This document shows, piece by piece, positions 1 through 64,000 of a stretch of 64,000 nt of DNA. The notes below the pieces were generated by a model. It had not been told where the DNA came from. It worked only from the letters and a program-made list of their open reading frames with translations, and did no database searches. Positions within the stretch are counted from its first letter, which is position 1; each line of letters opens with the position of its first letter. The position numbers and the translations under genes are program-made. Source of the DNA: Salinibacterium sp. (lineage in GTDB: Bacteria; Actinomycetota; Actinomycetes; Actinomycetales; Microbacteriaceae). The stretch spans positions 44,178 through 108,177 of the forward strand of contig SCSV01000286.1 in the NCBI GenBank assembly GCA_004297555.1, given 5' to 3'.

Positions 1-55
1 GAATTACGTACCGCCGAAGGACCTCGGTCTCGAGACTGCCGCCAAGGAGTAGGCC

Positions 56-694
56 GTGGGCATTGGTGGCCGGAAGCCAAAACGCTCACTGACCACCGCA
101 CAGTGGGAAACCATCTACCGCCTCGTCAAATCCGGCCGCACGCAAGTCGAGCTGGCCGCGCGCTACGGCATCGAACAGGGAACCATCAGTCACTACATTC
201 GAAGACGCGAAGGTCGACTGTCGAAATCGGACCGAGAGAGAAACGTCACTAAACAAGTGGACTGTGTCGCGTGCGGCGACATGTTTTCTTCGAAGCACGG
301 AGGAATCGGGGCGGAACTGTGTTGGAAGTGCAATCAGAAACTATGTCGTGACTTCCCGCGTTCTCGCGAGGGTGACCTCCTTCGGGACGTGAGAAAGTGG
401 GCGGCCAAGCATAAGGCAGATGACGAGCAAGCACGCCGCGAGGTGCAACTCCTCTACGGCATGTTCGAATATCGAGAGTTGCCCATCAGACGTGTGACCG
501 AATTGCCGAAGGACAACCTCCCATTGCGAGTTCCAGGACGGAAGTCTCAGTGGCCCATCGACCAGTACTTCGCTGAAATCGAACGTCTCGTGCTGGGTGA
601 GCAGTCTCTGGAGTTTCTACAGCGCCGTAGGGACCAGGAAGCTCGGGTAGTAGTAAGCCGACCAGACCGACCACGGCGACGGACAAGATATTGA
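56..694 (+). CDS. HTH DNA-binding protein with CxxC zinc-finger-like segment
   Basis: GTG-start ORF, 212 aa; N-terminal HTH pattern (QVELAARYGIEQGTISHYIRRR), CVAC...CWKC. Confidence 0.6.
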   Translation: MGIGGRKPKRSLTTAQWETIYRLVKSGRTQVELAARYGIEQGTISHYIRRREGRLSKSDRERNVTKQVDCVACGDMFSSKHGGIGAELCWKCNQKLCRDFPRSREGDLLRDVRKWAAKHKADDEQARREVQLLYGMFEYRELPIRRVTELPKDNLPLRVPGRKSQWPIDQYFAEIERLVLGEQSLEFLQRRRDQEARVVVSRPDRPRRRTRY

Positions 695-725
695 CGCGCC
701 ATTCAGTCTCGTACATCGTCAGTTG

Positions 726-1142
726 ATGCTGACCATCGCACTCGTGGCACTCGCACAGCTCGATGGCGGCAGTGCCATCGAGTCGGATGCTGGGCAGGCC
801 TCGACGCTCACTGAGCTGTACGGCAGCTGTCCCGAGGTCGAGTTCGCCGACGGCGGACATGCGGAGTACGCGTTCCCGGTGAAGCGAACCGGCTCCTTTA
901 TCGAGGAGCTGCCACCGGATGCGGGTGCGAGTGCGGATTACGTGCTCCCCTTCCCTCGAGCCCAGCGCACCAGCTGCAGGCTCGCCGCGTGTGAGGCGCG
1001 CGTGGTCGAGCTGGACTCGTGGGGAAACGGACTGCAGTTGCCTTGGTGGGCAGCGCTGTCCATCGCCGTCACTTCAGCTGCGCTTGGTGTCTTGGGCACG
1101 TACGAGCTGTGCGTCCACGTTCCAATTTGTGGTGGACGCTAG
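726..1142 (+). CDS. Exported/membrane protein, hydrophobic N-terminus and C-terminal TM
   Basis: Signal-like MLTIALVALAQ; C-terminal WWAALSIAVTSAALGVLGTY. Confidence 0.45.
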   Translation: MLTIALVALAQLDGGSAIESDAGQASTLTELYGSCPEVEFADGGHAEYAFPVKRTGSFIEELPPDAGASADYVLPFPRAQRTSCRLAACEARVVELDSWGNGLQLPWWAALSIAVTSAALGVLGTYELCVHVPICGGR

Positions 1143-1145
1143 CTG

Positions 1146-1739
1146 CTAGCTGTTCAACTGCTTGCCCGGGTCCACAGCAGCTGCCACACCAGCAGCGACC
1201 GCGTTCCCCGCGCTCGGCAGCTTCGCCTTGCCGTAGTGCTCCATCGCGTCCTTCACCGCGCCCCAGATGCCGGCGGCCGAGAGGCTCACCGACAGCACCG
1301 TGCGCACCAGCTCGAAGTCGATGGCCTTGCCCGCGAGCAGCGCAGTGCCGAAACCGCCGGCCATCGCGGTGCACGTGTTCAGCACCCAGCCACCGAGCTT
1401 CGTGTCGTAGAGGAAGATGAGCGGCTTGTCGGCGAACGAGTCGTCGGGCAGGAAGTCGTGCAGCTTCTTTCCGAACGCGCGAAACACGGCGACGAACAGA
1501 ACCAGTACCGCGGCTGCAAGCGCGCCCCAGTTCTTCTTCTCCACCGCGTCGAAGATGATGCGCAGGTACACGGTCGGGTCGTCGAGTGAGCTGACGACGG
1601 CGGCGGGCTCCGCAGCGAACGCGATGCCAGCGGCGAACAGGATGAGCGCGATGGCAAGCGTGGTGAGCAGTCGAAGACTGAGCATCAAGCTCGCATGGAG
1701 AAAAGGTGTCTTCTTGAAAGAGTGCAGGAGGTTTTTCAT
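1146..1739 (-). CDS. Integral membrane protein (3-4 hydrophobic segments)
   Basis: ORF 197 aa; segments LTTLAIALILFAAGIAFA, ALAAAVLVLFVAVF, MAGGFGTALLAG. Confidence 0.6.
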   Translation of the reverse strand: MKNLLHSFKKTPFLHASLMLSLRLLTTLAIALILFAAGIAFAAEPAAVVSSLDDPTVYLRIIFDAVEKKNWGALAAAVLVLFVAVFRAFGKKLHDFLPDDSFADKPLIFLYDTKLGGWVLNTCTAMAGGFGTALLAGKAIDFELVRTVLSVSLSAAGIWGAVKDAMEHYGKAKLPSAGNAVAAGVAAAVDPGKQLNS

Positions 1740-1818
1740 GGTGGTAGAAGTGTCACTCGGAAAGTTCCAAACGCCGAAATTTCCCCTCTGTCACCCCGAC
1801 ACCTTAAGGCACCTGCAC

Positions 1819-2346
1819 ATGCCCACCATCGAACGCGAATCCGGCCTGAACCTCCCCAACGTAATGACGCCAGGAGCTTGGGTCATCGTGGCTGTTGTTC
1901 TCACCGCGATTGCCCTTGGGGTTGGTGCCATGGTGTGGCAGCTGTGGTCTTCGCGGGTGAAGTGGCAGCCGCTCGGTTTCATGGGCGTGCAGTACTTTGC
2001 CGTGAACGGGTGCGTGAGCGCCGAACGATTGACGGCCGCAGTGGACAAGGCCCGCGCGTTTCTCATCCTCACTGGAAAGTGGAGCACGGCGCAGACCGAC
2101 AAGGCCCTCGGTGGCTTCAACATCTACGTGTTCGACCACGAGACCGAGGCCGGGAAGCCGGGCATCAGTGGCTCTCAGCTGGGCAACGTCGTCAACGTGA
2201 ACCGGAGGCTCACCACTCTGTGCCACGAGATGGGGCACCTTCTGCAGGAGCGCATCGAAGGCATCGTGGACCACAATCACGTGCGCTGGGAGACCGATGG
2301 GTTCGTCAAGGCCGAGCGTGCGTACTCCGACTGGTTGAACGGGTGA
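1819..2346 (+). CDS. Membrane-anchored predicted zinc metallopeptidase (HExxH)
   Basis: N-terminal TM; LCHEMGHLLQERIEG; start preceded by ACCTGCAC. Confidence 0.55.
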   Translation: MPTIERESGLNLPNVMTPGAWVIVAVVLTAIALGVGAMVWQLWSSRVKWQPLGFMGVQYFAVNGCVSAERLTAAVDKARAFLILTGKWSTAQTDKALGGFNIYVFDHETEAGKPGISGSQLGNVVNVNRRLTTLCHEMGHLLQERIEGIVDHNHVRWETDGFVKAERAYSDWLNG

Positions 2347-2579
2347 AGTACCACCGCACCGACATTGTCGAGGCCGCCATCAAGCGCTTCGGCAAGCGAA
2401 AGAAACTGGCCCTGGAAGAGGTCGGAGGTCTCTTTCGCGTCCGTTCGGTTGGAGGGCCGATGCGCGAGGTCGTCATCGACAGTGTACGGCATCTGATTGA
2501 ACGCGACGTTGTCACCTATGCCGGGCCCTTCAATTCGCTTGCGGAATGCGCGCAGTTCTTCGGTGTGAAGAAGCGCTAG
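2343..2579 (+). CDS. Hypothetical small protein
   Basis: GTG start overlapping previous TGA (GTGA coupling). Confidence 0.5.
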   Translation: MKYHRTDIVEAAIKRFGKRKKLALEEVGGLFRVRSVGGPMREVVIDSVRHLIERDVVTYAGPFNSLAECAQFFGVKKR

Positions 2580-2635
2580 CTGTCACATTTCGCGTGACAG
2601 GTGCGACGTGCTCGTGCTAGTTCTTCGAATCTCAC

Positions 2636-3502
2636 GTGCCTACCAGACCCCTACTCATCGGACGCGGTCCATGGGCCCAGAAGCTCTGTGCGGCTCTCCC
2701 TCCAGGTGTACAGCCAACCATCGACGGTCACATCACGTGCAAGGAGAGCATCCGCGAGGCTCGAGTCCGCGGAAACGACTGCATCATCATCGCTACGAGC
2801 GCGAACTCGCACTACGAGCTGTTGATGCTCGCACTGGAGCAGAAGCTGCCGGTGTTTTGTGAGAAGCCGATGGTGCTGAGGGTGCGTGATGCAGAACGGG
2901 TGGAGAAGGCCTGGGATGCGGCTGACCGACCTCCGTTCCTATGCGATTTCGTCCACCTCTGGTCGCATGGTTTCGAGTACGCGTGGCGGCGATTCACCGC
3001 ACAAGGTGGACTGATGAATGTGGGAGGTGAGTTGAGGCCCACGCCGAAGTTCACTGCCGAATTCAGCGGCCCGGTGAGAAGAAAGGACGCGCACCCGGTC
3101 TGGGACTATGGATGTCATGCCATCGCGATGGCACTGATGCTCGGCTACGACTGCCGTGGGCTGGCACTCTCCAGTGGTCCCGGTGACCGATGGCTTCTTG
3201 AGAACGAGCACGTCGAGGTCATCGTCAACACCAACTCCGATGCGGAGAAACGAGCCTGCGTGAAATTGGAGAAGGTGTTCCTCTACGATGGAGAGACCTG
3301 GGACTTCTACCGGGCCACCGGTCGAGACCAACCGTTCAAGAACTCCGACGCACCACCATTGCAGCGCGCTCTCACGTGGTTCTTGAGCCCCAACAGGGAC
3401 GTGTGGCGTGTCCACCCACGTTCACGTGTCGGCCTGTGGCTCCCGGTGCAGGTCACCCGCGTACTCGAGTCCATCTGCAGCCCAGAATCGCCATTCAAGT
3501 GA
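2636..3502 (+). CDS. Gfo/Idh/MocA-like NAD(P)-dependent oxidoreductase
   Basis: LLIGRGPWAQKLC Rossmann start, IIATSANSHYEL, VFCEKPMVL. Confidence 0.75.
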   Translation: MPTRPLLIGRGPWAQKLCAALPPGVQPTIDGHITCKESIREARVRGNDCIIIATSANSHYELLMLALEQKLPVFCEKPMVLRVRDAERVEKAWDAADRPPFLCDFVHLWSHGFEYAWRRFTAQGGLMNVGGELRPTPKFTAEFSGPVRRKDAHPVWDYGCHAIAMALMLGYDCRGLALSSGPGDRWLLENEHVEVIVNTNSDAEKRACVKLEKVFLYDGETWDFYRATGRDQPFKNSDAPPLQRALTWFLSPNRDVWRVHPRSRVGLWLPVQVTRVLESICSPESPFK

Positions 3503-3509
3503 GGAGGAG

Positions 3510-3596
3510 AACGTTCGGAACGAGTGCGGTCATCTGAGGCAGGTCCATGGGCACCTCCTTTCGTTGTGAGCCCGCTCAGCACTCGTTCCGAACGTT
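3510..3596. repeat. 18-bp perfect inverted repeat (AACGTTCGGAACGAGTGC / GCACTCGTTCCGAACGTT), 51-nt spacer
   Basis: Arms read directly at 3510-3527 and 3579-3596. Confidence 0.9.
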
Positions 3597-3624
3597 GTCT
3601 TCGTCAGTGGTGAAGGAGGAAAGC

Positions 3625-3858
3625 GTGGGACGTCGTTCGCACGGACAGCGCATCACCCAGACGCAGCGTCGAGTGCTCGCGGAGAAGCTGCGCGAGTTGC
3701 TGATGCGAGAACCGAACCTCTCGCGCGACGAGCTGGTGAAGCGAACCGGTGCGCCGTTCGACATGTGCAACTTCATGAAGCGCCGGATGAAGGAAGAGCG
3801 CGAAGCGTTCGAGCGAGCGCGTGGTGAGAACCCATTGATGGAAGCTGGACACGCATGA
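3625..3858 (+). CDS. Small HTH-like protein
   Basis: GTG start after GGAGGAAA; LSRDELVKRTGAPFDMCNFMKRRM. Confidence 0.45.
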   Translation: MGRRSHGQRITQTQRRVLAEKLRELLMREPNLSRDELVKRTGAPFDMCNFMKRRMKEEREAFERARGENPLMEAGHA

Positions 3859-4205
3859 AGACCCGCGTCGTCAACATCCGTGCCAGCAAGTACGACGTTT
3901 ACGTCGGCCGCGCCGGCAAGGGGCAGAAAGGCACGCACGGGAACCCGTATCTGGTGAGCCCGTCGCAGCCCCGCGGGTCCACGGTGAACACGCTCTACCG
4001 GAACCACTTCAAGTTCAAGGTGGAGAACGACAAGGCCTATCGCGCTGAGGTCGAGAAGCTCGTGGAGCTGAAGCGGAAACAGAACGGAGAGCTGACCCTC
4101 GGATGCTTCTGCGCAGAAGGCACCGCGGTGCTCACCGCCGGCTCTCCACCGTACGTCTGCCACGGGCAGGTCATCGCGGAGTACATCGACGAGAGGTGCC
4201 CATGA
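3855..4205 (+). CDS. DUF4326-like protein
   Basis: VGRAGKGQKGTHGNPY ... LGCFCAEG ... CHGQVIAEYID pattern. Confidence 0.6.
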   Translation: MKTRVVNIRASKYDVYVGRAGKGQKGTHGNPYLVSPSQPRGSTVNTLYRNHFKFKVENDKAYRAEVEKLVELKRKQNGELTLGCFCAEGTAVLTAGSPPYVCHGQVIAEYIDERCP

Positions 4206-4567
4206 ACGAGAGTAGCGGAACGGTTGACGCATTCATGAGACTGATAGGCGCTCAGCTCGCCGAGCGCGCGTGGAAGGACATCTACGAGTTCGGCTCACCC
4301 GAGGCGAAGCAGAAGCTCGCCGATGCAGTGCTGGATGCCCTACCGGAAATGATGCGCTACACCAATGCGAGTGTAGCGACGCGCATCTACCAGATGCCAG
4401 AGGTGAAGTCGGCGATGGAGGCGTACGCGAAGCGCGTCTGCGGCTACATCGACGGGTTCGACCCGGCCTCGCTGGCGGATGAGACAAAGGAGCGAATCCT
4501 CGCCGAGGTGAAGCGCGAGGTCGAGACGAAGCTCCGCGACAACATGATGCTCTACGTGAAGAAGTGA
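4202..4567 (+). CDS. Hypothetical protein
   Basis: ATGA overlap with upstream gene. Confidence 0.5.
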   Translation: MNESSGTVDAFMRLIGAQLAERAWKDIYEFGSPEAKQKLADAVLDALPEMMRYTNASVATRIYQMPEVKSAMEAYAKRVCGYIDGFDPASLADETKERILAEVKREVETKLRDNMMLYVKK

Positions 4568-4965
4568 TGCTGGGCGACGAGCACATCATCGCACCGGCCG
4601 TGCACCGCGAGCGTCGACCCGCGTACGACATGAGCGAGTTCACTGCTTGCCGTGCGATGGACGATGCGAATGACGCAGCGCGCGCTCGGCTCGAGTCCAT
4701 CGCGTTGGATTCGAGCGCACCCATCAAGCTCCCGCGCTGGGCGTGGGACTACTGGCGCCGCATCTTGGGTGGCTACGACACCACACTGCCGACCGGCACT
4801 CGCATCGGGAAACGCTGGTGCCGCGAAGAGTGCACGCGTACTCCCGGTGGCACGTTCTCGCCGACCGGCCGCTACTTCATCGGCGAGTACGGCGTGAGCA
4901 GCAAGGGCGACGGCTTCGTGAGCATCACGTGGTACCCGGTGGAAGTGGACGAAAAGGACAAGTGA
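4567..4965 (+). CDS. Hypothetical protein
   Basis: ORF in tight operon. Confidence 0.45.
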   Translation: MLGDEHIIAPAVHRERRPAYDMSEFTACRAMDDANDAARARLESIALDSSAPIKLPRWAWDYWRRILGGYDTTLPTGTRIGKRWCREECTRTPGGTFSPTGRYFIGEYGVSSKGDGFVSITWYPVEVDEKDK

Positions 4966-4966
4966 C

Positions 4967-5353
4967 ATGCCCAACGAACTGAAGCTCGGCGGCACGTACT
5001 GCCACTACAAGACGAAGGGTCTGTATCAGGCGCTGGCCGTGGTGCAGAACAGGCCGCTCAGACCCGGTGAGCAGGTCGTCGAGGTAGCGACGGTGAAGGA
5101 CACCAGCGACGGGCGCAACGACAAGCTCATGAAGCTGTGCCACTCGTTCACCACGGGTCACCTGTTCGTCTTGAACACCGGAGACAGCCCGACCACCCAC
5201 GATGGTTCACTCAACGACCTGATGGCTCTCTACTACTCGTTCTCCGCCAACAACCTCTTCGTGCGAGTGCTGACCGAGTTTGTGGGAGAGGTGGCTGTTG
5301 ACGGAATGACGAATCCTCGATTCGCTCCGCGCTTCGAGCTGCTGTCGCGCTAG
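4967..5353 (+). CDS. DUF1653-like small protein
   Basis: GTYCHYKTKGLYQALAVVQN motif. Confidence 0.45.
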   Translation: MPNELKLGGTYCHYKTKGLYQALAVVQNRPLRPGEQVVEVATVKDTSDGRNDKLMKLCHSFTTGHLFVLNTGDSPTTHDGSLNDLMALYYSFSANNLFVRVLTEFVGEVAVDGMTNPRFAPRFELLSR

Positions 5354-6513
5354 TCGATTCCCACGTAGGTCTGCATCGCCCAGCCGAAGAATGAGCGCAA
5401 GCCCTCGTCCAGACCCATGCACGGCGACCAGCCCAGCTCGCGCAGCTTCGTGACGTCGGGGCACCGGCGCTTCGGTTCGGTCTGGTAGTGGTCGGGCGGG
5501 TCGATGAACGAGTACTCGACCTCGTGCCCCGCGGCCGCCACGCACTTCGCGATGAGCTGAGGTACGGAGATTTCGTCCACGTCGAGCCCGACGTTGTAGA
5601 TGCCGGTGCCCTCGGGCGCGTTCTGCACGCCCATCCGCCCGCCGTCGATGGCCACTTTCAAAAATCCCAGTAGCGTGTTCGCCACTGGCGTGTACGTGCG
5701 CTTCGGCAGCCACGGCAGCTCGTCGAGTGACTTGCCCTGCTCAGTCCACGTGCGCAGTCCTGGGGCGAACACCTTCATCTTCTTCTTGCCCTTCATCGCG
5801 CTCGCGATGCGCGGCAGGATGCGCCGGTCGACCTCGGCCATGCCGGGTCCGAACGAGTTGAAGATGCGCACCACGCTCACGTGCGTGTCGTGCTTCTGTC
5901 CCTCGACGTAGCAGAGCGTCTCCGCCATCAGCTTCGAGACGTCGTAGCAGCTGCGCTCGGAGCAACTCGGAATCGCTCCGACGTACGTCTCCGGTGTCGG
6001 CACGACGTCAGCCGTCTGGTACACCTCGGAGCTGCTCGTGAACATGAACCGGGCGCCGTGCTCGCGTGCATACCGAAGCAGCGTGCGCGTTCCGTCCACA
6101 CTCACCGCGATGGTCTCTTCCGGCAGCTTCTTGTACCAGTACGGGGACGCGATGCCCGCCAGATGCCAGATGTGGGTGAACTTCCGACCACCGAACAGCA
6201 ACCCTCCCGCGTGCGTGAGGTCGCACTTGTACGTGGTGAGGTGCGGCTCGTTGCGCCACTCCTCGACTCGCGGTTCCTCGTTGCCGACCGCGTAGCTGTC
6301 TGCCGCGACGATGGAGATGGGAGCCCGAAGACCGGCGTCCTCGCGGTTCAGCTGCAGTAGGGTCTCAACTACGTAACGGCCGAAGAAGCCACGAGCGCCT
6401 GTGACGAGCACACGCGCCCCGTCGAGCTTTGCGCCAGCCATTCCCAACGCCTTCAGTGCAGCTTCGACGAGCGGCTTTCGTGCTTCGCGGTCGAACGACG
6501 TTCCGGCTTCCAT
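5350..6513 (-). CDS. NAD-dependent epimerase/dehydratase (SDR) for nucleotide sugars
   Basis: GARVLVTGARGFFGRYVVETLL; SSSEVYQ; SCYDVSKLMAETLC (YxxxK). Confidence 0.8.
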   Translation of the reverse strand: MEAGTSFDREARKPLVEAALKALGMAGAKLDGARVLVTGARGFFGRYVVETLLQLNREDAGLRAPISIVAADSYAVGNEEPRVEEWRNEPHLTTYKCDLTHAGGLLFGGRKFTHIWHLAGIASPYWYKKLPEETIAVSVDGTRTLLRYAREHGARFMFTSSSEVYQTADVVPTPETYVGAIPSCSERSCYDVSKLMAETLCYVEGQKHDTHVSVVRIFNSFGPGMAEVDRRILPRIASAMKGKKKMKVFAPGLRTWTEQGKSLDELPWLPKRTYTPVANTLLGFLKVAIDGGRMGVQNAPEGTGIYNVGLDVDEISVPQLIAKCVAAAGHEVEYSFIDPPDHYQTEPKRRCPDVTKLRELGWSPCMGLDEGLRSFFGWAMQTYVGID

Positions 6514-6562
6514 GAGGTGCAGCTCACGTTTCGTCCGTCCCTGGGGGTGTGGTTACAACGTA

Positions 6563-7816
6563 CTACTTCTCTGCCTGCTCGAACGGCACGACGATTTGGT
6601 TGTGCTCGAAGCCCATTTCGCGAAGGCGCATGACGATGCCCTCAGCGAAGTTCCATGCTCCGACGAGCACGGTGTCGACCGTGCCGCCTCCCTTCGCGTG
6701 ACGTTTGAGGTGGTCGACCCCCACCACCGGAAGTCCCGTACCCGGAGTGAACAGACCCTGCTTGAGCGGTGAGTCGTCCACCACGTAGGCGAAGTCGACG
6801 CCTTTGTTGAGCCCCAACCCGTACAGGAGCGTGGTGAGCTTCGCAGGTGCGCCGTAGATGACCACGCGCTTGCCCTCGAGCAACGAGCGCAGACGCTCGC
6901 GCTCCGCGTCCATTTTCTCTTTGAGCACGCCCCAGCTCATTGCCCAGTCGCGACGGGATTCGGTCTCGATGAAGTGGTAGACGCGAAAGTCTGGGTGAAG
7001 GTGAGGCCGCGTGGGAACTTCTCCAGACCGTTCGACCCACACGCGTAACGAGCCACCATGCGTCGGTACCAACTCAATGTCGACCACCGCCCATGGGGTG
7101 TGCTCGTGCAGGTGATTCACCAGCTCCGTGGCGCGCCAGTACGAAACGTGTTCATGGTAGGTCATGTCGAACATCCCGCCGTCGAGCAGCGAGCCCAGGT
7201 ACTGCACTTCGAACGCGCCAGCCTTCGCTCCGGTCAGCGCCAGCGCGTTCAACGTGCCCACGAAATCGTTGATGTGGGCGAGGACGTTGTTCGCGGTCCA
7301 GAAGTCCATGTTGAAGAGTCGACGCTCGTTGACGAGCTTCTCCGAGAAGAACCCGTGGCTGACGTTGAGCCCTTCCTTCAAGCATTGCTTGACGAGATTC
7401 TCGGCGGGCTCGACTCCGAAGACCTCCGCGCTCCTCGAGCACTTCGCCGCGTTGTACATCGCATGCAGCATCGTGCCGTCGTTCGAGCCGACTTCGAGGA
7501 AGCTGTTCGTATCCGGAAACCGCCGCACGATTTCCTCGGCGTACTCCTTGAAGTGTTGGCGGAACGATTGAGCCGTGCCGCTCGCGTACGCGTAGTTCTG
7601 AAACATCAGCTTGGGGTCAACAACAGTACCCAATTGATGGTGACCGCACCGCTCGCAGCAGTTGACGTCGAGCGGGAACTTCTCCAGCGCCACCGACTCC
7701 TCTCGCGTCTTCATGAACGAGTTCGCGAGAGGAGTCGGCGGTAGATGGAGTACGGCCGCCAGCTTGTCGTTGTTGCAGAGACGACACGTTGTGCGCTGGC
7801 GGTACTTCACGGTCAA
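6563..7816 (-). CDS. Class I SAM methyltransferase, sugar C-methyltransferase-like with N-terminal zinc motif
   Basis: CRLCNNDKLAAVLHLPPTPLANSF ... CCERCGHHQL; FLEVGSNDGTML. Confidence 0.75.
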   Translation of the reverse strand: MTVKYRQRTTCRLCNNDKLAAVLHLPPTPLANSFMKTREESVALEKFPLDVNCCERCGHHQLGTVVDPKLMFQNYAYASGTAQSFRQHFKEYAEEIVRRFPDTNSFLEVGSNDGTMLHAMYNAAKCSRSAEVFGVEPAENLVKQCLKEGLNVSHGFFSEKLVNERRLFNMDFWTANNVLAHINDFVGTLNALALTGAKAGAFEVQYLGSLLDGGMFDMTYHEHVSYWRATELVNHLHEHTPWAVVDIELVPTHGGSLRVWVERSGEVPTRPHLHPDFRVYHFIETESRRDWAMSWGVLKEKMDAERERLRSLLEGKRVVIYGAPAKLTTLLYGLGLNKGVDFAYVVDDSPLKQGLFTPGTGLPVVGVDHLKRHAKGGGTVDTVLVGAWNFAEGIVMRLREMGFEHNQIVVPFEQAEK

Positions 7817-8490
7817 GCCTCCTGCGGAGCGCCGGCAGTCGGGGTCTCAGCCGGAGGCGGAGGAGGCGGAGCCTCGGTGTTCACCGGCACGGGCACCTCG
7901 ACCTTCGGCAGCATCAGCGGCACGCTCAGCCGCACGAGGTCCTGCTCGTACTCGGTCGGCGTACGCGAGAGCCGGCCGAGCGTCAGGAAGATGGTGTCCT
8001 CCGGGAAGTACATCGCGTGCTCCATCTTCGGACCGGTGTACATCCCGTAGCCCTCCTGCACGATGAACTTTTCCGGCGTCTCGATGCTCCCGACCGGCCG
8101 CTCGTAGTACTCGATGCGGCCCTTCACCACGAAGCAGAGGTGAGCGTCCTCCTTGTGGTAGTGGTTCGCGCGCACCGTGTTCGCCTTCGAGGTGATGACG
8201 GCCACCGCGCCGACGGGCTCGTGGAGGACGTTCTGGATGAGACCGCGCTCGTCGACGTGCTTCAGGAAGCTGTCGAGCATGGGTGTGCCGGACGATTCGC
8301 GGTAGGCCTCGAGCCTCGCGAATGTCTTCGCCACGCGGTCGAGCACGATGGCGGAAGGAATCTCACGCTCACGCGCCTCTTTCGTGTACTTCATCCCCAT
8401 TGCGGGGTCGACCTTCTTCCCGCTGGCGAATCTCACCGGCTTCGCAGCCTTCTTCGCCCTCAACGTCTTCGCCTTCTTCTTCTTCGCCAT
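7813..8490 (-). CDS. Cupin-domain protein
   Basis: HYHKEDAHLCFVVKGRIEYYE ... GPKMEHAMYF. Confidence 0.65.
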   Translation of the reverse strand: MAKKKKAKTLRAKKAAKPVRFASGKKVDPAMGMKYTKEAREREIPSAIVLDRVAKTFARLEAYRESSGTPMLDSFLKHVDERGLIQNVLHEPVGAVAVITSKANTVRANHYHKEDAHLCFVVKGRIEYYERPVGSIETPEKFIVQEGYGMYTGPKMEHAMYFPEDTIFLTLGRLSRTPTEYEQDLVRLSVPLMLPKVEVPVPVNTEAPPPPPPAETPTAGAPQEA

Positions 8491-8610
8491 GTGCAGGCCC
8501 TCCAGGGTGTGCGCGATAAGCGCGTGGAGACGCAGTTGTTAAATGTCGGTGCGGAAATGTCAATCCACACGGCTCTAGACGCTGTCACTTTCCGTGTTAC
8601 CGTCCCGCGC

Positions 8611-9318
8611 ATGAGTCTCCTGCACAGCCTCAAGGTACGCATGAAGTACAGCAACCGTGTGAGAAAGGCCGCGGAGGAGATGCTCACCTATGTACGGCGG
8701 GGGGTCTCCTTCGAGATTCCGAACGGCAACATCAGCGACGCCACCACGCGAGCTGTGCTTTGCCTGCGCGAGACATACCCCGAGCAGGTCGAGGTCATGT
8801 ATCAGGCTCGCGGCATCATCATCGGACCGCTGAAGAAGGCCATGCAGAAGGTGGGTGAGGAAGGCTGGAAGAATCTCGAGAAGGGTCAGTACCTCCCATC
8901 GGCTCAGCTCGCACCCAACCACGAACGCTTCATCGACGACCAACACGCGTGGGCCGCGATGCAGGGTCTGAACAGGGACCAGGAGGCAGCCGAAGGCCAG
9001 CGTCGGCAGGCCGAGCGCGACCGGCTGGTGATGAGCGGAGAGGGTGTCCTCGCGGCGGAGCGCAACGCGGTGCCGAAGCGCGCGCTCACGCCGGAGGAAC
9101 TTCTCGACCGGGCTGCTGAGGCCGCGCTCCAGAAGAAGGCCATCGAGGACGAAGCCGCACGAAGAGCAAAGGTCGCCGCCAGCGGCGGTCCACTGCCGCG
9201 TGGTGGGGCTCAGCCGCGAGCTGCATTCATCGACGAGGCGACCTCGACCAGCCCGGCGACACCGCTGGAGCAGAAGGGTGCACCGTTGCCGAGCAACCCC
9301 AACATCACCGTGGAGTAA
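8611..9318 (+). CDS. Hypothetical virion-module protein
   Basis: ATG 8611; first gene of long + strand block. Confidence 0.5.
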   Translation: MSLLHSLKVRMKYSNRVRKAAEEMLTYVRRGVSFEIPNGNISDATTRAVLCLRETYPEQVEVMYQARGIIIGPLKKAMQKVGEEGWKNLEKGQYLPSAQLAPNHERFIDDQHAWAAMQGLNRDQEAAEGQRRQAERDRLVMSGEGVLAAERNAVPKRALTPEELLDRAAEAALQKKAIEDEAARRAKVAASGGPLPRGGAQPRAAFIDEATSTSPATPLEQKGAPLPSNPNITVE

Positions 9319-9321
9319 CGC

Positions 9322-11910
9322 ATGTCGAACGGGAACGAGGCCATCTGGGCTCCGGTGATGGAGCGGATGAAGCGGAGGCTTCAAGCCGGCGGCAAGGTCA
9401 TCGCTCTTGGCGCATTCATGAGCGCAAAGAGAGAAGCGCTTCCCATCTTCTCGGAGCTGAACTTCCTTCCAGAGAAGGGCACCTTCTCCCAAGCTGAGGT
9501 TGAATCGGCGCACGCGCTCTGTACGAAGGAACGTTGTGGCTCCGCAATTCGCGCGGGGCTCGCGAAGAAGTTCATCACCGCACTCCTGAGCGAGGTTCCA
9601 CTTGCGCCGGTCACCGATGAAGAGGTCGCCGAGGGCATCAAGAAAGGCGAAGCCGACCACGAGTCGAAAGTCGCCGCTCGACGTGCTGCGCGCGCAGATG
9701 AGAAGCACGCTGACCCTTCTCGCAGCGCTGTTGCTGGCGGGAATCCTCCAGGGCCCGACGACGTGGACGAAGAGGGTGAAGAGGAAGATGGGGAAGAGGT
9801 CGGCGAAGAAGAAGACGAAGACGATGGCGAGCAGCTCGACGGCGATGAGGACACGGACCCCGGTATCCCTTCGCACGCGCACGCGCGCCGGTCTCCTCCG
9901 CGACTGAGTGCTTTCGAGAAGGTGAATCGTGGAGCCGAGCGTGCAGCCGCGCGCACACAGCGCCACCACAGTGAGGATGCGATGAGCAACGAGAACGACG
10001 ACCAGTACGAAGGCCAGCACGACGAGGACGAGGTTGACGAGCAGGAGGAACAGCCGCCTTCGAAGCGCCCGCGCGCCCGCCAGCCTCCTCCGCAGGTCAT
10101 CGTCGTGCCGCAGGCTCCTCGTCAGAAGGCGCCTCGTAACTTGAACGCCGCGCCCCGCAACCGCTTCATCAAGAACAGCGACATGGTGCGCATCAGTAAG
10201 CGCATCGCTGGCGGCAAGCGCAGCCACATCGGCGACTACACCTCCGAGGACATCGGTCCCGGCATCTCGCTGCAGCAGTTCATCAAGGAGTACATCGACG
10301 AAGAGAACCGCGAGCCGGGCCGCACCGTCTACGAGGTGGTGCCACTCAACGGCAACGGCGACGAAATCGGGAGGCCGCAGCAGTACATCATCGAGAATCA
10401 GAGCTTTGCCGAGACGAACCCGAACGACCCGGTGGGGCAGGCGCGTAGCGTGCTCGACCTCTTCGCCGACCTGAAAGAGCAGGAGAACGAGAAGCAGTCG
10501 CAGAACTCCGAGATGCTCAAGGAGGCCCAGAAGAAAGCCATCGCGGGCGGCGACATGCAGGGCCTCTTCATGTTCATGATGATGAACCAGATGATGGACA
10601 GGCCCCGCGGAGGAATCGACGAGGCCGCCATCATCGCGAAGGTGCTCGACCGCCTCGGGCCGCAGCAGCAGCCGATGATGATGCCACCGCCTTTGCCGCC
10701 GGTGCAGATGGTTCCTCCGGCGCCAGCTCCTCTGGCTGGGGCAATGGAGCAGCTGGTGCAGGCGAGCATCGCTTCGATGCTGAAGCCCGACGCCCCGCCG
10801 CCGAGCCCCATTCAGCAGCTGAAAGACATGATGGAGCTGCAGACGCTCATGCAGAAGATGAGCGGGAGCGGTACCGACATGGCCACGGTGGTGAAGTTGC
10901 TGCTCGAGAAGCAGACGCCCGTGAAGCCGCCCGAAGTGGCTGGTGTCGACAACATGATGCTCACCTTCGAGAAGCTCACCACGATGGTGAAGGCACTGGC
11001 GCCGCAAATCAACCAGGGCGGATGGGCGGGCCCCATCCAGGGAATCTTCTCGCAGCCCGAGGTGCAGAAGGCCATCGCCAACATTCTCGGAGGCGTGACT
11101 GGACAGCCGGGTGCGGTCGCTCCGCAACTTCCGCCCGGCGCTCCAGGCGCGCAAACGGTGAATGGTCAGGCCGCGAACGCGAATGGGCAGGTGCAGCCAC
11201 AGCCTCAGCAACCCCAGCCCCAGCCCACGCCGCAGATGCGTGACGCTGCTAACGCGTTCCGCATCGCTCAGACGAAAGAGGTTCGCGTCGAGCGTCTGAT
11301 GCAGCTCATCCAGGTGATGTACCTCGCTGGGTACCAGCCCGTCATCGAGCCGGTTCTCACCGCGGCGCGTGACGGCAACATCGTTCCGGCGCAGCGCTTC
11401 CTCGCCACGCTCATCGCCGACATCGACCCGTCGAAAGTCACCGTCGACCTCATCAACGCGGTGCTGCGCGTGAGCGCGGGGCTCGCGGGTGAAGAGGGCA
11501 AGAAGATGATGGCCGCACTCGATGCGTCGGAGAAGGGCGAGACTCTGAAAGTGGAGGAGAAGAAGCCTGGAACTGTTGAGACGCCGAACGCGCAAGTCGT
11601 TCCCATCGCCGCGGCTCCTGCGCACGCGAACCATGCTGCGTACATGGCCCAGGTCGCGGAGCTGGAGCGGCAGAAGGAAGGAAAGAAGGATGGGGGTATG
11701 GCGACTCAACCGAGCGTCCCGCCGGCCGCGAACCCGCACGCGCCTGAAGTCGAAGTGAAGGAGAAGAAGGTGGTGGAGGCGAAGGTGGAGGTGGCGACCG
11801 AAGCGCAGACACCGAAGGTGGAAGCGCAGACGCCGTCGCAGACACCGCCGGCCGAGGTCATCAACTTCAACGAGAAGCCCGAGAAGCCAGCGGAGCAGAC
11901 CGCGCGCTGA
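9322..11910 (+). CDS. Large acidic, Pro/Gln-rich structural or scaffold-like protein (862 aa)
   Basis: Long ORF with DEEGEEEDGEEVGEEEDEDDGEQ and PQPQQPQPQP tracts. Confidence 0.6.
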   Translation: MSNGNEAIWAPVMERMKRRLQAGGKVIALGAFMSAKREALPIFSELNFLPEKGTFSQAEVESAHALCTKERCGSAIRAGLAKKFITALLSEVPLAPVTDEEVAEGIKKGEADHESKVAARRAARADEKHADPSRSAVAGGNPPGPDDVDEEGEEEDGEEVGEEEDEDDGEQLDGDEDTDPGIPSHAHARRSPPRLSAFEKVNRGAERAAARTQRHHSEDAMSNENDDQYEGQHDEDEVDEQEEQPPSKRPRARQPPPQVIVVPQAPRQKAPRNLNAAPRNRFIKNSDMVRISKRIAGGKRSHIGDYTSEDIGPGISLQQFIKEYIDEENREPGRTVYEVVPLNGNGDEIGRPQQYIIENQSFAETNPNDPVGQARSVLDLFADLKEQENEKQSQNSEMLKEAQKKAIAGGDMQGLFMFMMMNQMMDRPRGGIDEAAIIAKVLDRLGPQQQPMMMPPPLPPVQMVPPAPAPLAGAMEQLVQASIASMLKPDAPPPSPIQQLKDMMELQTLMQKMSGSGTDMATVVKLLLEKQTPVKPPEVAGVDNMMLTFEKLTTMVKALAPQINQGGWAGPIQGIFSQPEVQKAIANILGGVTGQPGAVAPQLPPGAPGAQTVNGQAANANGQVQPQPQQPQPQPTPQMRDAANAFRIAQTKEVRVERLMQLIQVMYLAGYQPVIEPVLTAARDGNIVPAQRFLATLIADIDPSKVTVDLINAVLRVSAGLAGEEGKKMMAALDASEKGETLKVEEKKPGTVETPNAQVVPIAAAPAHANHAAYMAQVAELERQKEGKKDGGMATQPSVPPAANPHAPEVEVKEKKVVEAKVEVATEAQTPKVEAQTPSQTPPAEVINFNEKPEKPAEQTAR

Positions 11911-12004
11911 CCGTTGCCGTCGAAGCTATAAAACCTCTTCTTTGCCGCGCCCCAAAGCACACGGGCTCTACACTCGGGAGCGAACACACTCTTCTGAGGT
12001 GCCC

Positions 12005-12421
12005 ATGGCTCGTGGCAAGCGGTCGCGTCGTCGCAATTCGGGTGGTGGTGCCCGAGCTTTCTGCCCGGTCATTCGTGTGAAGTGTCCGAAGCGGAAGTAC
12101 TCGCAAGCCACCGGTCCGTCGTTCGTGGAGCGCGCTGGCAAGTACGCTGCGTACTCGGCGCAGGTGAAGGCGGCGAAGTCCAAGCTGAAGAAGGCGATGG
12201 GCTTCGGAAGCGTCCACCCACAGGCGGAGGCCACGTCTCTGCCGGCGGCTGCAGTGCAGACCGTGGCCAAGGCGAAGGCGAACCTCGTCGGCAGGTGTAC
12301 GGTGTCGATGGGCGGCCGCAGCTACAAGGTGAGCGGTGCCGCTGTCGGCAACAAGATTGCCGAGCTGATTCGCGCGCAGCGCAGCGGTGGATGCTGCAGC
12401 CCGAAGGTCCAGAGGGGCTGA
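12005..12421 (+). CDS. Basic Lys/Arg-rich small protein (possible nucleic-acid binding virion protein)
   Basis: MARGKRSRRRNSGGG..., Cys residues, high K/R. Confidence 0.5.
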   Translation: MARGKRSRRRNSGGGARAFCPVIRVKCPKRKYSQATGPSFVERAGKYAAYSAQVKAAKSKLKKAMGFGSVHPQAEATSLPAAAVQTVAKAKANLVGRCTVSMGGRSYKVSGAAVGNKIAELIRAQRSGGCCSPKVQRG

Positions 12422-12425
12422 GCCG

Positions 12426-12794
12426 ATGAGCAAGGGACTCGCATCGCTCAAGCGCTGGAAGAAGTGCCAGCGGAGAGTCGCGACGAAGGCGCTCAAGGCG
12501 GTCAACTACCACGTGTCTCGCCCCAACGCGTCGGCGATGAAGGCAGCCGCGAACGCACTCGCTTCTGCAGCGTGCAGCAAGGGCACCAAGGGCACCAAGG
12601 GCAAGAAGAGGAGCAGCAAGCGCACGCAGTGGCCTTGGCGCAAGGGTGACTCGTCGAGCGCTTCGCGCTACGAGCGCAAGCAGCGCAATTCGAAGCGCGC
12701 GAAGGCGTACGACAAGCGCTTCGAGCCGCCGGACTTCGCTCGCCAGTTTGCACCTTCTCCGCCTTCCGCCTACGACGACAACTGGGGGTACTGA
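12426..12794 (+). CDS. Basic Lys/Arg-rich small protein
   Basis: KGTKGTKGKKRSSKRTQWPWRKG. Confidence 0.5.
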   Translation: MSKGLASLKRWKKCQRRVATKALKAVNYHVSRPNASAMKAAANALASAACSKGTKGTKGKKRSSKRTQWPWRKGDSSSASRYERKQRNSKRAKAYDKRFEPPDFARQFAPSPPSAYDDNWGY

Positions 12795-13165
12795 TGTTCG
12801 GGCGGGTGCTGAACTACAGCACGCCCGGCTACTCGCCCGGCAAGCTCGTCGACGAGTTCGGCCAGGGCTCGAGCAACGACAGCTACGGGCGCACGGTGGT
12901 GGTGACTGCGACCGAGCAGGTCGACCTGTACGCGTTGGACCCGACCATTCCCTATGGCGCCGTGCGAGCGAATCGGGTGCCGTGGTTTCGCAACCTCGAC
13001 ATGCTCGGGGGCATTACGGCAATTGGTCTCGCGATACTCGGTCACAGGAGCAGCGCGCTCATCGTCGGTGGGCTCGTGGTCGCCGACGTGGTGGGTCGCC
13101 GTGTCTCGCCCAACTTCGATGCGGCAATGTCGATGATTCCTTTCAACCGAGCTGCGGAGGCGTAG
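12794..13165 (+). CDS. Small membrane protein
   Basis: Hydrophobic GGITAIGLAILGH...ALIVGGLVVADVV. Confidence 0.5.
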   Translation: MFGRVLNYSTPGYSPGKLVDEFGQGSSNDSYGRTVVVTATEQVDLYALDPTIPYGAVRANRVPWFRNLDMLGGITAIGLAILGHRSSALIVGGLVVADVVGRRVSPNFDAAMSMIPFNRAAEA

Positions 13166-13522
13166 ATGGGACACAACGCATTCGGAACGTGTTGCGCGGA
13201 CTGCGCGCAGAAGGCGACGACGCTGGGCATGCTGGGATGGCTGCCGAGTGGGTTCGGTGGGCTCGGCACCACCTGCGACGCTGCTGGGAAGTGCTACCCG
13301 GCGGAGTTTCCACCGTCGCCTCTCGCGACTCCTTCTCAGTACCGCGCGGGTGCGCTCATCGGGCTCGGCATCGGTGGCGTTCTCTCCTATGGCGGCTACT
13401 CGCTTTGGCGCTCGAAGCACCAGATTTGGGGCGGCCTGCTTCTCGTGCTCGGACTGCCCGGCGTGGTGAGCGGGAGCTACCAGCTGGCTACGGGGCAGCC
13501 TCTCTTCAACTGGAGGGGCTGA
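13166..13522 (+). CDS. Small membrane protein with Cys-containing N-terminus
   Basis: ALIGLGIGGVLSYGGYSLW, IWGGLLLVLGLPGVVSGSY. Confidence 0.5.
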   Translation: MGHNAFGTCCADCAQKATTLGMLGWLPSGFGGLGTTCDAAGKCYPAEFPPSPLATPSQYRAGALIGLGIGGVLSYGGYSLWRSKHQIWGGLLLVLGLPGVVSGSYQLATGQPLFNWRG

Positions 13523-13524
13523 GC

Positions 13525-14574
13525 ATGGCTCACGGACGCAAGAAGTGCCCACGCGAGGGAACGCGGTTGAAGTACGAGCCGAGTCCCGTCTCGCACGCGA
13601 TGTACACGCGCCCTCCGATGCCGGGCGAGGTCGGCACGGTCGTTTCCCTTCCGCTCCCTGGGGCTGGTCGGAAGACGTGTACGGGCTCGCACTCGCAGGA
13701 CCTCGTGTACGTGAACTGGCCGAGCATCGGCACGATGGGCGTGGCGCGCGCGGACGTCGAGAAGGTGAAGGGGCGTGGGCCGAAGCAGATGCAGGTGAAC
13801 GGTGCGTTGGCGGACCGCATCTACGCCTACGCCATCGGGCAGCGCGTCATCGTGAGGGGGCTCGGGCCGGGCCACGTCACCATGAAGCGCGGCATCCACT
13901 TGGGCGTGAAGCTCGACAGTGGGGCGTTCACCTACGCGCATGTGTCGTCGGTGGAGCCGACGGGCGAGCGTCAGCGCTTCAGTGGGCCCAAAGATGTGCA
14001 GTACGAATCGGTTGGTGAACACATGACACTCGGCGGACTTGGGCTGCCAGCCGAACGCCACGTCGACAAGGCGCAATACTTCCAAGAGCACGCGTTGAAT
14101 GCGGCGCAAGAAGCAGAGAAGCATCTCGCGAACAACGATTGCCTCTCTGCGTTCCAACACCTCGTCGATGCAATTCAGGACGACCGCACAGCCGCAACTC
14201 ACGTTCGTGCTGCAAACGGCAATGCAATGGCGACCCCCGGCCTCCACACTACGCTCATCGAGTTCAGGAAGAAGTGCGTGAAGCGTGATGCGAGAACGCT
14301 TGGCGGCGTGGGGGTCTGGATGGAAGGCCAACAGAAAATTCGGCTCACCTACGGCACGCTTCCCGACTTCGAGACGTTCGAGCGTCATTTCGGGAAGGGC
14401 ACGTTCCCCATCCATCACGGCTCGTCGGGGCGCGGCAGGATTCGTCCAGCTGAGGGCAACTACACCGCGCGCGAACTCTACGCGGAGCTTCAGAATCTCG
14501 TCTCGTACGAGGACGATGAAGCGTCGAGCTGGGTCAGCTCGATTCTTTCTACTCTCGGATTCGAGTGGGTGTGA
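13525..14574 (+). CDS. Hypothetical virion-module protein
   Basis: Coding ORF 349 aa. Confidence 0.5.
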   Translation: MAHGRKKCPREGTRLKYEPSPVSHAMYTRPPMPGEVGTVVSLPLPGAGRKTCTGSHSQDLVYVNWPSIGTMGVARADVEKVKGRGPKQMQVNGALADRIYAYAIGQRVIVRGLGPGHVTMKRGIHLGVKLDSGAFTYAHVSSVEPTGERQRFSGPKDVQYESVGEHMTLGGLGLPAERHVDKAQYFQEHALNAAQEAEKHLANNDCLSAFQHLVDAIQDDRTAATHVRAANGNAMATPGLHTTLIEFRKKCVKRDARTLGGVGVWMEGQQKIRLTYGTLPDFETFERHFGKGTFPIHHGSSGRGRIRPAEGNYTARELYAELQNLVSYEDDEASSWVSSILSTLGFEWV

Positions 14575-14575
14575 C

Positions 14576-15046
14576 GTGGACGAGCTGCCCAAGTGCCCAG
14601 GTGACGCTCCCCCGGTGGTGCGCCTCTCGCTGCGTCATGAGAAGTGCCCGCGCAAGGGCGTCGTTCGGCACTTGCGCACGCCAAACGACATCCACTCGTA
14701 CTTGAAGACCGAGTACGGATGCGAAGCGCAAGAGTGGGCGGTCGTCATTGGCCTGGGTTCCAACAACGCCATCCTCGGCATTCACGAAGTCGCCATTGGC
14801 GGGCTCGACTCGACGGTCGTAGACCCGCGAGTAGTGTTCGCCGGACTCCTTCTGATGGGCGCTGCAGCGTTTGTCTTCTGTCACAACCATCCAAGCGGCA
14901 GTACACAGCCGAGTACGTTGGACGTCACGATGACTCGCCAGCTCAAGGACGCCGGCAAGATTTTGGGAATCCGCATGGTCGACCACATCATCGTGAGCGG
15001 AACCGGCTACACCTCTTTCCTTGCAGAGGGAATGTTTCCATCGTGA
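14576..15046 (+). CDS. RadC/JAB-like domain protein
   Basis: FCHNHPSGSTQPSTLDVTMTRQL...GIRMVDHIIV. Confidence 0.8.
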   Translation: MDELPKCPGDAPPVVRLSLRHEKCPRKGVVRHLRTPNDIHSYLKTEYGCEAQEWAVVIGLGSNNAILGIHEVAIGGLDSTVVDPRVVFAGLLLMGAAAFVFCHNHPSGSTQPSTLDVTMTRQLKDAGKILGIRMVDHIIVSGTGYTSFLAEGMFPS

Positions 15047-16779
15047 CCCTCGACCAAGCCATCGCTTTGCTGCTCGGCGCCGGCTTCGGTGCGCGTGCAC
15101 TGGATGGGAGAAAAAACGCTCTCGCCCGCGTCGGTTACGCGCTGGTCGGCTACGACCTGCTCAAGACCGGAATCACCGGCCAGGGTTCCATCTTTGGTGC
15201 GCAGTCGAGCGGACTGGCGAAGGTGTCATCGTCCAGGGCGAAGTTGAAGTTCGAGGAGCGTCGGGTCCGAACCATCGCAGAGCGTGTTGCGTATGTGCAC
15301 GAGCAGATGGTGCTGGGCACCCGCGACCCTCAGGTCTACGCACTCGCTCGAGAAGTTGTCGCGCGAAAGTGCGGTGCAGAGTTCTGCATTCCGGAGAAGG
15401 ACCACAAGGGCGAGATGGCCGCGCTCTTCAACGAAGCTCGAGCCCGTTGCCGATACACGCTCGACCCTGTCGACTACGATGCGTTTCAGACGCCGGGCAA
15501 GACGCTGCAGCTCGCCAGCGGCGACTGCTTCGTGAAGGGCACGGTGGTACTCAAGAAAGGGCACGAGTTGGTACCGGTCGAGTCTCTCCGTCTCGGAGAC
15601 GAAATCTGGGGGCTCAATCGCTGGTCGAAGGTGATGAACACTTGGGAGAAGGGAGTGCTCCCGACGTGGAACATCCAGCTCAACAATGGCTCCGCGATGC
15701 GCTTGACTCCAGACCACAAGGTTTGGGTGTGGAAGTGCAAGGATGAGCACAAGGATGCGCGGTACGGAGGACAAGAGTGTTCGTGTCGCCTTGACAACCG
15801 AGAGTTGGTTCGCATCCGCGTGAGGGAACTTAAGTGTGGCATGGTGTTGCCGCAGCCGGAACGCATCCCGTTCGGTTCCGAAAAGATGGACCCAACTCGC
15901 GCGTACGTTGAGGGGCTCTACGTTTCTGACGGCTCATCGGCACACTCGAATACGTTCGAGATTGCCGGCCAAGACGGTTGTCCAAAAGAGGCGCAGAAGA
16001 AAGAAGTCGAGCGCATCTGCGCGGTGCTCGGAATTCCGACGAGGTGGTATCGGAAGTACATCACGGTGAAAGACAAAATCTGGACGCAGCGGATGAAGAC
16101 GATGGGTACGCGTGCGCCCAACAAGCGCGCCCTTTCCATCAACCTCGAAGAGGGCGGAGCACTCAATTTACTTCGCGGTATCATGGCCGATAGCGGGAAG
16201 AACAGCCAAGGTTTCGGCTCTACCTTCACCACTACTTCTCGCCAGCTTTGGCTTCAGACGCGCGTGCTACTCAAGATGGCTGGCAAAACAGCAAGCGAGC
16301 GCTACATCGTCGACCATGGCGGCCTCGGAGAGAATCCGATTTGGAGGTTGGGCATCCGAGGTGGCGGCCCGGCCGGCAATGCGTCCAAGCTCCTGCGCGT
16401 GAAGGACGTTGTTCGGGACAATGTCGAGAAGCCGTGCTTCGACATCGAGACGGATGACCACTACGTGTGGCTCCCAGAGGCCGACTGGACCACGAGCCAG
16501 TGCGACGATGAAGTGAGCTTGCTTGGCGCGATGCTGCGCAGTGTCGGCATTCCCGTGCGCAGTCGCATCTACCAGACGCAGGGCAACACGACTTGGAACC
16601 ACATCAACCTGATGGCCCAGGACCCAGGTACCGGCACGTGGCACTCTCTCGACCTCGCCGCGGTGGGTAAGCCGCCCGGCTGGGAGGTCCCGAAGCAGTA
16701 CATCATCAAGCAGCGTGACTTCGACGTTCTCGAGAAGGAAGTACCGCGTTTGTCTGCGGCGCTGAATGCGGTACCCTGA
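15043..16779 (+). CDS. Transglutaminase-like protein interrupted by an intein
   Basis: GTG start overlapping previous TGA; extein LQLASGD|CDDEVSLLGAMLRSVGIPVRSRIYQ...WNHINL. Confidence 0.75.
   Translation: MTLDQAIALLLGAGFGARALDGRKNALARVGYALVGYDLLKTGITGQGSIFGAQSSGLAKVSSSRAKLKFEERRVRTIAERVAYVHEQMVLGTRDPQVYALAREVVARKCGAEFCIPEKDHKGEMAALFNEARARCRYTLDPVDYDAFQTPGKTLQLASGDCFVKGTVVLKKGHELVPVESLRLGDEIWGLNRWSKVMNTWEKGVLPTWNIQLNNGSAMRLTPDHKVWVWKCKDEHKDARYGGQECSCRLDNRELVRIRVRELKCGMVLPQPERIPFGSEKMDPTRAYVEGLYVSDGSSAHSNTFEIAGQDGCPKEAQKKEVERICAVLGIPTRWYRKYITVKDKIWTQRMKTMGTRAPNKRALSINLEEGGALNLLRGIMADSGKNSQGFGSTFTTTSRQLWLQTRVLLKMAGKTASERYIVDHGGLGENPIWRLGIRGGGPAGNASKLLRVKDVVRDNVEKPCFDIETDDHYVWLPEADWTTSQCDDEVSLLGAMLRSVGIPVRSRIYQTQGNTTWNHINLMAQDPGTGTWHSLDLAAVGKPPGWEVPKQYIIKQRDFDVLEKEVPRLSAALNAVP
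15526..16500 (+). mobile_element. Intein 1 (325 aa) with LAGLIDADG endonuclease
   Basis: CFVKGTVVLKKGHELVPVESLRLGDEIW block A; LTPDHKVWV block B; YVEGLYVSDGS and LLRGIMADSG dodecapeptides; CFDIETDDHYVWLPEADWTTSQ|C. Confidence 0.85.
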
Positions 16780-16791
16780 AAGGACCTGCAC

Positions 16792-17289
16792 ATGGCACTC
16801 CTCGACACGAACAATCCACCGGCCGAAGTGCTCGCCGCCAACAGCGAGTTGATGATGGGAGAGGTGCGCAAGTGGCTCAATGACCTTGCGTGCGGCGACT
16901 TGAAAAACACTCCGGCGCTGCTGAACCCGTTGCTGCTGGGGTTGATTGCTCTGCGCCTCGGTCAGCTCGTCAACAACAAGGCGCAGGGGTCCAACTACTA
17001 CCGCATCTCGCCCTTTCAGCTCACCAAGGAGGGTCAGAAAATCGTCGAGCGCCAGCAAGACGGGCTGGTGCGCACTGTTCTGCTGTGGGTCGACAAGGCC
17101 GGCGCCGGCCCCACACCGTACATTCGGGTCGGTGTGAACAAGATGAACATGGTGGCCGGGCAGCAGGGCAGCGGTGGCATCCAGGCGGACGCCGGCAAGC
17201 AGCACGAGCTGGGCAACGTTCGACCTGAGGTGGAGCTGTGGGCGGCTTCCAGCGTCGACATCTGGACGTACGTCATCGAGTACGCGTGA
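16792..17289 (+). CDS. Hypothetical virion-module protein
   Basis: AGGACCTGCACATG start context; 165 aa ORF. Confidence 0.55.
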   Translation: MALLDTNNPPAEVLAANSELMMGEVRKWLNDLACGDLKNTPALLNPLLLGLIALRLGQLVNNKAQGSNYYRISPFQLTKEGQKIVERQQDGLVRTVLLWVDKAGAGPTPYIRVGVNKMNMVAGQQGSGGIQADAGKQHELGNVRPEVELWAASSVDIWTYVIEYA

Positions 17290-17299
17290 GGAGCCACTG

Positions 17300-19675
17300 A
17301 TGGCCGCGGTCACGAACAACATCGAGTCGCACAATGCGCGGGGCATCGAGCGCTCGGACGTGGTGGTCGACAGTGGAAATCTCCACGGTCTCGGCGCGGC
17401 CGCGGTGAATCAGGCGTCGCTCGCGAAGAGCCACACCATGCTGACGAAGTTCGTCTGGTTCCGCTCGATGCTCGAACGCGAGCTGCAGCTGCAGAGCTAC
17501 AAGCTGGTGAAGGAGGACGGCCTGTACCGGTTCGTCCTCACGCCTGGGCTGCGGAAGGAAGCCGTGCCGTGGCAGCGCTTCGCCGCCGAGCGGTACACGA
17601 AGGCGCTGCTCTGGGGAACGGACAACGCGAAGATGCAGTGCCCCACGTTCGCGATTCCGGCCGGCGGCGTGATGGTCGGCGGCACGTGCCCCGGTGCGGA
17701 CGCCGGTCAGACGGTCACGCCGGTGAACGCCCGCGTGGCGCGTCTCGAAGGCGCTGCAGACGGCTGGCACCTCCGCACCGAAGCACCGGGCACCGGCGTG
17801 AAGCCGCTGGTGAAGGAAGGGCTTGCCGTCTGCCAGAGCTGCGTGACCGCCGATGCGCTCGTTCTCGTCCGCAATCGCGGACTCGTCCCCATTGGAGAGC
17901 TGGTCAACGCCGGCATGGTGGAAGTGTGGAGCGGAAAGTCGTGGCAGAAGACGCATGCCGTGTTCAACGGCGTTCTGCCGACGTTCCTGGTGACACTGTC
18001 CGATGGGCGCACGATTCGCGCAACTGGAGACCACAACTTCATTCTCGCTGACAACTCTCGCGTTCGGGCCGATGAGCTTCAAGAGGGAGAAGCACTCCCG
18101 TGGGAACTTCCGGAGCCCGATGCATCGAACTTCGACGTGACGGGACGGCTGCCGCTCGTTCACCTTGAAGAGCAGCACTTCAACGAGAAGCGAGGCCAGC
18201 TCCCGACACAGTGGTCTCGTGAGTTGGGCCTCTGGCTCGGCTACATCATCGGGGACGGATGGTTCAACGGAAGCGTCAAGCATCCGACCATCGGCATTTG
18301 CGCGGCGGAGCAAGACCGCGGTGACCTCGACCACATCAACGCATTTGTGTCGAGGTGGACAGGTTCGGAAGCCGAGGTGAACGTCAGTGAGGTCGAACGT
18401 TCGAATGACCTCGTCACGTGCGAGACGCCACAGTCGATGGCGAAGGTTTTCTGGCGTCAGAAGTCGGCTGTGGCACTCGCGTTGGGGCTTGGGCTCAAGA
18501 AAGCCAAGGCGGACACGAGAACGCCGGAGTCCATCTGGTCGGCGCCGATGGATGCGGTTTCGGGCTATCTCTCCGGCCTTTTCTCCACTGATGGGAGCGT
18601 CGGCTTTCGAGGGCACGGAGTTGAGATTTCGTTCGCTTCAGTTTCGCGCACGCTCGTCGATGAGGTTCGACAGCTGCTCATCATGTTCGGCATCAAGTCG
18701 AGCTTGACGAAGTACAAGAGCAATGAGGAGCGCGGCTACCTTCCGTTATGGAAGGTCTCGCTGACTTGCCACGAGAGCATCATGCGCTTTCGGAAGCACG
18801 TCGGATTCTTCAATGAGCGCAAGTCGAAAAAGCTGGAAGCGTTCATCATCAGTCCGAAGTTCTCTCACCGTGAGCGCAAGACGAATGCGCACGTCGAGAG
18901 TGTCGTTCCTACCGGTAAACTCGAGCCAGTATTCGACCTCGTCAACGTCGGGCCTGAGCACCAGTTCACAGCCAACGGCATCAGCATTTCAAATTGCTAC
19001 GCGACCGAGGGCTCGTTCAGCCGGTCGAGTGTTCAAACGGATGAACTCGTACGCTTCTGGTGGATTCGCTCGCAGCTGCAGAACAAGAACGAGGCGCTAC
19101 TGGAGCAGGTCTTCGTCGACTCCATTCTCTCGCTGCCGTTCAAGCACGACCGCCACGGCATCAAGCCCATCCGCCTGCACGACTCGGGTGACTTCTTCTC
19201 ACAGAAGTACGCCGAGATGTGGCTGCGCGTTGCTGACGAGCTGGCGGTGCGGATGCCCGAGGTCGTCATCTGGGCTCCGACGCGCACGTGGGCACAGGGC
19301 GGGTGGACGGAGTTCTGGAACCAGCGGCTGCCGCGCTTGAAGAGCGTTCAGTTGGGAAGACGCCCCAACCTGATGGTGCGCCCCAGCGCGTACAACTTCG
19401 GAGACGCCGCGCCGGAAGCGATGGCGCAGGGGAACTCGCGCGGCTCGACGTCCCTCTACGCGGTGCACGCGCGCGTGCCGGCGGAGCTGAAGAACAGGAC
19501 GGACGCCACGAAGGTCGGCCTCACGCGAGGGCTCGAGCCACGCGCCGACTTCAACTGTCAGGTGTACGGAGCGGAGACGGCGTCGTGCACCGCTTCGCTC
19601 GCGCCGGATGGAAAGCGCGGCTGCCGCGCGTGCTGGGTTCACCCTGAGTTGAGGATTAATTATTCTGCTCACTAG
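17300..19675 (+). CDS. Gp88-like (mycobacteriophage gene product 88 family) protein interrupted by an intein
   Basis: GGTCPGADAG...KEGLAVCQS|CYATEG...IRLHDSGDFFSQKYAEMW. Confidence 0.7.
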   Translation: MAAVTNNIESHNARGIERSDVVVDSGNLHGLGAAAVNQASLAKSHTMLTKFVWFRSMLERELQLQSYKLVKEDGLYRFVLTPGLRKEAVPWQRFAAERYTKALLWGTDNAKMQCPTFAIPAGGVMVGGTCPGADAGQTVTPVNARVARLEGAADGWHLRTEAPGTGVKPLVKEGLAVCQSCVTADALVLVRNRGLVPIGELVNAGMVEVWSGKSWQKTHAVFNGVLPTFLVTLSDGRTIRATGDHNFILADNSRVRADELQEGEALPWELPEPDASNFDVTGRLPLVHLEEQHFNEKRGQLPTQWSRELGLWLGYIIGDGWFNGSVKHPTIGICAAEQDRGDLDHINAFVSRWTGSEAEVNVSEVERSNDLVTCETPQSMAKVFWRQKSAVALALGLGLKKAKADTRTPESIWSAPMDAVSGYLSGLFSTDGSVGFRGHGVEISFASVSRTLVDEVRQLLIMFGIKSSLTKYKSNEERGYLPLWKVSLTCHESIMRFRKHVGFFNERKSKKLEAFIISPKFSHRERKTNAHVESVVPTGKLEPVFDLVNVGPEHQFTANGISISNCYATEGSFSRSSVQTDELVRFWWIRSQLQNKNEALLEQVFVDSILSLPFKHDRHGIKPIRLHDSGDFFSQKYAEMWLRVADELAVRMPEVVIWAPTRTWAQGGWTEFWNQRLPRLKSVQLGRRPNLMVRPSAYNFGDAAPEAMAQGNSRGSTSLYAVHARVPAELKNRTDATKVGLTRGLEPRADFNCQVYGAETASCTASLAPDGKRGCRACWVHPELRINYSAH
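17840..18994 (+). mobile_element. Intein 2 (385 aa) with LAGLIDADG endonuclease
   Basis: CVTADALVLVRNRGLVPIGELV; ATGDHNFIL; LGLWLGYIIGDGWFNGS and YLSGLFSTDGSV; VFDLVNVGPEHQFTANGISISN|C. Confidence 0.9.
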
Positions 19676-19705
19676 CGACGCAGCACGGGTGCTACGCTGG
19701 CCGCT

Positions 19706-20200
19706 ATGCTCAAGAAGCACGAAGACGTGTCGTGGGTCGACGCTGCTCGATTCTGGGAGCGCGTCGAAAAAACTGATGGATGTTGGCTGTGGAAGGGCAA
19801 AGGACGTCGTGGGTCATCAACTGGTCCTCAGTACGGATGCTTTACTTTCCGTGGCGAACGGCGAGCCGAGACTTCCAACCGAGCCGCGTGGCGTGTCCAG
19901 AAAGGACCAATTCCGAAGGGGAAGTGCGTTCTTCACAAGTGTGACAACTCCATCTGCGTTCGTGGTTCTCACCTGTTTCTCGGAACGCGGACGGAAAACT
20001 CCGCCGACATGGTCAAGAAGGGACGACAGGCGAAGGGTACTGACAAGCCGAATGCGAAGCTCGACGAGCAACGGGTGCGCGACTTCCGGCGTCGACACAA
20101 GAACGGTGAATCGCCGACTGTCCTCGCGAAGGAAGCTGGGATGCACATCCGTTCGTTCTGGTCCGTTCTCCGTCGGGAGACGTGGGCATGGGTGATTTAA
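19706..20200 (+). CDS. HNH endonuclease (homing-type)
   Basis: CWLWKGKG...YGCFTFRG...CVLHKCDNSICVRGSHLFLGTRTEN. Confidence 0.85.
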   Translation: MLKKHEDVSWVDAARFWERVEKTDGCWLWKGKGRRGSSTGPQYGCFTFRGERRAETSNRAAWRVQKGPIPKGKCVLHKCDNSICVRGSHLFLGTRTENSADMVKKGRQAKGTDKPNAKLDEQRVRDFRRRHKNGESPTVLAKEAGMHIRSFWSVLRRETWAWVI

Positions 20201-21099
20201 AGCGAACGTTCGGCGACTACGAGATTCGCGCGTACCGTCGCGAGAGTGACAGCTACATCTCCGTCAGCGCGAACTGGTTGAAGACCCCGCTCGGACAGGA
20301 CGACCGCATCGGCTCTGCGGAATTCTGGGAGAGAGAAGACGACCTGTTCCCCGAGCAGGTTTGGGTGCTCGAAGCGCACCAGCGCAAGGGTATTGCCACG
20401 AAGATGTACGAGTTGGCGTCGGAGATTTCTGGTGGAAAGCCCGTTTCGAACAGTGACCGTCAAAGTTCTCAGGGTTGGGCGTTTCGCAATAGGCTGGGAG
20501 CCGTGTCCGCGACCATCATCGACCAGGGCTCGTTCTCTCACGCTCTACTCGCCAAGGCGGGCAGCGAAGCCGTGACTTCGTCCCTGAACATCGAGGGCAC
20601 CGCGTCCACGCAGCCAGTCGGCTTCGAGGCGTACGAAACTGCGCCGTGCAAGCTGTTCAAGACTCCCGGCCAGAAAGTCGCCCCAGAGCACAAACGCCCT
20701 CCGTGTCAGGTGCAGCTCACCGCGACCGAAGACGGCACGTCGATGGCGGTGCGTCTCTGCGACGACGGCAAGGGAACCGTGGCGCCGGTGAAGAGCGTTG
20801 ACGAGGCGAAGCAGGTCATCGACCGCTACTGCAAATGCGCGCGCAACAAGCCGGCGAGCACCCGCGTGAAGTGCGCACGCAAGACGGTGGGGTTGAGTGG
20901 TGACCGCGGCGAGCTGAGCACGTCCGTGATGGAGGTCTACCCGCCGGAGCGTCTCGCGCCCACGATGGTGAAGAAGTACGGGAACAAGGAAGCTGCCGCA
21001 GCGGCCGCCCAACAGTCTGCGATGAACTACCCATCTGGTGATGTGCACCGCATCTACTGGGAGAGCGTGCACCAGTTGATTCGTCGCGGGGTACACTGA
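20188..21099 (+). CDS. Protein with GNAT-like acetyltransferase motif
   Basis: VWVLEAHQRKGIATKMYELAS. Confidence 0.5.
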   Translation: MGDLKRTFGDYEIRAYRRESDSYISVSANWLKTPLGQDDRIGSAEFWEREDDLFPEQVWVLEAHQRKGIATKMYELASEISGGKPVSNSDRQSSQGWAFRNRLGAVSATIIDQGSFSHALLAKAGSEAVTSSLNIEGTASTQPVGFEAYETAPCKLFKTPGQKVAPEHKRPPCQVQLTATEDGTSMAVRLCDDGKGTVAPVKSVDEAKQVIDRYCKCARNKPASTRVKCARKTVGLSGDRGELSTSVMEVYPPERLAPTMVKKYGNKEAAAAAAQQSAMNYPSGDVHRIYWESVHQLIRRGVH

Positions 21100-21611
21100 T
21101 GAAAGGTGCCGGCATCATCATCGCGGGCGCGGGTGCAGCGCTTATCGGCTACGCGCTCTTCTCCCCGTTCCGTGTCGTGATGGGTTTCAGGAAGGGAGTT
21201 CCATTCCCGGTGACTGTGCGCAGAGTCGGGCGTCTGTGGAACGGTGACTGGGCATGGATGGAGCTGAAGGCAGCCGATGCCTTTGAAGGTCTGCGTCGTT
21301 CAGCGTACGCGGCTGGTCTCGACTTGCCACTCTCAGCGGCGTTTCGCAGCTGGCAGGAGCAAGCAGCGATGAAGGCAAAGCGATTGCTCTTCGGTGGTCC
21401 TCCGACCGCAGACCCGGGGTACTCGAACCACCAAGAAGGCACCACGGTCGACATCGACATCGGCGTGAGAGACGCGATGACGAACTACCGGTCGAGTCGC
21501 GTCTGGCACTGGCTTCGAGAGAACGCTCGCTCGTATGGATTCGTCGACGACGTCTACCAGCCTGGGAATCCGAAGTACGAACCGTGGCACTGGAGATATT
21601 ACGGAGAATGA
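21099..21611 (+). CDS. Membrane-anchored M15-like (D-Ala-D-Ala) peptidase
   Basis: N-terminal TM; AAFRSWQEQ, SNHQEGTTVDIDI, EPWHWRYYG. Confidence 0.8.
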   Translation: MKGAGIIIAGAGAALIGYALFSPFRVVMGFRKGVPFPVTVRRVGRLWNGDWAWMELKAADAFEGLRRSAYAAGLDLPLSAAFRSWQEQAAMKAKRLLFGGPPTADPGYSNHQEGTTVDIDIGVRDAMTNYRSSRVWHWLRENARSYGFVDDVYQPGNPKYEPWHWRYYGE

Positions 21612-21625
21612 CGTAGAAACTTGGA

Positions 21626-22132
21626 GTGGCAGGTTTAGGTCAGAGCGAACGTCTTCATCGGGCCATCAAGGTTCTGCGTCGTCGGTCGGACCTTGTAGAG
21701 CAGTGGGAGGCAAGATTATTTTTCGATGGGCGATGTTGGAGGTACCCAGCAAAAGGGTACCCAAACGTCAACGTGAACGGAGAGACGTTCAAGCTATCGA
21801 GAATTCTTTACGCGCTTCGGCACGGAGTCCCGAGAGATGGTTTGGACGTATGTCACAAATGCGACCGTGGGGATAAAGGATGCATGACCGACGACCACAT
21901 GTTTTTGGGCACGAGACAAGAAAACAATCGGGACCGTGACGTGAAGAACCGGCAAGTTCGTGGTGATGCACATGGGATGAGCCGGTTGTCCGCAGCTCAG
22001 GTCGTGGAGATTAGAAAGGTACGGGAACAAGACCCAAGCATCTCTGGGGCAGAGCTGGGAAGAAGATTTGGTATCTGTCCACAAGCCGCGAACGCAATTC
22101 TTCGTCGCGTGAGGTGGTCACACGTTGCCTGA
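21626..22132 (+). CDS. HNH endonuclease (homing-type)
   Basis: LDVCHKCDRGDKGCMTDDHMFLGTRQENNRD. Confidence 0.8.
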   Translation: MAGLGQSERLHRAIKVLRRRSDLVEQWEARLFFDGRCWRYPAKGYPNVNVNGETFKLSRILYALRHGVPRDGLDVCHKCDRGDKGCMTDDHMFLGTRQENNRDRDVKNRQVRGDAHGMSRLSAAQVVEIRKVREQDPSISGAELGRRFGICPQAANAILRRVRWSHVA

Positions 22133-22175
22133 AATTTGGAGGCTGCTCGACTCGCATGAAAGGATGTTCGAACCC

Positions 22176-22673
22176 ATGGCTCAGTACTACGACTCGAGCA
22201 CCTCACCGTTCTACCGGAACCGTTACCCGCGACCTCCGATGCTCGACAAGGGCAATCTCGGGCCCCCCATCTTCGGTCCGTACCAGCAGCGGTGGGACCC
22301 GAACACGCGTGCGTGGTACCGGCCGGATGGTTCGCGCGCTCCACTCGCGGGGTTCGGTGGGCTCGGTGAGACGCTGCTCCCTGAGCTGGACTTCACCGCG
22401 AGCACGACTCCCGAGGTAGTCGACCGGCAGACGTTCTTCACACTCGCTGTCGCCGTCGCACTCGGGCTGGGTGGAGGCTGGGCACTGGAGAAGCACCACA
22501 AGATGGCGGGTTTCGCCATGCTCGGGCTGGGTGGAGTCGCTGCCATCACCGCGGTGCTGATGCTCAAGCGCAACGTCGATGCACGCAACAGCTTCCTCGC
22601 GTGGCAACAGGCGCCCGCTCCTCCGCCGCCGGGCCTTCCGGGCTCCGGCATGATTGCCGGCTGGAGGGGCTGA
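22176..22673 (+). CDS. Membrane protein of virion module
   Basis: FFTLAVAVALGLGGGWALE, MAGFAMLGLGGVAAITAVLML. Confidence 0.6.
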   Translation: MAQYYDSSTSPFYRNRYPRPPMLDKGNLGPPIFGPYQQRWDPNTRAWYRPDGSRAPLAGFGGLGETLLPELDFTASTTPEVVDRQTFFTLAVAVALGLGGGWALEKHHKMAGFAMLGLGGVAAITAVLMLKRNVDARNSFLAWQQAPAPPPPGLPGSGMIAGWRG

Positions 22674-23005
22674 TGAAGACCGGCGGCAAGGTGGCGTTGG
22701 GGATTGCGGCTGCCGGCGTGGCCGGCTTCGCGCTCTACTCGATTTTCAAGCGGCGCTCCTCTGGACTCATCCCCTCTGACCCCGCCGAGTGGTCGCTTCC
22801 CACCTTCACCACCACGCAGGAGTTCTTCACTCCGGCTCCTCCGCCTCCTCCGCCCACGACAGGGACGTGGCGCTTCGGTGTGGAAGTCATTCCCATCGTT
22901 CCGTCTTCCCTGAACTCGTCATGCACCTCGTCGCGGCAGTGCGGTGAGGGCACTGTCTGCATCAACGGGACGTGCCGTCCCGAAGCGGAGTGGAACGAGA
23001 GCTAG
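22673..23005 (+). CDS. N-terminal TM protein with Cys-rich tail
   Basis: VALGIAAAGVAGFALYSIFKRR; SSCTSSRQCGEGTVCINGTCRPE. Confidence 0.6.
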   Translation: MKTGGKVALGIAAAGVAGFALYSIFKRRSSGLIPSDPAEWSLPTFTTTQEFFTPAPPPPPPTTGTWRFGVEVIPIVPSSLNSSCTSSRQCGEGTVCINGTCRPEAEWNES

Positions 23006-23013
23006 GAGCCGTC

Positions 23014-23298
23014 GTGCGCGTGGTGAACGTGGTGAGACCAACCGACGGAATGGAGTTGCAGCTGCGGCTCTGCACTGGCGGGCTCGATTGCGTGCTGCCG
23101 CCGTTCTCGACTCCGTCGCGCGCGTTCAGCGGAGTCGGTACATTCATCACCGAGTGGGAAGAGAGCGCTCAGCGGGCCATGCAAGCGGAGCCGCTGTACT
23201 TCCGCAACTGGGACCGCGTGAAGACGACACTGCTCGTGGTCGTCAGCGGCGTACTCGCGTGGCAGCTCGTGAAGAAGCGGAAGACACTCTTCGATTGA
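23014..23298 (+). CDS. Tail-anchored small membrane protein
   Basis: C-terminal TTLLVVVSGVLAWQLVKKRKTLFD. Confidence 0.55.
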   Translation: MRVVNVVRPTDGMELQLRLCTGGLDCVLPPFSTPSRAFSGVGTFITEWEESAQRAMQAEPLYFRNWDRVKTTLLVVVSGVLAWQLVKKRKTLFD

Positions 23299-23914
23299 GA
23301 GCCTGCTCTTTTCGAGTTGCCCACTTCACATTGCCCGGTTCGTAGTTTCCGTCGTTGTTGATGCGCTCGATGGTGAGGTGAGGAGCTGGGCGCCGGCCAA
23401 CGTCGGAGAGGAAATCGTTGAACGAATTGAGCCAGCGGCGGCAAACCTTGATGCCGCGTCCACCGTAGTTCTCCCAGCTATCGGATTTCGGATTGGTACA
23501 GCGCTGCTTCATAGCTGTCCAGATGGCGTACTCCGGCATCTTTCGTACGCGCTTCCACTGATTGAGCCACGCTTGCCGTGCACAACCACAACTGGTCGTT
23601 CGTCCACCGAGCAGATTTGAGGGGTGGACCTTTCCCGTGCTGCCACAGTCGCAGACGCACATGATTTTGCCGTCGGGGCAAACGAATCTTGTCCACAACC
23701 GGCCAAACCGACGTCCCAAAATTGGGACCTTCTTCTCCAGTGGGGTAGAAATGTCCTTGCCAGACCACTGGCGGAGGTAGTGACCGTTGCACAGGCCTTT
23801 GGCTCTGACCGGCTTCGAACACTTCGGTGAGCAGGGGGCGGAACAGGTCACCATGTTTCTACCTATATCACCTTTCTGGTATACCGTGAAGAGCATCGCA
23901 CTCGTCGGGGTCAC
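23243..23914 (-). CDS. Zn-ribbon plus HNH-like homing endonuclease
   Basis: CVCDCGSTGKVHPSNLLGGRTTSCGC; YGGRGIKVCRRW...TIERINNDGNYEPGNVKWAT. Confidence 0.8.
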   Translation of the reverse strand: MTPTSAMLFTVYQKGDIGRNMVTCSAPCSPKCSKPVRAKGLCNGHYLRQWSGKDISTPLEKKVPILGRRFGRLWTRFVCPDGKIMCVCDCGSTGKVHPSNLLGGRTTSCGCARQAWLNQWKRVRKMPEYAIWTAMKQRCTNPKSDSWENYGGRGIKVCRRWLNSFNDFLSDVGRRPAPHLTIERINNDGNYEPGNVKWATRKEQALNRRVSSASSRAATRVRR

Positions 23915-23947
23915 CGCCGCACTCGTCTACGTTCTCGTTCGCAGGAA

Positions 23948-24382
23948 GTGAGAAAGTTCATCGTGCGCGACGACATCAACATCGACCCCGGAAACGTCCC
24001 ACGCCCGGCGGAGTCCCCTCGAATTCCGTCTCCGGCCGAAGAGAAGACTGACCCGGCGATGCGCGTCATTCGGGAGAAGATGCACAGCGAGTTGAACTGG
24101 CAGGGCGCGAAGCTCACCGCCGCGATGTGTGTGGTGGCCATCGGCACGGCATTCGGCGCGTACGCGTTCGTGATGAACTCCGCCTCTGCGCAGACCGATG
24201 CCGGACTCAAACCGCTCGCCGAGATTCAAAAGGCGCAGGACGCGCGCCTCACCACGCTCGAGAAACGTTTCGACCGCTTCGAGGAGCGCACCGACAAGCA
24301 GATGAACCTGCTGTTGGACGCTGCCCGCGTACCCGAGACGAAGAGACCAGCTCCGCTTCAGAAGGACGGCGGTGGGGAGTAG
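23948..24382 (+). CDS. Single-TM protein
   Basis: LTAAMCVVAIGTAFGAYAFVM. Confidence 0.55.
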   Translation: MRKFIVRDDINIDPGNVPRPAESPRIPSPAEEKTDPAMRVIREKMHSELNWQGAKLTAAMCVVAIGTAFGAYAFVMNSASAQTDAGLKPLAEIQKAQDARLTTLEKRFDRFEERTDKQMNLLLDAARVPETKRPAPLQKDGGGE

Positions 24383-24395
24383 CTGTTGGGCTCGC

Positions 24396-24941
24396 CTACT
24401 TCTCGTCTTTGGGTGGCCACAACCCGACCATCTGCAGCTGCGTGCTCACCGCGTTCTCGATGAGTGTGATGAGCGTCTTTCCGGTACCGCGCGATTGTTT
24501 CGTGAGAGCGGCGTGCATCTTCTCCGGCAGTCGAACGGTGAATGAAACGGTCTTCGGCTTCTTGGGTTTTGCCGGGAGCTGGTCCTTGTTCCACCGCTGT
24601 TGGTAGTGCCTTCGGCACATGCCGCGTGCGAGGGCGCGTTCTTCGCACGACTTCCCGTCTGCGTCCTTCATGAAGCAATACAGGAGGTCATTCGGTGCAG
24701 GTCCGAGCGGCATTTTTCCATTCTCCTTGTTTCGAGCTGTCCGCTGTGCGCGCCATTCGTGGCGAAGACAGCCGCAGCTCTTCGTGAATCCGCCGAGTAG
24801 AGAGCCGATGGCGATGTACTTCTTGGTACCGCAATCGCACCGACATAGCATCTTGTGTCCGCGGCGAGGTCCAATGCCTATCAGTCGGCCTATTCGCTTC
24901 CCGAGGAGCGTTGGCCACTGTGCAGGGTAGGGCATCAGCAC
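24396..24941 (-). CDS. Zn-ribbon domain fused to ribbon-helix-helix-like C-terminus
   Basis: CRCDCGTKKYIAIGSLLGGFTKSCGC; KTVSFTVRLPEKMHAALTKQSRGTGKTLITLIENAV. Confidence 0.65.
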   Translation of the reverse strand: MLMPYPAQWPTLLGKRIGRLIGIGPRRGHKMLCRCDCGTKKYIAIGSLLGGFTKSCGCLRHEWRAQRTARNKENGKMPLGPAPNDLLYCFMKDADGKSCEERALARGMCRRHYQQRWNKDQLPAKPKKPKTVSFTVRLPEKMHAALTKQSRGTGKTLITLIENAVSTQLQMVGLWPPKDEK

Positions 24942-25057
24942 GAACGGATAACACGAACGTCGAAGCTTAGGAACCTGCCCCTTGCCGAGTTCCTAGACAC
25001 ACCCCCCATATCGTTTCTCCTGTGGGCAGTCACCACGCCCTTTCACATGGAGAAACG

Positions 25058-25636
25058 ATGAGCACCAACCTTCAGCACTTCGGACTCGGCAACGTGGCGG
25101 CGATGGTCGGCCTCCAGCCTTCCAACCTCAAGCGATACGCCGCGCTCGCAGCCGGTGGAGTCGGTGGCGTGATGGGCAGCGACTTCGTGCAGTCGCAGCT
25201 GCTCCCTCGCGTCGGCGTGCGTGTCCCGGTGAAGTGGGCTCCGCTCTTCACGGCACTCTTCGGCGTCATGGGCGGCACGTTCGCGACGCGGAAGCTCCAC
25301 ATGCCGAACATCGGCACCGGCATGTTGGTCGGCGGGCTCGCGGTCGGAGCTTCGGCGGCCATCTCGATGCTGCTCGCCCCCGCAGTCGTGGCGACCACCG
25401 ACTCGGGTCAGCCGGTCGCCGGTCTCGGCTTCGGTCGCGTCTTCTCGCGCGGCGTGCGCGGCCTCGGGCTCGGACGCGTCCCGGGCAACCCCATGCTGTT
25501 CGGTGCCGGCACCCCGAACATGGCCGGCGCGCGCATGTTCAACGGCGCGACCGTCGCCATCGAGCAACCCGGACTGCTCCAGGGCGCGACCGTCGCCATC
25601 GAGCCCTCCAACCGCTTCGCCGCCGCGCTGACGTAA
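25058..25636 (+). CDS. Gly/Ala-rich membrane-active virion candidate
   Basis: Multiple hydrophobic segments; duplicated GATVAIEQPGLLQGATVAIEPSN. Confidence 0.5.
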   Translation: MSTNLQHFGLGNVAAMVGLQPSNLKRYAALAAGGVGGVMGSDFVQSQLLPRVGVRVPVKWAPLFTALFGVMGGTFATRKLHMPNIGTGMLVGGLAVGASAAISMLLAPAVVATTDSGQPVAGLGFGRVFSRGVRGLGLGRVPGNPMLFGAGTPNMAGARMFNGATVAIEQPGLLQGATVAIEPSNRFAAALT

Positions 25637-25721
25637 GCGCCGCCGCACCACCGCACGTAGTCGAGCGCCCGAAAGGGCATCACGCAGTTCAACGTCGTAC
25701 CCAGCAGGAGCAGCACAGACC

Positions 25722-26351
25722 ATGAACCAGATTGCGATTCCCACGAACAAGCCGGGTGAGGTCTACATCCCCGCGCTGGGCAAGACGTTCCAGCAAATCG
25801 AGCTGCGAGAGGACGATGTCTACGACACCATCCTCATCACGGCCGCGTCGCAGGCGAACCTCACCTACACGTTCTGGCGCGACGTGCAGAACAAGGACCT
25901 GCAGGACTGCAACCTCCCCAACCCGAGCCGCATCCAGTCGGGCGACGAGGTCGCCATCTTCCGCATCGGCGTGCACCCGCGCGAGGCCGTCGGCAACACG
26001 CTGCCGGTGTTCAACGACTACCGCAAGGTCGTCGCGGCGGCGCACCTCGAGGTCATCTTCAACCGCCGGCCCATCACCAGCGGGCCCATCATCAAGTACC
26101 CCTCGGGTCTCGGCATCGGTGGGTTCTCGGACGAGACCGGCGCCACCGCGGTCAGCATCGGTGTGCCCTCGGTCGCGGCGGCCCCGACCCTGTTCGTCCC
26201 GCAGCAGCTGAAGGACGACGACGACGTGAAGAGCAAGCTCCGCTTCCTCGCGGCGGACTGGATTTCGGGGTACGTGGCGCCGGTGACGGCGAACACGGTG
26301 CGCATGACCCTGTTCCTCCACGGCGTGATGAAGAACCCGCTCGGCAAGTAG
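25722..26351 (+). CDS. Candidate capsid protein 1 (209 aa)
   Basis: No TM; position at head of membrane-protein block; beta-rich appearance; no family assignment possible by eye. Confidence 0.4.
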   Translation: MNQIAIPTNKPGEVYIPALGKTFQQIELREDDVYDTILITAASQANLTYTFWRDVQNKDLQDCNLPNPSRIQSGDEVAIFRIGVHPREAVGNTLPVFNDYRKVVAAAHLEVIFNRRPITSGPIIKYPSGLGIGGFSDETGATAVSIGVPSVAAAPTLFVPQQLKDDDDVKSKLRFLAADWISGYVAPVTANTVRMTLFLHGVMKNPLGK

Positions 26352-26485
26352 TCCAGTCGGGAGTGCGCCGTCGGAGCAGAACACCGACGGCGCACCTCCC
26401 AAGCAGCACGCAGCACAGCGCGTAAGCGCAAACACTTTTCCGGGGTCGTCCCCACGGGGCCTGCCCCACAGCACCGGGAGCCTCG

Positions 26486-27067
26486 ATGCCGCCGAACCAA
26501 AACCCCTACTGCCCCGCGCCGGGGGAGCCGGCTCCTCCGGCAGGCCGTATCGCCTCCTTCCTCCAGGAGGCGCTCGACCTGTCGCCGGCCATCGTTCGCG
26601 GTGTCGGCGTCACGATGAGCGCGGCGCTCACCACGGCCACCACGACAGGCAGCTCGAAGTACAAGGTGCCGGCCGACCAGGAGCTGGTGGTGTTCGCACT
26701 GAGCGGCTTTCTCAAGTTCGCCGCGCTCAGCTCTGAGCCCACGGCCATCCTCGGGTGGCTGAACCTCGACCCGTCGGAGCGCTGGTTCGTGAAAAGCCAG
26801 AACTGCAACGTCGGGCTCAAGAACACCGACCGCTCACTCGATGTCTTCGATGGCGATGGCGTGGTTCCCATGTCTGCCATCACCCCTCCGGTGGGTACGC
26901 CCATGTACTGGCACCCTGAGGCACCGAACATCTTCAACGCGGGTCACACACTCCAGGCGACGTTCACCCTCGGAGACACGACGGCCGCTGTCGTGGGCAC
27001 GGCCGGCAACAGCACGACGTACGGGCTGCTGCTGACAGGCAACCTGATTCCGAACCGGAACCGCTGA
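26486..27067 (+). CDS. Candidate capsid protein 2 (193 aa, beta-rich)
   Basis: Alternating beta-like segments YKVPADQELVVFALSGFLKF...HTLQATFTLGD; follows candidate 1. Confidence 0.4.
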   Translation: MPPNQNPYCPAPGEPAPPAGRIASFLQEALDLSPAIVRGVGVTMSAALTTATTTGSSKYKVPADQELVVFALSGFLKFAALSSEPTAILGWLNLDPSERWFVKSQNCNVGLKNTDRSLDVFDGDGVVPMSAITPPVGTPMYWHPEAPNIFNAGHTLQATFTLGDTTAAVVGTAGNSTTYGLLLTGNLIPNRNR

Positions 27068-27078
27068 GAGGAGCACGT

Positions 27079-27762
27079 GTGGCCAACGGGCTCTCCATCA
27101 ACGGTGTCGTCCAGCCCGTAGGCTTCGGGCTGGGCAGTGTCGTGACGTGGTCGAGCGGCGGCGTGCCCAACACGTACATGAGCGTGTTTGCCACGCGAAC
27201 CGGATGGAAGTTCGATTCTGGCAACGCGGCGCTCAAGTCGCTATGCCAGGGAGAGCTGATTCCGCGCGTGGGGAGCCCGAGCGCGTTTGCCCCGGCGAAC
27301 ACCTGCGGCATCGATGGCTCGATGGCGTGCAACTACGGCTCACCGGAGAGCGCGCTCAGTGGGCTGGGTGGGTTGGGAGCTGCGTTCTGCACCCCGCTCA
27401 ACGATGCTCTTCGAGAGTTGCAGAACATCAAGGTGACGTCGTACGACCGCTTGAGCAGTGCTTCGCAGGCATCGCTCGATGCGGTACTCGAAGACCTCGG
27501 TGGCTTTGCGGTGTACGTGCCGTTCCTCGGCAATGAATGTGAGCGTCACACCGCCGAGGTTCGAGCGATGGTGCAGAGTCTACGTGGTGAGCTGGGTGCC
27601 GCTGCACCACCCCCGCTGCGCCCGGGCGTCGACGCGGGCGGTGAGCCGAGCGGTATGCAGACCTGGATGAAGGTCGCCATCGGCATCGGTATCGGTGCCG
27701 TTGCACTTGGTGCGCTCGGTTATTCGGCAGGGAACCTCGCGCGGCTTTTCAGGGGGCGCTGA
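27079..27762 (+). CDS. Tail-anchored virion-module protein
   Basis: C-terminal KVAIGIGIGAVALGALGYSAGNLARLFRGR. Confidence 0.6.
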   Translation: MANGLSINGVVQPVGFGLGSVVTWSSGGVPNTYMSVFATRTGWKFDSGNAALKSLCQGELIPRVGSPSAFAPANTCGIDGSMACNYGSPESALSGLGGLGAAFCTPLNDALRELQNIKVTSYDRLSSASQASLDAVLEDLGGFAVYVPFLGNECERHTAEVRAMVQSLRGELGAAAPPPLRPGVDAGGEPSGMQTWMKVAIGIGIGAVALGALGYSAGNLARLFRGR

Positions 27763-28733
27763 TGCGAAACCTCACCACCCTCGAGCGGCAGCTTCGCGAA
27801 GACGCCACTCTCGACGTCACCGCGCGACAGGCTGCACTCGTCGCCGTCGACGACATGATGCGCGCCGCGACGCGAGCCGGTGCTCTGCTCTCTCAGGCGC
27901 GCGTGGCGAACGTTGCAGCGGCCACCCATCCGAATTCTCCGGCTGCGCAGAACCGGGCAGCTCTAGCGCGTGCGGCGTACGAGGAGCGCACCAACGCGGA
28001 AGTCGCGAAGTACCGCGCCGTGTACGCGCTGCTCGCGGAGATGCACGGGCAGGAAGGCGTGGGTGCGTCGCAGATGGCGCAGCAGGCGATGGATGCCCAA
28101 GCGCAGCGTCCGTTCGTCGCGGCGGCGAAACACCACGGCAAGGTGCGCGACCTGATGCTGCAGGCGAGTGCTGCCGCTGGAAAAGCGCTCAAGATGGTGC
28201 CGCCCCTCCCGTACGACGTTGCGCCGATGGCTCGCATTGGGCCCGAGGCAAACGTCGCGCAGGGTCACTCTACTGAGCTGCTCGCGCAGCCTACCTTCGG
28301 CTGGCGACCGAAGAAGTACAGCGAGCTGATGGGCGACTTTTTCCCCATGAACTACCGGCTGGCCGCTGGTGCTCTGAGTGGGGTCCATGGCGTCTCTGTC
28401 GGCTCGCAGTTCGGAACCGCCGATGCGACGGCGAACATGCCGACCGGCGAGAGCTGGTGGAACTCGCTGCAGAAGGCCATCGGCTACGGCGCCAAGGCGG
28501 CTGGCGAGGCAGCGACCGCAGAGGGGCAGAAGAAGGCGGAGCAGGACCCCACCGGTGCCGGCGTGCTGCAGACTGGCGGCAACATCCTCAACGTCTTGTC
28601 CGCCATGCTGGGAGCTGGCGTCGACCAGGGGATGCAGCAGCCCACTCCGGCACAGACGGATTGGGGCAGCGTGGCACTGGTGGTGGGCGGGCTCGCGTTG
28701 GGCGGGTTCGCTTTGTGGAAGCTGACGCAGTGA
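27762..28733 (+). CDS. Tail-anchored virion-module protein
   Basis: C-terminal VALVVGGLALGGFALWKLTQ. Confidence 0.6.
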   Translation: MRNLTTLERQLREDATLDVTARQAALVAVDDMMRAATRAGALLSQARVANVAAATHPNSPAAQNRAALARAAYEERTNAEVAKYRAVYALLAEMHGQEGVGASQMAQQAMDAQAQRPFVAAAKHHGKVRDLMLQASAAAGKALKMVPPLPYDVAPMARIGPEANVAQGHSTELLAQPTFGWRPKKYSELMGDFFPMNYRLAAGALSGVHGVSVGSQFGTADATANMPTGESWWNSLQKAIGYGAKAAGEAATAEGQKKAEQDPTGAGVLQTGGNILNVLSAMLGAGVDQGMQQPTPAQTDWGSVALVVGGLALGGFALWKLTQ

Positions 28734-28751
28734 CGTGAAGGAGATGACCCG

Positions 28752-29258
28752 ATGCCCGGAATGACCGATTCCAACAACGTGCCGTGGTGGGCCCCGGGGC
28801 GCCCGCTCATCATCTCGGACCCGAACAAGCTGACGTACTTCGCGCGCGCGAATGCCGTCCGTGCAGGACTCACCGCGTCGGCCGCGCTGCACGGTGTGGC
28901 GGTCGGAGACGGAGAGTGGGCGAACCCGTTTCTCTCCGAGGACACGGCACCGGGAGACGACCGCGCGTTCACCAGCGCGATGTCGTTCTACAACCCGAGT
29001 GTCGACACCGGCGCGCGACAGGTGCCGATGGGAATCGCTGCCGGCTCGTTCCAGCAGAGCGCCGGCACTGTCGAGACGCCGTCGGGCGGGCGCACGCTCG
29101 ATACGTTCTTCAACTCGTTCAACAACTTCCTGCGGAGCCCGGCGCCGGGTCAGTACGGCCCCCAGCCGGTCGCTCAGCCGTCGCCCTGGCCCTGGGTGGT
29201 GGGTGCAGGCATCGCGGGAGTCGCGCTGCTGATATTGGCGAGGCGGCGGAGGAGCTGA
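28752..29258 (+). CDS. Tail-anchored virion-module protein
   Basis: C-terminal PWVVGAGIAGVALLILARRRRS. Confidence 0.6.
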   Translation: MPGMTDSNNVPWWAPGRPLIISDPNKLTYFARANAVRAGLTASAALHGVAVGDGEWANPFLSEDTAPGDDRAFTSAMSFYNPSVDTGARQVPMGIAAGSFQQSAGTVETPSGGRTLDTFFNSFNNFLRSPAPGQYGPQPVAQPSPWPWVVGAGIAGVALLILARRRRS

Positions 29259-29261
29259 GAG

Positions 29262-29471
29262 GTGCCGGCACCCAGACAGATTCCGTGGTGGCTCTGGGCC
29301 GCGTTCGGTGGCGCTGGCGTCCTCATGGCAAGTAAGGAACGAAGCATGAACGCGTGGAAAGTGGTCGGCATCGGTGCCGGAATTTACAGCGCGTACATGG
29401 TCAAGGAAACGCTCTCCGGTGCGGTTCGCGGCCTTAATGGCTGCACCACCTGCACTCCCCCGAACTGGTGA
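29262..29471 (+). CDS. Small membrane protein
   Basis: PWWLWAAFGGAGVLMAS, VVGIGAGIYSAYMV. Confidence 0.5.
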   Translation: MPAPRQIPWWLWAAFGGAGVLMASKERSMNAWKVVGIGAGIYSAYMVKETLSGAVRGLNGCTTCTPPNW

Positions 29472-29478
29472 CCCTCCA

Positions 29479-29682
29479 ATGATGCACAGAGCCAACCAGA
29501 ACGCGATGACCGAGGCCCAGGCGTCTCAGCTCTGCACCACGTACGGTGCCGAGTTTCGCGCCACGAAGGGCAACGTCGACTGGTGGAGGCTGCCCGACGG
29601 AACCTTCCTCGGTGTGAAGAAGTTGGGCAACGGGCTGGCGGAAGTCAGGCGCGTGAGCGCAGAGGCCTGCGGCTGCAGCTGA
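29479..29682 (+). CDS. Hypothetical small protein
   Basis: ORF between membrane protein and basic peptide genes. Confidence 0.4.
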   Translation: MMHRANQNAMTEAQASQLCTTYGAEFRATKGNVDWWRLPDGTFLGVKKLGNGLAEVRRVSAEACGCS

Positions 29683-29693
29683 AGGGAACGACG

Positions 29694-29852
29694 ATGATGA
29701 AGAGCGACACGCTGATGCACAAGAAAGGTAAGCGCAAGAAGGGCAAGCGCTACTGCCGGCGAAAGAAGTGCGCTCTGCGCATTCCCCTCATCGGCGTCTG
29801 CCTGTGGACGACCACAGTGAGAAAAAAGTGCCCGCGGAAGCGGAGGCGGTGA
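29694..29852 (+). CDS. Tiny Lys/Arg/Cys-rich protein with LMHKK motif
   Basis: MMKSDTLMHKKGKRKKGKRYCRRKK...CPRKRRR. Confidence 0.6.
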   Translation: MMKSDTLMHKKGKRKKGKRYCRRKKCALRIPLIGVCLWTTTVRKKCPRKRRR

Positions 29853-29856
29853 CGTC

Positions 29857-30600
29857 ATGATGTTCCCCAACTTCAACCCGTACACGTTCGCGCGGCTCTC
29901 TCCGCGCCAGCGGATGATGCAGCAGCTCGCGGGTCGGGGCTACGGCTCCTTCGGACTCGCCGAAGTGGCACAGGTCGGCCTCGGCTCAGTCTCGGTGCTT
30001 CGAGGCACGAGTCACCTGGGCTTCAACCCGGACGCGGTCATGAGCCAGATGCCGAGCGGCTCCAGTGTCGAGCCGTTGGCTGTCGACCAGATGGCTTACC
30101 TGTCTCCTCCTCCGGCGCCGGAGCCCAGCGGGACGATGCTGGTGGACAACGCATGCACAGGAGTGACGTGCCCGGCTGACCAGCAGTGCGACCCCGGTAC
30201 CGGACAGTGCGTGCCGAGTCGGGCTGTCGTCGAGGTGAGCGCGTTCAACCCGACTCCCGCGCGTTCTCCTTTTCCCACGTCGGTCGCAACCGAAGAGACC
30301 GCGCCCGAAGTGTCCACGCCGGACGTCTCAGCGGGGCCGAGCTACTCTCCCGGCACTTCGGTCAGCCCGGATGACGTCAGCCTCTACGAGCGCGGCGGCA
30401 ATGAGCCGTTTGTGTACACCGGCGGCAGCGGCGGAAGTGGAGAAGGTTCTGCGCCGCCTGCCGTGAAGCCGGCGACCGTGGCCCAACAGGCAGCTGCAGT
30501 TCTCAGCGAACGTCCCTCCACCGGTATTCCGTGGTGGGGCTACGCACTCGGTGCTGCAGCGGCCGGCTTCGCGCTCTACAAGCTCGGGGGACGCAAGTGA
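29857..30600 (+). CDS. Tail-anchored protein with Myxococcota-type Cys-rich module
   Basis: DNACTGVTCPADQQCDPGTGQCVPS; C-terminal IPWWGYALGAAAAGFALYKLGGRK. Confidence 0.65.
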   Translation: MMFPNFNPYTFARLSPRQRMMQQLAGRGYGSFGLAEVAQVGLGSVSVLRGTSHLGFNPDAVMSQMPSGSSVEPLAVDQMAYLSPPPAPEPSGTMLVDNACTGVTCPADQQCDPGTGQCVPSRAVVEVSAFNPTPARSPFPTSVATEETAPEVSTPDVSAGPSYSPGTSVSPDDVSLYERGGNEPFVYTGGSGGSGEGSAPPAVKPATVAQQAAAVLSERPSTGIPWWGYALGAAAAGFALYKLGGRK

Positions 30601-30893
30601 GGTATGTCGTGTCCGGCGACGGATTCGGGTTCACCCCATCCAACGTGATGGAGTTCATCCCGAAGCAGAGCACCGGCGCTGCGCTCGTCTCGGACACCTC
30701 GAGTCTCCCGGTGCTGCAGACCATCGAGGCCTTTCGCGCCAAGAACCCCATTCGGACCACGGTGCGGCAGGAACAGCAGCAGGAGCAAATGGGCGAGCCC
30801 AGCGACAACAAGCTCATCACGTTCGCATTGTGGGGGGCGGCAATCCTCGGTGGCGGTGGGCTTCTGCTGTACGCTTTGCTGAAGAGAAAGTGA
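30597..30893 (+). CDS. Tail-anchored virion-module protein
   Basis: C-terminal KLITFALWGAAILGGGGLLLYALLKRK; GTGA overlap start. Confidence 0.6.
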   Translation: MRYVVSGDGFGFTPSNVMEFIPKQSTGAALVSDTSSLPVLQTIEAFRAKNPIRTTVRQEQQQEQMGEPSDNKLITFALWGAAILGGGGLLLYALLKRK

Positions 30894-30900
30894 ACGCCGC

Positions 30901-31887
30901 ATGAACCTCTACGACCGGTTGAAGATGTCCCCGATGTCGGCCCGCTCGATGGCCGCCTCGGTTCTCGGCGTCAGCGCCCCGGGTGCAATCCCGCCGGCTG
31001 TGCCGGACGTCCAGTCGCTCTTTTCTCGCGGTTCGCTCGCGCGCAGCGTCGTCAACGCCTCGACGGACATGGACTACGTCCTCGGGCAATCCGGCGTTGG
31101 GCTGAATGGAGCGTCCGGCGCGTTCGGTACACGCTTCGGTGGGCTCGGGTTCCTTTCCGGTGGTCAGATTCCGGTGTTCGCCAGCTACACGATGAGCGAC
31201 TGCGCGCTGTCGAACTTCTACGACACGGCGAACTACAGCTGGCTCAAGGCCCACGGCACTGACGGCGGCTCTTCGTTCTTCGTGAACATCGACTACACCC
31301 CGCCGGACGGCTCGCTCAAGGAGAGGGCCACCAAGGGGTGGACCTACCTGAAGAACGAAGCCGACAGCGGCAACACTCACGCCCGTGCGGTGTTCGACCA
31401 GCTCGACAGCTCGATGAAGGTGTACATGGCCCAGGTCAGTGCGCTCGCGGATGCGCACGACGACCGACTGGGTTGCGGTCACGCGATGGCGCGCGGCTGG
31501 TCCGCTCAGCAGCAGCTCTGGGAAGGCTTCTCCGCCATCGTGAGCCTGATGAAGCAGTTCGCGAACGCTCCCGCTGGGGTGCCGCCTCTGATGGTGGAAG
31601 ATGGCCCCGCGACGGGGGGCTCCAACATGGACGCAGCCGACTCGCGCAGCAACGTCGACCCGCTGACGCAGTCGTACCTCACGCGCGCCAATCGCCTGCA
31701 GCAGGAAGAGGATGCTGCCGCGCAGCAGCTCATCCTGGACAAGCAACAGGAGCAGATGCAGCAGTTGCTCAAGCAACAGCAGTCCGCGGCGACAGCCGGA
31801 GGGGGTCTCCCGTCGTGGGCGCTTCCCGTTGGGGTCCTCGCCGCGGCTGGTGTGGCGGCGTTCGTGATTCTCCGCAAGAAGAGGTAA
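30901..31887 (+). CDS. Tail-anchored virion-module protein (328 aa)
   Basis: C-terminal WALPVGVLAAAGVAAFVILRKKR. Confidence 0.65.
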   Translation: MNLYDRLKMSPMSARSMAASVLGVSAPGAIPPAVPDVQSLFSRGSLARSVVNASTDMDYVLGQSGVGLNGASGAFGTRFGGLGFLSGGQIPVFASYTMSDCALSNFYDTANYSWLKAHGTDGGSSFFVNIDYTPPDGSLKERATKGWTYLKNEADSGNTHARAVFDQLDSSMKVYMAQVSALADAHDDRLGCGHAMARGWSAQQQLWEGFSAIVSLMKQFANAPAGVPPLMVEDGPATGGSNMDAADSRSNVDPLTQSYLTRANRLQQEEDAAAQQLILDKQQEQMQQLLKQQQSAATAGGGLPSWALPVGVLAAAGVAAFVILRKKR

Positions 31888-31897
31888 CGAGTTTTCG

Positions 31898-32545
31898 ATG
31901 TTCGGCCTTTCGCACCTGCAGCTCTCTCACACCGCGACCGCGATGGGCGGAGCCGTGCCGTTCCAGGGTGGCGGCGTGGGAGAGTTGCGCGAAGGCACGA
32001 TGGGGAGCGCGGTGAAGGAGCTGCAGAGCAAGCTCAACGTGCTGCAGTACGGACCGGTGGCCGTGGACGGGACTTTCGGCGCGAGCACCAAGCAGGCGCT
32101 GATGAACTTCCAGGCGACCGAGGGCATCGGCGGCACCCCGCCGTCTGGTGTTCTCGATGCCGAGACCGAGGCGCGGCTCAACCAGCGCATCTTGAACGTG
32201 AGCACCGGTGCAGGTGCAGGGGTGAATCCGCAGACCGGGTTGCCTGTGCAACCGACTCCCGCGCGACCCTGGTGGCAGACCGCACTGATGGTGGCCGGTG
32301 GTGTGGCCATCGCAGGTGGCGTCATCTATCTGTTGACGAGTGACGATTCCAAAGGCGGTTACAAGCGTGCCCTCAGCTCGCGCACTGTCGAGCACGACCC
32401 GAACGTGGCGACGAGGTTCAAGCGCGAGGTGAAGGCACACGGGAGCACGTTGCGCGGAGCGCACCGCGCGAAGTGTGACCGGGCGCCTTCCGAAAGCGCA
32501 TTCGATGAGGGCGAAGCGCTCTCTGCACCCGAGGTGACGTCATGA
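31898..32545 (+). CDS. Peptidoglycan-binding domain protein with TM segment
   Basis: VKELQSKLNVLQYGPVAVDGTFGASTKQALMNFQ; TALMVAGGVAIAGGVIYLL. Confidence 0.75.
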   Translation: MFGLSHLQLSHTATAMGGAVPFQGGGVGELREGTMGSAVKELQSKLNVLQYGPVAVDGTFGASTKQALMNFQATEGIGGTPPSGVLDAETEARLNQRILNVSTGAGAGVNPQTGLPVQPTPARPWWQTALMVAGGVAIAGGVIYLLTSDDSKGGYKRALSSRTVEHDPNVATRFKREVKAHGSTLRGAHRAKCDRAPSESAFDEGEALSAPEVTS

Positions 32546-32874
32546 TGGGCTACGTGCCACAGATTCTTCCCCAGTCGTACATCGAGACGCGCAGCTTCAG
32601 TGGGCTCGGTGACACGTACTCTCCGCCACCGCTGGTGCAGGCCAATGCTTCGACCGGAGGCTCCGGCGGCGGTGGGTTCCTGAACTTCGCCAGCAACCTC
32701 ATCGGGGGTGCGTTCGCGGCCGGAGCGCAGGGCTCGATGGAGTTCAACACGGCGGCCGCGCAGCTGGACGCTCAGCGCCTCGCCAACGAGCGCTCTCGCC
32801 GGTGGGCGGCGTTCGGGGCGGTAGCTGTTGGAATCGCCGGGCTGGCCGGAGTGGTGTACCTTCTGAGGAAGTGA
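32542..32874 (+). CDS. Tail-anchored virion-module protein
   Basis: C-terminal AAFGAVAVGIAGLAGVVYLLRK. Confidence 0.6.
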   Translation: MMGYVPQILPQSYIETRSFSGLGDTYSPPPLVQANASTGGSGGGGFLNFASNLIGGAFAAGAQGSMEFNTAAAQLDAQRLANERSRRWAAFGAVAVGIAGLAGVVYLLRK

Positions 32875-32885
32875 GCGCAGCTTTT

Positions 32886-33275
32886 ATGAACGGAAGATAC
32901 AACAGCATCGTCCTCTTCACTCCCCCGCGGCTCGCGGAGGAGCGGAAGACGTACTGGCCGGGCATGAGCCAGTACTCTCAGCCCGCTGTTGCCACGGGGC
33001 TCGGGGAGGTCACCGCCGTCGGGCCCAGCGGCAATACCGGGAACGACATCCTCGCGCAGCTGCACAACAACTTCGTCGACCTCATCGGTACCTTCACTGG
33101 GCAGAAGAGCCAGGAGAAGGCGCGTCAAGACGCGCTCTACCTCGCCCAACTCCAGCAGCAGCAGTACGCGTTCGAGGCGCAACAGCGCACCGAGGGGTGG
33201 AGTCGGGCGGCCCCTTGGCTCACCGTGGGCGGTGCGGTGGTGGCTGTGGCGGTGGTGATGGCGGCGCGAAAGTAG
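32886..33275 (+). CDS. Tail-anchored virion-module protein
   Basis: C-terminal APWLTVGGAVVAVAVVMAARK. Confidence 0.6.
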   Translation: MNGRYNSIVLFTPPRLAEERKTYWPGMSQYSQPAVATGLGEVTAVGPSGNTGNDILAQLHNNFVDLIGTFTGQKSQEKARQDALYLAQLQQQQYAFEAQQRTEGWSRAAPWLTVGGAVVAVAVVMAARK

Positions 33276-33294
33276 CGCGCAAGTAAAGGACTCC

Positions 33295-33666
33295 ATGGCG
33301 AACACCAAAGACAACGGACCTCAGGCTCAGGCGGCGGCGCTCTTCGGCAACGGCATTTCTTGGGTGCCGGGGCTCGGCTACGTCAGCGGTGCACAGGCGA
33401 ACGGCGGGGGGCGCCTCGGTGACGATGCCGCGGTGATGATGATTTCGGGCACCGGGCAGATGGGCAGCGAGGGCCGACAGGTCGCGGTGAACCCTCAGAC
33501 GGGAGTGGTGGAGTCGGTGAAGGGTGCCGGCTTCACGCTGCGCGCCGCGCTCACTCAGCCGGTTCGCATCGGTACCCTCGAGCTTCCGCTCTGGGCGTGG
33601 CTGCTCATCGGGGCCGGCGTGCTCAGCCTCGGCGCGTACTACATGCTGTTCCACAAGAAGAAGTGA
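33295..33666 (+). CDS. Tail-anchored virion-module protein
   Basis: C-terminal LWAWLLIGAGVLSLGAYYMLFHKKK. Confidence 0.6.
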   Translation: MANTKDNGPQAQAAALFGNGISWVPGLGYVSGAQANGGGRLGDDAAVMMISGTGQMGSEGRQVAVNPQTGVVESVKGAGFTLRAALTQPVRIGTLELPLWAWLLIGAGVLSLGAYYMLFHKKK

Positions 33667-33719
33667 GGGACGGGATGGGCCCGCTCTCGTAACGCAGTAC
33701 CGGAAAGAAGGTGAACGAG

Positions 33720-33821
33720 ATGAAGACCGAAGAGCTGATGCACAAGAAGAAGAAGCGCCGCTGCAAGAAGGGCGTCGTGAAGAGCGGGCCGCGCAAGGGC
33801 AAGTGCAAGACCCGTCGGTAG
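33720..33821 (+). CDS. Tiny basic protein (33 aa) with LMHKK motif
   Basis: MKTEELMHKKKKRRCKKGVVKSGPRKGKCKTRR. Confidence 0.6.
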   Translation: MKTEELMHKKKKRRCKKGVVKSGPRKGKCKTRR

Positions 33822-33867
33822 GTCTCCGGGCCCATCCACCTCGCCTCACCAAAGAAAGGAGACCGTC

Positions 33868-34032
33868 ATGGAAGAGCTGATGCACAGCAAGAAGAGAAGG
33901 AAGAAGAGCAGTGCAGGTCTGCGCAAGGCCCGCTGTGTTCGTTCCTGCCGTTCGGGCAAGCTGCGCGCTCGCCAGCCGAAGTCGAAGACGCTGGCCAAGT
34001 GCCGGCGACGCTGCCATGTGAAGGCGAAGTAG
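33868..34032 (+). CDS. Tiny basic Cys-containing protein (54 aa) with LMHSKK motif
   Basis: MEELMHSKKRRKKSSAGLRKARCVRSCRSGK... Confidence 0.6.
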   Translation: MEELMHSKKRRKKSSAGLRKARCVRSCRSGKLRARQPKSKTLAKCRRRCHVKAK

Positions 34033-34050
34033 CGAAGTAGCGAAAAACAG

Positions 34051-34083
34051 GCCCCGGCGCTAGTTCAGGTCGGGGCTTTTTCG
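34051..34083. terminator. Rho-independent terminator at end of rightward block
   Basis: GCCCCG-GCGCTAGTTCAGGT-CGGGGC-TTTTT. Confidence 0.75.
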
Positions 34084-34553
34084 TTTGCGGGCGCAGCCTT
34101 CAGCTCCGCGTTGTACTTCTCGAGCCACTCGGCAGCCTGCATCACCGCCTGGAACCGCTCGCGGGAGCCGTCAGCTCGGTCCGGGTGAAACAGCTTGGCC
34201 CTCTCGCGCTTCTTCTCGCGAATCAGCTCCGAGTCGACCGGCTTGCCGTACTTGCCGTCGATGCCGAGACAGCTGCAGGCAACCATGAACTGAACGGAGC
34301 TGATGCTCTCGCCGGTGCGTTTGGCGCGCTTGGTGACCTTCTCCTTCACCTTCTTCGCCGCGGTCGTCACTGCATCGGCACCGTCGCGCATCGCGTTTCG
34401 AACGTTGTGTCGCAGCTGCCGGCGCATGGTGGCCTTGCCCCGCGCGCTCATACCGGCCGCATCTCCGAGCCTCTCCGACAGCTCGGTCGCCGCGGTGCTC
34501 GACAGCGTGTCGATGAGGCCGGAGAGGAAGGAGGGCTTCTTCGGTGGTGGCAT
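34065..34553 (-). CDS. J-domain (DnaJ-like) protein
   Basis: ELIREKKRERAKLFHPDRADGSRERFQAVMQAAEWL. Confidence 0.5.
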   Translation of the reverse strand: MPPPKKPSFLSGLIDTLSSTAATELSERLGDAAGMSARGKATMRRQLRHNVRNAMRDGADAVTTAAKKVKEKVTKRAKRTGESISSVQFMVACSCLGIDGKYGKPVDSELIREKKRERAKLFHPDRADGSRERFQAVMQAAEWLEKYNAELKAAPANEKAPT

Positions 34554-34613
34554 GACTATCGGCGAAAGCTCTTCTTGTCTGTTGGAGTCAACGTAGGCAT
34601 GTTGTGGCTACGG

Positions 34614-34847
34614 CTACGGCTGCAGCTTGGAACGGTCGACGGCGTTCATCGCTTCGGCGCGCAAGAACGACGACACGCCGATGACCCTTCTCAGTGGGTC
34701 CTTGTCCTTGAGCCTCTCCACGTGCTTCTTGAGTCGTGCGTACTCCTCGCCGGAGAGGTACACGGTGATGAACGTCCGGCCGTCAGAGCTGCGTGAGGGC
34801 TTGGTGTTCTTGCTGCCGTTCTTCTTCTTCATCGGTGTAGCCTCCAT
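34614..34847 (-). CDS. Ribbon-helix-helix-like putative regulator
   Basis: RTFITVYLSGEEYARLKKHVERL; GTGACGTGTCAC site just upstream at 34860-34871. Confidence 0.5.
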   Translation of the reverse strand: MEATPMKKKNGSKNTKPSRSSDGRTFITVYLSGEEYARLKKHVERLKDKDPLRRVIGVSSFLRAEAMNAVDRSKLQP

Positions 34848-34859
34848 GCTGACTATTAT

Positions 34860-34871
34860 GTGACGTGTCAC
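34860..34871 (-). promoter_or_regulatory. GTGACGTGTCAC operator-like palindrome upstream of RHH gene
   Basis: Minus strand TTGACC-TTCTCGTGACACGTCA-CATAAT. Confidence 0.6.
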
Positions 34872-34878
34872 GAGAAGG

Positions 34879-35301
34879 TCAAGTGTTGGTGCTTCGGAGC
34901 GGCTTGCGGAGGTCGAGCAGGTCGTACAGACGCCGCAGCCGACGCGCGATGGTTTCGTCTGGACCGGCGAACTCTCGCAGCACATGTGCGCGCGTCAACC
35001 GCACCCGCCGCTTCAGCTCGCGGTTCTCGGCGCGCGCATCGGCGAGCACCGGGCAGGTGTCGCAGTCGTGGCGAGCACGCGCGAGCTTGAGCACGGCATG
35101 GAGGTCGGCAAGCGCCATTGGTGGCAAGCCAACGGCAACAACGCGCTTGTCGTGATGCAAGTCCGCCAGCCACCGCTCCACCCGCTTGAGTACGCTCATC
35201 GCAGCCGCTCCGGCTTCGTCTTCGTGCGCTTCCCCGGCCGCGGGCTCGCTTCGGAACACCAGTCGATGAATGTCGTCGAGTGCCTTCCGTTTGGTCATCA
35301 C
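34879..35301 (-). CDS. Hypothetical protein
   Basis: 140 aa ORF, leftward operon. Confidence 0.45.
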   Translation of the reverse strand: MMTKRKALDDIHRLVFRSEPAAGEAHEDEAGAAAMSVLKRVERWLADLHHDKRVVAVGLPPMALADLHAVLKLARARHDCDTCPVLADARAENRELKRRVRLTRAHVLREFAGPDETIARRLRRLYDLLDLRKPLRSTNT

Positions 35302-36105
35302 CTAGCCAGCCCTCCTTGTCCGTTCGGCACGCCGCTGATTGTCGATGGGAACGTGCGAAAGCATACCGGCTTCGGCAATCAGGCTGTAGATGTCAGGGGC
35401 GAAGTCTCGACTCGCCGTCGGTGTGAACATGTCGTACGGCACGTTCGCGAGCCAGTGTATCTGGTTGCGCGTGAGGTAGCCCGACCGTCGCTTCGCGGCA
35501 CCAAACAGGATGTCGATGACGATGCGCGTCTCCTTGTTCGGCACCCGCCACCGCACGTACTCGCCCCACCGAGTCCCATCGCGATAGCCGATATTACAGT
35601 CGGGGGCCGGCTCCATGCGTGCTGCGCGTAGCTTGTTGCCGCCCTCGTCGTACGGCCAGACGCAGAGCTTGCACGGGCGGAAGAACCCGCTCGGTTCATG
35701 CTCGTCGTCGAGGTGACCACAGTGCTTGCATACCGGGTCGAGCGGGTCGTTCGACTCGAAGTCGTCGCAGGTGACGGTGTCGCTCTGCTTACCCTCCCAA
35801 ATGTATGGCTGTACGCCCTCGAACACGTAGCGCGTCGGGTCGACGACAGTTCCGTCCTTCTGCAGAATCCACCCGTGGTTGATGATGGGCTTGCCGTAGA
35901 ACATCTTGCAGGTGCGCGCGACCGGGCCGAGCCAGTGCCCGTAGACCGCAGTGCCCTTGATGACCTTGTCCTTCACCAGCTTCGAAGCGACGCCGAAGCA
36001 GTTGCCCGGCCACGTCGAGAGCGGCCACTGGATGCGCTTGGCTGCCTCCTGGGCAGTGACGGAGAAGACGTTCGGCTTCGGGCGGTAGTTGGTGAGGGCG
36101 CTCAT
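35302..36105 (-). CDS. Putative cysteine-protease/transglutaminase-like fold protein
   Basis: WPGNCFGVASKLV...INHGWILQKDGTVVDPTRYVFEG; CKHCGH...CKLC. Confidence 0.4.
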   Translation of the reverse strand: MSALTNYRPKPNVFSVTAQEAAKRIQWPLSTWPGNCFGVASKLVKDKVIKGTAVYGHWLGPVARTCKMFYGKPIINHGWILQKDGTVVDPTRYVFEGVQPYIWEGKQSDTVTCDDFESNDPLDPVCKHCGHLDDEHEPSGFFRPCKLCVWPYDEGGNKLRAARMEPAPDCNIGYRDGTRWGEYVRWRVPNKETRIVIDILFGAAKRRSGYLTRNQIHWLANVPYDMFTPTASRDFAPDIYSLIAEAGMLSHVPIDNQRRAERTRRAG

Positions 36106-36406
36106 GGTCAGTCCTCGCAGAGGGAGCAGCGTGCTCCGGGGGGAAGGGGCGGGCCGTGGGAGCACGTGTGCCACTTGACCTCAAGGCGCTTCGGCTTCGG
36201 CAGTTCTGGAATGCACTGCCCGGCGAGCACGAGACGCGCGTAGTTGACGGCGGCACGGCTCAGGTTGCGCCAGCGAAGACGTCCGGCGCGGTCATCGGGG
36301 TCTCGCTCCTCTTCGCGCTTCTGGTCCTCGGTCAGCGTGGGCTGCCAGAACTCCTTCGCCGCGGTGCGGAGCGCGATAGCTTCCTTCGAGGTGTCGGTCG
36401 GGCTGC

Positions 36407-36922
36407 TCACCGTCGACCTCCGATGGGACGGTCCAGGTTGCAGTCGCACGGGGTGAGCGGGCAGTCGGCCGCGTGTGTCAGTCCCAGCTTCCGCGCATCC
36501 TCTACGTCAGTGTCGTGCGCGTCGCGCCGGCTGACGATGCCCTCGGGGTTGTCGCTGAGCATCCCGAAGCGCGTCTGCGCACGTCGACTCGCGACCTCGT
36601 GAAAGGCTGAATGCAGCGCCTCGAACAGCTCGCTGAGCTTCATCGCGACGATGTACGTAGCAGCGTCTTCGTTCACGTCGTTCGTCTCCGGGCGGAAGAC
36701 GCGCTTGGTCGCGATGATTTTCATCAGCTTCTCGCGCAGGTCGGCGGGGAACTCACGGTCGCCGGTGGCGAGGGAGACGGTCTTCACCACCCGCTCCTCG
36801 ATGGTGCGGTAGTCGACCCAGAACCTCGAGCCGATGGTCAGCTCACGATTGTCGTCGCGGCCGATTTGCTTCTCGCACAGCTCTCTCAGCTCGCGGTTCA
36901 GCTCGTCGAAGTAGCTGCTCAT
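36407..36922 (-). CDS. Hypothetical protein
   Basis: ATG 36922, operon spacing. Confidence 0.5.
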   Translation of the reverse strand: MSSYFDELNRELRELCEKQIGRDDNRELTIGSRFWVDYRTIEERVVKTVSLATGDREFPADLREKLMKIIATKRVFRPETNDVNEDAATYIVAMKLSELFEALHSAFHEVASRRAQTRFGMLSDNPEGIVSRRDAHDTDVEDARKLGLTHAADCPLTPCDCNLDRPIGGRR

Positions 36923-37104
36923 GGTCGGGGGTCCTTTCCGGTGAGGTGCTCGGCCATCTCCCAGCCCAGTTCGGTTGTGACCTTGTCGAGGAGATGTGCC
37001 GAGCGCACGAGTCCAGCAGTGAAGAGACGCTGCTTCATCACCACCAGCTCGTGTGCCATACCGGCCGTCATCCGACGGAACCGAGTCTCCTCTTTCAAGT
37101 TCAC
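36919..37104 (-). CDS. Hypothetical small protein
   Basis: GTG overlapping upstream TGA. Confidence 0.45.
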   Translation of the reverse strand: MNLKEETRFRRMTAGMAHELVVMKQRLFTAGLVRSAHLLDKVTTELGWEMAEHLTGKDPRP

Positions 37105-37581
37105 AGCACGACCCCGCCACCGGCCTCCAGGCCGATGGTGTAGAGCCGCGTCCCGAGCTGCTTGAGCAGGTGCAGCTCCTTGGTGGTGAGCTTCTCGAAG
37201 AAGGCGCGCTTGAACGGCAGCATGAAGCTGACCTCCGAGAGCATCTCGACCTGCTTCTTCGCCACGGTCGGGGCGAGTGGGGTACGGTGGTAGCTGGAAC
37301 AGCCGCGGGCGGAGGTCGACGGTGCCGCGAAAGTGCACGGTCATGCGCGAGAGCAGGCGCTCCAGCTCACCACAGGCCTTCCGCACCAGTTTCAGCTCGC
37401 GCTCGTCCACAAAGTAGACGAAGCGAGCGCGCTGGAGGCGTGAGTGGCTGAACTCGACCTCGGAGCGGCAGAAGTCCTTGGCGGCTTCGGCGTCACTCAC
37501 CTCCAACTCATCGATGCCGGGCACGGCGACCAGTACGCCACCGCGCTCGACGCCGACCCACCTGTGCACTCGCTTTTTCAC
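37101..37581 (-). pseudogene. Hypothetical gene with apparent frameshift at a C4 run
   Basis: 5' half MKKRVHRWVGVERGG...FQLPPYP; 3' half LAPTVAKKQVEMLSEVSFMLPF...GGGVVL* lies one frame over. Confidence 0.5.
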
Positions 37582-37880
37582 CGCCGGGCTCCGCGCGCCA
37601 TGCAGCGCGCCACAATCATGAGGGCCTCGTGCTGGTCGATGCCCAAACGCTCGTTGTGCAGCCGGCAGGCCTCCCGCGCGTCCTCGATGGTGGGGCCGAA
37701 GAACCAGGGCATCTTCTGCCCAACCTTGCCCTCGTACGGCCAGTCGCCGTTCTGTCGAAAGCCGACCTCTCCATCGACGACGAACACCGGACGGAAGCCT
37801 CGGTCTTCGACGAACATCGTCTCGTCGACGAAGAGCACGATGCGGCGGTTGGGGGCGGGTTCGGTGACGCGCTTCTTCAT
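37578..37880 (-). CDS. Hypothetical protein
   Basis: 100 aa ORF, overlapping starts/stops. Confidence 0.5.
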   Translation of the reverse strand: MKKRVTEPAPNRRIVLFVDETMFVEDRGFRPVFVVDGEVGFRQNGDWPYEGKVGQKMPWFFGPTIEDAREACRLHNERLGIDQHEALMIVARCMARGARR

Positions 37881-38131
37881 GGCTTTTTGACCTCCGGGTA
37901 CACACCAACGAAATCGACGGTGCCGACCGGTGTGCGCGGTGTCAGTTCGTCCACGCGCATCCGAGCGCGCTTCACCTCGTAGTGGATGCGCAGCTGCAGA
38001 CGCTCCGTCTCGACGATGAGGTGCGAGTGAGCCCCGGCTGCCTGTAGCAGCTCCTTCGTCTGCCTCGCACGCTCCTCCGCTGAAGCGTAGGCCTCCAACT
38101 GCTTGGCGGCTTTCTCGCGCTCAGTGCTCAC
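37877..38131 (-). CDS. Hypothetical protein
   Basis: Operon ORF. Confidence 0.45.
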   Translation of the reverse strand: MSTEREKAAKQLEAYASAEERARQTKELLQAAGAHSHLIVETERLQLRIHYEVKRARMRVDELTPRTPVGTVDFVGVYPEVKKP

Positions 38132-38649
38132 CGCTTCACCAGAAGGGCAGAACCGGTCGTGTGGAGCAGCCGGTACAGCTCGGCCGCCTTCGAGACGTCG
38201 ATGCTGGAACAGCTCGGGTTGATGTTCACGTCGAGACGAGCCTCGTTGTCGTTGACCACAACGTCGAAGTGGACCTCGATGAAGTCACCGATGACGAGCT
38301 TGCCATCGTAGTTGAGAATGGACTGCAGCTCGTTCGGCATGGTCGCGATGAACGCTGCGCGCGTAGCAGCGATGCGGTCTGCCCTCTGTTTCTCGGCCCT
38401 CGTGCGCTCTTCGGCCTGGGCGTTGTACTTCTCGACGGCTTCGCGAAGCTCCGGCTTCGCCATGCGCTCTGCTTCCCAGGTCTCGAACTCTTTGGCCGCC
38501 ATGACGGTCGTGTTGAAGTGCAGCTCCAGGCCACCGTACCCGTGGCGACTCTCCACGTTGCGGGTTCGAACCTCGACCCTGCCGCCCGGCAGCTTGCGCT
38601 GGATGCGCGGGCGGAGGTCTTCGATGGTGATTTTCTCGAGCGCGCTCAC
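38128..38649 (-). CDS. Hypothetical protein
   Basis: Operon ORF 173 aa. Confidence 0.5.
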   Translation of the reverse strand: MSALEKITIEDLRPRIQRKLPGGRVEVRTRNVESRHGYGGLELHFNTTVMAAKEFETWEAERMAKPELREAVEKYNAQAEERTRAEKQRADRIAATRAAFIATMPNELQSILNYDGKLVIGDFIEVHFDVVVNDNEARLDVNINPSCSSIDVSKAAELYRLLHTTGSALLVKR

Positions 38650-38936
38650 GATTTCCTCCGGCGAAAAAACACCGGCCGCGTTGCAGACCGCTGTCGGTCG
38701 CGAGGCGGCTCTCGCGGCCCGTACACCTGGGAGGTTTCGTACTCGAAGATGCCGTCGAGGACCTCCCGCGGTAGCATCTTCGCGGCCATGTTGAGCGTCC
38801 CCGTCAGCAGGATGCTAAGAGCCGAGCTGCTGGCGGTATCGGAGAAGAGGACCTTGAGACCGTCAGCCAGCTCCTTAGCGACGTCGAGCGCCACTCCGGC
38901 GTTCGCGACCGCAGGGAAGTCGATGCCCTTCTTCAC
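38646..38936 (-). CDS. Hypothetical protein
   Basis: Operon ORF. Confidence 0.45.
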   Translation of the reverse strand: MKKGIDFPAVANAGVALDVAKELADGLKVLFSDTASSSALSILLTGTLNMAAKMLPREVLDGIFEYETSQVYGPREPPRDRQRSATRPVFFRRRKS

Positions 38937-39202
38937 GGCAGCTCTCCCTTGGTGAGCTTGCGACTCTTGATGATGCAGGCGTTGATGATGTCGATGGCGT
39001 CGCTGATTTCCGCCCGGTAGAAGGCCGCGCAGTTGGGCAGTGCTTTCGAGGTCGGTTGGTCCTTGACCATCTTGTCGTGGAGGGCACGCAGCAGCTTCCG
39101 CACCTCGGTGAGGTCGCTCGCGTTCGTGTCGTGCGTGATGAACGCCACGTCAACAAGCTTCGCCTGTTCTTCAGTCAGCTGCTGAGTCACTTTGAAGGTC
39201 AT
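38933..39202 (-). CDS. Hypothetical protein
   Basis: Operon ORF. Confidence 0.45.
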   Translation of the reverse strand: MTFKVTQQLTEEQAKLVDVAFITHDTNASDLTEVRKLLRALHDKMVKDQPTSKALPNCAAFYRAEISDAIDIINACIIKSRKLTKGELP

Positions 39203-39356
39203 GTCGTCTGTCCTCTCTCCACGGTGCCGGCCGACGCAGAGCCCGATGCGCCACCAGCACCACTGCCGTTACTTGCGCGGGCTACATCGACCTGCGCGGG
39301 GTCAGCGCGCGTGCCCGGCCGGGAAGTCTCTGTTGACCGTACTGCGTGTGCTCCTG

Positions 39357-39446
39357 TGGAGCGAGGTGGATTCGAACCACCCCTGGCTTCTTACCCAGAC
39401 AGCCATCGTGCCCATGAGCCTGTCGACCGGCTCGCACGTTCACCCC
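39357..39446 (-). ncRNA. tRNA-like element (non-canonical)
   Basis: Minus-strand GGTGG-TTCGAAT-CCACC T-arm plus GGGGTGA/TCGCTCC 7-bp acceptor pairing; D and anticodon arms not canonical. Confidence 0.3.
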
Positions 39447-39572
39447 AGAACCGAGGTACTGATGGCCTGCACACCACCAGCCCCTCGGTGTTTCGCGAAC
39501 AACTACTTCGCGGAACCTCCTTTCATCTGAACCTGAACCTGGGTTGTCATCTCGTGTCCGTCCTCCATCTGC

Positions 39573-39600
39573 ATCATACACACTCACGTTGACGTGTCAA
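39573..39600 (-). promoter_or_regulatory. Promoter with overlapping TTGAC-N2-GTCAA palindrome
   Basis: Minus strand TTGACA-16 nt-TATGAT. Confidence 0.65.
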
Positions 39601-39607
39601 GGTGAGT

Positions 39608-40045
39608 CTAAGAAGCGTCCAGCACCTTCCTGTACTGCTCCAGCGTCGGAACGTCAACCCCACGCGCTGCGTACTTCTCCTGTGCCCGCTTCTGGAGCCG
39701 GTGTCCGGTCCCGAAGTGATTCCACGCCGAGCACAGCTCCTCGCACGCGTCGCAATACGTCTTCGCCCAGGTGTTACCGTCGGCGGCGTCCGGGTTGCTC
39801 ATGTCTCCCGTGTACCGCCGCACCGTCACGTTGCGGACGTAGCAGCACAGCTTGCACGCACGCCGCTCCTTCCACGAGCGCAGCTGAGTCTGGTGCGTCT
39901 GTCCACACGTCGGGCATCCGTACCGCGCGATACCGGTCTGCTTGTCCAGGCTGAACTTCGCACCGCGAACCTTCTTGCGGTAGTCGACGCAGTCGTAGTT
40001 GCCACAGGCTCGAACGTCCTTCTCGACAATCCAGGCGCGTGTCAT
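39608..40045 (-). CDS. Zinc-ribbon-like protein
   Basis: CGNYDC...CPTCGQ...CKLCC...CDAC. Confidence 0.5.
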   Translation of the reverse strand: MTRAWIVEKDVRACGNYDCVDYRKKVRGAKFSLDKQTGIARYGCPTCGQTHQTQLRSWKERRACKLCCYVRNVTVRRYTGDMSNPDAADGNTWAKTYCDACEELCSAWNHFGTGHRLQKRAQEKYAARGVDVPTLEQYRKVLDAS

Positions 40046-40242
40046 CCCGGCGGGGCTCCCGGAGGCGTCACCACCTCCAGCTCGTCTTCGTTGAACGAAA
40101 GCGTCACGCCGTTCTGCAGCGTGGCGACGACCTTCAGCAGCTTCTGCTTCTGGTCGTTCACTTCCTCGAAGGTGCGGTACACGACTCCGTACGCGCCGCT
40201 CATCAGCCCAGACTTCACCCGGATGTTGTCGCCGCTCTTCAT
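40042..40242 (-). CDS. KOW/NusG-like motif small protein
   Basis: KSGDNIRVKSGLMSGAYGVVYRTFEE. Confidence 0.4.
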   Translation of the reverse strand: MKSGDNIRVKSGLMSGAYGVVYRTFEEVNDQKQKLLKVVATLQNGVTLSFNEDELEVVTPPGAPPG

Positions 40243-40481
40243 GGCCTCTCCACACTGCGTTCCGTCGGGTCAACGCGACCCGCGTAGCTCCACACTTTGA
40301 TGGGGCCAATCGAATAGTCATACAGCTCGTTGTTCCGTACCAGCTCGCGGTCGACGAACACGCGCCCGCCGTGACTCATCGACGCCGGCTCGCTGCGCAA
40401 CACGCACGGGCCCGGCTGGCTCATCAAGGCGCGCGTCGACGAGACGGGGTGGCTGAAGTGAACGGATGCATCTACAAGCAT
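40239..40481 (-). CDS. Hypothetical small protein
   Basis: ATG overlapping upstream stop. Confidence 0.4.
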   Translation of the reverse strand: MLVDASVHFSHPVSSTRALMSQPGPCVLRSEPASMSHGGRVFVDRELVRNNELYDYSIGPIKVWSYAGRVDPTERSVERP

Positions 40482-40735
40482 ACGCTCGGGGTGTTCTTCA
40501 TCGCCGCGTTCGCGAAGAAGGACTTCGCGTGGCAGCTGCGCGACGTGCCAACACCTCTCATCCTCCACCGCAGGGCGTAGACGACCTGCGCGACCGCGCA
40601 TGATGAGCGCTCGTACGTCTCGAAGGCGATGGCGCGGGCCCAGAGTCTCCTGGCCGCCTGCTTCCAGCCGCGGTTCCCGTGCACGCGCACGAACTGCTGC
40701 AGCGCCTGCTTCTGCTCCATCGTCAGCGGTGTCAT
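40472..40735 (-). CDS. Hypothetical small protein
   Basis: AAAGGAGACCTGCACATG start context, promoter at 40784-40811. Confidence 0.5.
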   Translation of the reverse strand: MTPLTMEQKQALQQFVRVHGNRGWKQAARRLWARAIAFETYERSSCAVAQVVYALRWRMRGVGTSRSCHAKSFFANAAMKNTPSVCL

Positions 40736-40783
40736 GTGCAGGTCTCCTTTGGTGCTTCGTCCGTCCGACCGTCCGACCTCTAC

Positions 40784-40811
40784 ATCTTAATCACCCACCT
40801 TGACGTGTCAA
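40784..40811 (-). promoter_or_regulatory. Promoter with overlapping TTGAC-N2-GTCAA palindrome
   Basis: Minus strand TTGACA-CGTCAAGGTGGGTGAT-TAAGAT. Confidence 0.75.
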
Positions 40812-41194
40812 GTCTTCATGCCGCAGAACGCCTTCAGGGCAGCCTTGTACGCCTTCGCGCGCGGCGTGCGGTAGCTCTTCGCGTTGTTCAGGAAGTACCG
40901 CACCACGCTCTGGCCGCTGTCGTGGTCGACGTTGTCGTTGATGTTCTGCAGGTCCAGCATCGCGTTGAGGTAGGGCTTCGCCGCGTAGTGGACGTTCTTC
41001 CAGTCGCGCACAATGAGACGCGCGACGGCGGCCGGCGTCGACATGTCCGGCTCCTCGACCTGGGAGAACTCCGCGCCGCAGTTGCGGCAGCGGTAGTGGA
41101 GGCGCAGCCCGAGCTGCTTGAGCAGGATGCCGGGCCCCACGCACTGGGGACAGTGCACCGTCTCGACGTCGTCGTCTTCCTCGTGCGCGACCAT
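40808..41194 (-). CDS. Zinc-ribbon-like protein
   Basis: CPQCVGPG...YRCRNCGAEF. Confidence 0.5.
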   Translation of the reverse strand: MVAHEEDDDVETVHCPQCVGPGILLKQLGLRLHYRCRNCGAEFSQVEEPDMSTPAAVARLIVRDWKNVHYAAKPYLNAMLDLQNINDNVDHDSGQSVVRYFLNNAKSYRTPRAKAYKAALKAFCGMKT

Positions 41195-41754
41195 CACAGG
41201 CCCCCAGGCAGCTTGCCGTCGGTGGCCGGGCGCACCGGGTCGCCGGCCTCGTCGCACCACCACCAGCCGGTGTGGCTGAGCGGGGAGCGAACGCGCACCA
41301 TGACAAGGCCGCACTCGTCGCAGCAGCCGCCGGTGCCGGTAGCCTCCAGCTCCGCGGGCTTGAAGAGCTTGTGGTAGCCCTTCGGCTCCTTGATAGCGCG
41401 GAAGGTGATGCGGTCGTGCCGACAGGTCTGGTGCTGCCAGTTGATGCACTCGGGGCTGATGCGCAGCGCGCCGCCGCAGCTGGGCGCGTACCAGAGCTGC
41501 ACCTGCTGCGCGAGCATCCAGTCGCCGCCTGAGGCCTTGCCGGCGGCCGCCCGACGGAAGAGCGCGAAGGCCTTCTCGCGGAGGCCCTGTGTGTCCCTGA
41601 ACGTGTACGGATTGGTGCAGGCGGTGTCAGTCGCCAGAACGTCGCCGATGTTGGGGCGGAAGGTGGTGGTCTCGTCGGTGCCGTCGCGGAAGAACTCCTT
41701 ACGCTCGATGCTCCCGTTGACCTCGCGCTGCTCGAACTTGAAGGGGGTCGCCAT
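41194..41754 (-). CDS. Hypothetical protein with CxxC
   Basis: GGAGACCTGCACATG start; CCDEC. Confidence 0.5.
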   Translation of the reverse strand: MATPFKFEQREVNGSIERKEFFRDGTDETTTFRPNIGDVLATDTACTNPYTFRDTQGLREKAFALFRRAAAGKASGGDWMLAQQVQLWYAPSCGGALRISPECINWQHQTCRHDRITFRAIKEPKGYHKLFKPAELEATGTGGCCDECGLVMVRVRSPLSHTGWWWCDEAGDPVRPATDGKLPGGL

Positions 41755-41780
41755 GTGCAGGTCTCCTAGTGTTGATGGTA

Positions 41781-41792
41781 CTGACGTGTCAA
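41781..41792. promoter_or_regulatory. CTGACGTGTCAA palindrome copy
   Basis: Followed by GGTGGGTTGTTATTC. Confidence 0.5.
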
Positions 41793-41801
41793 GGTGGGTT
41801 G

Positions 41802-42017
41802 TTATTCAATCGCCCGGTACTCTGCCGAGGTGGTGTCGTCGCCGGCCAGCTCGCGCACCGCGTCGTAGGCCTTCAGCGCGAGCTTGAGGTTCCTCTTGGC
41901 GACTGGGGAGGTCGAGGCGCGAGCGCGCCAAAGCTCGATGTGCTCGACCAGCTTGAGCACGACGCGGTTGTATTCGAGCTGCTCCGCTCGATGCAGGTTC
42001 CCGTCGGCGTCCATCAC
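41802..42017 (-). CDS. Hypothetical small protein
   Basis: Operon ORF. Confidence 0.45.
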   Translation of the reverse strand: MMDADGNLHRAEQLEYNRVVLKLVEHIELWRARASTSPVAKRNLKLALKAYDAVRELAGDDTTSAEYRAIE

Positions 42018-42286
42018 CGGTCTCCCATCTCGCGCACCACCTCGCCGACGTTGTCGCAGAACGCGTCCCGGGTCTCGTCGACCAGAATCGAGTAGTCCGT
42101 GCGGCTCATCTCGACGTAGCGCACCGTGAACTCGTCCGCGGGCGTCAGGGTGACGATGACCTTGGCGAGCTTGCGCGAGCTGCCCACGCGGAACATGAGC
42201 TGCCGGCCGTCGCGCACGAAATCTCGAGCCCCAACGGCCATCAGGTTGCCCTTGCCGATTTGCTTGAGCAGAGTCTGGGCGTCCAT
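42014..42286 (-). CDS. Hypothetical small protein
   Basis: ATG 42286; operon ORF. Confidence 0.45.
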   Translation of the reverse strand: MDAQTLLKQIGKGNLMAVGARDFVRDGRQLMFRVGSSRKLAKVIVTLTPADEFTVRYVEMSRTDYSILVDETRDAFCDNVGEVVREMGDR

Positions 42287-42293
42287 GGTAGCC

Positions 42294-42584
42294 TCACTCA
42301 GCGAACGGCGTGATGTGGATGACGCAGTCGTAGTCCTTGACCTTCGAGGTCTCGAAGGGGGAGCCGGGCTCCAGCATGCGGAAGAGGTCTTCCAGCTCTT
42401 GGACGTTCTCGTCGCTGAGTGCCGTCTGCTCGCCGGTGATGTTCTGCACCGGCAGCGCGATGGCGTGGAAGTCGGCACCGCCGATGGAGACGTGGCAGTA
42501 GAAGCCCTCGGCGGGCTTGCCGCTGACGCGCTCCACCCAAGGGAGGAGGTCGAAGGAAGAGAGGAGAGAGACGAAGGCGGGCAT
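42294..42584 (-). CDS. Hypothetical small protein
   Basis: MPAFVSLLSSFDLLPWVERV..., TGCACAGGAGCC upstream. Confidence 0.5.
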   Translation of the reverse strand: MPAFVSLLSSFDLLPWVERVSGKPAEGFYCHVSIGGADFHAIALPVQNITGEQTALSDENVQELEDLFRMLEPGSPFETSKVKDYDCVIHITPFAE

Positions 42585-42613
42585 GGTGTGGCTCCTGTGC
42601 AGTGTGTGGGTGG

Positions 42614-42625
42614 TTGACGTGTCAG
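42614..42625. promoter_or_regulatory. TTGACGTGTCAG palindrome copy
   Basis: Direct reading; intergenic between 42584 and 42638. Confidence 0.5.
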
Positions 42626-42637
42626 CGTGGGTGTTAT

Positions 42638-42982
42638 TCAGAAGACGATTTCGCCGCGAGCCCCAAGTTGGTTCGCCAGGGCTCGGGCCCCTTCGATGTG
42701 CTCCTCGGGCCAGTTGACTCGACCCGTGACCTTGACCTCCACGGCGGGCGCGATGGCGCCGCAGATGCCGACCAGAGCCACGTGGGTCGCCGCGTGGCGC
42801 GAGCAGAACTGCATGCGCTTGCCGGCGAGTTGCTGAGTTTCCTCCCAGATGAGCGCCTCTATTGCGTCCACGACGGGCGGACGCTGCCACTCGCGCAGCC
42901 ACGCCTTTACCCGGTAGTTGGCGCCGTTGTACGTGACGAGCGCTCCGACGTCGGACGCAACGAGCTTGCGTGCGAGGCTCAT
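42638..42982 (-). CDS. Hypothetical protein
   Basis: TGCACAGGAGCC leader; 114 aa. Confidence 0.5.
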   Translation of the reverse strand: MSLARKLVASDVGALVTYNGANYRVKAWLREWQRPPVVDAIEALIWEETQQLAGKRMQFCSRHAATHVALVGICGAIAPAVEVKVTGRVNWPEEHIEGARALANQLGARGEIVF

Positions 42983-43032
42983 GGTCGGCTCCTGTGCAGG
43001 TGGTGCGGCAGGGAGATGGTAAGCACGGGCCG

Positions 43033-43063
43033 TGACGTGTCAAGGCGGGTAGATGACGTGTCC
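43033..43063 (-). promoter_or_regulatory. Two tandem TGACGTGTCA/TGACGTGTCC sites, 21-bp period
   Basis: Minus-strand TTGACA-16 nt-TACCAT promoter overlapping the first. Confidence 0.6.
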
Positions 43064-43363
43064 AGGTGGGTACCCACCTACACACACGGTGAGGTGTCAT
43101 ATGTAGGTACATGTGGGTGTGTGAAGTGTCCATGAAATGTAAACACTGAACGTGGCACTGAACACCGTGGGGTTCCCAGTAATACCATAGTAAAATCAAG
43201 GACTTACGAGGATAGGACTGTAAACAAGCCGAAAACACCTACATGGGCTGTATCGAGCGGAAACGGCCCGCCATTGAACGCGACCCCCAATCTGACCCCG
43301 ACCCCACCCCCCTGCCGAGAAAATCAAACCTGGGCGATTCCCACATTCCGTGCCAAGTGCTGA

Positions 43364-43373
43364 TGACGTGTCA
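43364..43373. promoter_or_regulatory. TGACGTGTCA palindrome copy
   Basis: Followed by GCGTGGGTATCC. Confidence 0.5.
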
Positions 43374-43487
43374 GCGTGGGTATCCTACACGTCACTGGCA
43401 CACCACGTGCTACGCGTGCGCGCGCCCGTGCGCGCGTTGGAAAAGCGGTGTGCGGCTGCTGCGACCGACGCTGCGTCTGACGTGCAC

Positions 43488-43515
43488 TTGACACGTCAAA
43501 ATGAATGCTGATATT
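43488..43515 (+). promoter_or_regulatory. Promoter with TTGACACGTCAA palindrome upstream of helicase
   Basis: TTGACA-16 nt-GATATT; 45 nt before ATG 43560. Confidence 0.6.
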
Positions 43516-43559
43516 GGTCGTGCGTCAGTAGGAGCGCGGCACGAAACGGAGACCTGCAC

Positions 43560-52658: not shown

Positions 52659-52992
52659 GGGTGAATCGTGGTGGAGTCACACGAAATTCGCAATGTCTTC
52701 CGCAGCGCGACGAAGTGCACCACGACGCGTGACGGTCTTTGTCATTGGCTCTCGTGGGCGTTGGGCTTCCGCTTGTTCACCGTCCTCACCTTTGACCGCC
52801 GATGTGTCACGTTCCAGCTCACTTGGCGCGGCCCTCAAGGGAAGTGGACGCTGCGGCCTCCCACGCCCGGGCGGAAGCGCCACGGGGGTCAGCTGGTGAC
52901 CAAGTAGGACGGCTTTTTTACAATAACATTAATGTTTTTAGAATTAGAATAGTAGATTCTACTCAAATCGTGTGGTAGGCCTGGAGGCCCAA

Positions 52993-53376
52993 ATGGCACG
53001 CAAGACCGTTCGAATCGACTACCCGAAGGTCGCCGCAGCTCATAAGCGCAAGCTCGCGGCGCTCGGGTTCGGCGAACAGCCCAAGCAGCCGCACTACGAA
53101 CAGAAGTCGGGGTTGCCGATGGCGGGCCCTGCCACTCGAACACCGACCGCGAAGCGCAGCATCGCGAAGCTCTTCGTGCTCAACCGCAAGCACGACCACA
53201 CCGGCACCAGCGGCACCGGCATCGTCGCGGAGGGGGTTCGGTTCAGCAACGGCAAGGTCGCACTGCACTGGCTCTCACACCTGGGTGCGGTCAACGTCTA
53301 CGACTCGATGGACGTCTGCGAGGTGCTTCACGGGCACGACGGCAACACGGTGGTGGAGTGGAAGGACGAGAAGTGA
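52993..53376 (+). CDS. Hypothetical protein
   Basis: MARKTVRIDYPKVAAAHKRKL... Confidence 0.5.
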   Translation: MARKTVRIDYPKVAAAHKRKLAALGFGEQPKQPHYEQKSGLPMAGPATRTPTAKRSIAKLFVLNRKHDHTGTSGTGIVAEGVRFSNGKVALHWLSHLGAVNVYDSMDVCEVLHGHDGNTVVEWKDEK

Positions 53377-54218
53377 ACCCACTCGACGTCGACCGCCTAC
53401 TCGACCCGGTGCTATCCGAACTGAAGGCGACGTCGTCGTGCGAAGCGTACGTCGCCAGTTGGGAGCGCTGGTACCGAGCCGGCGGCCCGGTGACCGTACG
53501 AGGACTCACAGCGCTCGACGTCGCGAAGCTGCGGTCGGTGAGGGACACGCTACTCCGGTCCGAATACGCCCCCGCTACCGTGAAGCGCTGCTTCATCGTC
53601 GCGCACCGGGTGTGGATGAGCCTGACCGAAACGGAAAACAAGGCCGACCCGTTCACGCGCGTGAAGGTCGTTGTCGGCGACAACACGCCACACTGGAACG
53701 TGCTGCAGCCTGGGGAGCTGAAGGTTCTCGCCGACGGTCTGAAGAAAGAGCCCCTCGCGCGCGCGGTGGTTCTCGCGCTCGGGCTCCAGGGCTGGCGGCA
53801 GCACGTGTTGCGCGGGCTGCGCTGGTCAAACGTACGGGAGGATGGCGACGGCTACGTAGTCGAGTACGTCACCAAGCGCGGCAAGCGAGCAGTGAAGCGG
53901 CTGCACCCCGAAGTGATGAAAGCGGTCGAGCAGCTCGGTGGCCCGGTCAGCCCCAACGAGCCGTTCATTGCCGGCAACAAGCGGAAGCCGCTCACCTCGA
54001 ACGACGTCTACCGGCTGGTGACTCGAGCCTGCAAGAATGTACTCGGCCGGCACATCACGCCCCACGGGCTGCGAGCGACGTTCATCACCACGTACATCTC
54101 CCAGAAGAAGAACATCGCGATGGCGGCGCAGCTCGCGGACCAATCGAGCACGAAGACGACTGAGCGGTACCTGCGGTGGACGCTGACGGGAACGAAAGAC
54201 GACGAGGTGAGCCTGTGA
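53373..54218 (+). CDS. Tyrosine recombinase/integrase
   Basis: LGLQGWRQHVLRGLRWSNV; ITPHGLRATFITTY; STKTTERYLRW. Confidence 0.85.
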   Translation: MNPLDVDRLLDPVLSELKATSSCEAYVASWERWYRAGGPVTVRGLTALDVAKLRSVRDTLLRSEYAPATVKRCFIVAHRVWMSLTETENKADPFTRVKVVVGDNTPHWNVLQPGELKVLADGLKKEPLARAVVLALGLQGWRQHVLRGLRWSNVREDGDGYVVEYVTKRGKRAVKRLHPEVMKAVEQLGGPVSPNEPFIAGNKRKPLTSNDVYRLVTRACKNVLGRHITPHGLRATFITTYISQKKNIAMAAQLADQSSTKTTERYLRWTLTGTKDDEVSL

Positions 54219-55117
54219 GTGGTGTGAACGCAGAGACGAAGCGGTTCCGGGCAGCGCTTCACGCGCGGGGCTTCACCAAGGGCCGCGCCAACAGGTACAG
54301 CGTCCGCCGCGTCGGTCACTCCTTCGAGATTCTCTCCAAGGGCGCGGGTGGAGCAGTCGTGATGGTTGCCAAGCAGGCCGTTGTGGAGCGGGCGCTCGAC
54401 GAACTCGCGCGGACCGTTGCCTCCATTCACTTCAACCCGCCGGCCAAAACCTGCAACAAAGACGGAAAGACCTGCAGCTTCCCCACGTGCATGCCGTGTG
54501 ACGAGGTACGCGACGGGCTGGTGCTCGTCGGCGAACAGCCCGAGCAGCCGCTGACGCAGAAGAAGCGGGAGCAGCTACTGAAGCCGCTGCGGTACGCGGC
54601 AAACCCGAGAGCTGTGTTCGAGGCAGCAATCGACGCCGAGCGCGAAGCACTGGTCCACGTTGAGAACAAGACTCTCGACGCCGCCGTCACGCGCCTGAAG
54701 AAGGTCGTCGACCGCAACTCTGGACTCACCAACCTGATGGGTGTGCGTGTGCTCGACCTGCACCACCTGCTGCGTGCGTACGAGACGAAAAGTGGCCGTG
54801 TCTTCCGCGGGACCATTGCGCGGCTGCTCGGGTTCCACGAGAGCGATGTCACCGACGTGCAGCTGCTGAAGGCCATCGCCGCACGTGAAAAGGAGCGCGA
54901 GGCGATGCGCGAGTTCTACGTGGAAGGTCCGCCCGCGTTCCTCCTCAAACGAACCGGCAAGCCACCCATCGCACAACATCTGAAGGACGCCGGTGGCGTG
55001 CTCGACCGAATTGCTACTGCTCGGAAAGCTGCAGGTGACCGGTACGAAAACCATTACGCGCTGAACCAGATTGCACATTGGCTCTGGCGGTTGAGCGGAG
55101 CGGAGAAAGACCCATGA
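54215..55117 (+). CDS. Hypothetical protein
   Basis: GTGA-coupled to integrase; Cys cluster CNKDGKTCSFPTCMPC. Confidence 0.5.
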   Translation: MSGVNAETKRFRAALHARGFTKGRANRYSVRRVGHSFEILSKGAGGAVVMVAKQAVVERALDELARTVASIHFNPPAKTCNKDGKTCSFPTCMPCDEVRDGLVLVGEQPEQPLTQKKREQLLKPLRYAANPRAVFEAAIDAEREALVHVENKTLDAAVTRLKKVVDRNSGLTNLMGVRVLDLHHLLRAYETKSGRVFRGTIARLLGFHESDVTDVQLLKAIAAREKEREAMREFYVEGPPAFLLKRTGKPPIAQHLKDAGGVLDRIATARKAAGDRYENHYALNQIAHWLWRLSGAEKDP

Positions 55118-55308
55118 CAGACGAACAAAAGAAGCTGTTGCGAATGGCGCGTATACACCTCAACTGGGTCTTCTTCGGAGGTGAGTTCGCGACCGAGATG
55201 GAGGAAGGGGTAATCATGTCACTCGCCAGCCACAAGGAGTACGCCGAGGCCAAAGAGTTCTTCAACTCGAAAGAGTGGCATGCGTTCATGAAGAAGGTCT
55301 CCAAGTAA
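55114..55308 (+). CDS. Hypothetical small protein
   Basis: ATGA overlap. Confidence 0.4.
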   Translation: MTDEQKKLLRMARIHLNWVFFGGEFATEMEEGVIMSLASHKEYAEAKEFFNSKEWHAFMKKVSK

Positions 55309-55310
55309 GC

Positions 55311-55979
55311 ATGGAGAACTGGGACCGAGCCCTCCGCTTCACCGAGTGCATCTGTGCCGGCTGCATCTTCGTCGGCTGTGCGATTCTCGACGACGAAAGC
55401 CTGAGCTTGCCGCTCGTCTTCAGCGGAGCTATCACGCTGACCCTCTCACGTGTAACATCGAAGGGTGCCATGAACGAGAACGAGACCACGAACGCAGTAC
55501 CTCCTGGGCAGGCCGGGCATACGGGCACCGTCGAGGCGAGTGCCGGTGGTGGACCGGCCGAAGGTACAACTGCCCAGGAGGCCCTCGGAGCCGCCGGTGT
55601 CACCATCATCACCAGCGAAGAGCAGCTGCGCTCTGCTCTCACCAAGGCGCCGGGGAAAGTGCTGCTCGACTTCGTCGCCCAGGACTGCGAGGCATGCGAG
55701 GGCGAGAAGCCGGCGCTGCAGCAGCTCGCCTCCAGCTGCCCCGGCACGATGGTGCTCTCCGTCGACGTGGACGAGCTGCCTCACATCGCCGATGCGCTCA
55801 AGGCCGACGGGACTCCCACGCTCTACATGGGCGAGGGTGCCGACTTCCTAAAGGACCTGGAGCGCGGCAGCAAGGCGCTCGAAGAAGACAAGCGCGTGCC
55901 TCGGCCGGCACACGTGAAAGAGGTCAACCCAGAGGACCCCAAGCTTTTGAGGCGCCTTCGTTGTGCTCGAAAGAAATGA
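55311..55979 (+). CDS. N-terminal hydrophobic segment plus thioredoxin-like domain
   Basis: KVLLDFVAQDCEACEGEKPALQQLA...TPTLYMGEG. Confidence 0.65.
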   Translation: MENWDRALRFTECICAGCIFVGCAILDDESLSLPLVFSGAITLTLSRVTSKGAMNENETTNAVPPGQAGHTGTVEASAGGGPAEGTTAQEALGAAGVTIITSEEQLRSALTKAPGKVLLDFVAQDCEACEGEKPALQQLASSCPGTMVLSVDVDELPHIADALKADGTPTLYMGEGADFLKDLERGSKALEEDKRVPRPAHVKEVNPEDPKLLRRLRCARKK

Positions 55980-56587
55980 ACCAAGCCGCCCGCAGATACC
56001 GTCGATTGACGGAAGCTGGCATCTGTCCGAGTTGTGCTAAGGCCAAAGCACAACCAGGGAAGACGTGCTGCGAATCTTGCATCAATCGTATCAACAAGCG
56101 ACAAAACACCGCACGGGCAAAAAGGGTCCACGCGGGTCGTTGCGTATCGTGCTTTCGCCCCGCAATTCCCGGCTACATGATGTGCCGAAAACATCGCCCG
56201 TTGGCTAAGTCCTACTCACGAAACTATTACCATCGCAGTACTCCGCGTATCGTTCTTCAGTCCCTGCTTCGAGCTGCACGTGGGCGCGCCAAGAAAAAAG
56301 GTCTGAAGTTTGAAATATCCATCGCCGATTTCCCCACCTTCCCGGTGGTGTGTTCCGTGCTGGGAATAGAAATCAGATATGCCCGTCCGGGAGTTCAGGG
56401 TCCTCACAACAATAGCCCCTCCATCGACCGTATCGACAACTCTAAAGGGTACATCGGAGGGAACGTCCGAGTAATTTCGTACCGAGCCAATCGCCTCCGA
56501 AGTGATGCCACACTCGAGGAACTTCGAGCAATCACCCAGGATGCAGAAAAACTCACACGGAGGACCAACGAGTGCGCTCGGAAGTGA
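55976..56587 (+). CDS. Zn-finger/HNH-like homing endonuclease-type protein
   Basis: CPSCAKAK...CCESC...CVSCFRP...CRKH; SIDRIDNSKGYIGGNVRVISYRAN. Confidence 0.7.
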   Translation: MNQAARRYRRLTEAGICPSCAKAKAQPGKTCCESCINRINKRQNTARAKRVHAGRCVSCFRPAIPGYMMCRKHRPLAKSYSRNYYHRSTPRIVLQSLLRAARGRAKKKGLKFEISIADFPTFPVVCSVLGIEIRYARPGVQGPHNNSPSIDRIDNSKGYIGGNVRVISYRANRLRSDATLEELRAITQDAEKLTRRTNECARK

Positions 56588-56787
56588 GGCGGAGAAAGCC
56601 GAAGATGCCACACGCGCAGCTGGCGCGCGTTCGACGCGAGAAGCGCATCGCGCGCCTCCGCGCCAAGCTCGACAAGGTTGCCAGGGCAACCGCTCACGCC
56701 GAGCACACACCGGCCGCGGAGCAGCTCACCCGACAGGACGTGAAGTACCTCCACGACTACTTCGACGCCGGGGGGTTCGTCTGGTGA
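56572..56787 (+). CDS. Small basic hypothetical protein
   Basis: ORF 71 aa. Confidence 0.35.
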   Translation: MRSEVRRRKPKMPHAQLARVRREKRIARLRAKLDKVARATAHAEHTPAAEQLTRQDVKYLHDYFDAGGFVW

Positions 56788-57080
56788 GTGCACCCAAGCG
56801 CAAGCGCGCCAAGCGCAAACCGCGCGCCCCAAAGATGCTGGCGAGCGCACGCGCTGCTGCCGAAGCCGGTACGGTGTTCACCAATCCGTTCACTGAAGCT
56901 GTGTTCGGCGAAGAGCCACAATTCGACGGCTCAAAGCATCCTCAGCACCAGCCCCAGTCCCGATGCGAACAAGCCGAACGAGAAGCGCGAATCGCGGCCA
57001 TCCCATTCATACCGAGAGACATCGACTACCGCGACGCCGCACGACGCGACCCGGTCGCCAACTTCTTCTACGGGAAGTGA
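56784..57080 (+). CDS. Hypothetical protein
   Basis: GTG start overlapping previous TGA. Confidence 0.4.
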   Translation: MSAPKRKRAKRKPRAPKMLASARAAAEAGTVFTNPFTEAVFGEEPQFDGSKHPQHQPQSRCEQAEREARIAAIPFIPRDIDYRDAARRDPVANFFYGK

Positions 57081-57098
57081 TGGTAGTAGACTGGTCCA

Positions 57099-57341
57099 AT
57101 GCGACCTGCACTCGCGCTGCTCCTGATGCTCGGCTGTGCCACGGTGCGCTCGACATACGAAGAGTCGAGTGAGTGCCCGGTCGTGATGACCGAGGAGCAG
57201 CACGCGAGTGGCGTCGTGCGCTGCCGAGCACTCTGCTCTTCATATGCACGGGACTTCTCGTCGTACGACACCGACTGCAAATGCCGCTGCCGGCCGGCGG
57301 GGCGAAGAGCGCAGGCTACCGCGCCGTCGAACCAGCTCTAG
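57099..57341 (+). CDS. Small lipoprotein
   Basis: MRPALALLLMLGCATV lipobox, Cys-rich. Confidence 0.6.
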   Translation: MRPALALLLMLGCATVRSTYEESSECPVVMTEEQHASGVVRCRALCSSYARDFSSYDTDCKCRCRPAGRRAQATAPSNQL

Positions 57342-57504
57342 TTGAGTTCCGATTCGACCATCGAGTGCATCACGAAGGCGAAGAGGTCTGCTCGAATCGT
57401 CTCGGCGCCGACCACCTGGATTGCCAAGCTCAGCCTCCTTTAGATGAAGACGTTACCAGAGGGTAGCATCAAAGTGTACACTGTAAAATTGGGCAGCGCG
57501 GCCT

Positions 57505-57825
57505 CTAAGGCCACGTCCACATGCAGTCCTTCGCGAGCCCGTTCATGCACTGTGTGCAGTCTTTGGTGACGGCGGTGAGCGGAGTGCACTGCGTGGCTTG
57601 ACCAAGGTCACGCACTCCTGCGTCACGTGCCAACTTCACGTTGCCGTAAACCAAAAACTTCGGGGCCTCAGCGCTCTGGAAGTCGCGCCGTAGGTCTACC
57701 GCGTGGGTGAAGGGCTTCGCGGGCGCCGCGTCGGCACGACCCAACAAAGCGCCAACAGCTTCGCGCCCACCGACTCCAACCGACGCGCCTGCAAGAAGAA
57801 GTGCTGCTACCTGGGCCTTGCTCAT
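57505..57825 (-). CDS. Small exported protein
   Basis: MSKAQVAALLLAGASVGVG; CTQC. Confidence 0.45.
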   Translation of the reverse strand: MSKAQVAALLLAGASVGVGGREAVGALLGRADAAPAKPFTHAVDLRRDFQSAEAPKFLVYGNVKLARDAGVRDLGQATQCTPLTAVTKDCTQCMNGLAKDCMWTWP

Positions 57826-57842
57826 GGTAAAACCTCGCTTTC

Positions 57843-58595
57843 ATGCGGACTATACAAGGGCTGGGGATTCTTGCCATTGTTGCCTTTGCTTACTGGGCAG
57901 GCAGCATTGATGGGAGACGCGCTGCCTTTACCCCAACCATCGTGGTGGACCCAACTACCGGGACGAAGTCACTCAAGGTTGGCCCGGTTGGGGTGCAGAC
58001 GGTGAGCAAACGAGACGGTGGTTCCACCGGGCTCTACTACGACTGGGCTGGGCTGGTGCACGTGTTCAACCCTGGAGCCACATCCGTGCTGATGTTGGGG
58101 CTCGGAGGTGGCGAGATGCTTCGCGTGTTGCGTGCGCGCAACCCGACCATCGCGCTCACCGCGGTGGAAATCGACGACCGCGTGGTGAGCGCGGCACTTC
58201 GGAACTTCCAGGAGAACGTGAGAGACGTCACCATCGTCACCGCCGACGCTGCACGGTACATGAGCCAACAGTGTCCCGGTGCGCGCTTCGACGCCATCAT
58301 CGTGGACATCTTCGAGGGCAGCGAGCTGCCAGAGCACTTTCAATCAAGCGCGTTCTTCAAGGACGTCGAGCGGTGTTTGCTGCCGCGCGGCATGGTCATC
58401 ATGAACGCGCGGGACAGGGGGCTGGCGCGTGAGATTGCGCCTGCGATGCACGACGCAGGGTTCGAAGACGTGATGGCGTTCCCGGTGGTCGGAACGCCGT
58501 CCGTGATGCTCTGGGCAGTGCGGAAGGATGACTGGGGCGAAGTGGACGTGCCGAAGGAGCTGGAGCCCGGGTTCTACGCGACGTGGAGCTTGTGA
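57843..58595 (+). CDS. Membrane-anchored spermidine-synthase-like SAM fold protein
   Basis: SVLMLGLGGGEMLRVLR...LTAVEIDDRVVSAA...DAIIVDIFEGSELPEHFQS. Confidence 0.75.
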   Translation: MRTIQGLGILAIVAFAYWAGSIDGRRAAFTPTIVVDPTTGTKSLKVGPVGVQTVSKRDGGSTGLYYDWAGLVHVFNPGATSVLMLGLGGGEMLRVLRARNPTIALTAVEIDDRVVSAALRNFQENVRDVTIVTADAARYMSQQCPGARFDAIIVDIFEGSELPEHFQSSAFFKDVERCLLPRGMVIMNARDRGLAREIAPAMHDAGFEDVMAFPVVGTPSVMLWAVRKDDWGEVDVPKELEPGFYATWSL

Positions 58596-58639
58596 ATTTA
58601 CCGGTAGCCCTTATAGTCTAAAGGGCCGGAGGACGGACT

Positions 58640-58894
58640 ATGACGAAACTGCTGCTGCTGTGTACCTGTGTTGTGCTTTCTGCGTGTGGGGGTAGTAATG
58701 AGGGAAGCTGCGTTTGTGCCTGCACGCGCCTCTCCGAACCAACCTCCGGTTGCGTGTTGTGGTACTGCGACGGAGTTCCTCCCACCTGCGAAGAGCTGGT
58801 GAGGGTCAACCCACGATGTGGACAGGAGAGGTGCTCATCGGGCATGGACAACGAAAGACCCGTAGAGCCTCTTACGGCGTCGTCACGTCAATGA
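58640..58894 (+). CDS. Cys-rich lipoprotein
   Basis: MTKLLLLCTCVVLSACGGS lipobox. Confidence 0.6.
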   Translation: MTKLLLLCTCVVLSACGGSNEGSCVCACTRLSEPTSGCVLWYCDGVPPTCEELVRVNPRCGQERCSSGMDNERPVEPLTASSRQ

Positions 58895-60098
58895 AGTAGT
58901 CGTTGGTGTTGGCAGGGTCAGCTGAAGAACCACCACAGAAACTGACCTTCACCACATCGGTAGACTCACAAAACGCCATGAGCTGCCCAGTGTCCCAGGC
59001 CGCATCATCCTGCTGAGGCGTAATCTCGACATGCTGACCGACTGAGCATGTCACAGTTGCAGTAGCCACCGCACATCCAAACGTTGCTCCGGCTGCGCCA
59101 ATCGTGAGGTTTTGCACATCGGTTCGAGCGCCGAGTCCAGAGCCCCACGCTGTAGCTGCGGAGGCACCACCACTGCGCAGTACTTGACCTGCAGTACCAG
59201 CCGCTCCATTTATCACTACTCCAGGGTTTGCATTGATAGCAAACATCGCCGTTCCAACCGAGTTGTTTACTTCAACCAAAAGGTCAGACCCCGCTTCGGC
59301 GGCAATAATCGGTTGCAGAGTAATAGGCGCAACCGTGGAGGACACAGTTGCCGCGTTCGTGCTGCTGTAGATGGTAAAGGTCGCCGTGGTAAAACTCCCA
59401 ACAATACTGGTTCCATCCAGTACAACGTTGCCCTGCTCATCAATTGTAAACAGGCTCGCCCCAGCTGAGTTATTCACCTCCAGCACCAAGTCACCAGCCG
59501 TGAGGTCAACGGTCGGCGCGATGGTGATGGCCGCGACGGTGGTACTCGTCGTGGCATCGTTGGTCGCGCTGGTGATGTTGAAGGTCTGAGTGGCGAGGGT
59601 GGACGCGAGGTCTCCTCCTCCCAGCGAGATATCTCCAGACGACCCAGTTGCCGTCAACGCTCCCGTTGCTGTGAGCGGCCCAGCGAACGTCACCGTTGTC
59701 CCATCGCTGCTCGCGTAGTCCGAAGCACCCGCGCCGAAGTCGATGCGCGCGCCGTTGGTGATGACAGCGAACGCGTTCGAACCGCTCGCGATGATGCTGG
59801 AGTACGTGGCGTCGGTGTAGAACCCCAATGTGGACCTGAGTTGAGCACCGGTAAAATAGATGAAGTTGTTGTCCTGGGCCGAAGTGATGGCGCCAGTTAT
59901 TGAGGTCGTTGAGCTATCGAACACGATGCGCTCCACTGTGAGGTCGCCATCGTTTGCAAGAGTGAGGTTCGCACCGCTTGCAGTGAAGTACCGACGGAAC
60001 AGGTCGCTGCGCGAAATCTCCGGGTCCGAGGAGTAGGCCACCCCGGCCGCGAAAATCGCCGACATCAGCCACGGCGCCCAGGTACGAAGCGCTCGCAT
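58872..60098 (-). CDS. Fibre-like repetitive protein with N-terminal hydrophobic signal
   Basis: Repeats DLVLEVNNSAGASLFTIDEQGNVVLDGT / DLLVEVNNSVGTAMFAINANPGVVINGA. Confidence 0.6.
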   Translation of the reverse strand: MRALRTWAPWLMSAIFAAGVAYSSDPEISRSDLFRRYFTASGANLTLANDGDLTVERIVFDSSTTSITGAITSAQDNNFIYFTGAQLRSTLGFYTDATYSSIIASGSNAFAVITNGARIDFGAGASDYASSDGTTVTFAGPLTATGALTATGSSGDISLGGGDLASTLATQTFNITSATNDATTSTTVAAITIAPTVDLTAGDLVLEVNNSAGASLFTIDEQGNVVLDGTSIVGSFTTATFTIYSSTNAATVSSTVAPITLQPIIAAEAGSDLLVEVNNSVGTAMFAINANPGVVINGAAGTAGQVLRSGGASAATAWGSGLGARTDVQNLTIGAAGATFGCAVATATVTCSVGQHVEITPQQDDAAWDTGQLMAFCESTDVVKVSFCGGSSADPANTNDYFIDVTTP

Positions 60099-60610
60099 CA
60101 CGGGCACTCCATGATGCGAAGGTCGACGGTGGTGCCGTCGGAGATACACGAGGCGTTGACGGTCCCAGCGAGGTTCACCTTGATGCAGTCCAGCTCCTCC
60201 AGCTCCATGCCGGTTGCCAGCACCGCAGCTGCGCCGTCGAACTCGCAGCTGATGGTCTCGCTGGCCGTGGACGCGCAGATGGTGATGGAGACTCGGTCAG
60301 CCCGCGCAGTTGACGGAACGTTTGCCGCGGTGCCTGTGATGCTCTGCTGAGTATGAGTGCACGCACCGTGCGTTCCACTCGCCGCACCCGAAGGGGTGCT
60401 CGCGCTCGAAGTGGTGATGAGGTGGCCGTTCGCGTCGGTCTTGATGGTGCGCGTCTCGGGAACGGCATCCTCCGTCTGACCGGTAATCATCACCTCTTGC
60501 TGACCGAGCAAAGTCTTGGTGACCAGTGAGAGTTCTCGCTGGGCCAGAACGCTTCCGCTCACGAGAAGCGTGGCGCAGGCCACTCCGAAAACTTTCCAGT
60601 TCGTCTTCAT
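60098..60610 (-). CDS. Exported protein
   Basis: Signal MKTNWKVFGVACATLLVSGSVLAQ; GGAGTCCTGCACATG start. Confidence 0.6.
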   Translation of the reverse strand: MKTNWKVFGVACATLLVSGSVLAQRELSLVTKTLLGQQEVMITGQTEDAVPETRTIKTDANGHLITTSSASTPSGAASGTHGACTHTQQSITGTAANVPSTARADRVSITICASTASETISCEFDGAAAVLATGMELEELDCIKVNLAGTVNASCISDGTTVDLRIMECP

Positions 60611-60623
60611 GTGCAGGACTCCT

Positions 60624-60986
60624 TCACTTGCTGCTACTGCCGAGCCAGACTCCGGCGTTGTGCGCCACGTGCGACGCCACCGCACCGAGCAATCCGTGCT
60701 GGTCGAAAGCCTTGGAGTAGACGAATCCGCCGACGGCAGCGTCCACCTCGAGTCCGGGATGGGCGAGGCCGAAGAGCGCTGCTTGCGCGAGTCGTGCAGC
60801 GGCCGGGTTCACCCCGAGCATGCGCTGTCCGAGGCCGCGTTCCATCACCACCCGGTACTCCAGCTCCTCGGCGAGTTCCGGGAGCCCGAAGCCGCCGAGG
60901 AAGTGAGAGCCGGGCGCTCGATGCGCACCGAGCACGGACGCTTTCGCAAAGCCCCAGGCCATGCACGCCAAGACGTACCAGAGCAT
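60624..60986 (-). CDS. CPBP-family (CAAX-like) intramembrane metalloprotease homolog, short
   Basis: EELEYRVVMERGLG; ALFGLAHPG; SHVAHNAGVWLG. Confidence 0.55.
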   Translation of the reverse strand: MLWYVLACMAWGFAKASVLGAHRAPGSHFLGGFGLPELAEELEYRVVMERGLGQRMLGVNPAAARLAQAALFGLAHPGLEVDAAVGGFVYSKAFDQHGLLGAVASHVAHNAGVWLGSSSK

Positions 60987-61013
60987 GTGGAAAGGGTACC
61001 CCCATCTACATAG

Positions 61014-61721
61014 ATGGCGAAGAAATCCCAACCTGATATACGCATGTGCATGGTCGGGAGACGCTTCGGAAAGTTAGTAGTCGTGGAGCTGTTCGACACT
61101 GTCCGCTACGGGAAGCGGAAAAAACCATTCAAGCGCTGGCGGTGTCGATGTGATTGTGGGGCCGAACGCAACGTCCTCCAACCTCATTTGACTCGAGGTC
61201 GTCAAGTTTCATGTGGCTGTTCCAAGTTGGCGGACCGTTCTGCCCCGCCCCCAACGGCAGTCCTCGGCGCTCGCTGGATTCCGTTGGGGAACGGTAAGTT
61301 CACCCTCGTTGACGAAGCTGACTTCGAAAAGCTTTCACGTCATCCATGGTCGCTCGACTCCGTCGGCTACGCAGGACGTCGTGTCGACAACCGACTGGTC
61401 AGGCTTCACCGATTTCTTCTTCCTGGGGTGCCTCTCGTCGACCACAGGAACAGGAATCGACTAGACAACCGCCGCGATAACCTACGGGCTGTCACACTTC
61501 AACAAAGCGTGATGAACACCGGACTGCAGAAGGACAATCGCAGTGGGTACCGAGGCGTTAGTTTCTACCCACCAACGAAGAAGTGGCGTGCGCGACTTGC
61601 ACGAAAGTTCCTCGGCTACTTCACGACACCAGAAGATGCCGCACATGCATGGGACGAAGCAGCTCTACGTGCGTTTGGCGCGTTTGTTCGTCTCAACTTT
61701 CCCAAAAGGAGGGAGCGGTAG
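61014..61721 (+). CDS. Zn-ribbon plus HNH plus AP2-domain homing endonuclease
   Basis: CRCDCGAERNVLQPHLTRGRQVSCGC; VDHRNRNRLDNRRDNLRAVT; SGYRGVSFYPPTKKWRARLARKFLGYFTTPEDAAHAWDEAA. Confidence 0.85.
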   Translation: MAKKSQPDIRMCMVGRRFGKLVVVELFDTVRYGKRKKPFKRWRCRCDCGAERNVLQPHLTRGRQVSCGCSKLADRSAPPPTAVLGARWIPLGNGKFTLVDEADFEKLSRHPWSLDSVGYAGRRVDNRLVRLHRFLLPGVPLVDHRNRNRLDNRRDNLRAVTLQQSVMNTGLQKDNRSGYRGVSFYPPTKKWRARLARKFLGYFTTPEDAAHAWDEAALRAFGAFVRLNFPKRRER

Positions 61722-62093
61722 CTCAGTTGGGGCTGTGAGCTTCGTGTGGATGGCGAGCAACAACATTGACGCACCGGGGGTCGATAGAACGTGGAGAAGA
61801 ACCCACGCCCAGTGGGCGTCACTCATCCAACTAAGTCCGAACGCCAACATCAGAGAAACCCAAACCGACATGCAAGCTTGGCAGCTGAGCGGCTTGCGCT
61901 CCAATGTTCGCTTCGACCACGGCAGCGCACGGATGATGAGCACCAGGGCGAGCACCGCGAACGGCAGAATCACCATCAGGTAGGGCTGCAGCTGCAGCTG
62001 CTGCGGTTGCGGTTGCGGGGCCTGTTGCACCTCGGCATTCTGTGCTTGGGGCAACGGCGTGCTCACGTTCACTTCTGCGCCTGCGTCGTTCAT
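61665..62093 (-). CDS. Membrane protein
   Basis: YLMVILPFAVLALVLIIRAL; overlaps 3' end of HNH-AP2 gene. Confidence 0.5.
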   Translation of the reverse strand: MNDAGAEVNVSTPLPQAQNAEVQQAPQPQPQQLQLQPYLMVILPFAVLALVLIIRALPWSKRTLERKPLSCQACMSVWVSLMLAFGLSWMSDAHWAWVLLHVLSTPGASMLLLAIHTKLTAPTELPLPPFGKVETNKRAKRT

Positions 62094-62584
62094 ACGATTC
62101 CTACCTTGTCGGGCTTGAGTCCACCACGCAACACGCGCGTCCAGTCGAGAATGACGAGGCCTGGGACGTTGTTCACGTTCGGCATGCGCGCATCCCATCT
62201 CGTGAAGTCGAGGTCCGGCCAGATGACCGCACCGTCCTTCAAGAGCTGCATGGCGATGGTGAACTTGGCAAGCGCGCGCTCTTGAGGTGAGTGGGGCACG
62301 AGCCTGAAGTCGGTCATGGCGACGTTCGCCGCAGCATGGAGCTTCTCGTCTCCGGCCACGCCAACCGCGGTGACCTTCATGCCTGCTGCACGAAACAACA
62401 ACGCCTGGAGAGAGAAGTAGACGGGACTCGTTCGCACCGTCTCGTAGTCGAGCAGCAGGGACCCGTTCAGTCCGCGCTCTGCGAGCTTGCTCTCCAGCTC
62501 CGTGATGCGAGTGGCGAGTTCCCCGTTTCGAATCCGCTCAGCATGCAGGTCGTCGACCAATTTCGCGATGTACTCGTTGCTCAC
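62090..62584 (-). CDS. Hypothetical protein
   Basis: GTG start; VSNEYIAKLVDDLHAERIRN... Confidence 0.5.
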   Translation of the reverse strand: MSNEYIAKLVDDLHAERIRNGELATRITELESKLAERGLNGSLLLDYETVRTSPVYFSLQALLFRAAGMKVTAVGVAGDEKLHAAANVAMTDFRLVPHSPQERALAKFTIAMQLLKDGAVIWPDLDFTRWDARMPNVNNVPGLVILDWTRVLRGGLKPDKVGIV

Positions 62585-63879
62585 GTCAATCGCCTCACCT
62601 GAGCATGGACCCAGGCGTTTGCCTCCTGGAGGTCCTCGTTCTCGACACGCTCGCACTTCATCAGCTCGAAGCTGCAGCCGACGATGTCGCGCACGGCCTC
62701 ACCGAGAAACGTCGCCATGCGTGCCGGCGTGAAGGCCAGGATGTGGTCCTTCTTGAGCATCAGGTCGCGACACTCCTCCGACCACCCACTCCAGTTGCCG
62801 CAGGGCGTGGTGATGAAGAGCGTGCCACCAACGCGAAGACGCAACAGACAATCCTGCACGATGGCTTGTCCGCTCTCGGGGTCGTTGTGCTCCAAGACCT
62901 CGAAGAGAGCCACGGCATCGAACGGACCTCGCTCGTAGAACTCGCGCATGGGGTGCAGGTTGAAGTTCTCCTTGCCCACCTCCAGCGCCAACCTTCTCCC
63001 CTCCGCGATGCACTTCTCACTCACCTCGAACCCGTGCCACTCGATGTCGGGGGCCCGGTTGAGAAGAGGAAAGAGCGACGTGCCGTTGATGGAACCGTAC
63101 TCGGCGACGCGCGCATAGCCGTTCTTACGGCACTCGTCGATGAGCCACTTGAGGCGCGTGGTGAGCAGCACCACGTTCGCGTAGTCCTCGTTCACGCCCT
63201 CAGCGAATGGAGAGTCTTCGGCGTAGTGCTTGCGAATGGCACCGGCGTTGATGCGTGAAGCGTCACCGCGCAGGTGACCGATTTGTGCCCTCATCAGCTC
63301 GTGGAATTCGACCATGCCTTCATGCTCCTCGAGGTCGAACGGCAAGTACTCCATCAACCGCTCCAGCCGCCACAGCTCTTCACTGAAGCTCATGTGACGG
63401 AAGAGCACCTTGAATGCCTCGAAAGCTTCGCGCGTTTCCAGCGCCGCGCGTGCCTTCAAAAAAACGTTGCGGTGCAGTGCGGTGTCGCCCATCGAGGCGA
63501 GAGCCATCGCCCGCTCGTAGTTCCCCTTCTCGAACTCGATGCAGGCTTGAGGTCTGCTGAGGACCCAGTACTGAGAAGCCGAGGCAACCATCTGCAGATT
63601 GGACGTTCCCTCCTTCACGATGCGCGGCTCGAAGCGCACCGCATCCAGCTGGTGTCCTTTTGCGTCGGAGACGTAGAACACCGGAACCGCGACCGTGGTG
63701 ATGTTGGGAGGGAGTTCATCCCAGTTCAGTGTCGTGTTCTTGAAGCCCCGCGCGATGAACTCGTGAATCGGGTGCTCCGCATCACGCGGACGCCAGTCGC
63801 TCCGCGCGTCGGTGAGGAACTTCCATCCAGGTGGGAGTGGGGGAAGAGACGGCAGATGGGCAAGAGTGTCAGGCGTCAC
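62581..63879 (-). CDS. SAM-dependent methyltransferase with N-terminal extension
   Basis: RVAEYGSINGTSLFPLL; FDAVALFEVLEHNDPE; RVGGTLFITTPCG. Confidence 0.7.
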   Translation of the reverse strand: MTPDTLAHLPSLPPLPPGWKFLTDARSDWRPRDAEHPIHEFIARGFKNTTLNWDELPPNITTVAVPVFYVSDAKGHQLDAVRFEPRIVKEGTSNLQMVASASQYWVLSRPQACIEFEKGNYERAMALASMGDTALHRNVFLKARAALETREAFEAFKVLFRHMSFSEELWRLERLMEYLPFDLEEHEGMVEFHELMRAQIGHLRGDASRINAGAIRKHYAEDSPFAEGVNEDYANVVLLTTRLKWLIDECRKNGYARVAEYGSINGTSLFPLLNRAPDIEWHGFEVSEKCIAEGRRLALEVGKENFNLHPMREFYERGPFDAVALFEVLEHNDPESGQAIVQDCLLRLRVGGTLFITTPCGNWSGWSEECRDLMLKKDHILAFTPARMATFLGEAVRDIVGCSFELMKCERVENEDLQEANAWVHAQVRRLT

Positions 63880-64000
63880 GGCAGGCCTCCTCGTAGATGC
63901 GGTTCACGTCGTACAACGGCGCCCAGTCGTACTCACGCACGAAGCGCGTGCTGTCCAGTACGAGGCGACGAATGTCACCGGCACGTGCCGGGTGGTACCC
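63869..64000 (-). CDS. C-terminal fragment of probable nucleotide-sugar epimerase/dehydratase (truncated by window)
   Basis: GYHPARAGDIRRLVLDSTRFVREYDWAPLYDVNRIYEEACRDA*. Confidence 0.55.
   Translation of the reverse strand, partial: GYHPARAGDIRRLVLDSTRFVREYDWAPLYDVNRIYEEACRDA

Follow-up and report, generated by a model that had tools for sequence, protein, structure and literature searches.

The stretch of DNA analysed here (64,000 nt, in the following called the window) carries at 15526-16500 on the forward strand an insert that we, with high confidence, regard as a mobile class 1 intein with a LAGLIDADG endonuclease, seated at the codon for the catalytic Cys in a transglutaminase-like protein that is probably part of the virion; the virus, with 108 kb of circular or terminally redundant DNA, is probably tailless. 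We base this reading of the insert on the anatomy and exact site of the insert, its predicted fold, and homologs with and without it. The evidence is good that the family has here a new member, at a host site new for inteins; as an intein it is mobile and rather ordinary, and it is the host protein that is unusual.

The host CDS (15043-16779, +) is open throughout, and its GTG start overlaps the stop codon of a RadC-like gene as GTGA. The insert amounts to exactly 325 codons, in frame, between GD and CDD; it separates an N-extein of 161 aa (15043-15525, +) from a C-extein of 92 aa plus stop (16501-16779, +) that begins with the catalytic Cys(+1), and its excision joins LQLASGD to CDDEVSLLGAMLRSVGIPVRS. 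With the insert removed, the Pfam score for Transglut_core (PF01841) rose from 24.6 to 33.4 bits, against a curated cut-off of 23 bits, and the match crosses the junction GD/CDD (the slash marks the splice point), which bears out the claim of an earlier note on this DNA that the insertion falls right at the catalytic Cys of a transglutaminase-like domain. The triad His and Asp lie in the C-extein, in WNHINLM and WHSLDLA; the score above cut-off together with the complete Cys-His-Asp triad makes the joined extein a member of PF01841, and Cys, His and Asp/Glu are kept in all 12 aligned homologs.

The insert itself has the Hint fold of a class 1 intein with blocks A, B, F and G, all features being on the forward strand. 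Block A, CFVKGTVVLKKGHELVPVESLRLGDEIWG (15526-15615), opens with the nucleophile Cys1, which is invariant, and both Cys1 and Cys+1 are found in 6/6 alleles. Thr61 and His64 of block B, NNGSAMRLTPDH (15682-15717; Thr61-x-x-His64), are invariant in the five close alleles and retained in the distant allele L050, and Asp306 and His312 of block F, PCFDIETDDHYVWL (16432-16473), are invariant as well. Between blocks B and F lie two LAGLIDADG motifs, YVEGLYVSDG (15904-15933) with Asp135 and LLRGIMADSG (16168-16197) with Asp222, both Asp being invariant in the five close alleles; the first falls in a LAGLIDADG_3 match with an I-DmoI-like predicted fold. The two motifs with their catalytic Asp and the modelled paired fold indicate a LAGLIDADG endonuclease. 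The intein ends in Ser324-Gln325 at the C-terminal splice junction DWTTSQ/C (16483-16503), which aligns with TVSQ/C, TVSN/C and VVHN/C of its relatives. A class 3 intein, which would have no Cys1, a Trp-Cys-Thr triplet and a Cys in block F, was considered and rejected, as Cys1 is present and block F has Asp306. Further, the cysteines C71, C85-x-C87, C152 and C165 (15736-15786 and 15979-16020) are common to four of the six alleles and may be a metal site or redox pair; the L038 allele is without C71 and the CxC cysteines.

The window intein matched the Pfam families Intein_splicing (E = 0.0025) and LAGLIDADG_3 (E = 0.0035) below their curated cut-offs, so that the window sequence alone is only suggestive. 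AlphaFold2 run on the five close alleles, an alignment of only five sequences, gave a mean pLDDT of 70, with the last 15 residues below 50; a single-sequence model of the whole precursor (pLDDT 35) was left out. In a Foldseek search against the PDB, the predicted fold was best matched by full inteins with homing endonucleases, TliVMA (4.5e-15), PhoVMA (3.6e-11) and PI-SceI (2e-11), followed by I-DmoI (3e-6) and a hedgehog autoprocessing domain (1.6e-4). The profile of the five alleles found the Prp8 intein among PDB sequences at 8e-5.

In four IMG/VR contigs (L015, L025, L026 and L038) the same position is taken by a homologous intein, with 53-55% identity to that of the window. L015, from a scan of viral contigs, is full-length and 51% identical in its best segment, with the insert in the same place as GD/C...VTVSQ/CDD; L025, L026 and L038, which end in TVSN/CDD, were found by scans with alignments of the growing intein family. 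A DNA-pattern scan added the distant L050 intein (IMGVR_UViG_3300035701_000082), 37% identical and in another transglutaminase-like gene, as GD/CLTADT...VVHN/CED. This intein scores 47.7 bits against the Intein_splicing cut-off of 35.8, and since the match reaches the last position of the Pfam profile it settles where the inteins of the whole family end, WTTSQ falling in the place of VVHN. Five homologous inteins occupy this site or its cognate, one of them scores above the Pfam cut-off, and the structural match agrees, so the window intein is not a chance resemblance, and the claim that 15526-16500 is an intein stands. L039 (terminase intein) and L040 (PolA intein) matched over the N-terminal ~68 residues only and were rejected as alleles. 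A scan of GTDB with the intein alignment found no further members.

Seven virus homologs run uninterrupted through the junction: gp34 of Salisaeta icosahedral phage 1 (SSIP-1), and L041 and L043-L047, which were picked up by scanning viral contigs with a profile. The joined extein as sole query gave nothing above threshold among phages, viral contigs or GTDB contigs; the transglutaminase-like homologs needed core-domain and profile searches. SSIP-1 gp34, annotated as 'structural protein', aligns without gap through ADCDG where the window has GD/CDD, and tblastn of the whole phage collection found it across the junction at E = 1e-3 with the window domain and 2e-6 with the L038 extein. The filled L026 and the empty L044 are orthologs with exteins 61% identical, which differ by exactly one intein at DCDD and have related neighbour genes on both sides. 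The earlier note had named insert-free homologs that fail to align across GD/CDD as evidence against an intein; all seven align there.

The inteins of the first four alleles are 50-60% identical, compared with 21-33% for the exteins. Differences at the three codon positions of the intein are ~0.35/0.31/0.63, third positions thus differing at roughly double the rate of the other two, which points to selection at the protein level, and the splicing and endonuclease residues are invariant across the five close alleles. Homing is expected to give a patchy presence at one site, flanked by conserved DNA at the catalytic codons, as is the case here, and we suggest from these sequence patterns that the intein homes. 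The same difference in identity could also arise if the intein were more strongly constrained than its host.

For splicing, Cys1 would attack the Asp-Cys peptide bond (N-S shift), the N-extein would be taken over by Cys+1, and Gln325 would then cyclise and release the intein, a step that as a rule is slower than with Asn and that here would proceed without a penultimate His, perhaps assisted by His312 of block F. The ligated product would have its GD-CDD active site intact. As the insert splits the active site, the precursor is presumably enzymatically inactive before splicing, and because Gln in the last position usually slows the final step, the precursor may persist. The endonuclease would recognise and invade empty alleles. 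The GDCDD codons are conserved between viruses, so empty alleles would be recognisable and open to invasion, and this would explain the position of the intein, not a regulation by it.

Class 1 inteins have a C-terminal Asn (Gln or Asp being tolerated) and usually a penultimate His. The penultimate residue is Ser in 5/5 close alleles and the last residue Gln in 2/5 and Asn in 3/5; with L050 included the last residue is Gln in 2/6 and Asn in 4/6, and the penultimate Ser in 5/6 and His in 1/6. The C-terminal Gln without penultimate His reported earlier is real, as Ser-Gln also ends the intein of the independent contig L015. Its description as unusual holds for the combination, of which we found no other example in the literature searched, and not for the two traits, which are both documented in functional inteins (PMC4031507, PMC5050341). 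Functional inteins ending in Gln include the slow P. abyssi and M. marisnigri Pol II inteins, Gln serves better than Asn in the Chilo iridescent virus RNR intein, and the penultimate His is absent from about 5% of functional inteins (PMC4031507). The mycobacteriophage RDF intein splices with a penultimate Gly and does so worse with His (PMC5050341). With such exceptions known in working inteins, the Ser-Gln end does not exclude class 1 membership. In an intein tree of five tips the two Gln alleles are apart, with a split supported at 96%, so that Gln may have arisen twice among the alleles; support falls to 78% when the distant L050 is included, and we place no weight on this.

The same C-terminus could be taken for that of a degenerate remnant, in which the loss of the Asn, with Gln in its place and Ser in that of His, has abolished splicing and left a dead host gene or a cleaved two-piece protein. 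We find this improbable, since the frame is open with all other catalytic residues kept, purifying selection acts between alleles, the identical Ser-Gln occurs in the independent L015, the extein triad is intact, and a terminal Gln does not keep the inteins of Chilo iridescent virus RNR and P. abyssi Pol II from splicing (PMC4031507).

A more elaborate reading lets the intein splice conditionally, slow Gln cyclisation or a signal (metal or redox) enabling the virus to keep the particle enzyme switched off up to assembly or entry. The insertion does divide the catalytic centre, Gln-ended inteins such as that of P. abyssi Pol II are slow (PMC4031507), the penultimate Ser with Gln or Asn could have a similar effect, and the cysteines common to four alleles could bind metal or be redox-sensitive. 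Yet the seven homologs without intein, including the empty ortholog L044 and SSIP-1 gp34, show that it is optional in the family, 4/6 alleles end in Asn, and L038 is without C71 and the CxC cysteines. Further, unrelated enzymes encoded on this contig are interrupted by at least four more intein-like insertions, suggesting a general invasion rather than tailored control. Inteins normally sit at active-site codons, so the position itself is the usual one, and we do not uphold the 'maturation switch' proposed earlier; control of this kind seems quite unlikely to us. Least credible is an autoprocessing domain of the hedgehog or BIL type, whose action would be cleavage or modification instead of splicing. 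The Hint fold is common to hedgehog and BIL domains, but here it comes with a LAGLIDADG endonuclease and Cys+1, the C-extein completes a known domain, and the empty alleles match exactly.

A mobile class 1 intein is the preferred reading, and among its closest known counterparts is the L050 intein, which is homologous (37%) and sits at the cognate GD/C(E)D site of a transglutaminase-like gene, but is 295 aa long with canonical penultimate His and Asn, on a contig that encodes a tail protein (PHROG 1887). VMA inteins end in His-Asn. The VMA-type inteins TliVMA and PI-SceI share the Hint domain, the two-motif LAGLIDADG endonuclease and the class 1 residues with the window intein, but have another host protein, are 13-16% identical to it and differ from its Ser-Gln. 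The Gln-terminated inteins of Chilo iridescent virus RNR and P. abyssi/M. marisnigri Pol II share the last residue, in unrelated hosts (PMC4031507), and the mycobacteriophage RDF intein is also a phage class 1 intein without penultimate His, but with Gly there and in another host protein (PMC5050341). Most of the inteins in the literature consulted are found in enzymes of DNA and nucleotide metabolism, whereas the present one is in a transglutaminase-like protein that is structural in a relative; in the open-access literature searched no intein in a phage transglutaminase was described. The catalytic Cys codon is repeatedly occupied in divergent viruses, with empty sites for comparison, and the ends His-Asn, Ser-Asn and Ser-Gln, all occurring naturally at one site, form a series that may tell how an intein manages when the usual catalytic pair is missing.

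The window makes up bases 44178-108177 of the 108,177-bp contig C62, which is binned into a fragmented 2.25-Mb genome. Both ends of the contig (1-108177) carry the same 100 bp as an exact direct repeat. The element is therefore probably complete, and circular or terminally redundant; we consider it probably a complete viral genome, mistakenly binned in a bacterial one. It encodes HerA/FtsK-type ATPases, one of which matches a PHROG packaging family, and a run of small proteins each with a single hydrophobic segment. No tail gene turned up in the scanned part of the gene set, and the virus is probably tailless. By analogy the transglutaminase-like protein is probably a virion protein, as its uninterrupted homolog SSIP-1 gp34 is annotated as structural, and the 'virion module' of the earlier note is in this sense supported by homology. 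SSIP-1 gp34 shares the domain, with catalytic motif ADCDG, but is 21% identical over it, has no intein and carries a C-terminal hydrophobic segment. In L015, L038 and SSIP-1 (gp33) the gene immediately upstream of that for the transglutaminase-like protein encodes a large Pro/Gln-rich protein; the window has a similar one (9322-11910) ~3 kb upstream.

Intein-like insertions on the contig number five in 108 kb, the other four all being in enzymes (GP88-like, PolA, DinG/XPD-like and UDG-like). The one in the GP88-like protein (window 17840-18994) is a second intein of 385 aa, CQS/C...ISISN/CYATEG, with a LAGLIDADG_3 score of 58 bits. The three further insertions lie outside the window, on the reverse strand at 19244-20077, 22963-24171 and 27704-28570 of the contig; the junctions read GRL/C...SHN/SGSDPN in the PolA-like polymerase, GRSNR/C...AGN/SESD in the DinG/XPD-like helicase and IPF/C...VVHN/CGRSG in the UDG-like protein. 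This looks like an intein-rich virus with inteins settling at conserved codons, and the findings suggest a small lineage of intein-rich viruses whose relation to SSIP-1 extends to at least the transglutaminase-like protein. In L038 a neighbouring class II ribonucleotide reductase gene (6946-10188) has a small intein-like insert ending in IVTGQ/CQEY, the second case of a Gln-terminated intein, here in a related virus and with Gly as the penultimate residue.

Searches with the neighbour proteins at 16792-17289 and 25722-26351 of the window gave no viral relatives. The latter has a very high GC3 (0.95) and no database match, and is by codon bias only a candidate capsid protein. Just 3' of the GP88-like gene a small protein (window 19706-20200) resembles HNH-type endonucleases by sequence, and it has relatives at 26443-27174 of the contig and in L047.

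What the first reader, a model, noticed from the sequence alone, without database searches (positions are those of the whole stretch)
25722..27067. Two adjacent small candidate capsid proteins of an unrecognised family
Seen: consecutive 209-aa and 193-aa soluble, beta-looking proteins directly precede the tail-anchored block; no tailed-phage MCP, portal or protease pattern recognised nearby. Established: sphaerolipoviruses use two small single-jelly-roll capsid proteins encoded side by side. Inference: these could be a new capsid pair.
Basis: inference. Interest (0 to 1): 0.7.

Follow-up and report, generated by a model that had tools for sequence, protein, structure and literature searches.

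The report
Likely coat proteins of tailless phage
Two orphan proteins on a complete 108-kb circular phage-like genome are, by context, the best candidates for the shell of an unusually large bacterial virus without a tail and with an inner membrane, but their fold could not be determined here.

Summary
The two ORFs are real, adjacent, lack transmembrane (TM) segments, and precede a run of C-terminally membrane-anchored proteins. The window is the right end of contig C62, 108,177 bp with an exact 100-bp end repeat, so a closed circle of 108,077 bp. Its replication genes are phage-like, but no canonical terminase, portal, HK97 capsid or tape-measure gene was found; PHROG labels suggesting them trace to HerA-type ATPases, a VanY domain and a NUDIX domain. 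All 10 called C-terminally anchored proteins lie in the candidate virion region, against 0 of 44 in a tailed control phage and 5 of 29 in the 44-kb tailless phage SSIP-1. A 276-aa ATPase resembles the packaging ATPases of SH1 and P23-77. The 209-aa gene ranks first of 112 genes in codon score and GC3, and the genome's only long intergenic hairpin follows its stop codon. I infer a tailless, internal-membrane phage more than twice the size of SSIP-1, with the 209-aa protein as probable major capsid protein; the 193-aa protein is a weaker partner. The jelly-roll claim is untested: both AlphaFold models failed (mean pLDDT 30 and 32), and no relatives or sequence similarity to known capsid proteins were found.

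The parts
25722..26351 (+). 209-aa orphan protein, candidate major capsid protein
   Evidence: No TM; rank 1 of 112 in codon score per residue and GC3 0.95; no homolog found
26359..26400 (+). Hairpin starting a few bases after the stop codon of the 209-aa gene: 16-pair stem with one bulge, 9-nt loop
   Evidence: z-score -3.75 for the 141-nt region; only intergenic perfect stem of 11 or more pairs in the 108-kb contig, none in 5 shuffles
26486..27067 (+). 193-aa orphan protein, candidate second capsid, penton or minor capsid protein
   Evidence: No TM; codon-score rank 35 and GC3 rank 17 of 112; no homolog found
25058..25636 (+). Membrane protein directly upstream (192 aa, TM from residue 94)
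27079..27762 (+). C-terminally anchored protein, 227 aa
27762..28733 (+). C-terminally anchored protein, 323 aa
28752..29258 (+). C-terminally anchored protein, 168 aa
29857..30600 (+). 247-aa protein with a weaker, anchor-like C-terminus (below my TM threshold)
   Evidence: sequence
30555..30893 (+). C-terminally anchored protein, 112 aa if started at 30555
30901..31887 (+). C-terminally anchored protein, 328 aa
31898..32545 (+). Peptidoglycan-binding (PG_binding_1) protein with a TM segment from residue 129
   Evidence: Pfam E 1.2e-11; TM
32542..32874 (+). C-terminally anchored protein, 110 aa
32886..33275 (+). C-terminally anchored protein, 129 aa
33295..33666 (+). C-terminally anchored protein, 123 aa
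21099..21611 (+). VanY D-Ala-D-Ala carboxypeptidase with N-terminal TM, candidate virion entry enzyme
   Evidence: Pfam VanY E 4.7e-19 among the region's proteins; PHROG match on this protein; TM at residue 4
16792..17289 (+). 165-aa orphan soluble protein with high codon bias; possible further structural protein
   Evidence: codon-score rank 7 of 112; no Pfam match above cut-off or PHROG

Best explanation
Contig C62 is the complete circular genome (108,077 bp) of a tailless bacteriophage whose virion is inferred to have a protein shell around an internal membrane. The 209-aa protein would be the major capsid protein and the 193-aa protein a second capsid or vertex protein. The following TM-anchored proteins would sit in the internal membrane between shell and DNA. 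The VanY and peptidoglycan-binding proteins would open the cell wall at entry. The 276-aa FtsK-HerA-type ATPase (C62:42226-43056, just outside the window) would pump DNA through the membrane vesicle. The hairpin after the 209-aa stop codon would raise that gene's dosage by stabilising or terminating its transcript. Shown: gene content, circle closure, TM clustering, ATPase similarity, codon bias, hairpin. Inferred: virion type and every role named.
For: Exact 100-bp terminal repeat. No canonical terminase, portal, HK97 or tape-measure family; the suggestive PHROG labels are HerA ATPases, a VanY domain and a NUDIX domain. TM genes 15/32 in window 11.9-33.7 kb against 8/109 elsewhere, Fisher p 1.5e-6. 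C-terminal anchors 10/125, all in that region; tailed phage Delta 0/44, SSIP-1 5/29, SH1 3/26, P23-77 2/26. ATPase against SH1 23% over 210 aa (E 6e-8) and P23-77 24% over 202 aa (E 2e-7), E-values from a 10-sequence database. 209-aa gene first in codon score and GC3; the same measures rank the capsid genes of P23-77, SSIP-1 (GC3), PRD1 (GC3) and Delta at or near the top. Hairpin. Order capsid genes then membrane proteins as in P23-77, SH1, PM2, PRD1.
Against: No homology of either protein to any known capsid protein and no usable fold. The ATPase is also similar to cellular HerA helicases and lies far from the capsid genes. 108 kb is far above the 44 kb of the largest comparable isolate found (PMC6260650). 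In PM2 and SH1 the capsid gene is not the most biased by GC3. The 193-aa gene is not extreme in codon use. No relatives were found to test conservation.
Confidence: 0.55

Rival explanations
1. The genome is a tailless membrane phage and the 209-aa protein is its only major capsid protein; the 193-aa protein is a penton, spike base or minor protein. The two are not a VP16/VP17-like pair.
For: Codon bias separates the two genes (ranks 1 and 35), whereas SSIP-1 gp45/gp46 rank together and are paralogous at 26% identity, E 3e-12; the window pair shows no similarity.
Against: VP7/VP4 of SH1 and VP16/VP17 of P23-77 differ in size without being obvious paralogs; adjacency and similar size fit a pair.
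Confidence: 0.3
2. A very divergent tailed phage: the replication module is of a kind shared with Caudoviricetes, and the head and tail genes are too divergent for Pfam and PHROGs. The two proteins would then be head or tail-tube proteins.
For: UvrD helicase and PolA have their nearest listed relatives in tailed phages; the 597-aa HerA protein has a homolog on an IMG/VR contig that also carries a terminase-like ORF.
Against: No canonical terminase, portal or tape measure by profile; the only large unassigned ORF (862 aa, 9322-11910) has no predicted TM segment and reads as Gln/Pro/Met-rich; the anchored-protein block has no counterpart in the tailed control.
Confidence: 0.15
3. A plasmid-like or other non-virion element carrying membrane proteins of another purpose.
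For: Integrase present; circular; HerA/TraG-like ATPases.
Against: No relaxase or type IV secretion family seen in the Pfam scans; phage nucleotide and replication genes, VanY and peptidoglycan-binding proteins with TM segments, and the codon bias of the 209-aa gene point to a virus.
Confidence: 0.07

Closest known systems
[quoted passage not shown]
   Same: Circular dsDNA phage, tailless with internal membrane; two adjacent capsid-size proteins of 210 and 211 aa (gp45, gp46); virion cluster rich in C-terminally anchored proteins; integrase; capsid genes at the top in GC3
   Different: 44 kbp, T=49 (PMC6260650) against 108 kb; gp45/gp46 are paralogs; no capsid sequence similarity
Thermus phage P23-77 (Matshushitaviridae)
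   Same: Small ATPase, two adjacent major capsid genes, then membrane proteins; cell-wall enzymes; ATPase 24% identical over 202 aa
   Different: 17 kb; ATPase close upstream of VP16; no capsid similarity
Haloarcula virus SH1 (Sphaerolipoviridae)
   Same: VP7 (185 aa) and VP4 (232 aa) adjacent, then membrane and structural genes; ATPase 23% identical over 210 aa
   Different: 31 kb linear genome, archaeal host; no capsid similarity
PM2 and PRD1 (Tectiliviricetes)
   Same: Capsid gene followed by small TM proteins and membrane-linked lytic enzymes
   Different: One double-jelly-roll capsid protein, 10-15 kb genomes

Membership tests
Halopanivirales (Sphaerolipoviridae, Matshushitaviridae) | Two upright single-jelly-roll major capsid proteins encoded side by side | tested here: inconclusive
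   Adjacent genes of fitting size, but models unusable and no sequence match
Halopanivirales (Sphaerolipoviridae, Matshushitaviridae) | FtsK-HerA type packaging ATPase | tested here: met
   276-aa DUF87 protein aligns along most of its length with SH1 and P23-77 ATPases; a cellular HerA-like role is not excluded
Halopanivirales (Sphaerolipoviridae, Matshushitaviridae) | Internal membrane with virion membrane proteins | tested here: inconclusive
   TM-anchored block next to the capsid candidates; particle not seen
Halopanivirales (Sphaerolipoviridae, Matshushitaviridae) | Genome size of known members (17 kb P23-77, 28-31 kb SH1 group) | tested here: not met
   108,077 bp circle against the records
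SSIP-1-like phages | Sequence similarity of capsid proteins to gp45/gp46 | tested here: not met
   No significant match by blastp, HMM or hhalign; the 209-aa protein ranks 31st of 112 C62 proteins in hhalign
Caudoviricetes | Terminase large subunit, portal, HK97 capsid, tape measure | tested here: not met
   PHROG and Pfam scans of the called genes; hits bearing these labels are HerA ATPases, a VanY domain and a NUDIX domain

The most novel reading that the evidence does not exclude
A tailless, internal-membrane bacteriophage of the 100-kb class, more than twice the largest comparable isolate found, with a new capsid protein family and a large replication module of the kind seen in tailed phages.
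Probability: 0.45. Interest if true: 0.9.

Novelty: new variant of a known kind. Interest (0 to 1): 0.68.

Why it matters
The tailless membrane phages I could compare have 10-44 kb genomes, while related shells enclose far larger genomes only in viruses of eukaryotes. A 108-kb bacterial example would show that this body plan can grow large in bacteria too. It would also explain why such viruses escape surveys: no protein tried from it found a close relative in IMG/VR or the phage records, and both capsid candidates are orphans.

Tried and rejected
Relatives of the 209-aa protein: none in IMG/VR (9), phage records, GTDB genomes by peptide pattern, plasmids, or two sets of 398 and 296 genomes around the bin; the two weak hits I opened (L002, L008) were chance matches and the rest scored no better. 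Relatives of the 193-aa protein: none in IMG/VR (12) or phages (13, a chance-level hit). The pattern scans miss relatives below roughly 60-70% identity (my estimate), so absence is weak evidence. Scans with the ATPase, the 862-aa protein, PolA and UvrD found no close relatives; the ATPase alignment with SH1 and P23-77 gave 4 viral and 6 genome loci, none of those searched carrying the 209-aa protein. AlphaFold on single sequences failed for both proteins, so Foldseek was not run. A motif I thought the 209-aa protein shared with SSIP-1 gp45/gp46 did not survive the decoy test. The 597-aa HerA ATPase was dropped as a packaging motor: its homolog lies on an IMG/VR contig with a terminase-like ORF (76, 78). 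Host assignment was dropped: the bin has two rpoA genes and C62 differs in tetranucleotides.

Full report
Observation. The two ORFs are present at the stated coordinates. In this GC-rich DNA, ORFs of such length are common by chance, so length is not evidence. Codon structure is: third-position GC is 0.95 for the 209-aa gene and 0.85 for the 193-aa gene, with second-position GC of 0.41 and 0.52. The 209-aa gene ranks first of 112 genes of at least 100 aa in codon score per residue and in GC3; the 193-aa gene ranks 35th and 17th. Neither has a predicted transmembrane (TM) segment.

The genome. The window is the right-hand 64 kb of contig C62 of a 2.25-Mb, 425-contig bin. C62 is 108,177 bp, and its first and last 100 bases are identical, so it is a closed or circularly permuted molecule of 108,077 bp. 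The rest of the contig encodes replication and nucleotide genes: PolA with an intein-like insert (by eye; its C-terminal part matches phage DNA polymerases at about 27%), ThyX, dNMP kinase, uracil-DNA glycosylase, Sak4, primase-like DUF3987, SNF2 and other helicases. It also carries glycosyltransferases, an integrase and HNH enzymes. The host is unknown: the bin has two different rpoA genes, and C62 correlates with the pooled bin contigs at r 0.76 in tetranucleotides against 0.98 between its own halves.

No tailed-phage signature. PHROG scans of 117 called proteins of at least 90 aa and Pfam scans found no canonical terminase, portal, HK97 capsid or tape measure. Three labels had to be traced. 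'Tape measure' is a VanY domain. 'Portal' is a NUDIX domain. 'Terminase large subunit' (phrog_2666) is matched by the two HerA-type ATPases; the same label is given in this collection to the packaging ATPases of SH1, PM2 and PRD1.

Membrane block. In window 11.9-33.7 kb, 15 of 32 genes have a TM segment against 8 of 109 elsewhere (Fisher p 1.5e-6). Proteins whose TM lies at the C-terminus number 10 of 125 in C62 and all lie in this region; most of these end in Lys/Arg. The tailed control phage Delta has 0 of 44 in its first half, SSIP-1 5 of 29, SH1 3 of 26, P23-77 2 of 26. Downstream of the capsid genes the known tailless phages show the same kind of run: P23-77 11/16, PRD1 12/14, PM2 4/10, SH1 3/12, this genome 10/14. 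A VanY enzyme with an N-terminal TM and a peptidoglycan-binding protein with a TM lie in the region, as expected of a virus that carries its wall-opening tools in the virion membrane; that role is inferred.

Packaging ATPase. The 276-aa DUF87 protein at C62:42226-43056, just left of the window, aligns with the ATPases of SH1 (23%, 210 aa, E 6e-8), P23-77 (24%, 202 aa, E 2e-7) and PM2 (E 5e-5) in a comparison with ten sequences. It shares the TGGR(K/E)xG stretch with SH1 and P23-77. Cellular HerA helicases are also similar, and published models of SH1 and HHIV-2 ATPases used a HerA template (PMC5332951). The 597-aa HerA protein is a weaker candidate, since a homolog lies on an IMG/VR contig with a terminase-like ORF.

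Which gene is the capsid. As a yardstick I ran the same codon measures on control genomes: GC3 rank 1 and 3 for the P23-77 pair, 1 and 2 for the SSIP-1 pair, 1 for PRD1 P3, and codon-score rank 1 for the Delta capsid; PM2 and SH1 do not follow. The 209-aa gene being first on both measures therefore fits a major virion protein. A 16-pair hairpin begins a few bases after its stop codon (z -3.75 for the 141-nt region). It holds the only intergenic perfect stem of 11 or more pairs in the 108-kb contig, and five shuffles gave none. It has no T-run, so a processing or stabilising role is as likely as termination. The 193-aa protein has only position and size in its favour.

Fold. AlphaFold on single sequences gave mean pLDDT 29.7 and 32.0; these models are not interpretable and I did not search with them. 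Sequence comparison with VP16, VP17, VP7, VP4, PM2 P2 and PRD1 P3 and with SSIP-1 proteins gave nothing significant, and the two proteins do not resemble each other. The jelly-roll idea is neither supported nor refuted.

Closest known. SSIP-1 is the nearest in kind: circular dsDNA, tailless, internal membrane, 44 kbp, T=49, marked 'single jelly roll?' (PMC6260650), with two adjacent capsid-size proteins of 210 and 211 aa and C-terminally anchored virion-region proteins. That gp45 and gp46 are its capsid proteins is my recollection; the record marks them only as structural. This genome works like SSIP-1 by anatomy but cannot be filed with it, because capsid similarity was tested and not found.

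Limits. Collections available to me held no close relative. The pattern-based scans reach only close homologs, so orphan status is provisional. The virion itself is inferred from gene content.

Noticed in passing
window 14644-16779 and 17174-19675; C62 18227-21781, 22819-26268, 27119-28792: Intein-like or LAGLIDADG insertions in several genes: transglutaminase-like, GP88-like, PolA, a helicase and uracil-DNA glycosylase (partly by eye).
   Followed up: partly
C62 39628-39894 (left of the window): Small protein that reads like a GroES co-chaperonin, between replication genes and the ATPase; could serve capsid folding.
   Followed up: no
window 16792-17289: 165-aa orphan soluble protein with high codon bias (rank 7 of 112); may be another structural protein.
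   Followed up: no
C62 7694-8002 (left of the window): 102-aa orphan with GC3 0.93, third highest among genes of at least 100 aa.
   Followed up: no
window 5350-8490, 62581-63879; C62 955-7432: Sugar and glycosyltransferase cluster (epimerase, C-methyltransferase, glycosyltransferases) on both sides of the circle's junction; perhaps virion or host surface glycosylation.
   Followed up: no
window 19706-20200, 21626-22132, 23243-23914, 24396-24941: HNH-endonuclease-like genes scattered inside the structural region on both strands (families from pooled scans; exact assignment by eye).
   Followed up: no
window 9322-11910: 862-aa Gln/Pro/Met-rich protein with no Pfam, PHROG or phage relative; largest unassigned gene.
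   Followed up: partly

Follow-up and report, generated by a model that had tools for sequence, protein, structure and literature searches.

Comparison with described tailless viruses

Tailless, membrane-containing phages are commonly regarded as small. The Helvetiavirae (SH1 and P23-77), now placed in the realm Singelaviria (PMC12714852), have genomes of about 16–31 kb (PMC12642351, PMC12643093). SSIP-1, which is tailless and membrane-containing, has a genome of 44 kb, a T = 49 capsid and two types of major capsid protein (MCP) (PMC6260650, PMC6356626). The transmembrane proteins of PM2 are believed to bring the capsomers into register on the membrane (PMC6356626). SPV1 (Portogloboviridae) is a virus of archaea and lacks a packaging ATPase (PMC8812541).

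The 64-kb stretch of DNA analyzed here (the window) lies on a circular genome of 108 kb, which probably belongs to a tailless, icosahedral phage with an internal membrane and a single-jelly-roll capsid; there are no virion, proteome, lipid or host data. This interpretation is based on the closed circle, the absence of recognizable tail genes, and a capsid-type gene and a neighboring enzyme in common with small tailless viruses.

The closest studied analogue is SSIP-1. Both genomes are circular, and SSIP-1 too encodes several tail-anchored proteins with this layout; three of them (gp34, gp41 and gp53) carry a structural annotation. The element differs in its size – more than twice that of SSIP-1, the largest tailless membrane-containing phage found described – and in a replication gene set of its own. 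Similarity between SSIP-1 gp45 and the MCP candidate of the element is marginal (E = 0.11, hhalign 0.0066), and the sequences lend only marginal support to a common origin of the two; the SSIP-1 gp40 ATPase is only weakly similar to that of the element (E = 0.02).

Of the traits of the Helvetiavirae, membership of an ATPase in the FtsK-HerA superfamily is met, while its role in packaging is inferred. Two vertical single-jelly-roll MCPs are expected; there is one candidate, supported by a profile match and the predicted fold of a relative, and a second was not found. The Helvetiavirae MCPs have no sequence-level match to the MCP candidate of the element; the MCP-type protein of a relative, as modeled, has a jelly-roll likeness to P23-77 VP16. 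An internal lipid membrane is inferred from the tail-anchored proteins only, and these are far more numerous in the element than in P23-77 (one by the same scan) or SH1 (none).

A circular genome of 108 kb

The window covers bases 44178–108177, the right-hand part of contig C62 in a fragmented 2.25-Mb MAG. The contig ends have an exact 100-bp overlap and an epimerase gene continues across the junction, which makes the element circular, with a length of 108,077 bp. It has 168 called proteins, and no tRNA or Rfam matches were found on it. The left part of the contig is mostly on the minus strand and encodes a PolA-type polymerase (for which matches were weak), SNF2 and DinG-like helicases, an AAA_24 RecA-like protein, ThyX and a uracil-DNA glycosylase. 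A UvrD-type helicase, GP88 and HNH genes are also present, and the replication genes are phage-type. Other genomes with GP88 were considered as relatives, and had essentially GP88 alone in common with the element.

The other contigs sampled from the MAG are short (1.6–13.6 kb) and their tetranucleotide use is unlike that of the element. Correlations between the element and three of these contigs were 0.68–0.73, compared to 0.84–0.90 among the contigs themselves. The element is therefore probably independent, and its binning into the MAG is no proof of host.

Search for tail genes

PHROGs and Pfam were scanned with 137 of the 168 called proteins, leaving out about 30 that were mostly short (under ~80 aa), and 94 of the 137 were scanned a second time after those of known function had been removed. 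No families for the large terminase subunit (TerL), portal, HK97 capsid, tape measure, baseplate or tail were among the matches listed. As far as these show, the element lacks what marks the Caudoviricetes: a large terminase, a portal, an HK97-fold MCP and tail proteins. TerL models had no match in the whole MAG, and portal matches were found only on two small contigs, C61 and C365, unlinked to the circle.

That the element is instead a tailed phage, with head and tail genes too diverged for PHROGs or Pfam and membrane proteins that serve in lysis, superinfection exclusion or membrane remodeling, is quite unlikely, though strongly diverged genes of this kind would escape such a scan. The replication genes do have matches in families that occur mostly in tailed phages. 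PHROG 2666, labelled 'terminase large subunit', also matches both HerA-like proteins of the element, but this is no argument for a tailed phage, because the packaging ATPases of SH1 and P23-77 carry the same label. Besides the absence of head, portal, TerL and tail families among the matches listed, Terminase_6N (one TerL model) had no match in the records of eight relatives, and the lineage of the capsid-like protein includes a 12.5-kb member with neither space for a tail module nor any trace of one.

A sequence-only reading of this DNA had proposed a membrane-containing tailless phage of PRD1/PM2/sphaerolipovirus type, with a genome much larger than the classical 10–20 kb. The genes that it had named as refuting this – TerL, portal, tape measure or tail genes – are not among the matches listed for the circle, and a large tailless membrane phage is supported by the MCP-type protein and transglutaminase shared with relatives, in which tail-anchored proteins are present and tail genes were not detected, and by the jelly-roll likeness of a relative's protein. 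The type needs revision, as the fold likeness is to the single jelly rolls of SPV1 and P23-77 rather than to the double jelly rolls of PRD1 and PM2, and the size range omitted SH1 (31 kb) and SSIP-1.

Capsid protein candidates

The plus-strand gene at 25722–26351 encodes a putative MCP of 209 aa, of the single-jelly-roll type. In an HMM search with a profile of the MCP-type proteins of 14 relatives, from which the window protein was left out, this protein had an E value of 5.8e-8. The runner-up among the 168 proteins had 0.72, the best of 1000 shuffled sequences 0.18, and the best of 1061 control ORFs 0.92. An earlier HMM of eight sequences gave 1.2e-5 (hhalign 3.8e-5), and direct tblastn to the 60.6-kb relative G415/L078 gave 2.3e-5 with a 20-kb locus as the only subject. 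Identity to the MCP-type proteins of the relatives is 20–25%.

The AF2 model of the window protein is of low confidence (pLDDT 54.6), and a fold search with it found nothing significant. The model for a relative (L072) is better (pLDDT 72, pTM 0.72), with one barrel and a jelly-roll-like series of strands. In a Foldseek search of the PDB with the L072 model, the SPV1 MCP ranked first (probability 1.00, E = 1.5e-3), with PRD1 P5, P23-77 VP16 and PM2 P2 lower among other viral jelly rolls. In a viral library, I1ZBH9 was first (E = 9.5e-5); at 211 aa it has the length of SSIP-1 gp46, though the identity of the record is unverified. These scores are modest, with PDB E values above 1e-3 and TM scores of 0.37–0.46. 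The L072 model resembles single-jelly-roll capsid proteins, with an E value of only about 1e-3.

The gene that follows (26486–27067, plus strand) encodes a protein of 193 aa. Its position alone makes it a candidate for the second capsid protein, because in relatives the MCP gene is followed by a small capsid-like gene. A profile of the small capsid-like proteins of the relatives did not match it, no second capsid protein was found, and this role is unproven.

There is very little to suggest that the phage is of the double-jelly-roll kind (PRD1-, PM2- or tectivirus-like) with its true MCP elsewhere in the genome, beyond the fact that this group, too, typically has small membrane proteins in the virion and ATPases of the FtsK/HerA type (PMC8812541). 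The capsid-like protein has only 209 aa, its relative is modeled as one barrel, and no double-jelly-roll family is among the Pfam and PHROG matches listed. The double-jelly-roll MCP that defines the Bamfordvirae and Abadenavirae is not met on this evidence, although another, hidden MCP is not excluded.

A candidate packaging ATPase

Upstream of the window, at 42226–43056 of the contig, is a gene for a short ATPase (276 aa) that belongs to the HerA/FtsK group. Compared to three reference viruses, it was most similar to the packaging ATPases of SH1 (E = 1.6e-6) and P23-77 (9e-4), and it is also similar to cellular HerA. DNA packaging by this protein is a reasonable inference only. The element carries a second, replication-side HerA-like protein, to which the 584-aa HerA-like protein of a 41-kb relative (G402) is nearer. 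A HerA-type ATPase was not detected in the 60.6-kb relative, nor in most of the small members, and packaging by such an enzyme is consequently not a feature of the lineage. A closed member of 108 kb would leave DNA packaging to be explained, given that its relatives have no obvious packaging ATPase. One contig that matched the ATPase profile (L018) was rejected as a relative – one of its ORFs reads as TerL, and it is a better match to the replication-side HerA protein.

A lineage with a transglutaminase and an MCP-type protein

Searching IMG/VR with one protein at a time (the MCP candidate, the ATPase, the 30901 protein or the transglutaminase extein) gave no match. Neither did the MCP candidate as a query against genome contigs, nor tblastn of the structural block against phages. 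Relatives were found with a degenerate DNA pattern for the motif of the transglutaminase encoded at 15043–16779, which matched three IMG/VR contigs and 16 genome contigs. Several of these have a set of genes in common: the transglutaminase, small tail-anchored proteins, small Lys/Arg-rich proteins, and an MCP-type protein. In the capsid gene order of the relatives, a protein of ~215–235 residues is followed by one of ~140–155 residues. Nine of 15 records located by the transglutaminase motif alone had MCP homologs, by a profile of four ~215-residue proteins that included the one from the window; three of the nine had supplied seeds for the profile.

Subsequent searching yielded eight loci in IMG/VR, of which one was already known and one is the 60.6-kb record, and matches in 4 of 396 genomes from the phylum of an Acidobacteria MAG, the starting genome included. 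Members of the lineage are L023/L067, L064, L065, L066, L072, G401, G402, G415/L078, and contigs of MAGs from that phylum. They come from IMG/VR and from GTDB MAGs; their sizes are 12.5–61 kb, some being fragments, and some are located on large bacterial contigs. Small members have rolling-circle or GPA initiators and integrases; L064, for example, is a 12,532-bp unit in tandem, head to tail, with 98% identity, and has an integrase and a rolling-circle initiator. The element has an MCP-type homolog, the transglutaminase motif and a cluster of tail-anchored proteins, the last by layout rather than by sequence homology. It also has UvrD-type (36%, 1e-40) and DinG-like helicases in common with the 60.6-kb record. 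It differs from its relatives in being larger and, from most of them, in having a detected HerA-type ATPase.

The element could be a large plasmid or other non-virion element, with the tail-anchored proteins part of a surface or secretion apparatus and a jelly-roll protein that is not a capsid. It is circular, it has a HerA-like ATPase as many plasmids do, and the location of some relatives on large bacterial contigs would be consistent with this. The explanation is nevertheless unlikely – conjugation and partition families are absent among the PHROG and Pfam matches listed, the element has phage-type replication, GP88 and HNH genes, the relatives are found in IMG/VR and have phage lysozyme as well as rolling-circle or GPA initiators, and the MCP-type protein of one relative had no match in 72,556 plasmid records.

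The MCP-type protein of another relative had no match in 50,697 phage records. Routine annotation probably misses the lineage, since these two proteins are unmatched in the phage and plasmid records, respectively. It is apparently previously undescribed; no paper on it was found in the open-licence literature. The balance of evidence leans toward the element being a large member of a new lineage, probably at the level of family to order, of tailless single-jelly-roll phages of about 12.5 to 108 kb. In it, small members would have rolling-circle initiators, and large ones would encode PolA, helicases, and recombination and glycan functions of their own. If this is true, the element has the largest known genome of a membrane-containing tailless bacteriophage, a bacterial parallel to the genome expansion of eukaryotic large DNA viruses. 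The existence of a closed member of 108 kb would mean that far larger genomes fit this type of capsid, and a genome of this size would require a much larger capsid.

Tail-anchored membrane proteins

Proteins were considered tail-anchored if they had one helix ending no more than 15 residues from the C-terminus (Kyte-Doolittle, 19-residue window, at least 1.5). This layout, a soluble N-terminal part and one C-terminal hydrophobic helix, was found in 8 of the 13 called genes between 27079 and 33666, against 3 of the remaining 155 genes of the contig (Fisher p = 1.5e-8). When each protein was shuffled, the count averaged 0.28 with a maximum of 2. Seven of the eight have a net-basic C-terminal end.

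The eight genes, all on the plus strand, are 27079–27762 (helix at residues 199–217, basic end), 27762–28733 (304–322), 28752–29258 (145–163, tail RRRRS), 30609–30893 (69–87, tail KRK), 30901–31887 (306–324, tail RKKR), 32542–32874 (90–108), 32886–33275 (108–126) and 33295–33666 (101–119, tail HKKK). For the gene first read from 30597, the better start is 30609. The gene at 29857–30600 (plus strand) encodes a probable tail-anchored protein with a Cys-rich module, in which the C-terminal helix, IPWWGYALGAAAAGFALYKLGGRK, is weaker and under the hydropathy threshold. Also on the plus strand, 31898–32545 encodes a peptidoglycan-binding protein (PG_binding_1, PF01471, E = 1.2e-11) with an internal transmembrane helix at 128–146. 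The sequence-only reading had described at least nine near-consecutive tail-anchored genes and a transmembrane segment in the peptidoglycan-binding protein. The latter is confirmed, and all nine genes exist; eight pass the hydropathy scan, the exception being 29857, and the cluster is interrupted by three small genes at 29262–29852 without the layout.

The tail-anchored proteins have no sequence match in the relatives, with which only layout and position are shared, and their location in the virion is an inference. Together they are a small set of candidates for membrane proteins of the virion. In the mechanism proposed for the tailless phage, the shell would be made of the 25722–26351 protein, possibly with that of 26486–27067. 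The tail-anchored proteins would enter the host membrane by the C-terminal helix, and the patch of membrane bearing them would become a vesicle beneath the shell, by analogy with PM2. Their soluble domains may face the shell and register the capsomers, with the short basic tails toward the packaged DNA. The HerA/FtsK-type ATPase would package the DNA, and the peptidoglycan-binding, VanY and transglutaminase proteins may open the host envelope during entry or exit.

Other genes in the window

The plus-strand gene at 15043–16779 encodes the transglutaminase-core protein common to the lineage, here interrupted by an intein. One Transglut_core match was found in the set, and the motif QTPxxTLxxxxGDCDD is present in the extein once the intein is removed. 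Similarity to the relatives reaches a phmmer E value of 9e-12, and the protein of one relative (L064:10648–11142) matches Transglut_core at 6e-10. In relatives, another protein is encoded upstream of the transglutaminase; the 862-aa protein at 9322–11910 was compared to it as a possible counterpart, and did not match. A VanY-type D-Ala-D-Ala carboxypeptidase-like enzyme is encoded at 21099–21611 on the plus strand, the gene being assigned from sequence to the one VanY match (E = 4.7e-19), with an N-terminal helix at 3–21. Two small membrane proteins follow on the plus strand, one with an N-terminal helix (22673–23005) and one with a basic end and a sub-threshold C-terminal helix (23014–23298); for both, a role in the virion is inferred.

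Small relatives and possible proviruses

One member of the transglutaminase-MCP lineage (L064), found in a Proteobacteria MAG on a contig of 18,527 bp, consists of a 12,532-bp unit repeated head-to-tail at ~98% identity. The unit carries an integrase, a rolling-circle initiator, a transglutaminase and an MCP-type gene, a homologue of the putative major capsid protein gene, and is probably a complete small member of the lineage. No packaging ATPase was found on the contigs of the small relatives (L064-L067 and L072), which in this resemble FLiP and SPV1, likewise reported without one (PMC8812541). Other MCP-type genes sit on large contigs of Acidobacteria-phylum genomes (L068-L069, on a 336-kb Acidobacteria contig, and L088-L090) – a setting that suggests integrated proviruses, without attachment-site data.

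Other genes of the circle and its bin

In the MAG that holds the 108-kb circle, portal-protein genes lie on two small contigs, C61 and C365, neither of which is linked to the circle; the bin therefore also contains a tailed prophage or a fragment of a tailed phage.

The circle encodes a sizeable glycan-modification set (contig 1-7432, window 2636-8490 and 62581-63879) of epimerases, glycosyltransferases, a C-methyltransferase and a GFO/IDH oxidoreductase, along with GroES-type Cpn10 (contig 39628-39894), RadC-like (window 14576-15046) and DnaJ-like (window 34065-34553) proteins. A possible hint of the host comes from window 22673-23005, 29857-30600 and 46686-47555, where EB-like modules rich in cysteine, together with a DGG-rich lipoprotein, have a Myxococcota-like appearance. 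Four genes – for a transglutaminase, a GP88-family protein, a DinG-like helicase (LAGLIDADG_3) and a uracil-DNA glycosylase – contain apparent inteins (window 15043-16779 and 17300-19675; contig 22819-26001 and 27119-28792), an unusually high number for a single phage.
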